The notes under the pieces: generated by a model
Databases searched by the model: none
Seen by the model: only the letters and a program-made list of their open reading frames with translations
What the model was told of the DNA's origin: nothing
Assembly (NCBI RefSeq): GCF_032854445.1
Contig: NC_088295.1
Location: 33,531,385 to 33,595,384 of the forward strand
Source of the DNA: Liolophura sinensis
Lineage: Eukaryota > Mollusca > Polyplacophora > Chitonida > Chitonidae
Direction of reading: 5' to 3'
Length of the DNA: 64,000 nt
Shown here: positions 1 to 64,000 of the stretch, one piece after another
Numbering within the stretch: the first letter of the stretch is position 1
How the letters are laid out: each line of letters begins with the position of its first letter
Translations under genes and position numbers: made by a program

Positions 1-2320
1 GGTGATAAGTAATCCTGAGTGGATGCCCGGGAAATGCCACACTGGCAGGATTTTATCCATATCGTGGTGATAAGCAAGTCTGAATGGATGACCGGAAATT
101 TAATTCCACACGGGCAGTATTTCGGCCAAATAGCGGTGATAAACAATCCTGAATGAATGCCCGGGGATTTAATGCCACACTGGCGGCATTTCGGTCATAT
201 CGTGGTAATGAGCAATCATGAATGGATGACTAGGAGGAATGCCACACCGGCGGCATTTCGGTCATATCGTGGTAATAAGTAATCTTGAATGGATGACTAG
301 GAGGAATGGCACACCGGCGGCATTTCCGTCATATCGTGGTAATGAGCAATCTTGAATGGATGATTAGGAGGAATGGCACACTGGCGGCATTTCGGTCATA
401 TCGTGGTAATGAGCAATCTTGAATGGATGACTAGGAGGAATGGTACACTGGCGGCATTTCAGTCATATCGTGGTAATGAGCAATCTTGAATGGATGACTA
501 GGAGAAATGCCACACTGGCGGCATTTCCGTCATATCGTGGTAATGAGCAATCTTGAATGGATGACTAGGAGGAATGCCACACTGGCGGTATTTCGGTCAT
601 ATCGTGGTAATGAGCAATCTTGAATGGATGACTAGGAGGAATGGCACACTGGCGGCATTTCCGTCATATCGTGGTAATGAGCAATCTTGAATGGATGACT
701 AGGAGGAATGCCACACTGGCGGCATTTCGGTCATATCGTGGTAATGAGCAATCTTGAATGGATGATTAGGAGGAATGGCACACTGGCGGCATTTCGGTCA
801 TATCGTGGTAATGAGCAATCTTGAATGGATGACTAGGAGGAATGCCACACTGGCGGTATTTCGGTCATATCGTGGTAATGAGCAATCTTGAATGGATGAC
901 TAGGAGGAATGGTACACTGGCGGCATTTCAGTCATATCGTGGTAATAAGTAATCTTGAATGGATGACTAGGAGGAATGGCACACTGGCAGCATTTCGGTC
1001 GTATCGTGGTAATGAGCAATCATGAATGGATGATTAGGAGGAATGGCACACCGGCGGCATTTCGGTCATATCGTGGTAATGAGCAATCTTGAATGGATGA
1101 CTAGGAGGAATGGTACACTGGCGGCATTTCAGTCATATCGTGGTAATGAGCAATCTTGAATGGATGATTAGGAGAAATGCCACACTGGCGGCATTTCAGT
1201 CATATCGTGGTAATGAGCAATCTTGAATGGATGACTAGGAGGAATGCCACACTGGCGGTATTTCGGTCATATCGTGGTAATGAGGAATCTTGAATGGATG
1301 ACTAGGAGGAATGGCACACCGGCGGCATTTCCGTCATATCGTGGTAATGAGCAATCTTGAATGGATGACTAGGAGGAATGGCACACTGGCGGCATTTCAG
1401 TCATATCGTGGTAATGAGCAATCTTGAATGGATGACTAGGAGGAATGGCACACTGGCGGCATTTCGGTCATATCGTGGTAATGAGCAATCTTGAATGGAT
1501 GACTAGGAGGAATGCCACACTGGCGGTATTTCGGTCATATCGTGGTAATGAGCAATCTTGAATGGATGACTAGGAGGAATGGTACACTGGCGGCATTTCG
1601 GTCATATCGTGGTAATGAGCAATCTTGAATGGATGATTAGGAGGAATGGCACACTGGCGGCATTTCGGTCATATCGTGGTAATGAGCAACCTTGAATGGA
1701 TGACTAGGAGGAATGCCACACTGGCGGTATTTCGGTCATATCGTGGTAATGAGCAATCTTGAATGGATGACTAGGAGGAATGGTACACTGGCGGCATTTC
1801 AGTCATATCGTGGTAATAAGCAATCTTGAATGGATGACTAGGAGGAATGCCACACTGGCAGCATTTCGGTCATATCGTGGTAATGAGCAATCATGAATGG
1901 ATGACTAGGAGGAATGGTACACTGGCGGCATTTCCGTCATATCGTGGTAATGAGAAATCTTGAATGGATGACTAGGGGGAATGGCACACTGGCAGCATTT
2001 CGGTCATATCGTGTTAATGAGCAATCTTGAATGAATGAATGACTAGGAGGAATGGCACACTGGCGGCATTTCGGTCATATCGTGGTAATGAGCAATCTTG
2101 AATGGATGACTAGGAGGAATGGCACACTGACAGCATTTCGGTCATATCGTGGTAATGAGCAATGTTGAATGGATGACTAGGAGGAATGGCACACTGGCGG
2201 CATTTCGGTCATATCGTGGTAATGAGCAATCTTGAATGAATGAATGACTAGGAGGAATGGCACACTGGCGGTATTTCGGTCATATCGGGATGATAAGGAG
2301 TCCTGAATAGATGCCCGAAA
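1..2320. repeat. 67-bp satellite/minisatellite array, about 34 units
   Basis: Tandem units of 67 bp (core 'GGTAATGAGCAATCTTGAAT' followed by 'GGATGACTAGGAGGAATG') run almost without indels from about 190 to 2285. The three units at the left edge (1-205) and the partial unit at the right edge (2288-2320) are different and resemble each other: they read GGTGATAAG, TCCTGAA and GATGCCCG where the core reads GGTAATGAG, TCTTGAA and GATGACTAG. Two units near 2030 and 2235 carry a 4-bp GAAT expansion. The array is cut by the window start. No coding frame is sensible in it. It is probably non-coding satellite DNA homogenised by unequal exchange. Confidence 0.95.
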
Positions 2321-2387
2321 GTCAGAAGATAGAGAAATAAAGAAACAAACGAACAAACAAATAAATATATGAACATAAATAACTTTA

Positions 2388-2495
2388 ATTTATTTTTTGG
2401 CTGGTGTTTTACACCGTTTTCAGGAATATTTCACTTATACGACGGCGGCCAACATTATATTGGGAGAAAACTGGGAAGAGCCCTGAGGAAATTTA
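2388..2495 (-). repeat. Fragment of tRNA-derived SINE (family 1), 3' end only
   Basis: The stretch matches the 3' half of the full SINEs at 4290 and 19351 in reverse orientation: a T-rich tail, 'GGTGTTTTACACCGT', 'CACTTATACGACGGCGGCCA', then a degraded 'GGGAGAAAACTGGGAAGAGC'. The tRNA-like head is missing, so it is an old or 5'-truncated copy. It lies just upstream of the first SRCR exon. Confidence 0.8.
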
Positions 2496-2597
2496 CATAA
2501 ACCAATTTATTAACATGTAATTCTCTAAACATGTAAACATGTAATATAAAAATAAATAGATGAGTATAACAAGAAAATAAGTGTGTGTGTTTTTCAG

Positions 2598-2775
2598 AGG
2601 AGGCCTCGTATAACTTGACTGTGTTCAAGTCGTCGGAGCTACAGTTCCGTTTGGTGAACGGGCCTGATGAGCGTACAGGTCGTGTCGAACTGTACATATA
2701 TGGTATCTGGGGATCTATCGAAGCACTCGGCACTTACAGCTCCCAACTAATATGTAGAAAATTGGGTTATCCTTG
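2598..2775 (+). CDS. Exon: N-terminal half of SRCR domain
   Basis: Acceptor 'tttttcag' precedes 2598 and donor 'gtaaga' follows 2775. The translation contains FRLVNGP, then GRVELYIYGIWGSI and SSQLICRKLGYPW, which fit the opening strands and first cysteine of a scavenger-receptor cysteine-rich domain. Starts in phase 1 and ends in phase 2 (CCT TG|gt). Confidence 0.8.
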
Positions 2776-5700
2776 GTAAGAATAATTGCTATCTGGTTCC
2801 TGAGTAGTTTTCTCAATTGCTTAAGTTTTTTAACAATTTATGAAGATAAACCAATAAGGTAGAACAGGTGTAGAACGTTGCAATATTCAATGCTTAAAAT
2901 GTGTAGATCGGATGGTGTTTTGTACAGATCTGCACACTGATGTCTCTTACACGTGACCTTAATGTATCTAAACGTGAGATCACACAAGACGCTGTATGTG
3001 TACCCTACCCATGTATGTCCTATTGCTGATCCATTCAAAGTTTATCTCTTGAAATGTCGGAAGTTGGTCTTTTGCATATAAAGGTGGAGATTTTCTACGT
3101 GCACAGTCAAATAAACAGATGTACCACATGATCCACGTACAGGTATTCAGTCCATTACATATAGCTGGTATAAAATATTTATCATCGATTCCAGCCTGCT
3201 GAAATCGACTTAGTGTTACAGTTTTTCTGCTGTCGGATAAAAGTTTCCTGGTCCTGATTGAGCAGTTATAAAAAGTTGTGATCTATCCACCAACAAAATT
3301 CGAAAGCAGAGCAAGTGACCTTTACACGGGTCTTTCTCACTCCCCAGTTCGCTCAGTTGTCAAGTTTGCAACATTACGTCCTTTGTTCAGTTACCGTCCT
3401 TCTCCAACCGCTCCTCCCTCCATTATGTGCACCACACTGCACTACCAGGCAGTATGGGGCTGGCGCTTCAGCCTCTCTTTCTGAAAAGTGTGACATGCCA
3501 ATATTAGTCGACTCATCTATGTTATTGTCTCCCTTCATTGGTTTATGTATGGAACACAAATATTTTTTTCTATCTTTCCTATGTGTATTTACCTTGTTTT
3601 TTAAATCTAAGACAAATATATATCAAAATAGGGCAGATTCATATTAAACTACATTCAATGGGAAATGTATATATGAAAACTAGAAACACGTGTGCACTTT
3701 TTTATACATGCCGTTGTCGTAGTACATCATTAGGTCAATCTTGATTACTGGTTATTTTACATTGGTGGTACATTCGCTGTGTGGTAATGATTATTTTGAG
3801 CCTTTTATGTGATTGTATGTGAAATGTTATGACAACACAACATATTGAGTAGTTCTAGACAAGTGGCGTCTACTAAATTGCAATTAACATATTAACTGCA
3901 TTCTTACATGACTAGTTAGAATAAAACCAGAACTAAGGTAAAATGACAAAGAGCCTGTGTTTCACCAGTTATCTGTGACTATTTGCCATACACTACACTG
4001 TCATCGCTGCTTTGGTTTTACTCTCTATGATGTATGTCTTTAATTTTCTTTCTGAATCATCGTTCTACGTTTGTTATGAATGAAGGCAATTTACAAATCA
4101 GGAGGCCCTTAACTTCATTTTGTCCTCAGCTTTGTTTCAACTAAATAATTTATACGCTGCAGATGACAGGCATTGCCTCATTGGCCTTTGTTCTCAAGGT
4201 AGTGACACTGAAAGCGGATTTCATCATTGCATACTTACATGCTGATGTATTCAATCTCCCTTATCTCATTCAAATTACTTTTTATGTTTATTTATTTATT
4301 TGATTGGTGTTTTACGCCGTACTCAAGAATATTTCACTTATACGACGGCGGCCAGCATTATGGTGGGTGGAAACCGGGCACAGCCCGGGGGAAACCCACG
4401 ACCATCCGTAGGTTGCTGGAAGACCTTCCCACTTACGGCCGGAGAGGAAGCCAGCATGAGCTGGACTTGAACTCACAGCGACCGCATTGGTGAGAGGCTC
4501 CTGGGTCATTACGCTGCGCTAGCGCGCTAACCGACTGAGCCACGGAGGCCCCGACTTTTTATGTTTCGAAATGAAACATAATTTGAAAGTCGTTATATAT
4601 AAAGTAAATGAACAAAAACTACGATTTAAATTATTTATGCTCATTTACATAAATTGTGTCTTTATTAAGCGTCATTTGTGTTTGATATTGATGAGTTTGT
4701 AATAGATATATTTTTACAGCTAATATGTTTTTGAGGAGGGGGGGGGGGGTTGAATATTGCAACGTTTAGCTTGCCATGGGCGAATGTTTAACATTGGTAG
4801 GCTGTTGCTCGTCTCTAATGGTAGATCGGAACTGTTTTAGGGGAGGGGTGTACCACCCAAAGAACACAAGCCTTGAACTGGACTCGTGGGATTTTGATGG
4901 ATACCTCTGGTCCGCTGATATCGACTGTAAGGGGCAGGCAACTCGATTTGAAGACTGTTTAATGAGCATGTGGGACAGAAAATATGTCTGGAATACAAAC
5001 CGAGCCTGGGTACGATGTCTCACATGTAAGATATTCGTTTTTCTCTTTAAATGGTTTCGACACTATGATTTATACTGAAAATGAATGCTGCTTTATTGGT
5101 TTGAAGTGTTATTAATAGGCTTAAGGCTGATTTTCCCGTAAATATCTTAGTTGAAAGAAACCAGGTATCAGACAAAACTATAATGTGGAATTCATATAAA
5201 GGCGTTCTTTAAGATAAGCCATATGAGTTTTGCAGATGCACAATATGTTCATTGAGCTTTGACTTCGGCTTGAACTCTGCAATGTATGCTTGTGTTTGTT
5301 TTTGTGACAGCACCACACGCCGCACCACCTGTGGTTGCTACGACGTCGACCGATCTCAAGGAGGGTGAACGCATTGAATTAACATGTGCCTCAGGGAAGG
5401 GTAATATGGAAGTACCACCCGACCTGTATTGGCGGTGCAAGGTCCAATCGTGTGAACAATGCGAATCTCATCAGCAAGTTGTCATCGGGGATACGGCGTT
5501 TAGAAACCGCACCATTGTGGCTGACAAGTACCTAAATGGACAGCTGTGCAGGTGTAGTGCCCACCACAATTCCGGCTGGATGCTAGATAGCTACCTCAAC
5601 TTCACTGTTGCCTGTGAGTGCTGCATATTTAGAACAAGAAGCGTAGACTTGGTGTTGGTGTGGTAGAGTAAGGGTCTCACTGTGTGTAAGGTTTTGATCG

Positions 5701-7528
5701 CAATGAGCGATAGGTAGCCGCCTGCGCAATGTATACATTCTTCCTTGGGAGCGTCTTCTCTATTCATTAATATGGTGAACTAATTTGAACGTTATATGGG
5801 AGAAACTTCGTCAGTAACATGGTCGGAGGTTTACACCGGCAACTCCAGTTTGCTACACTCATAAATGTATGAACTTAAAAACCATGAAATAAAAAAATAT
5901 ATGAAAATGTATCAGCGGAAGGTCTGAGGATCAACATGGCAAATATTTTGTGGTATTGAAGTATTAACGCTGATTGGCTAGAGGTGAAGACAGGGTTTTT
6001 TTGTTTAAATCTTGCCTTGGTTACGTTTGAATAAATGTACAATACCTAAAAGTCAGTTTAAGCAAGGTACACCCTTAACTTACGCATCTCCTACGTTAGG
6101 CATTCAGGATCGATTCTCTATCCTTTAAATAGGTTCTCTTGAATATTCGATAAAAGTATAAAGGAGATATGGAGAGTGTGTCCTAAACATTGAAACTTTG
6201 AAGATTATTCAGTTTGTTACGTGGGGGATCGCCAGGCGCTAAACCTTTATTTTGACATTAATATTCATCAGAAACTTCTAGAAAAATAAATGTGCTAATT
6301 AAGTGCTGGCAATGCATGGGTCAGATCTAGATTTCTACAAAAAAAACCTTGCTCAATCCCTGCAGACGTTATAAATATTTGAAGCGTACATTTTATCGAC
6401 CGACCATTCTGCTTATGGACATGTCTAATTCTGGCTGTATACTGGTGCGCTTGTTTTATTTTTATAGACACCCCAACAAAGCCGGAAGTGACCTTGTCGT
6501 CCCCTGTCCGTGAGAAATATCCGGCTACCGTCACCTGTAATGTGACCCAGATCAATCCCCTGCCAAAAATATACTGGTACCAAGGATCAGATTTGCTCAC
6601 CAACATCAATACAACATCCAATATCACAAGGGATTATACTGGAGGGTTCAATGTGATCGAGAAGTACACATTCACCGCCAAACGATGGCACTCGGGGAAG
6701 CGTATCTCGTGTGTAGTTTACAACCAGAGGGATGGGAAAATCATTCGCAAAGGAGTCGTACCCGATGTTCATTGTATGTTCCGCTTTGTATATACGATAA
6801 TCCAGTTGTAGTTGTGATTCATCTGTGATAAGATTCAAAATGGAATTCTATCGGTACGATATACTTGTCATTTATACATCAATGAACTAATTGGGTACCA
6901 AGCTGAGTGTGATAATCCTTTTACTTACATGTGTATATACCTATTCTCTTGCTAACCTGATCTAAGCAAGTGTTTTTGTAATATTATGTATCGCACTGTC
7001 GTCACTGCTTGTGATCAGCTAACATACGTCCATCATCACTCAATATTATCAGCATATTGTGAATGTTTCCTACTTGATGGAGTGGTATTGTACTATTCCG
7101 TTCTGTGTTGAAAATCTCTACCAGACGAGACTCCGTAGTGAATTGATTGGACCACATTTATAGCTATAAAATAAATGAATATATACTACCCACATCATCA
7201 CGGAACACCCTCCATGTCACCGTTGTGTAAGACTACATGTATATAACCTTTACTCTTATTTTTAACAGTCTCGCCAATCCTAGAAGTGAAGGTACGTCCG
7301 GAAAATGTTACAGTTGGTGGGAAAGTGGAGTTCACCTGTACAGTCCAGGCAAATCCAGGAACTGAAGCGTTTTGGAGAAGAGATACAGGGGATATAGTGT
7401 CCCCGCTTTCAAATTTCACACTAACGGATGTCAGACCCTCAGACTCAGGGACATACGTGTGCATTGCTAATGGGAAGTACTTCGAGACCAGTAAGGCATT
7501 CGCCAAAATTCATGTAACAGATGGGTAG
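2598..7528 (+). CDS. SRCR plus triple-Ig domain protein gene (partial, five exons seen)
   Basis: Exons at 2598-2775, 4770-5025, 5311-5613, 6468-6773 and 7269-7528 (or 7524) encode one SRCR domain followed by three Ig domains. Introns before SRCR, between SRCR and Ig1, Ig1-Ig2 and Ig2-Ig3 are all phase 1, the usual arrangement for shuffled extracellular modules. All have AG acceptors, and every donor before the last exon begins GT. The frame runs to TAG at 7526-7528, but GATGG|gtagaa just before it could instead be a weak donor. No signal peptide or transmembrane exon was found; 5' exons may lie before the satellite or outside the window. SRCR/Ig proteins are typically secreted or surface recognition or adhesion molecules; ligand and function here are unknown. 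The intron inside the SRCR domain does not keep frame as written (exon 1 ends phase 2, exon 2 starts phase 0), so the locus may be a pseudogene or have an unseen micro-exon. Confidence 0.75.
3800..4065 (+). repeat. Copy A of an unclassified dispersed repeat
   Basis: Shares runs such as 'tgtgattgtatgt', 'catattgagtagttctag', 'gttagaataaaac' and 'ggttttactctc' with the stretch at 59860-60090, and partly with 19740-19870, 33335-33475 and 62795-62885. It lies in the intron of the SRCR gene. No terminal structure or coding frame is visible. Confidence 0.6.
4290..4553 (-). mobile_element. Full-length tRNA-derived SINE (family 1)
   Basis: Read on the minus strand it begins with a tRNA-like head (A-box 'TGGCTCAGTCGGTTAGCG', B-box-like 'GAGTTCAAGTCC'), then a conserved core and a 3' tail 'GGCGTAAAACACCAATCAAA' with AAT repeats. 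A 13-bp target-site duplication ACTTTTTATGTTT flanks it at 4277-4289 and 4554-4566, which proves retroposition. The tail resembles SINEs reported across molluscs (V-SINE/RUDI-like), but the family name is an inference. It sits inside the intron that splits the SRCR domain. Confidence 0.93.
4770..5025 (+). CDS. Exon: C-terminal half of SRCR domain
   Basis: Acceptor 'aacgtttag' ends at 4769 and donor 'gtaag' begins at 5026. The open frame reads GECLTLVGCCSS, RNCFRGG, DIDCKGQATRFEDC and RAWVRCL, supplying the later SRCR cysteines including the closing VRC. It ends in phase 1 and joins the next exon in frame. Direct joining to the exon ending at 2775 shifts the frame and meets TAA after seven codons. 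Confidence 0.75.
5311..5613 (+). CDS. Exon: Ig domain 1
   Basis: Bounded by 'gtgacag' and 'gtgagt', phase 1 at both ends. The translation has the Ig B-strand cysteine in ERIELTCASG, the core tryptophan in DLYWRC, and the F-strand cysteine around NGQLCRCSA. It has extra cysteines (WRCKVQSCEQCES) beyond the usual pair, suggesting additional disulfides. Confidence 0.75.
6468..6773 (+). CDS. Exon: Ig domain 2
   Basis: Bounded by 'tttttatag' and 'gtatgt', phase 1 at both ends. The Ig fold is visible as PATVTCNVTQ (B-strand Cys), KIYWYQGSD (core Trp) and RISCVVYNQ (F-strand Cys). N-glycosylation sequons NVT, NTT and NIT are present, consistent with an extracellular protein. Confidence 0.8.
7269..7528 (+). 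CDS. Exon: Ig domain 3, possibly terminal
   Basis: Acceptor 'tttttaacag' precedes 7269. The frame shows KVEFTCTVQANPG, the core Trp in EAFWRRD, and the classic SDSGTYVCIANGK, a clear I-set or V-set Ig domain. It ends KIHVTDG then TAG. If the weak site GATGG|gtagaa at 7524/7525 is used as a donor, the protein would continue further. Confidence 0.85.
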
Positions 7529-8709
7529 AATACATACGACGAAAAAGGAAAGTAAGAATATTATTGGTATTTTTTGGCTAGAGAAGTTTATAGGCATATT
7601 TAACACGCCCGTACTTGTAAGCACCAATGGCCCGTTCTACAAAGATGTCATTTACCACTACGACGTATCTCATCACTCATCGACCATCATGTCATTATGT
7701 ACAGGCTTGTAGTTAGTTTCAGGGAAATTAAGTAGTTGGTTTACTGAAGTAAGTAGAACACACATTGTTTATAACTAAAACACAACTTCATATTTTAATG
7801 TCGACGTTTCGATGTGTGTCTAATGTGGTCGACCACACCAAGAGGCTCTTACTGGAAATTATGGAAAAAATAAAATGGCAACCTACTACTTGATTACACA
7901 TACAGAAAGACACTTGCTTTTTCTGATGTGATTTATTCCAGTTTTCTGCATGTTATTTTCAATGTATAGTGATGCATTCCTTTAATTACAGATTTAATTA
8001 AAGTAAAATTTGTTTTCGTATGCAGTTAATGAAATGGAATTCTTTAATAAATGATTCTGCGCAATGTTTCAGATACTCTATAAAGAGATCAATATTTCCA
8101 GTCATTCTAGGGCCAATGACTTGGCTACGAGCACAAGCATCCGTTGAGAAAACATATATTTGGAGAGGTTTGCCAGTGTTAAATTGTAATTTTTGTTGCA
8201 AAATGAGCAGCCTCGGCCTGTGTCGTTGTAGGCATTCCACCTGAAAATGAAGGCGATCATTGTGGACATTTGATGAATGTCAGAGAATAGTCACTCGTCC
8301 TTTGACTAGCAGTATGCTTCTCTTTTGGGTGTCATCGCATCCAGTATATGTACATGCTCGTGTGTGTGTGACCATGTCTGATCAGTGTGGCCTGGTATGT
8401 ATAAGTTTACAACCACTTCAGATATACGTAGCTCAGGTACTAACAAGGCGACATTGCTCATCATCCCAAACTGTAAACGATAGAAAAACAACATGTTTGG
8501 TTGTTATAATCTAAGCCTTAATTGACAGTTCTATCAATTTCACATCCACCCACCCTTCATAACACATAAATAATATGACACAAATGGGAAAAACAGGAAT
8601 TTGATAACAGAAGCAAGTTATTGAAATGTGATGCTAGTTCACATTGTATATACGACATGTGTGAAATGAATCCAGTAAATATATACTTTGCAATCAGAAT
8701 TTGTTGCAG
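7529..8709. other. No gene recognised between Ig exons
   Basis: AT-rich sequence with short chance frames only. It may be an intron of the SRCR/Ig gene if exon 7269 splices onward, or intergenic DNA if the TAG at 7526 is the real stop. I saw no repeats or RNA genes. Confidence 0.5.
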
Positions 8710-8988
8710 ACTGTGAATTCATTAACCTCTAATGACAGTATATCCTGTCTTACGCAGCTATCTGGTTTTATAGTCTTAACTCCTGTGGTTGATACTCCTC
8801 TCTGGCTTATATTTATAACACCTATGAACAGTGGTAAATATCCATGTGTGCAGGTACAAAATCATAGTCTTCAGCATCTGCACGTTAATAATCTTTGTAA
8901 GATACAGACAGAATATGGTTACATCGGGCAAAACTGAGGAACATGCTGCAAGGCAAATAAAAGACATTCTTGTTGACTTGACTGATGG
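8710..8988 (+). pseudogene. Decayed Ig-like exon interrupted at its donor by an LTR
   Basis: Acceptor 'tttgttgcag' ends at 8709. The first frame reads NDSISCLTQLSGF and, about 40 residues on, NSGKYPCVQVQN, which fit the two Ig cysteines and the D-S-G-x-Y-x-C motif. That frame hits TGA at about 8935. Another frame then gives IKDILVDLTDG followed by GATGG|gtaagt, parallel to the end of the Ig3 exon (KIHVTDG, GATGG|gtagaa). Entry phase does not fit a simple join to Ig3. It is probably a duplicated Ig exon that has decayed. The match is by eye only. Confidence 0.35.
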
Positions 8989-8993
8989 GTAAG

Positions 8994-9744
8994 TGTTACG
9001 ACCCAAACCGTCTGTATTATAAAGAGATGGCTTGTTCGAAATACACGACAGTTTAGCCGCACAAAAAAAGTAACCAAAACCGGCAGATTTTATTTTACAA
9101 CAATTTATTAGCTTTAACAAGAACAGATAATAAGACTTACACAAATACTAAAGTATTTAAGTTTAACAAGAAAGGATAGCAGTATCTATACAAATACTAA
9201 AGTACTTATGGTGTCAAGTCCAAACGGACGCATACATTCCACAATATATACCACACAGGCATAAATGCTCAGAGGACAAATTCACAAGAGGGAAAATCCA
9301 CAATATAACTGAGTGTATGACGACATATACACAAAATTCCACAGACAGGGTCCGTGTACTAATAAGCACTGTGTACACAAGAGCACGAATCAAATATACA
9401 AGCTCGGGTTGAACCAGTGCTCGGTGGAGATATAACAAAGCCAGAGGCTATAAAGACACCAAACTTCAGCACAAAAGGCCTACTAAAGTAATACACAGCC
9501 AAAGCATCCAAAACTCTCAATAATTCTCCGTTCTCTGTTCTGACCTGCTTTCATAGGTCTTATATAGCCTGGTGGAACTGTCCAGAATAAGAAAATTCCT
9601 GAACACTGGATGTAAACAAACAGGCACCGAACTGAGCGCATTCTGGAACACTCTAAGGCAGAGGCAGACAGCAGGCGCCGAACTCAGCGTATGTAAATAG
9701 TGGCAAGCTAAATTTAGAAACTGACGGCAGTCGTGCACATAACA
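8994..9744. mobile_element. Solo LTR, 751 bp
   Basis: The stretch starts TGTTACGACC and ends CATAACA, so the ends form the short inverted repeat TGTTA...TAACA of LTRs. A 5-bp target-site duplication GTAAG lies at 8989-8993 and 9745-9749. A possible TATA motif 'ctataaag' is near 9448. No pol or gag lies inside, so it is best read as a solo LTR left after recombination between two LTRs. Strand cannot be set from the ends. Confidence 0.85.
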
Positions 9745-10329
9745 GTAAGTGTTTTACAGGTGTAATTCAAATTAAAAACAACCAGGAACCTTGGGAGGAA
9801 ATGTGGATAACCAGCTCTATTACGGTGTTTTTTCCTCATAAAATCGACCGAAAAATATGAGTGAAATATGTTTTGTATGCAGCAAGAACACAATGGAATA
9901 AACAGAACGGATCATACCAGCCAGTCGCTTTGGAACGTCATGTAGGCCATATACATATATCTACATTACTGTAACAAACGAAACAGAAGCAAAGTAACTC
10001 CGAATATCGAAGATATATTATCAGTCTTTATATTTACCTCCAAAGTAATGCCATCATCAGGATATATAGATGTAGGTGTGTAGGTTTAAAATACATGTGA
10101 AAATTTAATACAAAAACAAAGCAAGTTAGCAGAAAGGTAGGAATGGTTTAACATGTATTACATAATAGTAAGCTGACTTAAGAGGTACTGCATGAAATAC
10201 TGAGGAAACAGAAATAAAACCAGTTGAAGTCAGAGTGTGGCGTTGGGTGGGTAACAAGTATGCAGTAAATAACAGTGTAAATTAAAGCAAAGGTAAATGT
10301 GGGTGAAATGAAAAAGACATGATATACTC

Positions 10330-10900
10330 GAGTTTTTGTTTATTGCTGTTTACAGTTCTATTCAACTATTTAAATATATACAATTCTTTGATGCCATGAT
10401 TTAATTCTGGTGCATTACGTTTGATAGCTAATAATAGGTTCTTTAATAAGTAAACTGTTCTAGTGGTTAGTTCTTTCAACTTCCCTGTTGTGTCTTAGTT
10501 AAATATGTGGAGATAGTTTGATTGGTCAAAATGTTAAGAAAACATTTTCGTGGAAGTTGCTCAGAATAATTATGAATTTCGTTATTTCTATAGTTGGTGT
10601 TTTGTGTCTTTGCACTAAACATCGTTCTGTTTTACCTATATCTGTACATATATCTATGCCCACAAGCAGGACAAGTTAATTGACATACAACATAACTCTG
10701 AGTTTCTTGTGAAAACTTGTCTTTCTAAAGTACAAATGAAGATATTGGTCGGGAGTTGTACTTTGTAATAAATTTAACATTCCCAGTTTTAAGTCATTGC
10801 AGTTTACAGATGGACAGATGGGTATGTTTTTAATCCTGCCCGTTGCTTTAAAACTATCCCTGATTCTGTATTCACTGATAGCCAATGGGCTAAGAAGTGT
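10330..10900 (-). pseudogene. Possible Penelope-like (GIY-YIG) retroelement remnant
   Basis: On the minus strand, frames around 10560-10680 give LTCPACGHRYM and then TERCLVQRHKT and NNEIHNYSEQL, loosely recalling the C..C...YIG.T...R...H...SEH pattern of the GIY-YIG endonuclease domain that ends Penelope-like elements. Stops and frameshifts interrupt it. The resemblance is weak and could be chance. Confidence 0.25.
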
Positions 10901-11102
10901 ACTAAGGTATTTAAGTCCATAATAGGTTGAGCCGGTGTTGTCTAGTACTGGTCACATTGGAGGAATGTCAGAAAAGTACGTGTGAGTTGGATCCGAGTCT
11001 AGTCATTGGAATTTAGAACCATCCGGAAAAGGTTAGTCATTGTTTAATTATAATGAGAAATCCGGAAAGGAATGACACCTTTAATCACGTTTCATTGTCA
11101 TA

Positions 11103-11130
11103 TACACTCTTCAATAAAAGAAACGCAAAA
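11103..11130 (+). repeat. Left terminal inverted repeat of the Tc1 element
   Basis: 28 bp beginning TACACTCTTCAATAAAAGAA. It matches the reverse complement of 12605-12632 except for one T/A difference. Confidence 0.95.
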
Positions 11131-11296
11131 CCCAAATATCAATGTAAATTTGATGTTATTCAAGGACGTGTAGATCAGCGGAAAACAAAGACACATGAAT
11201 TAAATTTTGTGGAGCAATGCATTGCTGTGTTGTCCATATTTCATGAGAATAACAGTCATCACAGTCATTACTGCTGTCCACCAGGTGGTGTTGAAG

Positions 11297-12304
11297 TTAG
11301 TACCTCGTATGACCACCTCCAACTGCTACCACTACCTGACACCTCCTGGGTACAGATCGAATCAGTCGTTGGATGTTTTGTTGTGGAATCCTTCTCCATT
11401 CCTCCTGCAGCATGTGGAACAACTGTTGAAGATTCTGTGGTGGAATACGACGTCGACGCACCCGTCTATCGATCTGATCCCAAAGGTGTTCGACTGGGTT
11501 TAGATCCAAGGATTTGGAGGGCCAGGGAAGGGTATTGATGTTGTTATTGGCCAGGTAGTCCACGGTGGCACGTGCTGTGTGGGGCCTGGTGTTGTCCTGT
11601 TGGAAGAGCTGCCGTTGAAGGTCAACAAGGCGAAGGACGTGCGGGCGGAGAATCTTGTCAATGTATCGATTGGCCGTCAGATTGCCTTGGACAAGCACAA
11701 GCTCCGATCTGCGGGTGTATGAGATTGCTCCGCACACCATAACACTCCCTCCACCGAATCTGTCCACCTGTCTGATGCAGTGAGGAGCAAAACGTTCATG
11801 ACGTCGTCTGTAGACACGGTCTCTACCATCACGTCGCCTGAGGAGATAACGGGATTCATCGCTAAACCTTATGCGCCTCCAGTTTGCCAGGTTCCATGGC
11901 AGCACCGTGGTACACCATCTCACTCGTCGACGTCGATGTAGTCGTGTCAAGGAGGGGGCAACTTTTGGACGTTTGGCACGTATTCCTACTTCTTGGAGAC
12001 GGTTCCTGATTGTCTGATCGGACACTCTTCGGGCTCCAAACTGTTCTTGTGCTGTGTCCCGGGCGGTACGATGGCGGTCACGTAGGTGGGTTACCCGGAT
12101 GTACCGATCTTGGGCAGGTGTGGTGACTCTAGGTCTTCCTGATCTTGGACGGTCATTTGTCAAATGTGTTTGACGAAATCGATCCCACAACCGAGTTATT
12201 GTGCTGGGATGAACGTTGAAGATCCTTGCCACCTCACTCTTTGATTCGCCAGCTTGCAATCGTCCAATTGCCTGATTTCGGTCGGCAGCGTTGAGACGTC
12301 CCAT
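11297..12304 (-). CDS. Tc1-type transposase, DD34E
   Basis: A 335-residue frame, close to the usual length of Tc1 transposases of about 340. The start is taken at MGRLNAADRN (12304) because an N-terminal helix-turn-helix follows at once (IGRLQAGESKSEVARIFNV, residues about 12-30); the frame is open further upstream without homology. The GRPR motif linking the two DNA-binding helices is present (RSGRPRVTT). Catalytic residues are visible: first Asp in RFSDESRY, second Asp in QQDNTRPHTA, and Glu in NPVEHLWD, with 34 residues between the last two, which defines the Tc1 (DD34E) group. The enzyme would cut and paste the element at TA sites. No stop or frameshift is seen. Confidence 0.95.
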   Translation of the reverse strand: MGRLNAADRNQAIGRLQAGESKSEVARIFNVHPSTITRLWDRFRQTHLTNDRPRSGRPRVTTPAQDRYIRVTHLRDRHRTARDTAQEQFGARRVSDQTIRNRLQEVGIRAKRPKVAPSLTRLHRRRRVRWCTTVLPWNLANWRRIRFSDESRYLLRRRDGRDRVYRRRHERFAPHCIRQVDRFGGGSVMVCGAISYTRRSELVLVQGNLTANRYIDKILRPHVLRLVDLQRQLFQQDNTRPHTARATVDYLANNNINTLPWPSKSLDLNPVEHLWDQIDRRVRRRRIPPQNLQQLFHMLQEEWRRIPQQNIQRLIRSVPRRCQVVVAVGGGHTRY

Positions 12305-12604
12305 TTTCGTGTACAGTACTTGCAAAGATATTGGATAAAATTGTGAGATTCGTTTGGGTCTTTTATAGTCACATGCTGTACTCATGTTTTGCACGTGACA
12401 AACAATCATTGTGCCTGAACTTCGTGCTGCACGACATCAACGCACATCATAACAATCCTAATTGATAAAACCGTTCAAAATCATTTTTGGTTGCGTTTGG
12501 TCAAGGATGATCTTCTGAAACATTCCAGTAACAATGTGCAACCCTACAAAACTGATTGAGTTAACATATGTGTACAAAATTGTAAGTATCATTTTTGAAT
12601 TTCA

Positions 12605-12632
12605 TTTTGCGTTTCTTTTTTTGAAGAGTGTA
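12605..12632 (-). repeat. Right terminal inverted repeat of the Tc1 element
   Basis: Inverted partner of 11103-11130. The transposase start lies about 300 bp inside this end. Confidence 0.95.
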
Positions 12633-12634
12633 TA

Positions 12635-14508
12635 TTCCTCTCAGCTTTTTCTCTGTTTGGGTATGTTTACTGTCAGCAGAGAAACAATTAGTACCAAAGT
12701 CCAGTAGATTGTACGTCATTGACCCTAGGGGGTGTTTGATTTTCTATTTCTTCATGTATCTTGTTGGAAGAAGGCAATCGTGTGATAGTTGTTCCCAGGT
12801 TTATTCACCATCGACAATGAGATCGCTTTCTTTGGGATTCGCAGAAGGTTATTATTTTAGTCCAAATTTCAGCACACTGATTTCGTCATTGCTAAGAGTT
12901 TATCCGGTTGGGTTGGTTATGAGTAGATTAGTGTTGTCGACACACATTACTCAGTTTGAATTACATGTAGAGTTGTGCAAACTTACGATCGTGTCTTTGT
13001 TTGTCAGTTGCCTTTTTTTCTGTTTTGCTGTTGTTGTTGATCACCTTCTCTGCACAAAGAAACAATGTTTTCCTTTTAAACCATGACATCTGTTCCAATT
13101 TCTCTTTTCTTAATCCATGTATTGTTTTAGGTCCCTAATGTCGCTGCGGCAGTCTCTGATAGCTTCTTTGAGTAGACATCAGTGGTCGCGACTTCCAAAG
13201 TTCAGTTTTGCATAAAACAAAAGGAAGGTTTCTACGAATATTTAAGTTATATTATCAATCTATATTTTGGCCGCGAATGTCACCACTAATCCAGGTTTTC
13301 CTAACACAAATAACATCATATTATATTTCTTTATAACACAGTGGACATTTCATCCACCTGAGAACAAGACGAGAGGTGATCATCACCTGTGGCTGCAAGC
13401 ATTAAAATGACAAGATAAATTATACTGAGTGGGTGGCCCCGGGTTTCTTTGTACATCACAAGACCTCATTACGATTGCCATATGTATAACTAATGAGTAA
13501 TATCGGTTACATAATGTACTCAGAACAGAAATAATAAATATACCAGCAAATGACCAGCTTTATTGTGAAAGGAAACCGGAAAGAGACGTAGAGAAACCAA
13601 CTACCATTCGAAACTTAACTAGAAAACTAATTTCTTCAACCCATTCCATTATTTTCTAACAAAATATTACCACAAAAAACCTTACTAAGGTCTCAGTCAA
13701 AGTATCTGTCAATACACACAAGGTGCCAGCTTGCTAGCCTGGCATTGTATGGTTTTCTTTCTCTTTGCAGTCTTTAAGCTCCTTGTATATTAAATTTCTA
13801 TCTGTAGTATATGTGGGCAGATTTATTTTCCTTGCCAATCGCCTTTTTTATTAATCGAGATGACCATTGTAAATAACCAATCTGTTCCTTATTTTATGAT
13901 TCAAAGCAGGGCGTAGGTCTAAGATCCCGCCGGGTGAGCAGAGCTAAACTTACAATTGCCTATTTTATGACCTAATTTGGCGGTATGCCGAAGAAAGGGT
14001 ACTTACAAAATGTTTACTCTCTCGATCAATCGTATGTTTTGCGTGCAATGAACAGTGTGTGATTTTGGGGCGGTAATTTCATGAAATCCTATCAATATGG
14101 TCAAAATTGACGTTCGTGACACATACTGCCACAAATTTAGCTCTAAAGCGCCAGACGAAGTTGCATTTTAATATGTGCGTTGCGAACCGACTTAAGGAAA
14201 ATAGTTAGTCCGTCGTAAACAGCCTATATCCAGTTTTAAAATTGAGACTCTTTCAAGAAACTGCGTCTGATTCTTAAAACCATACTCCTGTTCAACTAAA
14301 CACAGTAAGAATTAAACTTAAGCAATGACTCACCACAACGGGAGCGGATATAACATCGAAAGACGAAACAAATACTACCCCATCAGACATACGACGGGGT
14401 TGAAAGATACAGTGCTGTGTTCAGCAAGCATTATCGGTAGTAGGTGAGAACAGCTGTGTGTGGTAAATTCATCCGTATTACATGAAGGACAGTGTTAATT
14501 ATATGACT
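12635..14508. other. Intergenic, nothing recognised
   Basis: Frames here (for example 12628-13086) show no domain or repeat pattern I recognise. No tandem repeats or RNA genes were seen. Confidence 0.5.
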
Positions 14509-15265
14509 TGTTTTACTCTCAGATCAGTGATAGGCCTTACATAAGACCAAAGAAAGAAATACGAAGACGCTTGTACAAGTCTAATACATATGTTTTAAAA
14601 AAATACACAAATAATACAACTGACAATAATATACAAAACAATACAAATAATTACAAATGCCTGCGAATGTGTAACTTCCCAGGGCGGAGGGGTTGACAGT
14701 AGCGTCCGTCATGCTGAGCTGCCGAGGAAACATATACGAAGTCACTTTAAGGTTAAACTGGGATTAAATGTACCTATTGGCACAAAGAGACAACGAACGA
14801 TACGAGCTGCAAAACAACGTCTCCAAAAAATAGCCAGTAGCGAAACACTAGCTCACAAAGTGTTCTGTTCAGAAAATGGAGTATAAATGACAAATGTCGC
14901 ATGGCATGAAAGCCGATACTTCCAAACCCAGCAAAATCCTTCACAGTAAATGACAGTAAATATGACTGCTCTCCAACGGTCTTGAGTACATAACTGCTCA
15001 CAAGTGGACTTGAATGAATGACTGTGAGCTTCACCACTCCGTCGCTCATATTTATAGATTAACGTAAAAGAAAACTCTGGATGGTTTAATCGTAACATGT
15101 TTACAACACCGATACATATTTCCTTGCCATGTTACTAAACTCATAAACATCGAAGACTCGAGAACGCTCGACTGAATTAGAAGCACAGCCTACAACTTAC
15201 ACAGAGGAGGAAATGTAGGTCAGACACTGACAAATAAAAAGTAAAAAAATACGGGGTTCGTAACA
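14509..15265 (-). mobile_element. 3' LTR of the gypsy-type element
   Basis: Read on the minus strand it starts TGTTACG at 15265, directly after a purine-rich tract (AGGAGGGAA, about 15267-15275) that is the expected polypurine tract before a 3' LTR, and ends about CA at 14509. It matches 17900-18807 along most of its length, but in inverted orientation, and lacks a segment of about 175 bp present there. The outer boundary at 14509 is inferred from loss of similarity. Confidence 0.8.
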
Positions 15266-16910
15266 ATTCCCTCCTAAGGAAAAGATAAGTACGATGACCT
15301 TTACAATCACTAAATATAACACATATAATGACAAAATGATGTTATAAGGGATGAATGTCCATACACAAATGTCTGTCAAGCTCTGGATAGCATGTCAGCT
15401 ACAATGTTACCCTAACCAGCAATATGTGCAATTTCCAGGGCATCAGGCTGTTAAACACCATCGTAATAATCTCTGATTTTTGCTCTTAAACTTCTCTAAA
15501 AACACCAAAGGGTTGTGATCAGTATACACAGTGACATTACCAGAACAACTGGTCAAATACACATCAAAATCCTGTACAGCCATCACAAGGCCTAATACCT
15601 CTTTCTCTATGGTGGAATAATTCTTTTAATGTTTATTTTTCAACACACTAGAGAAGTAACTCACAGGTATGCCCAAGGTATGTCACATGTCCCTTGGTCT
15701 TCTTGAGATTAATCACGAAAAGTGATGCAGACAATCTAGTGAATATTTTCCCAGATATTTACAATGGTCTTCCCACGTGTCATTTACAATAAGAATGTCA
15801 TTTATATAGGCTGTAGAAAGTCCAGCCCTTTTACAATCTTATTAGCTAACCTCTTCAACGTCGCCGCACTATTTTTCATGCCAAGTGGTGTGACACGAAA
15901 GTGATAAATTCCCGAAAGAGTAGCAAAGGCAGATATCTCTTAACCCTATCTGCTAATGGTATCTGCCAGTAAACCTTAAGGAGATCAATCTTAGTTATAA
16001 ACTTGGCATTTCCTACACTATCAATACAGTCCTCAATATAGAACCATCGGGCTTAGGGATAACTACAATTGGTGAACACCATCCACTCTGCCTGGGCTCT
16101 ATAATCCCTTGGTCTGACATGTACTTATTTTCTGGTTAACAAGCTTTAATTTTACGCGGTTAATTCTGTAGGGGTGCTATTTGATGGGTACAGCCTCTCC
16201 TATATTTACATACTGAAGTTAGATCATACTGATCTAACTTCAGAGCCCTGCAGCATTAGTACAACCTGGTATATCCGAACACATCTTTCAAACATATCTT
16301 TAACATAGAATAAGTTTCCACCAACTTACAAATATCTCTGGATTTTAGAAAGATGACTTTACCTGAGTTATACAAATTAGGATTTAGCAAATCAACTTGA
16401 ATGCTTGAGCTCAATACATGTAGTAGACAACTCGCCTCTCTCCTCTACATGATTTATTACTGTGCTAGCCACAGCTACAGACTGACTTGCGTCGCGGGAA
16501 TTCTACTTCTTGAGTATAATAATGTGACATACTCTTTCAGTTTTCCTGTGATCAGGTGTGTACATAATGTACTTAACATCATTCACTTTCTTCACCACCT
16601 GATATGGCCCACTAAACTTTGCCCTTAGCGGCTCCCGAGGTAGGGCAACAAAACTAGAACCTGATCCCAACGAGAAAAACATCTTGGCTAAGCGATCTTG
16701 TCGTAATATGGTTTCATTTTCTCCTGAGAGATTTTCAAATTACCACGAACTATCTCCCAGGCTGTCCCGAAACTAGGAAACATATTCTAATAAGTTCCCT
16801 TCTGTGTCTTGGGCCAACATACGCTCCTTCATGAAAGCTAAAGGATCTCTAACCTCATGACCCTACATCAATTCAAATGGACTCAACCCAGATTAAACTT
16901 TTTTAACCCT
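15266..16910 (-). pseudogene. Decayed Ty3/gypsy-type pol with order INT-RT-RNase H (Gmr1-like)
   Basis: Reading the minus strand from high to low coordinates, a broken frame shows in order: integrase C-terminus (GLSPFELM near 16880; EPLRAKFSGPYQVVKK near 16600, the GPY/F module; HRKTERVCHI near 16530), reverse transcriptase (VIPKPDGS near 16050; FRVTPLGMKNSAATLKRL near 15880; AYINDILI near 15800), and RNase H (NYSTIEKEVLGLVMAV near 15600; VYTDHNPLVFL near 15520; NIVADMLSRA near 15390). The polypurine tract and 3' LTR follow only about 110-120 bp after ADMLSR, so no integrase can lie downstream. This order is known from the Gmr1 group of Ty3/gypsy elements, not standard gypsy. Many stops and frameshifts are present, and one catalytic Asp reads Asn (YIND). 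The 5' part is missing. Confidence 0.85.
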
Positions 16911-17899
16911 ACTTAAAATGCTTCATTTCTCACACTCTTAAAGTATAATAAGACCTCGAAAATGGAATAATCTACCTGTATTTCGTAAACCTATATACAC
17001 CCTTCCCCTTCACGGAATTTTCACTTAAGTCATTTTTACTATAACATACATACACTCTATTTAAAGCCATATCTTAACTGAATGTGACTAACGAAATTGC
17101 ATTACCTAGCCGGTATTAGGCCCTCAGTTTCGTAGATTCTGTGATAGAAAAGGGTTTCTACACACCTCTTGACTTGAAACCCAGTTTCAGTTCAAATATT
17201 TCATTTTGTCCCGAATGTACAGCCGAATCTTGATGAAAATGGGTCCATTCTTAATTTATAGCTACTGTAGGAAATGTCCAGCATGTACACGTGTTTAAAC
17301 AATGTAGTCCTGTACAAAATATCCATATTTTATCATCTTGCCTATAAATTCATAGAAACAAACATAGATCAGCTATCGTTTGTGAATGTAAAAAATATCT
17401 CCGCTGTCTATATTATCTTATCTCCAATTTCACATCTGCTAAAATGTCATTAGTATATATGTAAGTCTCAAAATGAATCGATGAACTTTAAAAAGGACCA
17501 TTGCGTATATTGATATAACTCTAGACTGGTGATCGTTGCGGGAATGGTCCATAAAGACCTTGGGTATGGACAAGTTATATTTCCAAACTGAGATAACAGT
17601 CTTTAAAACTGACTATGTTTCATGTTTTGCTTTCTTCTCTACAAGACCAAACGTATTATATCATTTCTGCAAGTGCGGTTAGCACATACAATCTAGGTGT
17701 AGGCTAATTCCATTACCACATCGTGCATCAGTACGTTCACAGAAAGAGAACAAAAGACATTTCAAATAAAATGTTCCATATTTTGTTCTCCAAACCGTTT
17801 TCTCTCCAAAGAAAACAAACAGGCTTGCAGATTTTCCAAATGGTGCGAATCCCGTCTTTAAATATTGTAGTGTTTTTTTAATTCTTAAGCTTACGTAAG
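16911..17899. other. Unassigned DNA between gypsy remnant and inverted LTR
   Basis: No integrase core, protease or gag motifs could be read on either strand upstream of the integrase C-terminus. The element appears broken at about 16.9 kb. Confidence 0.5.
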
Positions 17900-18807
17900 T
17901 GTTACGTACGTGTCTGACCTACATTTCCCCTCTGTGTGCATTATAGCCTGGACTGTAATTTAGACCGTAATCGAGGCTTCGGTGTGAGTTTCGTGTCATT
18001 ATAAATAAAGATTACATTCTGGAAATATGTATCGGTGTTGTAATCATGTTTACCATCAAACCATCAAGAATTTTATTCACGTTAGTCAATAAGAGTGAGC
18101 GACGAAGTTGTGAAGCTCGCAGTCATTTACTCGAGTCCACTTGATAACAGTCGTATTTAATGTCATCCACTGTGAAGGATTTTACCGGGTTTGGAGATAT
18201 CGGCTTTCACGCCATTCGACATTCGTCATTTGTACTCCATTTTCTGTTCGTTGCACTTTGTCAACTTTCGCCACTTGCTAATTTATATGAGAAATTATTT
18301 TGGAGCTTGTATCGCCCATTGTCTCTTTGTGCGATTACGTACATTTCATCCCAGTTTACCCTGAAAGTGACTTTGTGTATATTTCCGAGAAGTGAAACAC
18401 ACATCGCCAGCTCGGCCTCATGGACGCTACAGTCAACCCGTCCGTCCTGAGAAGTTACACCTTAACAAGTAGATGGGGATCAACCATCGTCCGCGTGCCG
18501 TGCACGCTACAGCTAGTCACTTATCCAACTGTCATTCTTCGACTGGGGAATTCCTCTTAGTTGTGGATTCTATATTTGCGTGGACTGACTCGCCTGTGGA
18601 AGCCGGAATATTTCATCCGGATTTGGACGTTGCCATCAGTAGCAGACTGTACATTTTTGTAATTATTTGTATGTTTTTCTTGTATAATAATGTCAGTTGT
18701 ATTATCTGTCTATTTTGTTTAGATATATGTATTGAACTTATTCAACCGTCTTCGTGTTTCTCTCTTTGATCTTGTGTAAGTCCTATCGCTGATCTGAGAA
18801 TTGAACA
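17900..18807 (+). mobile_element. Second LTR copy, inverted relative to the first
   Basis: Begins TGTTACGTACGTGTCTGACC and ends about CA at 18807. It shares long similar stretches with the reverse complement of 14509-15265 (for example 'GGAAATATGTATCGGTGTTG' and 'GTCAGTTGTATTAT'). It contains an extra 175-bp block near 18470-18650. Different flanks (gtaag before, atcca after) give no target duplication, so it is not a simple solo LTR. It is either part of another rearranged copy or the product of an inversion. Confidence 0.75.
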
Positions 18808-19339
18808 ATCCAGTTGTTTCTCATCTTTAATACCTTTATACATAGCACACACTAAAAACAAATATGTTTTGAAAACTATTACTTCGATTTGCTTCACTCT
18901 ATATTTATCACTCACATAGCAGTGATTTCTACTTACGTCGTGTGTGACATCTCACAATAGCGATTAATCACAATCAAGCTTACACAATATAGCACACATA
19001 CCAAGCTCTGGCTCACCTGCCAATTTCCCCCGATGACATTTGGAGTTCAGGTAGGATTGTCCACAGTGACTTAATACCTCCTTCACAAAAGGGCAGTGGA
19101 AAGCAACTGATTCGTCCAAAAAAACCATTCGTGACTGGAAGAGCGTTGGTTCTAAATAATGAAAGTTAAAATAACTTTTTTTGCTTTACGTGGTCTATAA
19201 CTTGAATAACTGATTAAAAAGCTTTGAATCTGCGTGACAGAAAGTATTGTGAAGGAATAGTAATGAAGTTTAAAACTTCTGTTTCGTAAATACCGATTGT
19301 TTGCTTCATAACAGCTCGCTTCCTTGTACAGACAATGTA
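18808..19339. other. Intergenic, nothing recognised
   Basis: No coding frame of note, no repeats and no RNA genes seen. Confidence 0.5.
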
Positions 19340-19350
19340 CAGCCGAAATA

Positions 19351-19620
19351 AATATTTATTTATTTATTTGATTGGTGTTTTATGCCGTACTCTAGAATAT
19401 TTCACTTATATGATGGCAGCCAGCATTATGGTGGGAGGAAACCGGGCAGAGCCCGGGGGAAACACACGACCATCCGCAGGTTGCAGAAGGACCTTCCCAC
19501 GTACGGCCGGATAGGAAGCCAGCATGAGCTGGACTTGAACTCACAGCGACGGCATTGATTAGAGACTCCTGAGTCATTGCGCTGCACTGGCGTGCTAACC
19601 AACTGAGCCACGAATTTCCC
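19351..19620 (-). mobile_element. Full-length tRNA-derived SINE (family 1)
   Basis: Second complete copy of the element at 4290-4553, same orientation and same tRNA-like head, core and ATTT-repeat tail. An 11-bp target duplication CAGCCGAAATA lies at 19340-19350 and 19621-19631. It differs from the first copy by scattered substitutions, including in the A-box region. Confidence 0.93.
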
Positions 19621-19739
19621 CAGCCGAAATAGGCCCAGCCACTAACTCATGAGTGACGGTTTACTGTTGATGCTTTAGACGCACGCGCACTCAACCAAGG
19701 GTTTATCAACGTGTGTTTGACTGTACTTAGGAACGTCGT

Positions 19740-19870
19740 TTATGTATTTACACGAACAGTCTGAACAAAGACCCATTTGTCGGCTTCCACACTATCACCG
19801 CTGCTCTGGTTTTACTCTCGATACTGTACATCGTTTATTATATTTTTATCAGTGAAAGCATCGTTTATAG
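19740..19870 (+). repeat. Copy B (partial) of the dispersed repeat
   Basis: Shares 'catttacacgaacagt'-like sequence and 'tctggttttactctcgat' with the repeats at 3800 and 59860. Only the 3' half of the family is present. Confidence 0.45.
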
Positions 19871-20859
19871 AATTGAATAACAGAATTATTGGGTCTGAAT
19901 GAAAATATTGCCAAGAATTTTTAAACATACGAGCATTTGCAATAGTTCAGACACCTTTGTCTATATCATTTCCCTATGAACATGACGACTGCTGGGTAAC
20001 TCATGAATAGTAATGGTGTAAGTACGTACAACACAGTAACACACACAAGGATTGGAAAACAACGTACAACACAGAAACCGCCCTGTAAACCGTTTTCTCC
20101 AGGGTGCAATTAAATGTTTTTTCCGCGATGGAAACCTTTTCTCCGCAGTTTAAAGGTTTTCTTTGCGGCATAAACCTTTTTTTTTTTTGTCTTCTCCGTG
20201 GAGAAAACCAGCCTATACCGGAATCACTTTCGTTTTGCTGCATGTGCGTGGTTTTCTCTTGTAAATACCCTTTAACATAAACCCCTACACACTCCCCACC
20301 AGATCTCATACTGCTGCCATAGATATCTAGGCCTACATACATGTGCACGTAAACGTCATCATCATCATGCGTTACACCATATGTACCTCCATGTTTACAC
20401 AATGCAGCGCATGGAATGTAGGTGTACATATAGCCCTATATGCCCACCAGCGTTAAATTAGCATTACACTGAGACAAAAACATGATAGGTGGTTTCGATT
20501 TATGATGAAGGCGCTTTACTGGTCTAGGCTATACCACTGTAGGCCTACGGAAGATTTGCGATGAAAAACTAACAAGAACCAACATAGCAATGCTAGGTAG
20601 GGCCTAGAATTCATGTTGCTTCAGAATGTGTACATAGGAAATAATGTCTTTTCTGTCCACACATTTATGTTTATGATAATTCCAGTCCACTGCATGCCTA
20701 AACGTAAACAGTTTTCGATTTAAGTTTGTGCAAAATTTAATGCCAGCCAAGTAAATAAATCATTCAGAACAGGTTGAACGCCCAAGGAAAAAAATGGTAT
20801 TAAAGTAACGATTATCTACCCTTGTGTAACTCTCTCTCATTTGCGGTAAAATTGGCGTG
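19871..20859. other. 5' flank of LAMTOR3
   Basis: Contains a local cluster of 'ttttctccgcgg'-like words at 20090-20220, one of them palindromic (tttctccgtggagaaa). Presumed promoter and 5' UTR of the LAMTOR3 gene. No TATA box or initiator is convincing. Confidence 0.4.
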
Positions 20860-20868
20860 ATGGCGGAG
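20860..20868 (+). CDS. LAMTOR3: LAMTOR3 exon 1 (coding part: Met-Ala-Glu)
   Basis: ATGGCGGAG followed by donor gtgggt. It joins in phase 0 to exon 2, giving MAE-ELKRYLY, which fits the family start (Met-Ala-acidic-acidic-Leu-Lys-Arg). An alternative at 22864-22884 (MTSAQTP, donor gtaagt) also fits the phase but not the family sequence. Confidence 0.6.
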
Positions 20869-23800
20869 GTGGGTTGTTCCCTGGAAATTTATCATTCGTT
20901 ATTTTTTGGCAGAAAAAAATGTAATTGTCTCTGCTGTATAAAAATGCCTCCGTTCTATCTTTAAAACATTTTGAGTCATAACCTGCTTCATTGCATGGAA
21001 ATCGTCGATGTGTTTTGTTTTGTATCGCCACGAAAACTGGAGTCTGAATGACACATTTTATTTGACACTTGACAGGTGAAATACAGCTGGTAGTTTTAAA
21101 CATGTAACTCTAATTCAACGCTCGTCCACGAGAGTTGCAGTGTGAAACGAGGTCATATGTGTCGTAGAATAATTTGCTGGGTCTGTGTGCATAGAGTCGT
21201 AGTTAAGAACCTTCCTCCAAAATCAACTGAAGATTGCGATAGCGGTGCAGATCGAGTCTAGCTGGGATTTTAAAAAAGCTTGTTGGGGAGCTGTTATGTC
21301 AAGGTGTGGCAGTTGTTGCTTGCTGACCCACTTCTCATATGCTTATTGTTATTTCTTTAAAACAGCTACATGGAAAGTTTCTTTAGACGGAGATAACACG
21401 AAGATGCATGTATGTTAATGGAATTTCTCTTAGCAATAAATGTTCAAATACTACATCTACAACTACCAGTAACAGTTCTGAATGCAGAGGTTCATTTTTT
21501 TTTCTTTTTGGTTACAAAATTACACGAAAAACATTTGACATGTTCTTCAGTGATTACCACACATCAAAAATCATTTAACAATGTAACTCTCATGGCTGCT
21601 TAGCTGGAATTAGCGTTACATGTCAGCAAGCCTACTAGTGAAAATGGCATTTCTAGAGGACATTCACCTATTGAGGTAAAAAATTTTATTTGCCCCACCT
21701 CATTCACTTCTAGTGGACAGACCGGCCTGGATAGCACTGTTGGTAGAGCGTCCGCTTCGGGACCGGTAGATCCAGGAGGATTAATCCTTGATCGAGTCAC
21801 ACCTAAGACTTTAAAAGAGGAAGTTGTAACTTCCTTGCTTGGCGTTCAGCATGAAGGGGATAGTGCAACGACTGGTTGACCCGTATCAGTATAATGGCTT
21901 GGGCGGGGCGGCTTACTTGCCTTCGGTAAGTCATCTCAGTGAAGCAGCACTAAATAAAAGAGCGGTGGAAATCCGCCCTGCAACAAGGAGGCACATTACA
22001 CGTACATGCACCCTAATGATTCCTTCGTCGTCATATGACTGAAAAATTGTTGAGTACGACGTTAAACCCCAAGCACTCGCACTCTAGTGGACAGCATTTT
22101 TGTAGATAAAATTCATGCAGTCTATAGATATAGCTGTTGTTTGTTCAAACTGCAGAATAATATTTGTTGACAGGTAATTGTAAAGATTAGAGAGCCATTG
22201 TAAATTTCCACATCAGGTCATTATCCATATAGAGTCACATGAGAAATTGGCTTTCAGCATTAGTATTCATTCAAGTCCAACCTGCTTTTGTCTGACTACA
22301 TTATGCACCATACGATCTATTCTTACATATCATATCATTCAGTACTGTGAAATGTTACTGGCCTGCACAGTAATTAACCCAGCTGAAAGGACTCTCACAT
22401 GTACTAGGTACCACATGCCATCGTAAAAATTCCACAGGCCCGGTAATACTGCTGTGTTTGTTATGTTTACAAAAAGGAAAGGTCAGAAACAAAGTTTTGC
22501 TGATTTTAGAAATAAAGCATTTATCCATTACAGTGATCAATACTCTGTGGTGTCCTGCAAGTTTCATGCCACTAATAGTTTGCTGAAAATATCCACAGAA
22601 TGGACAGGATCCATAAAAATGTCAGCACATACATGTACATGTAGATTAGTCAAAACAAATAACCATAGTTATTTCAGTAGAGGGATGACCGTGGGAACCA
22701 CCTTAAATGGCCACTGCCATTTTGCTCTGATGTTCTTAATATACGTAAGTCTATAAATCAACTTCAGATATGAAATTCTTATGAGAAACAGGGAATCCAA
22801 AAATACACTCTCCGAGTACTCATACCTCATGCTAACATGGCAGAAAGGTAAAACATGATTCCCATGACGTCAGCACAAACGCCTGTAAGTGTATTCTCAA
22901 GCTATAGGAGTAAATCACACCTGATTGGTTAGAATTTATAACATGGCACTTTTGATTTTCTCGGTGTGCACAATTAACTACATGCAGTCAGACTATTGTC
23001 CAATCTAATAGCTGGCGTTTTGATGATTTTTGTCTGGTTGTTGAGATTTTCAGCAAACTGTTGGGAACGGAGACTCATGGGACACCAAGGAGTACATTTC
23101 AGTGTAAAAATAATGAAGAAATTATAATTTCTGAAGGTGAAACTTTGTCTCCAACCTTGTACTACTACATGTACACAGCAGGCCTACACAAAAATTTCCC
23201 TATCTTTTAACTTGAGCCTCTCCTAATGTATGTTGTGCACTATATTCATAAGTTATCACCAATGTAGAAGTACCAAAACCTGTGTCAGTAAACCAGCAAT
23301 TTTCACTATGAGTTTGATCCGTAACTTTAATCAAGCCGGTGCATGCTATATTTGGAATTCAAACTTTGGGTAGGATTTGCTGGCAGTTTGAAAGTTGTTT
23401 CGGGTATGTACATGTGTATACTCTGAATTTTCATAGTTTTTCAGCAAAGTGTTGATTTATTCCCATGGTCCGTTTATTTATATACATTTATATAATTATT
23501 TGATTGGTGATTGAATGCCATACTCATTATGGTAGAAGGAAACCAGGCTGAACCCACAACAATTTGCAGTTTGTTGGCATACCTTCCCGCTTGCAATTAT
23601 TCATGATCTGGTCTTGAAACATTTAGCTTGTAGAATCCCCTATATAATGTGTGATTTAGCTAGAAGATAAACAATATGGCACTTTTATACAGAGAAACCA
23701 AGAAGAAAACACCTTTCTCGATCAGGAAAGTTATCTAGTATTAGGTGACGATCTTTGTACTTGTAATTAAAATTGCTTTTGCATCTTCTTAGGAACTCAA

Positions 23801-26800
23801 GAGGTACCTATACAGTTTGATGAAATTGTAAGTATTGTCTTCTTCAGTCATGTAAATTATGTGAAAATAGCAAAGGTGAAGTTGTGTTTGAAACTGTTAG
23901 TGTGTGAATATTAAAATGTTTTGCATTGTAAGTAATAATTTACCTACCTGTAAAACCTTGCTATACCTACATGTACATGAAGATGTTAATAGTATGGTTG
24001 AAGAGGTCTCTCAGTGTCTGGCAAAGGATGTACATTCCAGTGTGATATACATGTACCTACATATACAGAGACAGTTCAGGTTAGGTGCTGTAAGCTTGAC
24101 TCAGATTGAGAGCTGTATTTTGCTTATGGTGAATGTTTAATTAAATGCTGAATTTCGTCGAAGATCTGTTTTATCATGCACAATGGAAATTGTATCACTG
24201 GTCCAGTAACATTACATGTACATGCATAACAGATGTGTTAATATTGGTATATGACTACTGTTTCTGTAAAATATTTTTCAAAATGTTAAAAAAAAATATA
24301 TAAAAAAATATATATATATAAAATAATGTTATTTTTGATGATGAATAAATACAGGCTTGATTATGTTTTTATCATTATAGAGTAAGAAGGGATGATAAGA
24401 ACTAGAAGTTTTTAAGTGTAAATGTCGGTGTCATTACACAGGGTGGATGGTCTTCATGCTATAGTCATCACTGACAGAGATGGGGTTCCTGTGATTAAAG
24501 GTAAGCTATATAACTGTAGCACAACAGTTTATGCCTTCAGCATGCTATAGTCATCACTGACAGAGATGGGGTTCCTGTGATTAAAGGTGAGCTATATACC
24601 TGTAGCACAACAGTTTATGCCTTCAGCATGCTATAGTCATCACTGACAGAGATGGGGTTCCTGTGATTAAAGGTGAGCTATATACCTGTAGCACAACAGT
24701 TTATGCCTTCAGCATGCTATAATCATCACAGACAGAGATGGGGCTCCTGTGATTAAAGGTAAGCTATATACCTGTAGCACAACAGTTTATGCCTTCAGCA
24801 TGCTATAGTCATCACTGACAGAGATGGGGTTCCTGTGATTAAAGGTGAGCTATATACCTGTAGCACAACAGTTTATGCCTTCAGCATGCTATAGTCATCA
24901 CTGACAGAGATGGGGTTCCTGTGATTAAAGGTGAGCTATATACCTGTAGCACAACAGTTTATGCCTTCAGCATGCTAAAGTCATCACTGACAGAGATGGG
25001 GTTCCTGTGATTAAAGGTGAGCTATATACCTGTAGCACAACAGTTTATGCCTTCAGCATGCTAAAGTCATCACTGACAGAGATGGGGTTCCTGTGATTAA
25101 AGGTAAGCTATATACCTGTAGCACAACAGTTTATGCCTTCAGCATGCTAAAGTCATCACTGACAGAGATAAGGTTCCTGTGATTAAAGGTAAGCTATATA
25201 CCTGTAGCACAACAGTTTATGCCTTCAGCATGCTAAAGTCATCACTGACAGAGATGGGGTTCCTGTTATTAAAGGTGAGCTATATACCTGTAGCACAACA
25301 GTTTATGCCTTCAGCATGCTAAAGTCATCACTGACAGAGATGGGGTTCCTGTGATTAAAGGTGAGTTATATACCTGTAGCACAACAGTTTATGCCTTCAG
25401 CATGCTATAGTCATCACTGACAGAGATGGGGTTCCTGTGATTAAAGGTGAGCTATATACCTGTAGCACAACAGTTTATGCCTTCAGCATGCTATAGTCAT
25501 CACTGACAGAGATGGGGTTCCTGTGATTAAAGGTGAGCTATATACCTGTAGCACAACAGTTTATGCCTTCAGCATGCTATAATCATCACTGACAGAGATG
25601 GGGTTCCTGTAATTAAAGGTGAGCTATATACCTGTAGCACAACAGTTTATGCCTTCAGCATGCTAAAGTCATCACTGACAGAGATGGGGTTCCTGTGATT
25701 AAAGGTGAGCTATATACCTGTAGCACAACAGTTTATGCCATCAGCATGCTAAAGTCATCAAAAACAGAGATGGGGCTCCTGTTATTAAAGGTGAGCTATA
25801 TACCTGTAGCACAACAGTTTATGCCTTCAGCATACTATAGTCATCACTGACAGAGATGGGGTTCCTGTGATTAAAGGTAAGCTATATACCTGTAGCACAA
25901 CAGTTTATGCCTTCAGCATGCTAAAGTCATCACTGACAGAGATGGGGTTCCTGTGATTAAAGGTAAGCTCTATACCTGCACCACAACAGTTTATTAAGCC
26001 TTCAGCATGGTATGTTAAGAATGTGCATATCTGAGTATATCACAGAGTTATTTCCCTTCATTTAGACCAATAAAATCTACATGTAGGCCTCTAGTTTATA
26101 CACACATGAGCATTTGCAGTGGTATGGAAAAATAGATGCCCTCTGTCCTTCTGTGTATAAGTCTAACTTTACCAAACTAAATAGGAAGGCATCTAACACT
26201 TATGGTATTGACACAAACAAAATATCACGTGCATCACTGATTGTGGGGCAGAGGATATGAGTTCATATTAACCCTTTGACAGCTGTCACAGTCAAACTCT
26301 CTACCAAAGCACTCTCGTCTGATGCCTCATATCAGTGGAGAGTGTCCAGCAGCATTGTAAATATTCTACACCTGTCTGTTTTGCGCATCAAATTTGATGT
26401 TCCTGGCAATATTAAGATTTTTTCCCCCCAAATCATGGAAGTTGGGAATAAAAACCTGTGGACACAGCATTATTGTTGTGTTAAAATGATTAAATAGCCA
26501 AAGTTTATTATCTTTATTTTATGCCTACGGAGCACAAGATGCACTTACTTGAAGTTATCCACTCTCTGCATTGTGTGAAAATGTAAAAGCTCTATTGCTT
26601 TAATTTATTGTTGTTTTTTTAGGGGTCCACACAGCTAGACCTGCAGGACACCTTATTGAAATCATTTGGATTACTATTATTTTTCTTTATTGAATTTTGT
26701 GAGCTTGCTACAGCCTAGACTGTTTGACTGATTGACTTGAAACTTTCCACTGAAATTCCCCTACACCTTAAACTGTGCACCTCGAAGTCTGTTTTTTTTT

Positions 26801-29686
26801 CTAGGTCAAGTGGTTTGGCAGCCATATTGTATTTTATATGAAATCGTTTAAAACATCTTCTTCTCAAAATGCACTGAATGGATTTTTCTGAAATTTTATA
26901 TGCATGTAGACCGGTTGCTAGTTCTAATAAGTTTGACATAATCGTTGACTTCCAGTTAAAATTGAGGAAGCTCGCCATTGGTTGAATTTGTGATGTTGCA
27001 ACTAGTTTTGGACATTCAGGGGTTTTTTTTTACCCATTTTTTAGCTGATTCCAAATCTGCTTTGGCTATCTTAGCAACTTTTTGTGATATAGTCACAAAA
27101 CTAAAATTTAGTTACATAATTTCAATGCCGTGTAACACAAGAACTATTGTAGGTAGAAATCTAAAAATCTTGCACCAAATTTTAGCGGAAGACATGCTCT
27201 TTCTACAAGGTGAAGGTGGATTTGAGCTATAATCAATAGTTTTGTCACTAGAATTATTTAAATGACACCACCGTTCTTATTCAGAAGTACATATTTCAGC
27301 CCATTGCTTTAAGGAAAAGACCTCTAAAAATCGGAGTAGGCATCATTAGATAGACCACTTATAACTATGTATAAATATACTTTCATTTATCTTTTTTTGA
27401 TTTGTGTGAAGAGAGTTAAGGGGGTTCAAACTTTTGAATTCTAAGGTTGGCTTTATGGACCATACTATCAGATTTTAGGAACACTCAAGTTTTTCCAATT
27501 TTAATCATGACACTGAATGTTGGAATAACTCTTTTTACCTGTGAGTAAAGGATTACTGAAATAATGTTCCCAAAAATTCCTTCCTTCTGGTGAACATCAG
27601 GAAAAAAGAGTGATGTGATGTCAGAGTTCCTGGATACCATCAGTATAGTAAAGCCCACCATAGTATTCAAACAAATGAAAGTATTTTTACACATAGTATT
27701 CAAACAAATGAAAGTATTTTTACACATAGTTTTCAGTTGTATATATGATGAACCGTACTTCATATTTTAGCTTTCTTTTACTTCAGAATTTATTTAGATG
27801 GTAACTGGACTGACACATTGGTTCTTTTAACTGGCTGGTTTAATTTCTACTGCACTGTCCATGGTTTCCAGAAATGGTTGTTGTCTTAGATATAGTTATG
27901 CTGTCTCCTATTTGACACTGTACAGTGATAATAATTACAAACGACTTGGATCCCGGTCAAAACTGCTGTGCAGTTCAAGTTGTTTTGTTTTCTTTTGTAA
28001 TGTTCCTCTCTGCCTCACCCTGTCGTACTGACCCACCGCTGCTCACATATGTTTCCATTTGCTCTTTGTGTGATAAATGTAGGTTTAAGTTGTTAACTGC
28101 TGTCATACGTCTATTTGATCTGTCTCGTGTGTTGACAGTTGCTGGAGAGAATGCTCCTGAGCTGGCTCTCAGACCAAACTTTCTATCAACCTTTGGGCTA
28201 ACCACTGAACAAGCTGGCAAACTTGGATTGGCAAAAAACAAGAGTGTGGTTTGCATGTACGCTTCATATCAGGTGAGTAAGTTTTATAATAGAAAGCGGT
28301 GTTGACCAAACTGCAGAATTCATTTCAGTAGTGATTATAAGCAGGTATTCATAAGAATTTCCAGCCACATATTAATTCAACAACATTAAATGTATTACCT
28401 GCATATTTCATATTTCTGACATTCATTCGGTTGGCCATGGATCAACAAGGTAATGTCAGAATGTTAAATAAACAGGGAGATCATTCAATAGCTCACTGCA
28501 TTGGTCACATACATGTAAATGATGTATATCTTCCGATAAATTATGCAATTGTGTGAGGTTACCAAGGAACCTACTTAAATGTCTAATACAAAGATACATT
28601 AAAAGTTATAAAGGTAGATGCTAGACTTTCAAATAGTGGAATATAATGCTGCAGGGTTTTTTTTCATGCTATTTTAACCAAATTTTACCTCTATTACTAG
28701 GTAGTACAGATCAATAAATTGCCATTTCTGATAACATTGGTGGCTAAGTCAGATGCTAATACAGGTATGTACATCTGTAGTATATGTTTACATTTTTTTG
28801 CATTAAACATCCTCCAGTATTTATGAAAGTTTTCCGACTGGAAAGATTTAACCCTTGGATTGTAAATGTATTTGCTCAGACAAATATTGCTCAGTATTTG
28901 TAACACGTAGTTGTCTCCCTTTAATAAAGTATTTCACCCTCGTAAAAAAAGTAATGTAGTAAAACTATTTCATTTAGAGTGGAAACTTACCTGTTGATTA
29001 TGGGATTGCAATTGCTCTTTTCACTGCAATGTTTTGGTAAGAAGTTTACGTAAAAGCTAAGTGAAGAATGTAGATGAAGTTTGTTTTTTGGAGAATGTGG
29101 TCCATCAGTTTATGCAAAATAAATTTGGTATTATTTATTTATTGATTTGATTTGCTGTTCTGTGCTCAAGGGCCACCAACCTTTGCATGGTACATGATAA
29201 ACCTGTTGACTAAAGGCCTCTTTCTAAACAGAGGTGGTTTGAACACACAACCTCATTTGTCAAGGGCCTGATAGTTGCAGAGTGTCAGCACTCTTCTTTA
29301 AGTGGTGCGAGTTTAGATTTAGGTATTAAAATAATTTTATTATTAATTTATTATTGATATTTAATTAATTGATCATGATGACAGATTTGTTTTTGAAGGA
29401 CACTAGAACTGCTAGGTTATAAAGTGGTCATTCTCAACACTTTCTTCAGTTCTAAACATTGGAAAGTGTACTACAGCTGTAGTTTACTCTTAGCCAGGCC
29501 ACAAAAAAGACCCCGCAGGTTGAGGAGCATGTTAAGGACATATAGCTGTAGGATTCATGTAGAAGTGGTATTTTGTGATATTGTGTGTTGTTGTTTGCAG
29601 GCATGTTGCTGAGCTTGGAGAAAGAGCTTAAGGAATCATTACAGGACTTGAGAGAGGTACTGACTGTTCCACAAGGACTGTCATAA
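20860..29686 (+). CDS. LAMTOR3: LAMTOR3 (MP1), Ragulator subunit, six coding exons
   Basis: Coding exons at 20860-20868, 23793-23827, 24442-24500, 28139-28272, 28701-28764 and 29601-29686 join in frame to 128 residues (vertebrate LAMTOR3 is about 124). The protein begins MAEELKRYLYSLMKL, continues VDGLHAIVITDRDGVPVIK, NAPELALRPNFLSTFGL, KLGLAKNKSVVCMY, VVQINKLPFLITLVAKSD and MLLSLEKELKESLQDLRE, the roadblock-fold pattern of this family throughout. LAMTOR3 pairs with LAMTOR2 in the Ragulator complex on late endosomes and lysosomes, where it anchors Rag GTPases for mTORC1 activation, and it was first described as a MEK/ERK scaffold. All splice sites are GT-AG and phases match. The first exon gives only nine coding bases and is the least certain. 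Intron 3 holds the 86-bp pseudo-exon array; intron 1 holds a SINE. Confidence 0.93.
21721..22082 (+). mobile_element. Full-length tRNA-derived SINE (family 2)
   Basis: 362 bp, flanked by a 12-bp target duplication TCTAGTGGACAG (21709-21720 and 22083-22094). The head resembles a tRNA gene (GGATAGCACTGTTGGTAGAG, then a B-box-like TTGATCGAGTCACACC). The 3' end is 'TGAGTACGACGTTAAACCCC', a tail type widely seen in mollusc SINEs. It sits in LAMTOR3 intron 1. It differs from family 1 in head and body but has a related tail. Confidence 0.93.
23483..23640 (-). repeat. Degenerate SINE (family 1) copy
   Basis: Matches 'atttgattggtg', a shortened core, 'aggaaaccaggctgaaccc' and 'ggcataccttcccgctt', but with large gaps. 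Old insertion in LAMTOR3 intron 1. Confidence 0.65.
23793..23827 (+). CDS. LAMTOR3: LAMTOR3 exon 2
   Basis: 35 bp between 'tcttcttag' and 'gtaagt', encoding ELKRYLYSLMK plus two bases of the next codon. Confidence 0.88.
24291..24326. repeat. A/T microsatellite
   Basis: Poly-A and (AT)n tract in LAMTOR3 intron 2, a little over 100 bp upstream of exon 3. Confidence 0.8.
24442..24500 (+). CDS. LAMTOR3: LAMTOR3 exon 3, parent of the tandem array
   Basis: 59 bp between 'ttacacag' and 'gtaagc', encoding VDGLHAIVITDRDGVPVIK. Its last 46 bases, from CATGCTATAG, are repeated 17 times in the following intron. Confidence 0.95.
24541..26002 (+). repeat. 86-bp tandem array of LAMTOR3 exon-3 pseudo-exons, 17 units
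   Basis: Units start at 24541 and every 86 bp to 25917 with no length change. Each holds a pyrimidine-rich 'tttatgccttcag', the last 46 bases of exon 3 (CATGCTATAG to GATTAAAG), a donor GTGAGC or GTAAGC, and the first 40 bases of intron 3. The last unit is followed by a disturbed spacer and 'ttcagcatggta' at 26003-26015. Units differ by few substitutions: some read CTATAG, some CTATAA and some CTAAAG. Each unit can be defined as an exon by its own splice sites, but 46 bases do not keep the frame: spliced after exon 3 it meets TGA six codons later, and in place of exon 3 it gives TAG or TGA. Use in mRNA cannot be told from the sequence. Confidence 0.97.
27653..27729. repeat. Short direct duplication
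   Basis: 'tagtattcaaacaaatgaaa' plus 'gtatttttacaca' occurs twice back to back (unit 34 bp) in LAMTOR3 intron 3. Confidence 0.9.
28139..28272 (+). CDS. LAMTOR3: LAMTOR3 exon 4
   Basis: 134 bp between 'gttgacag' and 'gtgagt', encoding VAGENAPELALRPNFLST through KNKSVVCMYASYQ, the most conserved part of the family. Confidence 0.96.
28701..28764 (+). CDS. LAMTOR3: LAMTOR3 exon 5
   Basis: 64 bp between 'attactag' and 'gtatgt', encoding VVQINKLPFLITLVAKSD and ANT. Confidence 0.95.
29130..29320 (-). repeat. Possible highly degraded SINE
   Basis: T-rich tail 'tatttatttattgatttgat' followed by 'gtgctcaag' and, further on, a B-box-like 'ggtttgaacacac' in the SINE order on the minus strand. Core similarity is poor. 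Lies in the last LAMTOR3 intron. Confidence 0.35.
29601..29686 (+). CDS. LAMTOR3: LAMTOR3 exon 6 with stop
   Basis: 86 bp after acceptor 'tgtttgcag', encoding GMLLSLEKELKESLQDLREV and a short tail ending LS then TAA. Candidate polyadenylation signals AATAAA lie at 30267 and 30414. Confidence 0.95.
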
Positions 29687-31114
29687 GTGTGTGGATACCT
29701 CAGTGAGCAGACGGTTACTAATGCTACACACAGATTGTACATGACAAGTGTGTCAACTTTGTACAAGGAAGAACATGTTCTCTTCACAGATCCAATATTC
29801 TCCGAAAAATCATTTTTCCCATGCATCATTTTCCAGACAATTCAGTCTGTGTTCGCTTTGTTTCCTAATTCTGGCACCTTAACAGTACAAATGCTGACTG
29901 TTTTTTCTGATGTTCTCATTACATATCACTTCACCTGGTAATATTCATACCTACATGTGTACAAGACATATAATACTTTTCCTAAAAGAATAGTTACTGT
30001 AGATGAACTAGAAGCCTAAGTATGAGAGAGACATTGTGGTGATATAGTAAAACTGGTATTAAAAAAAAAACATTATACAGCATTTTGGTGTTAAGGTGAA
30101 TGATTGAATGACATACTGTTACTGAGGTGAATGACTATATTCAAGTATATTTATTGAAGACTAACTCATCTACATGTCAGTGTTAGCAGAATCAGAACTG
30201 CAATTCTGTTCTGGTAGCTTACATGTATTGGTGCAACTACAACATGTCAATTGGGAAACCACAACTAATAAAACAAACAATGCTATGGAAGGAACCCATG
30301 TCAAATTAAGCCAGCTTCCATCTGGGATGTTTCACATCAGGGAAACCCTGTTTTATTGATATTGTATCCAGTATGGTAAAGTGTAAATACAGTGCCCTGT
30401 ATAAGTTAATCTAAATAAATATGGATATATCAGGACAGAATGCTGAGGTTACCTACTTTTCTTATTCACTTTCTTAATTTTAAAGTAAATATTGTCTAAA
30501 CAGTTCCAGTGTGTTTTTCTGTTTTTCTAGTAGACAACTTTGGTTGAGTTGGACTTCCCCCACTGACCCACATATGCCTTCCTGGGATAATTTTAACTCA
30601 TCGTTTATGGAAACGAGAGTATTTAGGCGATCCTATTGCGAGCACGTTTACAACTTTCAAAATATTTATCATACGTGGTAAATATCGGTTAAAATGTACC
30701 ACGCAATACACATGTGGCAGATATATGGGCTTACTAACTGGAGCTCTGGCAACTGTGACAGGTCCAAATAACAAACCGCAAATGTACGGTTTTCATACAC
30801 AAGAGCACTGCTTACTTGTTCGATTTCTGTAGTTTCAGAGAATAAATCGTATTCAAAACAAATAAATAGACACAAAGGAGGAAGAATGAGAATCCGCAAA
30901 ATTTTACTTCAGTATAGTGTTATCGATTACCAAAACGGTAGATTACAGTGAATGTGGTTTCACTTGTGCCTATAAACGAGGTCCTGGAATCACTGATATT
31001 TTGTTAATACTGACACAGATTTGAGTAAAATGCTGCTTATATTGAGTGCTTCTCCTTACAGGACTCCGTCCTGATTTCTTACCTTCCTGGTTTGTTTTTG
31101 CTTGTTTTTGAAGT
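29687..31114 (+). other. LAMTOR3 3' UTR and downstream DNA
   Basis: The first 600-750 bases are probable 3' UTR, given AATAAA at 30267-30272 and 30414-30419. The rest shows no gene. Confidence 0.5.
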
Positions 31115-31209
31115 GTTTTTTATTTATTTGATTGGTGTTATACACCGTATTCAGGAATGCTTTACTTATATGAGGGCGGCTAACATTGTGGTGGGAGAAA
31201 ACCGGGCAT
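31115..31209 (-). repeat. SINE family 1 fragment (3' end)
   Basis: 'tttatttatttgattggtgt' tail, then 'tacttatatgagggcggcta' and 'gtggtgggagaaaaccgggc', stopping abruptly. A 5'-truncated insertion. Confidence 0.85.
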
Positions 31210-33334
31210 ATGATGCATAGATTTAGTAACGACATATACCTGGAGCCTGATGAAATTCGGTGCTTTCGTCCCAATTTTTCTTTCAGCACCGATATACTGA
31301 CTATGTTTTTGTCATTTTGCTAACAGGTTTTGGTCATTTTGCTTTTATTGGTTTTCCATTAAAGTCAGTAAACTTAGTATTTCAACTTAATAGCGCTAGT
31401 CCACCCCTACCCCCTTACATTTTATTTGAAAAGCTAAAGCTATCGTGAAATCGTCACTTGCGTGGAGAGATTTGGAGCTGGGGAGCGGGGATGAAATGAA
31501 ATCTGGAGGGCACATGTGTCAGCAGCTCTTACCTCCAGACGCTGTCTGATGGCGGAAGACACTAGATAGATATTCATGAAGAACTCCCATTTAACACAAT
31601 GAACTCTAGATTCTAATACAACACAGATAAATGAAAACTTTATAGCAGCTTTATTGTTCGAAGAATTCCTCAACCTGCCGTCTGGAGAATTAGTCGCATG
31701 AACTATCACAGCTTGGAATTTATTCAGAAGGTAGATACATATGGACCGATACCTTATCCAAGCAGTATATGTGCTGAGTATATCTATCCAGATCGATTAG
31801 TTTGAGTGAGCTCTTTGGATTGAGTTCTTTAACACAGCTCATATACACAAAACACCCTTCTCGATTAGTTTGAAATATGAAATAAAATGCTATTTGAATT
31901 AGAAAAAAAAAAAACCGTCTCAGATACACAGTGTATTTATGTGTTCCTCGATGTACATGTAAACCTTCCATTATAGTCTTCGGTCGGGTACATGAAATGT
32001 ACAATAATCTGAAATGGCTATTGGCTAAGTATTTTTTATTCAGTGTTTTATTGTATTATGATATCTCTCAAAATGTCGGCTTATGAAAATGACTTCATCT
32101 ATAATCACACTGACAATCATAGACAAGCCGCTCTCTTGGCAACTGCGCATATTATTCATATACTTGTACAAAATGAGGATAAAATCCTCTTGCCTTAGGA
32201 ATGGGAGAGGGATTGTCCCGTATAGCCACATAAAAAGTCCATCCCTTCAGTGTATCTGTAACAATGATGAGCTACATCACCGATCCAGCAGGTCGTAACT
32301 AACTACAACAGGTCATAAAGGAGCGCATAAAGACTGGAAGTTTATGACTTGTTGTTTGTAGATTATAACTATTATATCCATTCCCAAATACAAAACGCTG
32401 TTTTCCTGAAGAACGATAAATGAACGGCTGAATACTCCTCATCATCGGAAGGTTAATAGTCTGGCGAGGGGACTTCTTGAGAAGCCCTCGATTACTTGTG
32501 CACTGACCAGTGTTGGCATGATTGGCTAACAAAGATAATAAGGGGAAAGACTGAGGCAAGTAAATTACATCGGTTAATATAATACTAGTTATATAATCTT
32601 GGCAAACCATCAACATTGCTCAGCAAGCAATATAGACAGTTCAAATGAGGAAAGGCCCAGACGTTTATCAACGGGAAGTTCCCTGTGGAATATACATGTA
32701 TGGAGAGTGTAGGAATAACGGAGTTGACGTTTTCTTGACACTGGTTGATTTACACAACGTATGCTGTATCGTCCAAGATTGCATATATTATGAGCATTTG
32801 GTAGATGTGGCTGTACCAATAAATTTAGCTGACAACGTAAATTCAACAGAAGCAAAGAAATATGAAAATAATGTATAAAATTTACTGATAACAATGGCCA
32901 TGGTTAGTTTCCCCTGCGTTTCGTGTAAAAAATCGCGAGTGTATTACCAGTGAAACCGCGTGAGATCGTGTTGACGAATTGTATTTTACAAAACGTGCTT
33001 TGAAAATACAGAAAGAACATCTTACAAAAGTGTTTTACGCGGATTTTTACTTACCCCCGACTTTTTTTTTCTTTTGCGTTTTGTGTGTATTTAAATCACT
33101 CCTCCTGAGAACATAAGATGTCCAGATACACTCAAATTTTATGCCGTTGGTAAAAAGTTGTAACATTCTTGTTATTTTACTGATTTCAATATTTCGAGTT
33201 AAACTAATGTGTGGTTTACAGCAGAACACAGTGGTTGCCTCTGGGCTCTGTGCGATTACGCAACCACCGCAGGTAACATTTTCTTCAGCGGGCGATTTAT
33301 GTACTATGAATGTGTACAGGCATATATTCACATT
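31210..33334. other. Intergenic, nothing recognised
   Basis: Only short overlapping chance frames on both strands. No repeats or RNA genes recognised. Confidence 0.5.
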
Positions 33335-33475
33335 CGACCAGTGACATTTAATAAATTACAGTTAACATCCCTGCATTTTTTACCTAATTCTGCTTAAACT
33401 ATATGGTGCGAGGAAGCACCATGAAAGTTGCTTCTTACAAAGCATTTCCATGATCATTTAGAATAAAACCTTATC
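33335..33475 (+). repeat. Copy C (partial) of the dispersed repeat
   Basis: Shares 'gtgacatttaataaattaca', 'ttaacatccctgcattttt', 'ttacctaattctgcttaa' and 'tagaataaaac' with 59860-60090. Confidence 0.6.
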
Positions 33476-33534
33476 GGATGTAAATTGACAACATGTCTTG
33501 GTTTTTTGCATTGTTTTCCTACCTTTCCGATGCT

Positions 33535-33655
33535 TGGGAATCACGGTGCCGCCACCATGTTAGGGTATCACAGGGAGGCCAGGGCGTTAGGGTATCACAG
33601 GGAAGCCAACGTCTTAGGAAATCAGAGGAAGGCCTCCATTTTAGGGAATCTTACG
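33535..33655 (+). repeat. Outlying 4-5 units of the 27-bp minisatellite
   Basis: Units with 'CACCATGTTAGGGTATCACA' and 'GGGAGGCCA' match the large 27-bp array at 36.5-37.1 kb. The first unit starts TTGGGAATCACGGT, closer to the 31-bp type. Confidence 0.85.
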
Positions 33656-35234
33656 GTCACACAACAGATACAAGACTTTTTTGCTTATATAGTACTGCCC
33701 GTTGCAAGATTTGTCCCAGATTCTATTTTATTTCACGACCGGTTTCTGCCCCTTACATGGTAAATCTGGAGCTCAATATTGAAGACTTTAATATACGTAA
33801 TCTTTGGAGTGCCTCATCAAGGTAAGAGAAATAAGCCATGAACTGCATGACTCAGTGTCAGTATAAAATGTGACTGGTGGGGCGTCTTGTCTGGTCTCAT
33901 CGGCATGGTTATATAGTGAGGCCTCACTATAAATATGTCTTCATGTGTTCCGGCCTACGACAAGGAGACTTCGTTACCTAAATTACTTGAAAAGCGACCA
34001 GAAACTCCAATCAAAGAAAAAAAGCAAATTATCTCACCAGATGTAATAAAGGGGTGGTAATGGTTTCCTTTAAGAAATGTTGGGCACATGAGAAGTGATG
34101 AGTTAGCGTAATACATCCACAATACGGCCGGAAAATAGCTGGTGGTGCCGGAAATAACGGACTGTTTATCATTAAAATAAAATGTATTTTTTTGTCAAAC
34201 AATATTTCTGTTTGGATATATAGAAGACATAGCACCCATATGTTTATGCTGCCATAAATTATTTGATGATGCATACCTGAGAGAATTTTGAGGATGTAAT
34301 GCAGAAGTCACGTACAAAGAGACGGTTAATTTGTATAAGTTGGGAGGAAAGGGTTGAAGACATCCTGAGAAGTGTACGCTTTGAGTGAGCTATCAGCGGC
34401 AATGGGATTCTTGTAATAACCCGTCCCGCTCTGCCAAACCACAGTTTACTTCATCAGAGTGAAGAGAAGATGAACTATGAGCCGGTGCGGTAAGAAAAGG
34501 CCGACCGAAGTGCCTGATAGAAGGCCACTATTGGCACAAGTGTTGATTAAACCAAGAAAGCAATATTCTCTGTTAGATTTATGCATCCTGTCTTTTCAAG
34601 ACAAACCGGGCTTTCGAGAACACCAGGGGAGATCTGTTGAAAGTCGTTTACACTGGGTCTCATTGGGTGCGGATATAACGCACTTATACCTAGTATAGTT
34701 GAGCAGAGCCAAAATTTATTTCTTTGTTTCCATATCTTAACATATCATCTATTTCCTGCCCTGGTTGCTATCAGCGAGTATATATGAAAACTGTTGAATG
34801 ATTTACTCTTACATCCAAGCAGGCCCTATTCTACACGCATTTTTATTTGTTTGGAAAATGGAGATAATGTCATAGAAATTAATCTTACGATCGACCGTGA
34901 CGACATTCCGAGTATGGCAGGTGTGTCCGGCTAGAATTTAAACTTTAGGATCGACAATCTTAATCAGATCATTGCAAGTTAGGCAAAATTACCGGATCAT
35001 AATGACACTTATTACCATTTTGCTGCCTGTGCTGTTGGAAACAATTTATGCTGCACTCAAGCCGAACGTACAGGTTAGGAATTTAGTGGATCAAAATGAC
35101 AACGTTCAAGCTAATATAAACACATTCTTTCAGATGTATACGTGCAACCATACACAACAGGAAGTTATGATTGTCTTGCAATAAATCGCAAGAAAGCCCA
35201 TGCTAGAACTATCTTGTAACGAATCACAAACAAT
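33656..35234. other. Intergenic, one weak secreted-peptide frame
   Basis: No recognisable gene. The frame from ATG 35002 to about 35184 starts with a hydrophobic, signal-peptide-like MTLITILLPVLLETIYA and ends after about 60 residues without homology. It is probably chance. Confidence 0.4.
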
Positions 35235-36492
35235 GTATTTTCGGGAATCATGTATGTTTGGTAATGGCAGTACAGCTACCATGTATGTTTGGGAATCACA
35301 GTACAGCTCTCATGTCTGCTTGGGAATCACAGTGCAGCTATCATGTATGTTTGGGAATCACAGTACAGCTATCATGTACGTTTGGGAATCACAGTACGGC
35401 TACCATGTATGTTTGGGAATCACAGTACGGCTACCATGTATGTTTGGGAATCACAGTACGGCTACCATGTATGTTTGGGAGTCACAGTACAGCCATCATG
35501 TATGTTTGGGAATCACAGTGCGGTTAGCATGTATGTTTGGGAATCACAGTACGGCTATCATGTATGTTTGGGAATCACAGTACGGCTATCATGTATGTTT
35601 GGGAATCACAGTACAGCTATCATGTATGTTTGGGAATCACAGTACAGCTATCATATATGTTTGGAAATCACAGTACAGCTCTCATGTATGTTTGGGAATC
35701 ACAGTACGGCCATGATGCATGTTTGGGAATCACAGTACGACTACCGTGTATTTTTGGGAATCACAGTACGGCTACCATGTATGTTTGGGAATCACAGTAC
35801 GGTTATCATGTATGTTTGGGAATCACAGTACGGTTATCATGTATATTTGGAAATCACAGTACGGCCATGATGCATGTTTGGGAATCGCAGTACAACTACC
35901 ATGTATGTTTGGGAATTACAGTACGGCTGCCATGTATGTTTGGGAATCACAGTACAACTACCACGTATGTTTGGAAATCACAGTACGGCCATGATGCATG
36001 TTTGGGAATCACAGTACGGCTACCATGTATATTTGGGAATCACAGTACGGCTACCACGAAGGTTTGGGAGTCACAGTACGACTATCATGTATGTTTGGGA
36101 ATCACAGTACGGCTATCATGTATGTTTGGGAATAGCAGTATGGCTACCGTGTATGATTGGGAATCACAGTACGGCTGTCATGTATGTTTGGGAATCACAG
36201 TACGGCTACCATATATGTTTGGGAATCATAGTACGGCTGTCATGTAAGTTTGGGAATCACAGTAGGGCTACCATGTATGTTTGAGAGTCACAGTGCGGCT
36301 GTCATGTATGTTTGGGAATTACAGTATGGCTGTCATGTATGTTTGGGAGTCACAGTACGGTTATCATGTATGTTTGGGAATCACAGTGCAACTATCATGT
36401 ATGTTTGGGAATCACAGTACAGCTACCATGTATGTTTGGGAATCACAATACAGCTCTCATGTGTGTTTGAGAATCACAATACGGCTGATGCA
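35235..36492 (+). repeat. 31-bp minisatellite, about 40 units
   Basis: Unit 'CATGTATGTTTGGGAATCAC' plus 'AGTACGGCTAC'. Because 31 is not a multiple of 3 and the unit has few stops, all three forward frames stay open over long distances and each translates to the same 31-residue cycle (…VWESQYGYHVCLGITV…). These frames are a by-product of the repeat rather than evidence for a protein. Confidence 0.97.
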
Positions 36493-37115
36493 TGTTAGGG
36501 AGGCCATCATGTTAGGGAATCACGGGGAGGCCACAGTGTTAGGGAATTACAAGGAGGCCACCATGTTAGGGAATCACAGAGAGGCCACACTGTTAGGGAA
36601 TCACAGAGAGGCCACCATGCTAGGGAATCACAGACAGGCCAACATGTTAGGGAATCATGAGGTGGCCACCATGCTAGGGAATCACAGACAGGCCAACATG
36701 TTAAGGTATAACAGGGAGGTAGTGAATCACAGAGAGGCCACAATGTTAGGGAATCACGAGGAGGCCACCATGCTAGGGAATCACAGACAGGCCAACATGT
36801 TAGTGAATAACAGGAAGGCCACCATGTTAGGGAATCACAGAGAGGCCACAATGTTAGGGAATCACGAGGAGGCCACCATGCTAGGGAATCACAGAGAGTC
36901 CACAATGTTAGGGAATCACGAGGAGGCCACCATGCTAAGGAATCACAGACTGGCCAACATGTTAAGGAATAACAGGGAGGCCACCATGCTAGGGAATCAC
37001 AGACAGGCCAACATGTTAGGGAATCACAGACAGGCCACCATGCTAGGGAATCACAGACAGGCCAACATGTTAGGGAATAACAGGAACGCCATGATGCATG
37101 TTGGGGAAGCACAGT
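36493..37115 (+). repeat. 27-bp minisatellite, about 22 units
   Basis: Unit 'CATGTTAGGGAATCACAGAC' plus 'AGGCCAC' or 'AGGCCAA'. Alternating CACCATGCTAGGG and CAACATGTTAGGG units give a 54-bp dimer pattern in the right half. It equals the neighbouring 31-bp unit minus 4 bp. Units at both borders carry GATGCATGTT, as in some 31-bp units. Open frames on both strands (297 residues forward including part of the 31-bp array, 201 reverse) follow from a unit length divisible by 3. Confidence 0.97.
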
Positions 37116-37993
37116 CCGGCCACCGAATTAAGCAGGCCACACTGGGATTCATAACTTTACTCAGAAAATTTTAGACTTTTGATTGACAAGTACGGAAAAT
37201 ATTTACTTTTGTTATCTTCACTTAATTGAAACATTTCGCCCAGAAAAGTTGAGCGAGGTGCTGAAAAGTATGAACTGAACTTGATCCGAGAGGAATTTCA
37301 TCAGCTATGTTGATAAGTTATCGAATCTTTGTGAGACATACTTGAGTTTGTATATCCATGAATCCGTTTTGTTATGTAAACCCGACCAGCGGTGCTGGTT
37401 AAACACTCGACCACTGGAGAGAGATAGTCCAAAGACTAGGCTATGGTAAACGCTTGGGTTTATATAGAGATAACTATCTTCCTACTACATTTCAATCAAG
37501 GACTAGTTTGTGATTATCAGTTGTGCCAGATCAAAATTCCACTTTGTAACCAAATTTTGTTAAAGACTCGAAGTATTGTTTATGATTTTTATGAAAATTA
37601 AGGGAGCTTTAAAGATGACGCAGATATTTGCGATACTGGTGTGGAATAAAGTCACGGTAAATAAAGATATTAAAATGTATATGATATGACATGATGACCT
37701 TGGGACATTAAATGTGAACACAAAGGCAGTGTAACCAGAAGTTACTAACCTGGGGTTAGGGAAATATTAGTATCCATGTTCATCAAATTGCCTTTATGAA
37801 CATCTGTAATCAAAGCGCGACTGAGATAAATGTACCTATATTTGTATTCAATTTGGAAATTATAAATTCACGGACTAAAGAAAGTTCGACTCCACAGTTA
37901 GATTAAATGTTTTTTTCATTCAATTACTTAATTTTTGACCCAGCTTCTTAACTGGCGGAACAATTGCACTTAGCCATGTCGTAAGTAAGAAGA
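37116..37993. other. Intergenic, nothing recognised
   Basis: No gene or repeat seen between the minisatellite and the MITE. Confidence 0.5.
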
Positions 37994-38248
37994 TACACGC
38001 AGAAAATTAATCCGTTAAATTTAACAAGAAGTATGTCTGAATGATGCTAGAATGTATTCTGTTATTATAACACAACATTGTGTCATATTATAATATTCTG
38101 TTACTCTGCAATAGAATGGTTATGTTGAATCAATAGAATATGTGTGATATATTTAACAGAATAATCTGCTGCAACAACAGAATACAATCTAGCATCACCC
38201 AGATGACAGGTTTTCTGTTGAATTTAACAGATTAATTTTTTTGGTGTA
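37994..38248. mobile_element. Foldback MITE, 255 bp
   Basis: The two ends are inverted copies over about 65-70 bp: left TACACGCAGAAAATTAATC and GATGCTAGAATGTATTCTGT; right, reversed, TACACCAAAAAAATTAATC and GATGCTAGATTGTATTCTGT. The middle is AT-rich and partly palindromic. TA at each end (37994-37995, 38247-38248) would be the target duplication, as for Tc1/mariner-derived MITEs. No coding capacity. Confidence 0.85.
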
Positions 38249-40205
38249 AAAAATGTGTAACCTGGTTGATGTGATGCAGAGGAGCGGTTTTAGCATAATT
38301 AAACAATTCTTAAAAGTGTTTCTTCTTTATTTATTTTTTTCATTTTTGGAAAGTAGAGTTCAGTTTTGTACGTGACACATAAGCCTGATATGAAACATTC
38401 CCGATTTCCAGACATGCCGATCTATAGAGTTATCTCTAATACTGCACTGCTTAATACCAAGGAGCTGAATTTGACTAAAAGCTAATGTTTACACATAAAT
38501 ACACATACTCAGTAGAAAGTACGAAATCCTGGACAATGAAAACAGAGCAGCCACGACAGTAATAAATGTAATAACTGGCAATTGGTCACAGTTACCGGGC
38601 CATTTCTCAATTCATCTGAAATAAGAACTTTCCATGTCACTCTTCGGACTTCGTAGGCCTATGTGTGTTTGTGGCCCTTTGTACTTTGATCGCCTCGTTC
38701 AATCAACAAGAAAGATAGCCGCTATTCAAGAAATGTACGTGAACTGATCTTCTTTGTGGTATATACGATATCCATTATTTCTGGTGTTTCTCTTTAAGTT
38801 CATCTGCCTTTTCATTGTTTCTTTTGATGTCGATCCAGATTTAGCTTTCCAGGATACACATGTCCAGAGTAATTTTGCCACAGGTTAACTGGCGAGAATG
38901 CCTTCATTTTGACAAGGTTACCACCCTAGTAATGGGTTCGTCGCGGGAGGACATCAGAGTCGACATTATGTGACAGAAAGACTTCATAACAACTCTCATG
39001 ACCAGGCGCTACACTAGGACTCTGCTGCCCCACCCAACCACTAAATTTACCTAACATGAATCCCACTTCAACTGTATGTTTCTATGTCACAATGAGTATC
39101 TTCTATTACGTTGAAATTGTAACAAGCTTGGGTGGTCCATGTGTGGTAGATATTGACAACAAAGCCGCTATTTCTGCACAGCTGTCTCAGTTATGTTTTA
39201 CCGTTGTATATTTTAATTGTAAAGTACCTGGAACATTTTTATAAGAACGCAATTGTGGAAAGGCGTTGACAGTCTTGGTGTGTTTCTAATAACAACAATT
39301 TATTAATTTTATATTCTTGTTTTCATTACATTACAATTGTTCCATCATTATATTCAGACACATCAGTGCAAACGTGATATAATATAGTAGTTTCAAAATG
39401 CACACCACCCTTTTTCACACATATATAGCTGTGTAAAAGTACAAAGGGGATATATTCCCAGGATGTACTTTACTGAGTGCTTTAGTTGATTGTCAGTGTG
39501 TGTAAGATAAGGTAACAGCATTGCTGTAGGTAATTTAAACTAGATGATGCGCGGCGCACCCCGTACACGTCGGTCTTGAAGCGAGGAGAGCGGTCTTCTT
39601 CCCACACTCTCTCTAAGATTCGCCTCATGAAAGGTTATCTCTCCACCTCGTCTCCTCAACTGTGTTCTTGAAATGTGCGCATTTTTTAATGAATGAAGAC
39701 CCTAAGTGCGAGTAGTCATTCACGTAGGCTCAACACACACATACATGTATGTAGGTGTTGGCCACAAGTTTCTAGACAGAAATCTACACATTTCTAGCTC
39801 AGTTATAAGCTGCATGCAGGTAAATCTGAAATTCCAGAAACTGGACAAAAAACTATGATATATTGTGTTTCATCGCCACGATATGGTTGCAATATTGCAG
39901 CAGTTTCACCAAGCCATAATCAGTCATTCATTCATTTATTTTATTGTGTTTCCAAAGTGCAGGACTTAAATCTTTTATGCTGATTATTCCTGTCCACAGC
40001 CAGAAACGAACGTCACAACTTAGACACATGAAAGACAGAAATATACAGAAATATGTTGTTATTTTTTATGAAAAGCCAGCATTTTTTTATTTGCTGCGAC
40101 ACTTTTCTGGCGACACAATTCCCTAGCTACCCGCTATGCATTTTCTTTTAACTCGGATATTTTTCTGAATTATGGAATATTTAAGTTGCCTCTTTAAAAC
40201 AGAGT
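38249..40205. other. Intergenic, nothing recognised
   Basis: No gene or mobile element seen in either strand. Confidence 0.5.
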
Positions 40206-40507
40206 TTGTCAAGCAAAAATAAAAATTAATTTCCTTTTATTTAAAAGCGATCACACTTTGGACATAAATGCCTCAATTTACAAATCAGAAAAACACTAAG
40301 CATCGTTTCCTAGACGATATGACAATATTAACTTGCAACAACTAACAGCAGAACTTATCAAGCAAAAATGATAAAAAAAATACATTTGTTTTTATTTAAA
40401 ATTGATTGCACTTTGGGCATGAATGCCTCTATTTACAAAACAGAAAAACCCCAAGCATCGTTTTCTTTACAACATGACAGAACAGTCTTGTAACAAGCAA
40501 CAGAAGT
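40206..40507. repeat. About 150-bp direct duplication
   Basis: 'gtcaagcaaaaat', 'tttatttaaaa', 'cactttggacataaatgcct' and 'aagcatcgttt' recur in order about 150 bp later with some 15-20% difference. Confidence 0.75.
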
Positions 40508-40745
40508 TCCATAGTGAAGTCGAACCCTTGCATTGTAACGGAAGTGTGATGGATACGTTTCCCTTTAAACAACTAATGCAAGTGTCATTAAGTTCGAGCT
40601 TTTCCCTTGTAGCGACTAATGGAAGTGTCATAGGGAAGTTTGAAACCTTGCCTTGTGACAACTAACGGGAGTGTCATAGATAATTTTGAACTCTTCCCCT
40701 CTAACAACTAACAGAAATATAAAGAAGTTTGAACCCTTCCGTTAT
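40500..40745. repeat. Degenerate tandem repeat of about 46 bp, five units
   Basis: Units with 'aacaactaacggaagtgtca' and 'gaagtttgaacccttcc'-like ends repeat about every 46 bp, directly after the 150-bp duplication. Confidence 0.7.
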
Positions 40746-43700
40746 TCCATTAACCGTTATCTCCAGGCGATCATACATGCAGATGACGGGATTGAGCTTG
40801 TTATGAGATAGTATGGAATAGCAAGTCTAAGGAATCAGAATGCACTGGATGACGTCCGGATTGAACAATGTTCAGTCGTCTCCATAGTCCGTGTACAAGA
40901 AGCCTCAGAACAGACGTTGCTTGTTTTGTGACACCTGTTGATAGACGCCTTGCGTCATTATGTCCGCCTGGCGGCGCGCCCACCCTGTCCTTTCCCCAGG
41001 CTGACGGCTGACGCTATTGAACGTGACTCGCTCTTCTGCCAATGACGTCAATCTGGTCGACAATGTGCCGGAGGGTCAACCTGCTGAAATATACAAACAG
41101 GTCTGCAGGGCGTTGGTGGATTTATCCATCAAATGTTGAAGTTGTATTCATTTATTATTATTATAAATGCTCTGTTCTTCTGTGAGAATTAAATGTCAGG
41201 CAGATAACAAACAAGAAGGTTTCTAACCTGGACAGATAGGCATTGTTACATCTGCTTCCTAACCCTCTGGCACAAAACAATATCTTATCACGCCCTGAAC
41301 ACCCAGCGTGGCAATGTGGTATTGTACTCTTGTCCTCCTGAGGTTGTAAACCAGCAAACCTCTCCACTATATACACACAGGTCAAATGTCTTAATATACC
41401 TTATAATATTTAATCGCCTCTTAAAAGCACTAATGAATCTAAAAGTTTTGTTCCAGACACATGGTCATACACAAACATATATTTGAGATGAATATTCATA
41501 TATAATCCGAGAAAAATAATTTTAAAAGAACAGAAAAATAAATACAAGTACACTGTTTAGTGAAGGCAATGGCACGCCTTCAATAACGTACACATGGTAT
41601 TAGTGTAAAAAACATTCTTAGAACAACGTTCGTTGCACATATAAACGTAAAATAACATAGACATAGGAGAATGACTTCCTTCCTACTTTAATGTTAGCTG
41701 GGCAACAATTATTATTCTTAATTTTGACTTATTCTTCATCTATTAGGATAGATTCGAAAGGAAGCAGTGCTCTTTAAATCTTCAAAAACTACTCCAGTTG
41801 GGTTGTTTATAGGTCTTGGAAATTCACACAATTGCACGGCGTACTCTTGGCTAGGTGAAATAAGGTGAATTTATGGTGCGGGATAACACGGCATGGCAGG
41901 AACTTTCTTACAACATCACGTTCAAGAAGCGGAAAACAGCCCTGGGTGAACCCTCCAAGCGAGACCCCGCGAAATCTAGGGCAATGTGTCAACGCCTATA
42001 ACAGGGTGTCCACTTAAATTAAATCTCAGATATAACTAACACCTTAACTCGGCCTTTAGGAAACAGCTTGTCATATTTTACGGTTTTGTTATGATTTTTT
42101 CTCTTGGCTACAGCTTCAGCAGAACTGAGCTGTTGGCGTAAAGCACGTTAAAACACCGGATCTGCCGTGCTGAGTCATGCCCCGTGCTGGCTGGGAGCCG
42201 TTGCGCAGACTGGCGTGTTGTCAGCCTGTAACACTAGGCCCGCAGACAATATGATGTGGGAAAAAAGGGAACGCCCCATGGAGTTTGTCTGCAGCTTTAC
42301 AACAAAGGAATCTCATCGATGTTTCTGTAATTGGTTTTGACGTGATAGGACTGTCTTTAAAAGGTTTTGTGGAAAACTCCGCAAATATAGGTCATACATC
42401 TGGGTTGGAACGACTCAAGTTTTACGATGGAGGGAAGTAACCTACGCCTCACCCCTTGTTGCTTAGTCGGAAGGACTGAAGCCCAAGAGGACGTTTGAAC
42501 ATTGGCAAATCTTTGTTATTATGTGATTGTGATGCTATCGTTAACACTTTCATAACTGCAATCCTGACCGAATTTCAAGGCGCAAAATGGCGTTTGTCTT
42601 TACGTTTGGTTTGAACCAAGCAACTTGCAGCGTCTTTCGCCTCATTCGTTTCACGCACATTCCAACTGTTTGTGCCTAGAAATTTCCATGGTATTTGGCA
42701 GCCAGTGATTTTCTTACAGCACTAATTCCGTGGAAATCAACGTATTACCGTAGTCCAAATTTGACTGATTCTCGTATTTGCTCATTGCTCATGTATGTCA
42801 ATGCCCAGAAAACAGTTTCCTGTAAGTATACCTACCGGATCACACTCGGCAGAAGCAAACACTTAATGACGCTAACGTAAGCAACAGTTCCCGACGGAAA
42901 CCTTGTTATAAGAGAACGTAGATCTTTGGCCTAGGACAGTTCAGGACGGACGGTTTGGTGTATAACTGGGTCAGTCTCCAAACGCCTCAAACAAAGCGTC
43001 AACGTCCATTCCACATCAAACCAATATCATGTACATGCATTCACAATGTTGTCGGCAAACCATGTTTCACAAAACAGATAAAATTCATGCATACTCTTGA
43101 GACTAGGAGACTATAAGTAGGCCACCATCATGAGAAAATAACAGCACTGAGTTACAGGCGGAACTAGGCCAGTTTCCACGAGCTCAAAACAGGTTAAAAG
43201 CATAGGGTCTTTTATGAAAACCGACAATTTGTGCGATCTTTGGAAGATTTTGCCTTTCGTATCACTGTTTTGTATGAGGACTATGAAAGAAAGTTGGCTG
43301 AATAAATTTAATCATTTACATTTTCACATACAAAAGTATAGAAGTACTGGAGTCTGCAGTCCACAATGCAACCTCTTGTTCTGGAATTATCAAAAAATGA
43401 TACATTAAGAGTGGTAAAAGGCGTCATTATGTTGCACCTTGACCAAATTGCAAAGTGATGAATGTATTTAACATCTTATTCAAACAATATATCGTCTTAA
43501 TACTTTTATTGTATTAACTGTACACCCAAATGGGGATGGGTCCATAATCGACTTTTTGAATGATATTTTGGAGTTTTCGCTGACGACTGAAAGATTTATC
43601 AGATAACAAATATCGACCGTTGAAATGTAAAACACGAAAAGGAGCATTCTCGCAGAATTTCATTTTGTTCTGGCTGACGCGATATTAGAGTATATATTCG

Positions 43701-46430
43701 GGCCGTCGCTGCAAGATCGAGTGTAGATAGGATAAAAAAATGTATCCCTTCACCAATGATGTCCTCTGCTCAAATATACGTTTAATTTAGGAAATATTCA
43801 ATGTTCTTCGCAAGTGTTGGCGGTTTTCCTCGGGCTCTTCCCCAGTAATACCTGTTTTGCCGTGATGCCAGTAAAATATCTATGTTTTAAAGTGCCAAAT
43901 GAAAAGAACTGAATAAATATTTATTCTCAACCAACATATTTACTTTTGCACAAGGCCAAAATGTCCTCCCTACTGTTTGTAATGTTCTACCAATGTCAAG
44001 AACGTCAGTTTTGATCTATTTATTTATCCACACTAAGAATGATAACGTGTTCTTCATTATAAGCCTTGAAAATTGGCCAGCATTCTTGTAACAATAGTCT
44101 GCCTCGCCTAATGGAGATGTTTGTCGGCACAATTGTTGTAAAACTGTACAACATTGAAAGTCTTGAAAACAGCAGGCTTAATTGACCCTAGGCTATTGCC
44201 TATGTTACCATGTGTCTTGTAAACTGTAGCTTCGGATTTTGTCTGAGGAGTACCAAATCCAAGATGAGTTTACCAAACACCTTGTACCTGTTTTTGGTTG
44301 TCGGAGCCTATAGTGATGGAAACGATGGAGGAATACGTTTACGGAAACAAACGTTAGAAAATATTCCTTTGAAACTGAAGCCTTAATTTTCCCATCTGTA
44401 CGAACTGGCATGGCTGGCTGGAAAGTAATGTAACCACGTCACCGTGTTTTGATGGTTTATGACCCGGCTAACCTCATTGGCCTTTTGCCCTGTTAGCGGC
44501 AAGCCACTGTGTTTGAACACGAACACACGGTGTACATTTTCTCTGTTATTCCTGTCTATTTGCTTTGTTATCGAACCTGACCATTTAGTCTTTACGTTTG
44601 GAGGCAACATTGTAAGTGCACTGATATTATGTGATATTTACAGACATGTATGTATATAATAGGTGTAAATCGAGATATGTAATGTTATGGCCTCCTCTAA
44701 TGAGATAAACCATTATTCATATGGAAAATAACTTGTGATTTCACATGTACATGTAGGCCTATGCATCTGTTTATTGCAGAGCAGGAAAACTAGTCTATCC
44801 TTCAGTATTTTTATATGAGGAAAATTATGGAAATGTGTAAATAACATTGCTTGTCATTCTCGTTAACTGACCGCAAGGTTTATTATTATTATTCATTATT
44901 CGTTATATATCTGACCGCAGTCTGACCTTGCTCATAATATGGTGAACCTCCGACATCGTCACTGTAAAACAGATCGTCACTATCACGTCGCAGGCGCCAA
45001 CTCAGACCAATCACAAGGTTGCTCCCAAAAACTAAATGTGAAATGATCTAATAATTATAAGTCCAGTATGTGAATCAATGTCACTGCTGAGCATGTTGAT
45101 AGGATAACATGCAGGCCGTTTTGTTCTGCAGGAGACCGTCTGAATGCTTGTGGAATTGACCTTCGTGATCTTCGGTCTTTTTCTTACAAATGCCTTTCCA
45201 GCTAAGCAAGTGTGTTTACCTAGGGTCCCGATTTCTAGGAGGTATTTCAGCAAACCACCTCCAAATTTACAGTGTCTCGACGTCCTGGAATTGCATATTT
45301 GACAGTTGCCAGATTAACAAGCGGTCTGTGCAGCGTTCAACTGCAGGTCTGTTTATGGCAAGCGTCGCAGAATCCAAACGAGGCCAGGAGCTCGATTAGC
45401 CATCTGGGAACGTGCAGAGGCGATCATGTTAATCAAACTATTTCCCCCATCGCTCTCCAGGGAATTAAACATGCCTTCAGTTCTTAGCCTGTCTTTACAG
45501 AATTTGCATTTGTTATAGACTAAACTGGGCCTCTGTCCAAAGTTGTACAACTACGTCTGTTGATGTCTGGGAAGGATCGTCTGGCTTGGCGCCAAAGGGA
45601 TTGTACTGCATCAACCGTAGCGGCCAGCGCTATGATAATTGATCTGAGGCCAATCGAAGCAGAGTCAGTGTAATCGACCAGACTCACCCCGTACAAGCCT
45701 GCGCACTGGACACCAAATTCCCGATAAAATCTCCAAGAAGTATATAATTTGGCGGGGACGATTTTTCTGTACCCTGATATGACGGAATCGACAATTAGCA
45801 AGAAGATTGATTTCTTTTGGCAGTTTTTATAGCAGTTGGCCGTCATGATATTGTTGTTCTTGATGATTTAATGGAGCAGTGTCTGAATCACAACTCCGTC
45901 CCATATTGATGGCGATTATGTAATACACATATCCATAAAAACTTTACGTGTCCGGGCCTCACACTCGAAAGGTACATTACGTAAGCATGTGAAGATGATA
46001 CCCTACAACAGCTCTAGACAAATCGCCATATATTAAATTAATGTTGGTTGCAAAGGTGATAACTTGTGAATTTAGAACGATGTATGAAAGAGAAGGTTAA
46101 ATGATGTGATCCATTACGTGCACCACATCGGCTGGCTAAAACTTATTTCGTTATGTAGCTGTTATATGTACTTATTTAATTCTTGTTATGGATTATGGTA
46201 TGAATAAAACCTATAATATTGTTTATGTATATATTGTATATATTGTTATGTATGACAACTGGCACGAGAGAACATAGTTCTTTTATACGATAAACACGAT
46301 GCGCTTCTTTAAAAGGATCCAAGCTGGTACCATACAGCCCTGAGCCACGTTAAAAACTTAAATGGTGGCTTTTAAATGGCACTCAGTCATTAGTTACATT
46401 GGGTGTCTTTGGTTAGAATCGTGAATGAAA
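40746..46430. other. Long gene-poor stretch
   Basis: Only short chance frames. An ATT microsatellite lies at 44880-44900. No mobile element, RNA gene or conserved exon could be recognised. Confidence 0.45.
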
Positions 46431-49045
46431 AGAATGTGTGGTGCCTTTGTCAGAATTATATATCGAAAGGATATTGGTTGCCTTTCCTAGGATTTCAGAA
46501 ATATCTAGTTTTCTTATTAAGTGGCTGTATTGAAGTTTGATTTCAGTGCATTCCCCAAGAAATGCCCGTTGTCTTACTAGGATGTTTCATTTGAAGAAAC
46601 ATCTGATGTCGTTGTTAAGATGCTTTGTGGAAGATATGTATGTTTTATTATTAGAATTGCACGGATATCTGCTTCTTTTATTGGTAAGCTACATTGAAGT
46701 TTGCCTTTGATGTCTTTGATGCAGTGTTTTTAGAAGAAACGTCTGATATATTTGTTGGAATGCTTGGGTGAAGAAATTCGCGATGTCTTTATAAGAATCA
46801 GAAATGTCTGAACGAAAGTCTGCTGTGGAGAAATGTCTAGGGTCAGTAAAGGAATGTCTGGCGCGTTTGCTAGGATGCTTAATAGGAGGCATGTATCGTG
46901 ATTTTGTTTAGCAGCTTAGCGTGGAATAAGTTCAAATGTCATTATTAAGATTCTCAGGTGCCTTACGGTTAGGATGTTAGGATACTGCACTGAACAAATG
47001 CCTTGTGCTTTAGTTAGGGTACAGCACTAAGCAAATGTCTTGTGTTTTAGTTAGGATACTGCACTTAACAAATGTCTTCTCCTTTAGTTTGGATACTGTC
47101 CTGAACAAATGTCTTGTGCTTTAGTTGGGATACTGCACTGAACAAATGTCTTGTGCCTTTGTCAGGACAGTGCACTGAACAATTGTCTTGTGCTTTAGTT
47201 AGGATACTGCACTGAACAAATGTCTTGTTCTTTAGTTAGGATACTGCACTGAACAAATGTCATGTACGTTAGTTAGGATACTGCACTGGTGCCTTTGCCT
47301 GTACAGTGCACTGAACAAATGTCTTGTGCGTTAGTTAGGATACTGCATTGAACAAATGTCCTGTGCTTTAGTTTGGATACTGCACTTAACAAATGTCTTC
47401 TCCTTTAGTTTGGGTACTGTCCTGAACAAATGTCTTGTTCTTTAGTTAGGATACTGCACTGAATAAATCTCTTGTGCTTTAGCTTCTATATTGCACTGAA
47501 CAAATGTCTTGTGCTTTAGGTAGGATACTACACTGAACAAATCTTTTGTGCTTTAGTTTGGATACTGCTCTAAGAAATGTCTTGTGCTTTAGTTTGGATA
47601 CTGCAATGAACAAACGTCTTTTGCTTTAATTAGGATACTGCACTGAACAAATGCCTGGTGCTTTAGTTAGGATACTGCATTGAAAAAATCTCTTGTGCTT
47701 TGGTTTGGTTACTGCACTGGACAAATGCCTGGTGCTTTAGTTAGGACACTGCACTGAACAAATGTCTTGTACTTTAGTTGGGATACTGCACTGAACAAGA
47801 GATCTCTTGTGTCATTGTAAGGATACTGCACTGAACAAATGTCTTCTGCCTTTGTTAGGATGCTGCACTGAACTTGTTCTTTAGTTAGGATACTGCACTG
47901 AACAAATGACTTCTTCCTTTGTTAGGATACTGCACTGAACAAATGTCTTGCTCTTTAGTTAGGATACTGCATTGAACAAATGTCTTGTGCCTTAGTTAGG
48001 ACACTACACTGAACAAATGTCTTGTTCTTTAGTTAGGATACTGCATTGAACAAAATCTCTTGTGCCTTCGTTAGGATACTGCTCTGAACAAATGTCTAGT
48101 GCCTGTGTTACGATACTGAACTGAACAAATGTGTTATGCTTGTGTTAGGATACTGTATGTAACGAATGTCTCTTGTTTGTGTGAGGATAATGAACTGAAA
48201 AGTGTCTAGTGCCTTGTTAGGATACTGCTCTGAACTAATGCCTAGTGTCTTATTAGGATTCTGAATGAATATCTAGTTCCTATGTTAGGATACTGAACTG
48301 AACGAATTTCTGGTGCCTTTGTTAGGACGCTTTACTGAACAAATATCTGGTGCCTTTGTTAGGGTACTGCACCGAACAATGTCTGATTCCTGTGTTAAGA
48401 TACTGAACTGAACGAATGTGTGGTACCTGTGTTAGAATACGGCACTGAACGTCTGGTGTCCTATCACTATCTGTGATAGGATAGTGATCTGATACGAGTT
48501 TAGTGCCTTTGTTAGGATACTGTTCTGAACCAATGTCTAGTTCCTGAGTTACGATACTGAAATGAACAAATGTCTGGTGCCTTTGTTTGGATACTGCACG
48601 AAATGAATGCCTGGTCTCTATGTTAGGATACTGAACTGTAAAGCGCCTAGTTCTTTTGTTAGGATACAGCTCTGAACGAATGTCCATTGAATTTGTTACA
48701 AAACTGCTCTGAACTAATGTCTAGTGCCTTTGTTAGGATACTGAACTGAAAAATGTCTAGTGTCTGTTTTAGGACACTGAAATGAACAAGTGTCTAATAC
48801 CTGTGTTAGGACACTGCACTGAACAAATGTCTAATGCCTATGTTACTGAACAGAGCAAATGTCTAGTCCTTTAGGAGAGAGCTTTATGGAAGGTTTGTGC
48901 GGGCGTCTTTGTCAGGAAATTGCATCCGGATAGTTTATTAATTTAATTGAAGTAATGTCTTGTGTCTTTATTAAGATCCCCTTTGAAAGGAATTCATTTC
49001 TAGTAATTTTGTCAGAATGCTTAATCGAAAGAATTCTTGGTGTCT
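46431..49045 (+). repeat. 37-bp minisatellite, about 50 clear units with decayed edges
   Basis: Between about 46960 and 48860 the unit is 'GGATACTGCACTGAACAAAT' plus 'GTCTTGTGCTTTAGTTA'. The left flank (46430-46960) and right end (48860-49045) hold diverged units sharing 'gtctttgttaggatgctt' and 'gaagaaatgtctg'. The right half (48060 onward) has its own variants (GTCTAGTGCC, GTTAGGATACTGAACTG). No coding frame. Confidence 0.95.
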
Positions 49046-51805
49046 CGATAATGGTGTTTAAAATATGAACGAATCGACCAGATCTTCCACGTTCGTTTAA
49101 GGCATAGGAAACGACCTAGTATCGGGAAACAATATGACCATGATATAATTAAAATAATGTACAAAAAGTGTATCACTAAGTAGCCAGTTTAGATTATTTC
49201 TATGCACACAAGTGCTAACTGTTTGCTAATTTTACTTAAACACCACAAACCTAATCCATATATGTTTGCTAAATGTTAAAGAAAGTATAATATACATGTA
49301 TAACGTAACATGATCTATAACAAATGATGAACCAGGGCCTTACGAAATGAGTATTGGACACCTAAAGGATCTCAACATGTTATGAGTGAATTGCACGTAT
49401 AAAGTATATTCCCAGAAAAAAGGCGGTATAGAAACGTCAATAAATGTGTCGTATCTCAACATGCTTTCAGAATTTTACTGTGGAAGTCTATATGGCTTCC
49501 AAAACTAATAAAACAGCTAAGTTTTGTTCCACGGCTTGGCTTTCACACCTATGTGTTCAAATATATGTTATAAATCAGTCACAATTTATTCCGTTTTATT
49601 CAATTTTCGTCTCACACCTCGATGTTCACATTTACTCATAAAATGACACTTTGTGATGTTGATTTGGAGGTTGTACATTGTCAAGATCGACACATTGCTA
49701 TAACTGCTGTCAATATTGCATCTGGAGAGACGGCAGATAAGAAACAGGATCGGGACTTTTTTCCGCACATCGGCAAAAGTCCGCGAATTGACTGGCTTCT
49801 ACTTTTTGCAATGCTGTCACATACAGTCCACAGTGGTTAGCGTAACAGAAAACAGATAAGCCTTGTCAGCTTACTGACTGACCTTGTTTAATACGCCCTC
49901 AGATTTCTGGCCCTTGCAAAGCCAATGAGAAGGCTATATTAAATCGTTGGTTGATAATCTACCGTTGTGTTAATAACTCCAGCATGAGTGTAGTGCACTA
50001 TGAAAATGCAATCGTGTATATAATATAATATACCGTATATGATGTGTGGTAAATATGTTGCCCTAAAACTTTACATAGTCCATCGGATTGTGAACTACCA
50101 CAGCATAGCGTTCAAACGTCGTCTCTGTGTCAACTTACGGAAGCCAAGGCAAGAGACCCTTCCTGACGAGATACAACTGATGTGGTTAAGTAGCTTGTTT
50201 GTGACAAGAGATCAAGTATTACACATATCATCTAATGTTTGATCTGCATACGCAATAAGCAATTTTTCGAATTCTCTATGCTGTATTATAAGTTCTCAGT
50301 AATATACCTGTTAAATTTGAATTCGCTCGGATACAGGGTTGTGTAGAAAACAGGACAAATCAAATACAGAGAGATTTCCTTGTTTATATACTGTGGTTAG
50401 TTTACATCCCCAGGCCTCAGGGATGCTTAATCCACCATTAGAGTCATTATGTATGGATGCAATGTAATAAAAGATCTACAGCACAGTAAGTAAAACCAGC
50501 GCAGCGACGGCAATGTGACAGTTGACCGTGTTTTTTTTACTGATGACAAACACATTATCAAATTGTACTTCAAAATAAGGTTTTATTCAGTCAATGTGCA
50601 TTTGTCCACCTGTCTAACCATGTCAGATTTGAGGCAACATTTTCATCTCCAAGAAAGAATGTAGCTACCGGTGAAATGGCACGGATTTATTCAGACAAAT
50701 TCTACTGAAACGTTTACCGGAAAGTAAAAGCAAGAAGACATATTGGGAATGAAAGAAAAGTGTTCTTACCACTTACCTTAATTCTTTTGGACGGTATCCA
50801 TTATGTGTTCACACGACGTCAGCTGTGTACCACACCCTCATAACACGCACTACAAGCGATAAGGCAGTGCAAAGGTGGCCCTGACTAGGTCTGCCATTAG
50901 CCAATAAGAAATGTTAACATGATTTTCGATAAGGATAACACACTCTGTTGCTGATTGCTTGTGACATAGCTAAGTAACGGTGTCAAGTCTAGAACTTCGT
51001 GTGTCGTCATCGTCTACGTCCAGACTACACATCTTGACGCTGGCATTATCTTTGTTTTATTCTTAATACTTTGTATACAATGTCTGTTTTTGCTTTCTTT
51101 GCATATATGACGTGAGTACATATTACGTCCGCACATCAATATCTTGCCAAATTACACTAATGCTATAACTTTTTAGTTTTTCAACAATGCCATTTACAAG
51201 TTTACTGGAAATATGAACTTAAACATTTATGTGGTTTGAGCGTTGCTCAGTGAAATAAGCTGATTACAATTCTAATTCAGTGAATATGTATTGTGACAAA
51301 AAAGAGTAGAAAAAAGCCAAACTTTGATTGTACTCGAAACAATCAAACATTGTAAAGACGTAGTACTCGTAAATTTGCAAAAGCAACCCAGATTCCTGAC
51401 CGTTTTGCAGATTTTGGAGTAGGTTTACGACAAGACGTCTAGTCGGTTAGTTTGCTGGGATGGGGGTATTCCCATCTTCTATCTCTACCTGTCGGCCTCT
51501 TCCCTTGGATGATAATAATAACACAGGAAGACCGCCCGTTGGCATCTTATTTGGCCCTCGCTTTAACCAGTCACTCGTTCAAGATAGTTAGCATCCTTGA
51601 ATAGATGGTGCATGTACAGTCACATATCTTTGAGTAAGAACTGGTATTCTTGATTTCAGTACAATACAAAACTTGAATGCGTCTGTAGAATTCCACGGTG
51701 GCTTAAATTATGCCTACGACAATTCTGTAACAACCTAAAAAGTTTTATTGACGGAGATTTTAGCAAGTTTATCCTGTTATCAAAGTTTTTTTAACAAACT
51801 GAAGT
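49046..51805. other. Intergenic, nothing recognised
   Basis: AT-rich sequence with no recognised exon, repeat or RNA gene. Confidence 0.5.
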
Positions 51806-51950
51806 TTTAGGCAATACTCCACAATATTTTACTTATACGACAGCGGCCAGCATAATGGTGGAAAGCTCACCACCATCTGCAGGTTGCTGGAAGACCTTTC
51901 CACGTACATGTACGAAGCCAGTGTGTGCCGGACTTGAACCGACAGCCCAC
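51806..51950 (-). repeat. SINE family 1 fragment
   Basis: Matches 'acttatacgacagcggccag', 'cataatggtgg', 'ccatctgcaggttgctggaa' and 'gacctttccacgtac', then a B-box-like 'ggacttgaaccgacagc'. Internal deletion in the core and no intact head. Confidence 0.85.
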
Positions 51951-54900
51951 CCTACGCACACACACTTCCGACCCCAACATACTAGTTCGGGAAAAAGTTT
52001 GTTAATATTAGTGTAAATTGTTAAGTTTAATATCAAAATCGCGTTATAAATGAAAGGCTGTGGTGAAGTAAGCTGTTCTACCATTTACAAACTGCTCTGG
52101 TGGACTGGTCCTCTTACCTAACCCCGTCTCGCCGACAGTAGGTGAAATTTACCTGTGCAGGTTTTCTTTTTGCAGCGTGAAGAGAACAAGACCAGGACAA
52201 AAGTAACTGCAACGAGTTCATGCTTCATGATTGTTCATCGGTTGCATATGGCATTTAGCTACCTTACGTTTCCACTCTTTATTCATATACAGTGGAAAGA
52301 TTCCATAATGACGGGACAGAGGCAGATATGATCCTAGATAGCTCTGTATAAAAGCTGTTCACTAAGAAGATTCTAACAGATGCTTTCTGTCTGTATCCAA
52401 CCCAAGTCCCCGTGCCACAGACAGTGTGGTTTTTTCTGGCGTAATCAGCAAAGCAGACGAACTACAGAAAGCAGATTAGTCATAAAGAGATAGTTATAAA
52501 TACTGCTCATGTCTGTTACATTATCCCGATACTATCTAAGGTGATACAACTACAATTATCAAAATGGCGTCACCTTCGTGGAGGCTTGGTCTAGGTAACA
52601 AAGAAGACAGCATATATAACACCTTGCCGACAACTTGGTAGTCCTTTCTTATCAACATCTGCATTGGTCTAAAGATACTCTCTAAACACACGGGAAAGGC
52701 TGTTATCGAGACTAACTTCCGGCAGAGAGGACGGCTTATTTTAGAAGCTATAATGGTCTTAACGAGAAGGAGAAGATAAGTCCAGCGGCTCTCGATCTTT
52801 GACCAGCAGGTGGCGTTCTCACACATAATTTCTCCTCTCTCACATCTTGCCATCTCTCTACAGAAGGTTGTCTCAATGCCATGACCTTCCCACAGGGCGT
52901 CTTCATGTAGAAAACTTTACTCAGCAACTTCACAGACATTCAGAAAGTTTTTTTTTACTGCTTGGGCGATATCTTTAATAATAGCGTCTAGATTTATTAC
53001 CGTGTCTGAACAGACACCACGAATTTATAGACTTTTTTTAACTTTTCACATCACTTTAGATAGAGTACCTGAATAAATTAAATTCTATATTAGGTCAAGA
53101 AACATGATGACGGTGTCATACTGACGGTGACTGTGTTATGGCATATAAATTGTTTCGAACGTTTCTAGAAAAAATATTTAAGTTGGAATAAAACATTTAC
53201 ATTCCGTTCAGATAAGCTTTTGAAATGTGACATCAAAACCAAAATTTACACAGTGAATGCTCCAAAAGACAATAACAATGCTGATCATGGACATGTTGTG
53301 TTTCACTCAAAACAACTTCTTGCTTTTCGTGATCCTTTTAGGATCGGGAGATAAGTAATTCACCGTTACTCCGATTATACCTTTTAACAGTTCACCTAGT
53401 ATAGAGCTTAGTCGATCGTTGTCAATACATACCGCTTCTCCTCTTGTCAGAGAACATTTGACGGTCTAAAACTGCTGGTCGCAGTTTCCATTTGCGAGAA
53501 ACAAGCCACAGTATTGATCATTATATACACATTTATTTGCAACGTTCGCCGTACAAATGTCAGTATTAGCCCTACATGAACAAGAATAATAATAACACAG
53601 TAACGAGAGAATGACTGACATCATATAACCACGCCCCTGGCAACCAGAAGAACCAAATAAAAACACTCTGTTCACCACAGTTTGGAGTCAATCTTTTCTC
53701 CAGTCTGTTACAATATGAGGTATCCCAGTATATCACAACCATTGTGTGACGTCACAGGATCCCCTGTATGCCTAAAGTGTGCACGTCCACAAAGTCTCCT
53801 TCTCTTTACCAGCTAACAAAGTCTCCTATCAGACGTTTTTTAAGCAATACATCGGCAGCTGAATATAAATGGACAAGGAGAATATATATTTTTGCAGTGC
53901 TAATCGAATTTACCATCCCGTCATACCCTAAAACTGTAATAATCATCCAAATTATTAGAGCTTTTAAGACAGAAAGTGATATTAAATGACATCAGTAACT
54001 GAATAAGGACTGTAATTTAAAAGGGGTCAGTTTCTTAGCTTGTTGCAACTCCGCAAACAAATAAAAGTAGACATTTCCAGTTTTCGATTCCATTCATCGA
54101 TCTCAGTAAATACGAATCCATCCACCTCATCAGTTCCAAGTCGTTACATATAATCACTTGACTAGTTCATAGGCAGATAATCATAAGATGCGATAACGAT
54201 TTTCACAGTTTGACACCAGTCAGTCTAACTCACATATTTACATAATATGGTATAAATAAGCGATCGTTATAAATATCCGTTTGCATTTAAATGGCACAGA
54301 CAATGCCGTAAATGATATACTGAAGACCCATCAAGCTTCTATGTAAAAACACGAGGAACTTGCTCTGAAAATACGTTAATATCACGGTAATCTATCTTAA
54401 TAACAGAAAAATAGTCTGTGCTATAGACATATGAAATACATTATGACGTCGCGACAAGGAAACACGAATCACAAAGCATTTCGTGTATTTTTTGCATCTT
54501 GCAAAACAAGAAATTACCTTCATAAATATTATATGAAAGCTGTGGAAAGGGTACTTCGACATACACTATGAAATATAATTTAGACACACAATTTACCACA
54601 GGCAATATGGCTAAACTTTCTTCTTTGTATTTAATCTAAGTATAATTGAGTGTGAAATCCAGCGGTTTCGACATGTAAACCTGTAAAGCTTCTAACAAAC
54701 ATTCCACTATCATGGTATACCATTATCTTTTGACGCTTACACCCCCATATGTGCTTATCTACTTATTGACTATTAATTTTAATTCGTTACTTTACACTTA
54801 CACTATTTTCCAACCCTGTTAGCCTGTTAAAACAAATCGACAATACTAACAAGTCAGAATTTTCGTTTCAAAGAAAATAGCGCCTAGAGCATACTGTATC

Positions 54901-56363
54901 AAAGAATACTGTCTGATTCAAAATAAATAATCACACCAAATTATATAAAAACAGAATGAAAATAATCAGGAAATTCGGTGTAAAATGGTACAACACGGGA
55001 TAATGCTTCCCGAAAATAAAATGACGAGAGCTTATTGTGTGAACAAGTCAATCAGGAGGGTGAGGCAACCAGACAGGTGTGTGCGCGTAATGACAAAACA
55101 TCCACATATATCACACTGGCAATATGGTAAACTGAACATCAACGGAGTTTGACTTGACACCAGTACAATTATATACTTACTTCTCTACAGTAACATTTTA
55201 AACATGAACAGATTATGAACTACTTGATTCTGTAGAAATTTTATACATCGATCTAAACCCTTACATTGGTCTACCCGTCCCGCCCATAAGCGGCCCGAGC
55301 ATATCTAAACATGTACATGGATGCCATAGCACTATTGCTCCTGTAGGCTATGTACAAAACAGCAACATTAATCTTCATTTCTTAATTACATATATCATAT
55401 ATATGTCTTCTCATATATAAATACGACAATGAGAAGAAAATAATTTATATCATACATATTTGTAATGCAATCTCCTCAAGTCAATTTACGACAAGTTATA
55501 ATGCTGTCAGATAGTAAGAATGAAATCGCGTGAACCAGTAAGCGTCTATATTTCACAGTCAGTCTGACGAAGCATGCATATCTATAACATCCGGCATTGG
55601 TCAGTCACCTACAACACATGCTTGTTGGCTAAATTCTGAAGTTCACATAGCCAAAGCAATAAATACAAGTTGTAGAACTATATTTTACGTTCACAGAATT
55701 GGATTTCATCATTGCGTGAGTCCACGATTTGGAGTCAGCATCCACGAAGTATATCGGGAGTTTATGAAAATAAGGTAATCATACCTGTTACCACATTCAC
55801 CGTTATCACGGGTCAGTATCTGTTCACGCGCAGTTGTCATGGCTGAGACACCGTTCAACCATATGATTGTTACACAGCCGGATATGCCCTCTTCCTTTTG
55901 GTGAACGGTACTCATTTGCCTACACACGCCCTGATTAGCAATTCGTAAGCCTACGTGTCAAAAATGCACTTTACCATCATCTTATACAAACATATCCCAT
56001 TGAGCAATCAGCTTAGCAAATCTGCTTCTATGGCAGCCTGTTCTCGTTCAAGGGTAGCGAGATTCCGAGGAGAAATGGCACTGACTGGTGTCCACTATAA
56101 CCATGGAAATACACGAGTTTCGCCAGACAAAACCTGGCTGGTCATTTGCCCCCCTTTTAACCGGGCTTAATATTCTGGTAAGTCTCGATGGGGAGTCGGT
56201 TGTGGAAATCCGTGAGGGATCGGTTTAGGCCATGTGCCAATTAGACAGCCTTACCGCTACTAGTATTTTGCTGCTGTTTGGCACAGATCAGTCGCCATTT
56301 GAACCGGTACCGATATACCCCGATTATGTCTTGGCTTATAGCCTTTGATGGAATATCAACATC
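51951..56363. other. Intergenic / NDNF downstream region
   Basis: No recognised genes. The last several hundred bases before 56363 are presumably the NDNF 3' UTR, which is read right to left. Confidence 0.45.
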
Positions 56364-57679
56364 TTAACATTTATCCTTGGTTCGTACCCTAACACTGTCA
56401 TAGGGCATGCTTAATCGTCTCTTACTCACATAAATATCTAAAATATAGTCTGTACCTGGCTTTAAATCAGAGATTTTTTCAGTCTTTACCGATCTTTTTT
56501 TGTTCTTATGACGAAAGTAAGCACACTTGACTTTCTCGCTCTTTTTCCGATACTTCGGTCCTTCACACATTACACTGGTTGACTTTTTGTATGAATCGTT
56601 CACTTCTCGTTTATAAATGCAATACTTTTGTCTTTTTTCTGTCACCATCCATCCGATTGTGACTGAATTGCACTTAATCAGACTTTGATAAACATTAATC
56701 TGTGTGTTTTCCGGCAACTTTGGGTACAGAAACTTGGATGGCCGAGTTGTTGCCAAAATTGAGAATTGGCGAGCCTTTCTGCCTTTCATTGAAACCATTA
56801 TAAAGTACTTACTGGGCTGTGCGTCGTCGATAGTGAAATATTCAAGTGACTTTATTTTGGCTTTCTTAATTAGTGACTTCTCCGAATAAAGCTTCATTCG
56901 TACGGAGCCCCCACAAGGGTTAATAGAAAGCATGAGTTGTTCGGCCGGTGATTTTAGCTCATACATGAATTTCTGCGATCTCAGCCTTCTCTTCAGAGTA
57001 ATAGATTTAGCTTTGCCGTCTGAGAGTTTCACGGTTGTCTTCGCACTGCTTTTTGTCCTGGCTCTGATGCTCGTGCCCAGATGGGAGATCATTCGTTTTG
57101 ACGTTGTATCCATGACGAACACATCGATGTAGTACATTTGTCCCTGGCGAAGGCCCTTGTAGCTGTAAGCCGTTTTATTGCCAATACACTTGTAACTGAA
57201 ATCTCTCGCCGGTGCTGCTCGAACTGGAGACATCGTTCTCCTGGTTGACTTGAAGTTCTTCTTGTAGAAAAAAGACCACCGTTTTAACTTGGGTTTGTCT
57301 CCAAAAGCGTACGATCGGAAGCCGCATTGCGTTTTGTAGTTCTTCTGTCGATTAATGGCCACACAGTACTGGACTGGCACAGCCTGGTCAGGATGTGACG
57401 ACCAAGATATCTTCAGACGTCGTTTCCCTTTCTGTCGAACATTTACCTTACCGAGAGTGGAAGACCCACTGTTCGTTATCGCAGTGTGGTCATGTGATAC
57501 CCGAGCGAATAGTTTCACAAAAGTGTCACTATCCAGTGATTTCACATCAATTTTGTATATGCCAGACTCCGCACTGCCCGTAGAGTAGCTGTTACGTTCA
57601 TCTCCAGAGTAACGGTAAAGACGTAGGCCCAGAGCTTGGCTACTTGTCGAACGGAACTGGTCGTTAAGCTCATCGTAAT
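56364..57679 (-). CDS. NDNF: NDNF last exon
   Basis: 1,316 bp after acceptor 'tatttccag' (minus strand). The frame begins DYDELNDQFRSTSS and is open for 437 residues to the terminal Cys and TAA. Most of the FN3 region sits in this single exon. The sequence is rich in Lys and Arg, as is usual for this family. Confidence 0.95.
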
Positions 57680-60396
57680 CTGGAAATATACATGTAATAT
57701 ACAGTTGAGTATAGTGTCATGATATGTTTTATTTATTTATTTATCTGACTGCGTTTTTATGCCGTACTCATGATTAGTTCACTTATACAACGTTGACAGT
57801 GTCATGGTGTGACTGGGATATCTTTTCCTCCACATCATTTACAAATGCATTACTATTTTAACGTATAACATGCTTACAGCGTGATTCTGTCATTCTGCCT
57901 ACCTTCAAAAGACGCTCACATACAGGTACTTGTACTATTTTGTCTTTGTGTATTTCAAAAATAGCATTTTGTTTGCTGCTGGATGGAATCGATAAGACAA
58001 GTAATAAAGTCACAATGATGATGTCCATTAATACATAAGAACCGTATATAGACGACCAGCTTGCAGTTAGTGTTTCATTTGGGCCAACCATATTCCGCCA
58101 ATTTTTGACAACACGCTGAGACAATGTTTGCTCCTATAACACTGGAATTGAATCGCCTGTTTTTCCTTTGTGATATACGTTAATAATGTAGTGTAATCAT
58201 ATTTTCTACACGCTTTTGTTCCTTTAAGATAGCTGTGTGACGATAAATCTTAATTAAGATCTTATTAAAATATACTATAACGAGTTAGAGTCTTGCAAAA
58301 TTAATTTCATTAACAGCTGTGAGCATTCAGCAAAGTAAAGTAGCGATTGTAAAGGAATATTCTGTACACATGCATCTATTCCTTTCGCGCTTCTCATTTT
58401 TATATAGCTACAAGTAATGAGCCTTTAAATGGCTCTCTGTCTCTGTCATTATCAAGCACATGTAACCAACATCCATGCGGAGTAAGTGAACTAAGTGTAG
58501 CATGTTTCAGAGAATCTATTCAGTTCAGACCAGACAACGGGTGGCTCTGCAAGCTCTGGTCTACAGCGTCGGACTTAAGTGTGGGGCACAGTCGCCATCA
58601 CACTTTGAGCACTTGACAAACAGTCTCACCTACGCTCGTCTCGCTCCCTTCCCAAGGCCATAATCCCACTAAATCTCCACAAATATCACACTAAGAGGTT
58701 CCTCGATATGAACGCAAGCTAGTTCATCAAACAATGCAACGCTGCAACATCTGATCAGTTTGGATATGGAAGGAGTGAAAGCAGTGGAGTAGGCCAGCTC
58801 TTCCATGGTATTGCTGGTAAAGCTGTCCCAAGAAGACCCACCGCTACGTTACGTGTGTGTAACAGCACTACACCATTTAGAATGTGTTACGCACCATCGA
58901 CAATGTGTATTGGAGTATCAAAAAAAAGGTCAATGACAAAAAAACAGGTATGACCAATAATCTCACCAAAAGCACCCCACTAAACCTATGAAAGTAGACT
59001 GGAGGCCAAGGCATCAATTTTGTAGATGTTCAAACATTTTGCTAAAAAATTTGCAAAAAAGTCTCAAAAATAAAGGGAACGTATATATCTGAGTGGATCT
59101 GTTTTACTTGTTGCTTTCTGTCGTTTTAAATGCAGGCTAACCGGCTGTCAAAACAACACGTCATCAGTGCCTGATTTGCATTCCTACCATTATGGTTAGA
59201 AAGGGTATGTATGTCAGAAACTGTTTTGCTGCTACTAAGCTCTTTGGAGATCTGGAGAGTGTGGGACGGAGTTGTGCGTAAATCCAGTATGTCAAAGGCA
59301 GTGCTCGTTAAATAGATTTGTGACGTTAAAATTGCCCAATCTGCACACTGCACCTCCTTGGATCCGCAGGAATACATCTGACGGGTAGGGCGTCGATTGG
59401 ATGAACAGGTTTGGAGACCATCAAAGTTCAGGCATGCACATACATATACACATACACATACAGGCATACTAGTATACAGTTTACCTTTATATTGAGGTTA
59501 TTGGCTTTAAAAATGTAATTTTTATGCCTTGATTGCCTCGGTGTATTTGCCGCTGGTGACAAGAAATGGAATACTAAAAGACGATTTCTTGAGTATGGTG
59601 TAAAACTCCAATCAAATCAAATATATATAAACCAAGTTTGTACCGAGTTTGATAAGACATTACACTGAAAGGTAACATTTTAAATTCCCGTTAGAGAACA
59701 GCTAAAAGTTAGCTTTGGTTAGAATTCCAGAAATGTCACATCGACAGTTACAAATTGGAAGGTGTGGAACAACCCCTACAGACAGGCATCAACTTCCTTG
59801 TTGAGTTCAGTCACGGTTCTTATAGAAATTACCACCACAGACAGATTTGCTCCTTTGCATTGTTTTAATGTGATTGTATGTCAAATGTGATGACACAGCA
59901 TATTGCGTAATTCTAGGCTAGTAAAGTCAAATAAATTGCAGATAACATCACTGCATTATTTTTTACCTACTCCTGCTTAAGCCATGGTGCTAGGGGTCGT
60001 GTAAGTTTATGCATTTACATGAACAGTTAGAATAAAACTTTCGTCGCTCCTCTGGTCTTACTCTCAATGCTGCACGTCTTTAATTATATTCCATAACGTA
60101 AATGTGTGTAAAGGTTGGCTAACCCACAGGAGTGACGTCACATCACAAATGATAAATACGGCTTACCCAAGTTGTTTTGCAAGGAACTGATTACTCATCA
60201 TGTATTTCGGAATTTAATCTCAGCAAAACTCACCAGCAAAAAGAGAAAAAATAAGACAAACTCTTGTTTACCAGTGACAAGTGGTGTTTCTTCAGGCAGT
60301 CTTCTGATGAGGGTAACGTTCCAGTCCAGGCGGGATATACAGGGTGTGACTTCTAGCGATAAAGGTACACGTTCTCGACGCAGAATGTAAAAGTAC
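56364..60396 (-). CDS. NDNF: NDNF (neuron-derived neurotrophic factor), 3' part of gene
   Basis: Two exons on the minus strand join in frame (both splice ends phase 1): 60396-60272 and 57679-56364 (stop TAA), together about 479 residues. The first gives RVPLSLEVTPCISRLDWNV, the family's VTPC...LDW region. The second holds the FN3-type domains: VPVQYCVAINRQKNYKTQC, YKCIGNKTAYSYKGLRQGQ, YYIDVFVMDTTSK, FSILATTRPSKFLYPKLPEN, KYCIYKREVNDSY, KKSEKVKCAYF and PGTDYILDIYVSK. NDNF is a secreted glycoprotein of the extracellular space, known in vertebrates as a neurotrophic and migration factor. The signal peptide and about the first 60 residues (vertebrate comparison) are not found and should lie upstream, above 60396 or outside the window. 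The gene carries SINE fragments in its intron. Confidence 0.93.
57726..57810 (-). repeat. SINE family 1 fragment in NDNF intron
   Basis: 'tttatttatttatttatctg', 'tatgccgtactcatgatta' and 'ttcacttatacaacg' match the SINE 3' end; the rest is lost. It begins about 47 bp from the NDNF acceptor. Confidence 0.75.
57903..58028 (-). CDS. Possible signal-peptide exon of unknown gene
   Basis: ATG at 58028 opens MDIIIVTLLLVLSIPSSSKQ, a textbook-like signal peptide, and 42 codons later reaches AAG|gtaggc. It lies inside the NDNF intron on the same strand but ends in phase 0, so it cannot splice to the NDNF exon at 57679 (phase 1) in frame. It may be a chance frame, an alternative 5' exon that is non-productive, or a nested gene. 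Confidence 0.25.
58029..59584. other. NDNF intron, nothing recognised
   Basis: No exon with NDNF-like translation and no clear repeat. Confidence 0.5.
59585..59632 (+). repeat. SINE tail fragment, plus orientation
   Basis: 'ttgagtatggtgtaaaactc' and 'caatcaaatcaaat' match the 3' end of SINE family 1; the only fragment of that family in plus orientation here. Confidence 0.6.
59860..60090 (+). repeat. Copy D of the dispersed repeat
   Basis: The longest copy of the family: 'tgtgattgtatgtcaaatgt', 'gcgtaattctaggc', 'acatcactgcatta', 'acatgaacagttagaataaa' and 'ctggtcttactctcaatgct'. Lies in the NDNF intron. Confidence 0.65.
60272..60396 (-). CDS. NDNF: NDNF internal exon
   Basis: 125 bp between 'tttttaacag' and 'gtaaac' (minus strand). 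The exon starts in phase 2, so the preceding exon should end with two bases of a codon, consistent with the Lys/Arg-Tyr-Phe seen in relatives. It encodes YFYILRRERVPLSLEVTPC and LDWNVTLIRRLPEE. Confidence 0.9.
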
Positions 60397-62030
60397 CTGT
60401 TAAAAAAAACAACGAAGAAGAAAGCAATGTTCATTACCTTTAGGAAATGGTGTAGCCGGCAAAGACATTGTTCTCGACAAATTACGACATTGGACACATT
60501 CGTTGTTACCACGAAGGGAATGGAATAAATAGTGTGTCAAATGCACTATCTGGCTTTCTGGCAAAGAAGGTTGCGAAGCTTAATTCGTTGACGAGTATTC
60601 ATTTTTCGGGATCTCATGTGACAAAAGACTACAGCAGTCTGTTGGAAGACACTGAACCGAAAAAGTGTGGCTCCAGGAGTTTTATGAAGATGAGTGATTT
60701 CTCCATATAGCTGTAAATAATGACTTGTGTTTGATTGCAGGACAATATGCAATACAGGTTGTCGTGAACAGCAGAAATAATGTAAGGAATTCCGTGTCAT
60801 AAAACTTTGTAGAGCAAATGATATATTCTTGAGCTAATTTAGATAGCCCTACATTATGTGCCTAGGCGTTAGGGGGCGCGTGGCAGCTATGAACGTTCCA
60901 TTAACCCTATACCACTTCTCGTCAAGTTTACTGGAAGAGTACTTTATCTTCAGAACTATATAAAAAACAATCAGAGCATATACCGATGTCAGTTTGTATA
61001 AGGTTAATGCCTGTGTCAAGTGTAACTTTGGAACCTGTCTTTGAGATTAATTTCTTGAGACCCTTATACAACTACGAGCTTGTTTACCTAGGAGCCCTGT
61101 TTACCCAGATTCAACTAGCTGATACTTGCAGAAACTAGGGCCTTAAAACGAGCTCTCAATTACAGGGGGAACATATCCTCGCCAGGGACTGACCCAGAAT
61201 CCTCCAGAAGTCAGAAGCAGACCATGGCCGGAAAGCAAAAGCCGCTACTTTTGGAAGAGAGAACTACTGTGGGACCACGTGTTATCCTGGCGCTGGCTAG
61301 ACACTGGAATATGTGGAAGTCAAACATGCAAATCCTGTTGGCCAGCGGTGACTCATAACAGTAGGATCGAAGCCGGGCTGTCTTGCCTTCTGATTCTCCA
61401 TCGACTACCAATGATCCCCTGAATCGACCTCCTGCCGAGACCCTGGTACCGGTACCAGCACCGGCGAACACGTGCCGGTAATCTGATAAACAAAGGGCTA
61501 ACAGCAATAGCCTCTACATGCTTTCAAGGTTTTCGTACGGCATAACTGTTACAACTAATATTGTGTCAAAGTGTGTTGGCGTCAAGATGAGTGTTCGCAG
61601 CCCACCTCACAGCTCTGCGGGCGGCCAGGGGTATGGGAGGGGAAGCATCAGCTGTCTGCGCTTTACAAAGCCTCAGCTTCTGCAGCTATCACCCGACCGT
61701 GTTTAGAACCTGCTTTACAACTGACAGTCTGTGTCTACCACTTTATCCATTTGCGTCTGGAAACCAGAACCTGGTTGTCAAACAACACTTCCCTACACTC
61801 ACTTACCCCTAGCCCAAGGCGTAGCTTAACAATTCTAAACTACAGCAAGCACGCACTTTTGCACGTAAAGTACAAAAGAAGTTGCTTATACCATAACACT
61901 ATTATGAATAGCATTGCAGAAGGAATATCCAACGGTTAGCCTTATGTAACACCACGTACTTGGCTATTTGTACCTATCTTGTTCCAGACGTATGTCTTTT
62001 TGGAGCAGAGCATGGTTTCACGTGTGGTAT
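60397..62030. other. Upstream NDNF intron or 5' flank
   Basis: I searched the minus strand for an N-terminal NDNF exon and found none I trust. The frame at 60468-60710 (+) reads protein-like (HFSGSHVTKDYSSLLEDTEP) but has no recognised relative. 61200-61700 is more GC-rich than its surroundings. Confidence 0.4.
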
Positions 62031-62645
62031 ATTTTTTGACGGATGTACATGATTTAAGGGTGGAATATGGTTCCTGAGTGGTATGTGGTTGATGGAGGTA
62101 CATGGTTGACGAGTGGAATATGGTTCCTGGGTGGTATATGGTTGACGGAGGTCCACGGTTGACGGATGAAATATGGTTCCTGGGTGGAATATGGTTGACG
62201 AAGGTACATGGTGACGGATGGAATATGGTCCGTGGGTGGTATATGGCTGATGGAGGTACATGGTTTACGGGTGGTGTTTGGCTAATAGATGGTATATATT
62301 TAGTATATGTTTTATGGATGGTATATGGCTGACGGGTGGTACCTAATTCTAGGTACATGTATAAACCTGACGGTGGATATAATGTGGGGCATAATTGACG
62401 GGTGGCTTAATCCTGAAGGGAGGTATATGGTTAAAGGGTTGTATGTAGTTGATGGGTCTTAAAGAACAGGCGCGTCATACGTGGTTGAGAGGTGTTTTAC
62501 GATTGATTAGTGACAGTTGGCTAACGTGAGGTACATGGTTGAACGATGGTGCCTGGTTGACGATTGGTATATGGTGGTAGGATGGTAGATGTTTGTGTGG
62601 CGTTATACTGTTAATGAGTGGTATGCCGTTGAGGGTTGCCACAGC
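62031..62645 (+). repeat. Degenerate minisatellite of about 18 bp
   Basis: Units such as GTGGTATATGGTTGACGG, GTGGAATATGGTTCCTGG and AGGTACATGGTTGACGG alternate, giving a higher period of 3-4 units (GGTACATGG recurs about every 53-70 bp). Divergence increases toward the right end. Confidence 0.85.
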
Positions 62646-64000
62646 TTTGCAGGGCGATATTTTGCTGACGAAAATTTGGCTTACGTGTGATAATAAGTTG
62701 TAGCTTAGTTGAGTAGTTTAGTGTTTATACCCGCATAAATCAGAAATCTGCTTGTGGATTGGTTCCTGGCTTGGTCCCTGGGCAAGGTTTACTAAATGTG
62801 ATGCCGAGACAGCATTTTGAGTAATTCAAAACCAGCGACATCTAATTCATTTCACTTAACATCAATGCGCATTTTAGGTGTGACCCGACCCAGCAATGGC
62901 TGAGCGGTGGAAACGATTGACAGGTGGGGTGCAGTTGACAACTTGAAAACGGTTAAAATGTAGTTCATTGTCTAACGTTTGTTGTGAACTGTTCAACCAT
63001 ATTCCAAATTTGTATACATGTATATATTGTACTCACGAATCAAATAGAAACAAAGAGAGATCGTGGTAAATTCTATATACATTATATCCACGTACAAAGA
63101 AACATCTTCGTGGAGAGGAAAAAATGAAATAATGATTGAGGAAATATTGCTTCTCCTGAACAAAGTAAGCTTCCTAGTGCAAGTTGTATGCAAGTGATAT
63201 CAAGTGTTTTTAGCCCCCATAAGTACTGCAGAGAATGAATCACGGAAGAAGGTCTGATGTAACTATTTAATATACTTATCTATATCAGTTTTCCTTTTTA
63301 CCGAAGGCTCTTCTTATGAGCTTCATCTTGTAGCACCATTAGACACCCAGGAATGACTTCTTGAGCCAAGATCATTAGCAAACTAGCTAAAGCAACTGTG
63401 TTACAAAAACATGAGGGAACATACATCATTTTTGTTTTTTGTCAAACGAACGGAAGAGAGAAAAGAGCACATGAACTACTAAGCTTTGAGATTACACCAA
63501 GTTTCAATCTCCACTGGTCAAAAAACTACCACTGACCCAATAAGATAAACCATAATTGTGTTACGTCAACAGAGGTGTGTATGGATAATGTCCTTCACTG
63601 ACTCCGCCACATCCTTTATGTTTTTATGAGCACGAAAGCATCAACAACCATATATGAACTTCCAGTTCCTCTACACCTTGTAAAAAGCTGTTCAGACACT
63701 TAACGCTGAGACCTTTCTACCACAGGATCTCGGCCGCCGAACCCTTACAGTGGCTAAACCTCCAATGCTGTCTCTATAAGCAGTACTTGGGCACGATTGC
63801 ACCTGAGAAAGCTTCCCACTCTCCCTGAGTCAACGTTAATTAATACCCGTCGACCTAGAATCGTGAGAATGTGATATCGGGGGTATTGCACTGAGGCTGG
63901 TTTTCCACCCCCGGCAGACCTGTACTGCTAGCAGGTTGGTGGTGGAGTAAGCGCCTGTTCTATTGCGTGCCCATGTCACGGCTACATATACTGTCTATCA
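62646..64000. other. Intergenic, nothing recognised except repeat copy E
   Basis: 62795-62885 shares 'aaatgtgatgccgagacagc', 'attttgagtaattc' and 'cttaacatca' with the dispersed repeat family. The rest shows no gene. Confidence 0.45.

Follow-up and report, generated by a model that had tools for sequence, protein, structure and literature searches.

The LAMTOR3 locus and its exon-3 array

We investigated a tandem array within a protein-coding gene of the chiton Liolophura sinensis. The whole stretch of DNA analyzed (hereafter, the window) comprises 64,000 nt, positions 33531385–33595384 of contig NC_088295.1, within a genome of 609,464,459 bases. This ~609-Mb genome first appeared under the name L. 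japonica (PMC11068029); the species name was later corrected to L. sinensis (PMC12441733). Exons 2–6 of the gene join in frame to give the LAMTOR3 reading frame, and the joined product is identical to the annotated L. sinensis LAMTOR3-A-like protein (125/125 aa), in which Pfam domain MAPKK1_Int (PF08923) was found at 7.6e-42. Our model of the gene comprises exons 2–6, and codon numbers start at exon 2. The features of the gene and the array are as follows.

23793..23827, + strand: LAMTOR3 exon 2, coding; preceded by TTCTTAG and followed by GTAAGT; matches the annotated protein
24442..24500, + strand: LAMTOR3 exon 3, 59 nt (gene model)
24455..24540, + strand: copy 0, the genuine end of exon 3 (46 nt) and start of intron 3 (40 nt)
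24501..28138, + strand: LAMTOR3 intron 3, containing the 17 extra copies (gene model)
24541..25916, + strand: 16 regular 86-nt copies, each with a strong donor 46 nt in and the CAG of the previous copy before it
25917..26005, + strand: 17th (end) copy, 89 nt, with a divergent intronic half
26006..26013, + strand: CATGGTAT after the end copy, with 7 of 8 bases shared with CATGCTAT at 24455; probable slippage point of the first duplication
28139..28272, + strand: LAMTOR3 exon 4 (gene model)
28701..28764, + strand: LAMTOR3 exon 5 (gene model)
29601..29686, + strand: LAMTOR3 exon 6, coding part through the stop codon (end counted from the sequence)

The array was recovered by TRF as 18.1 copies of 86 nt (24455–26013; 96% matches, 0% indels, score 2846), each unit consisting of the last 46 nt of LAMTOR3 exon 3 and the first 40 nt of intron 3. 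An earlier note on this DNA had drawn the same 46 + 40 nt boundaries, assigned the exon to LAMTOR3, and counted 17 units; all three points agree with our results, the 17 units being 16 regular copies and one end copy. Its description of the units as exact does not hold, as the consensus is matched in full by only 6 of the 16 regular copies, with 11 sequence types and 27 differing positions among 1,376. Its statement that indels are absent applies to the regular copies and fails for the end copy, whose intronic half has 3 extra bases and 4 substitutions and whose exonic half has 1 substitution. The intronic half of each regular copy has 0–1 substitution, and copy 0 has one private intronic base. 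Such a pattern, with inner copies alike and the end copy diverged, is that of homogenization that leaves out boundary copies. The exon edge AAG/GT is retained in 18/18 copies, followed by GAGC (11/18), AAGC (6/18), or GAGT (1/18). In addition, CAG precedes 17/17 downstream copies, and all 17 extra copies lie in the intron and carry AG/GT signals.

The mean pairwise difference among copies 0–16 was 3.35% per site, and the genome heterozygosity is given as 1.24% in the genome report (PMC11068029). Neither value dates the array, because the copies homogenize one another, but their likeness suggests that it is young. The mean distance between copies was ~2.5–3.1 differences at spacings of 1–12 units and 4–5 at spacings of 13–15; as the far spacings comprise only 2–4 pairs, no clear trend with spacing was found over spacings 1–15. 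Columns that vary among the 16 regular copies number 10 of 46 in the exonic half vs 3 of 40 in the intronic half (Fisher p = 0.078, not significant), and there is therefore no sign of coding constraint. Selection on the splice signals was not found either: the GT/AG core has zero variable columns, an outcome with a probability of 0.51 under random placement.

Such an array cannot have arisen by chance, and several other identities were considered for it. A genome match search that ignored very common words placed all eight matches to the unit in exon 3 and the array and revealed no further copy of the locus in the assembly; a dispersed repeat family was rejected on this ground. A coding repeat was rejected because a period of 86 nt is not divisible by 3 and six consensus units in series stay open for no more than 38 codons on the + strand and 25 on the − strand. 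The window contains 0 Rfam matches at gathering scores and 0 tRNA, and a known RNA gene and a tRNA were rejected accordingly.

Other features of the window were also recorded, with a domain scan that covered 9 of its 105 long open frames. A 379-aa open frame at 11300–12436 (− strand) carries Tc1/mariner-type transposase domains (HTH_Tnp_Tc3_2 and DDE_3), and a 450-aa open frame at 56367–57716 (− strand) matches neuron-derived neurotrophic factor, NDNF (NDNF_C, 1.8e-50). Upstream of LAMTOR3, two open frames at 6383–7525 (+ strand) have immunoglobulin domains (C2-set_2 and Ig_3) and are perhaps exons of a cell-surface receptor gene.

Splice signals and predicted transcripts

Splice signals were scored with approximate human-type matrices. 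On this scale, the 18 donors of the array score 6.84 (11 donors), 7.02 (six, including that of exon 3 itself), or 8.31 (one), and the donors of LAMTOR3 exons 2, 4, and 5 score 3.07, 8.43, and 5.64, respectively. None of the 530 GTs in 8,390 nt of the neighboring + strand reaches 6.84. The array holds so strong a donor because it was copied from a true exon edge. With the same human-type scoring, 16 of the 17 unit acceptors score −1.99 each and that of unit 15 scores −4.11, all below the five real LAMTOR3 acceptors (0.46–7.29), and 110 of 467 neighboring AGs score −1.99 or more. This weakness is a matter of degree, because the acceptor of exon 3 itself, the weakest real one at 0.46, is only ~2.5 bits better. 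Each unit is a strong decoy donor with an ordinary upstream AG, i.e., half an exon. Some mis-splicing is plausible, given that the extra donors roughly equal that of exon 3 in strength and exceed all 530 nearby GTs.

For comparison, we sampled twenty 10-kb stretches of the same scaffold between 0.5 and 30.9 Mb (200 kb). Across 20 other large arrays (16 in this sample and 4 in the window), a donor of at least 6.84 was found on 1 of 40 array-strands, and a comparable donor–acceptor pair at least 20 nt apart on none of the 40, which makes the LAMTOR3 array unusual in exposing splice signals. Over the 400,000 strand-bases of the sample, a score of 6.84 or more is reached by 86 donors, of which 84 follow an acceptor of at least −1.99 by 30–250 nt; the strong donor is therefore the rare part, whereas the acceptor is common.

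We modeled 51 transcripts that use a unit, 17 of each of three kinds: the unit included after exon 3, the unit in place of exon 3, or exon 3 extended to the donor of the unit. A premature stop occurs in 51/51, at codon 33, 37, or 45 for inclusions, 14, 24, or 47 for replacements, and 47 for extensions, counted from exon 2. By arithmetic, 138 nt or more separate the stop from the last junction in all 51 cases, and in 17/17 inclusions and 17/17 replacements this distance exceeds the ~50 nt that a poison exon requires. In at least one replacement, that by unit 15, the stop falls within exon 4, outside the unit. The usual minimum intron length of animals exceeds 40 nt, and two adjacent units would thus be hard to include together, because the spacer between them is only 40 nt.

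The annotated L. sinensis LAMTOR3 protein is the normal form, without an extra exon: it matches at 100% over 125 aa, belongs to a cluster with a single member, and is the only match above 67% identity among the best 120 of 207. A search of ~5.8 billion proteins for the 40-aa poison product returned no candidate sharing three 5-residue words; this search needed a similar length, and decay targets are seldom annotated.

Origin, repeat background, and parallels

The ends of the array carry an imperfect 8-bp direct repeat, CATGCTAT in exon 3 and CATGGTAT in intron 3, alike in 7 of 8 bases. We infer from this that slippage or unequal exchange between the two would have made the first 86-nt duplication; further unequal exchange or conversion may then have produced the 17 extra copies, keeping the inner ones alike while the end copy diverged. 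The 17th copy is perhaps the closest to the ancestral intron sequence. The earlier note held that the repeat junction creates a new 3' splice site in front of every copy. This needs revision, because CCTTCAG also stands before the single-copy intron DNA that follows the end copy; the acceptor-like AG is probably older than the array, and the junction only put exon sequence after a pre-existing AG.

The surroundings are rich in tandem repeats, which make up 13.1% of the window and 17.8% of the 200-kb sample (~13.5% if L010, a 10-kb stretch wholly occupied by one 56-nt array, is set aside). Arrays with a period of at least 30 and at least 5 copies number 5 in the window and 16 in the sample. Extrapolating from this small, one-scaffold sample, tens of thousands of arrays would be expected genome-wide, and with such density a few would be expected to lie across exon edges. 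At least four further regions of the window are minisatellites: 171–2287 (67 nt × 31.5), 35247–37083 (31 nt × 40, then 54 nt × 11), 46976–48845 (37 nt × 51), and 62011–62275 (53 nt × 4.7). The repeat table of the genome report gives only 0.08% as "other (simple repeat, microsatellite, RNA)" and 14% as unclassified (PMC11068029), and minisatellites may be hidden in the latter.

Other exon-edge repeats were also looked for. In a weak survey of kinase-family exons (at least 138 matches, from 131 of 836 candidates scored, judged by eye), no second match to the same profile stretch was found within 2 kb, small overlaps of neighboring exons aside. In the sample, a 49-nt × 91 array (L009:5603–9995) has a unit with donor-like CAG/GTAAGC (7.15 on the human-type scale) and acceptor-like CACAG 12 nt upstream, and is possibly another exon-edge repeat.

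The nearest known parallels are the amphioxus "mirages", described for Adh3, the globins BflGb6 and BflGb9, TnC, and PGBD5, with retinol dehydrogenase and presenilin loci cited as mirage-like (PMC3087553, PMC3902484). These share with the LAMTOR3 array a tandem repeat of an exon–intron boundary in the intron adjoining the real exon, in many copies with extra AG/GT signals. Amphioxus haplotypes are unequal in length and their end copies are not homogenized, and in BflGb6, as in LAMTOR3, the end copies are less homogenized than the inner ones (PMC3087553). The hosts differ, being cephalochordates on the one hand and a mollusc on the other, and so does the size: LAMTOR3 has 17 extra copies of 86 nt, whereas the BflGb6 haplotypes have 6 and 3 units of 150–160 bp. 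Regular splicing appears undisturbed according to Adh3 data and globin RT-PCR (PMC3087553), no aberrant mRNAs are reported for the Adh and TnC mirages, and the same is inferred there for PGBD5 (PMC3902484). The globin and Adh3 cases thus come with RT-PCR or other transcript data, whereas the LAMTOR3 array is known from DNA. A mollusc or LAMTOR3 mirage was not found among the matches listed in the openly licensed literature.

More distant parallels bear on whether such repeats affect splicing. Human segmentally duplicated genes have variable internal tandem repeats at exon–intron boundaries, which, like the LAMTOR3 array, are minisatellite expansions across an exon boundary and can yield alternative splicing or new introns (PMC2812944); on this account, an effect of the LAMTOR3 array on splicing is possible. 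The human repeats are shorter (on average, 30-bp units × 4) and lie in recent paralogues, whereas the LAMTOR3 unit matched one genomic place. Intron gain by tandem duplication, as in potato RdRp and ATP2A1, also copies a segment with splice signals, but there the new intron is spliced (PMC4974935), whereas the annotated LAMTOR3 protein shows no new exon. The VNTRs of TERT intron 6 and ABCA7 are, like the LAMTOR3 array, multi-copy intronic minisatellites in coding genes, and they alter splicing (PMC3948165, PMC5954066, PMC11830802). The TERT repeats, however, are over 1 kb away from exon junctions (PMC3948165), whereas the LAMTOR3 unit includes exon sequence and a true donor.

Interpretation and its alternatives

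Taken together, the array is very probably a mirage, that is, a young, effectively neutral minisatellite whose unit straddles the 3' end of a coding exon. Most likely, it is spliced out with intron 3: the spliceosome would join exon 2 to exon 3 and take the first donor of exon 3, and the whole array would then leave with the intron, giving normal LAMTOR3. The 17 look-alike donors are probably ignored and harmless. A neutral young minisatellite was the alternative offered in the earlier note, and it is well supported by the repeat-rich genome sample, the lack of constraint on the splice signals, and the amphioxus parallels. The first reading in that note was a set of poison exons tuning Ragulator level, in which the 46-nt units are spliced after or instead of exon 3, early stops follow, and copy number sets the leak. 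The reading-frame step of this idea stands, since every inclusion and replacement stops early, as was claimed, and 138 nt or more upstream of the last junction; every unit is also flanked by AG and GT, with an acceptor just ~2.5 bits under that of exon 3. The exon-recognition step is weak: the unit acceptor scores below every real one, 110 of the 467 AGs nearby do as well, an exon of 46 nt would be short, and neighboring units are 40 nt apart. The splice signals show no sign of constraint, and the protein search gave no truncated-product candidate, a weak point given how seldom decay targets are annotated. The poison-exon idea is not supported, and we regard it as very unlikely.

If the array has any effect, a leak among its donors is more plausible than pseudo-exons, because only the strong half of the unit is needed. 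A unit donor would then replace that of exon 3, giving an exon 3 of 145, 231, 317 ... nt, and the resulting decay targets would cost or tune LAMTOR3. Such splicing needs just the acceptor of exon 3 and not the weaker one of the unit; all 18 donors score 6.84–8.31 against none of the 530 nearby GTs (human-type matrix), and in 17/17 extensions the stop, at codon 47, precedes the last junction by 237 nt or more. A single step would give an exon of 145 nt, close to the usual size of animal exons. Nevertheless, the annotated protein is the normal form, the donors lack extra conservation, and exon 3's own donor is the nearest to the acceptor; where similar donors compete in a short exon, the closest to the acceptor usually wins. 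Amphioxus mirages with duplicated splice sites are likewise reported to make normal mRNA (PMC3087553, PMC3902484). We therefore consider this leak unlikely. Two further explanations are more improbable still. RNA structure of the array might draw distant splice sites together, as the 38-bp repeats of TERT intron 6 do in shifting exon skipping through RNA:RNA pairing (PMC3948165), but the four segments folded (86–130 nt) are each predicted to fold less stably than the shuffle mean (z = +1.04, +0.90, +1.23, and +0.61), and such a role is barely credible. The copy number might also be inflated or collapsed in the assembly, as HiFi coverage was only 14× (PMC11068029) and tandem arrays are error-prone. 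However, the array of ~1.55 kb is far below the mean HiFi read of ~8.3 kb (8.77 Gb / 1.05 M reads; PMC11068029), the copies differ from each other, and all eight genome matches lie in one place, so that an artefact is just as improbable.

A neutral mirage in LAMTOR3 would extend the amphioxus type to a mollusc. The array also provides a ready-made test of how splice sites are chosen: in a conserved gene, one acceptor faces 18 nearly identical donors spaced at 86 nt, and per-donor usage in the RNA-seq already published for digestive gland, foot, gill, gonad, and heart (PMC11068029) would gauge first-donor preference directly. It is quite unlikely that the array works as a functional dial, with 18 near-identical donors competing for the acceptor of exon 3 and LAMTOR3 output falling as copy number rises. 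If it did, the dial would act via exon-3 extensions (perhaps also single 46-nt inclusions), all of them decay targets, and the dose of an mTORC1 scaffold subunit would depend on a fast-mutating minisatellite and differ among individuals. Should even a few per cent of transcripts leak, array copy number would be a cheap, fast-changing control of gene dose, and such arrays would mark a step on the way to new exons or introns.
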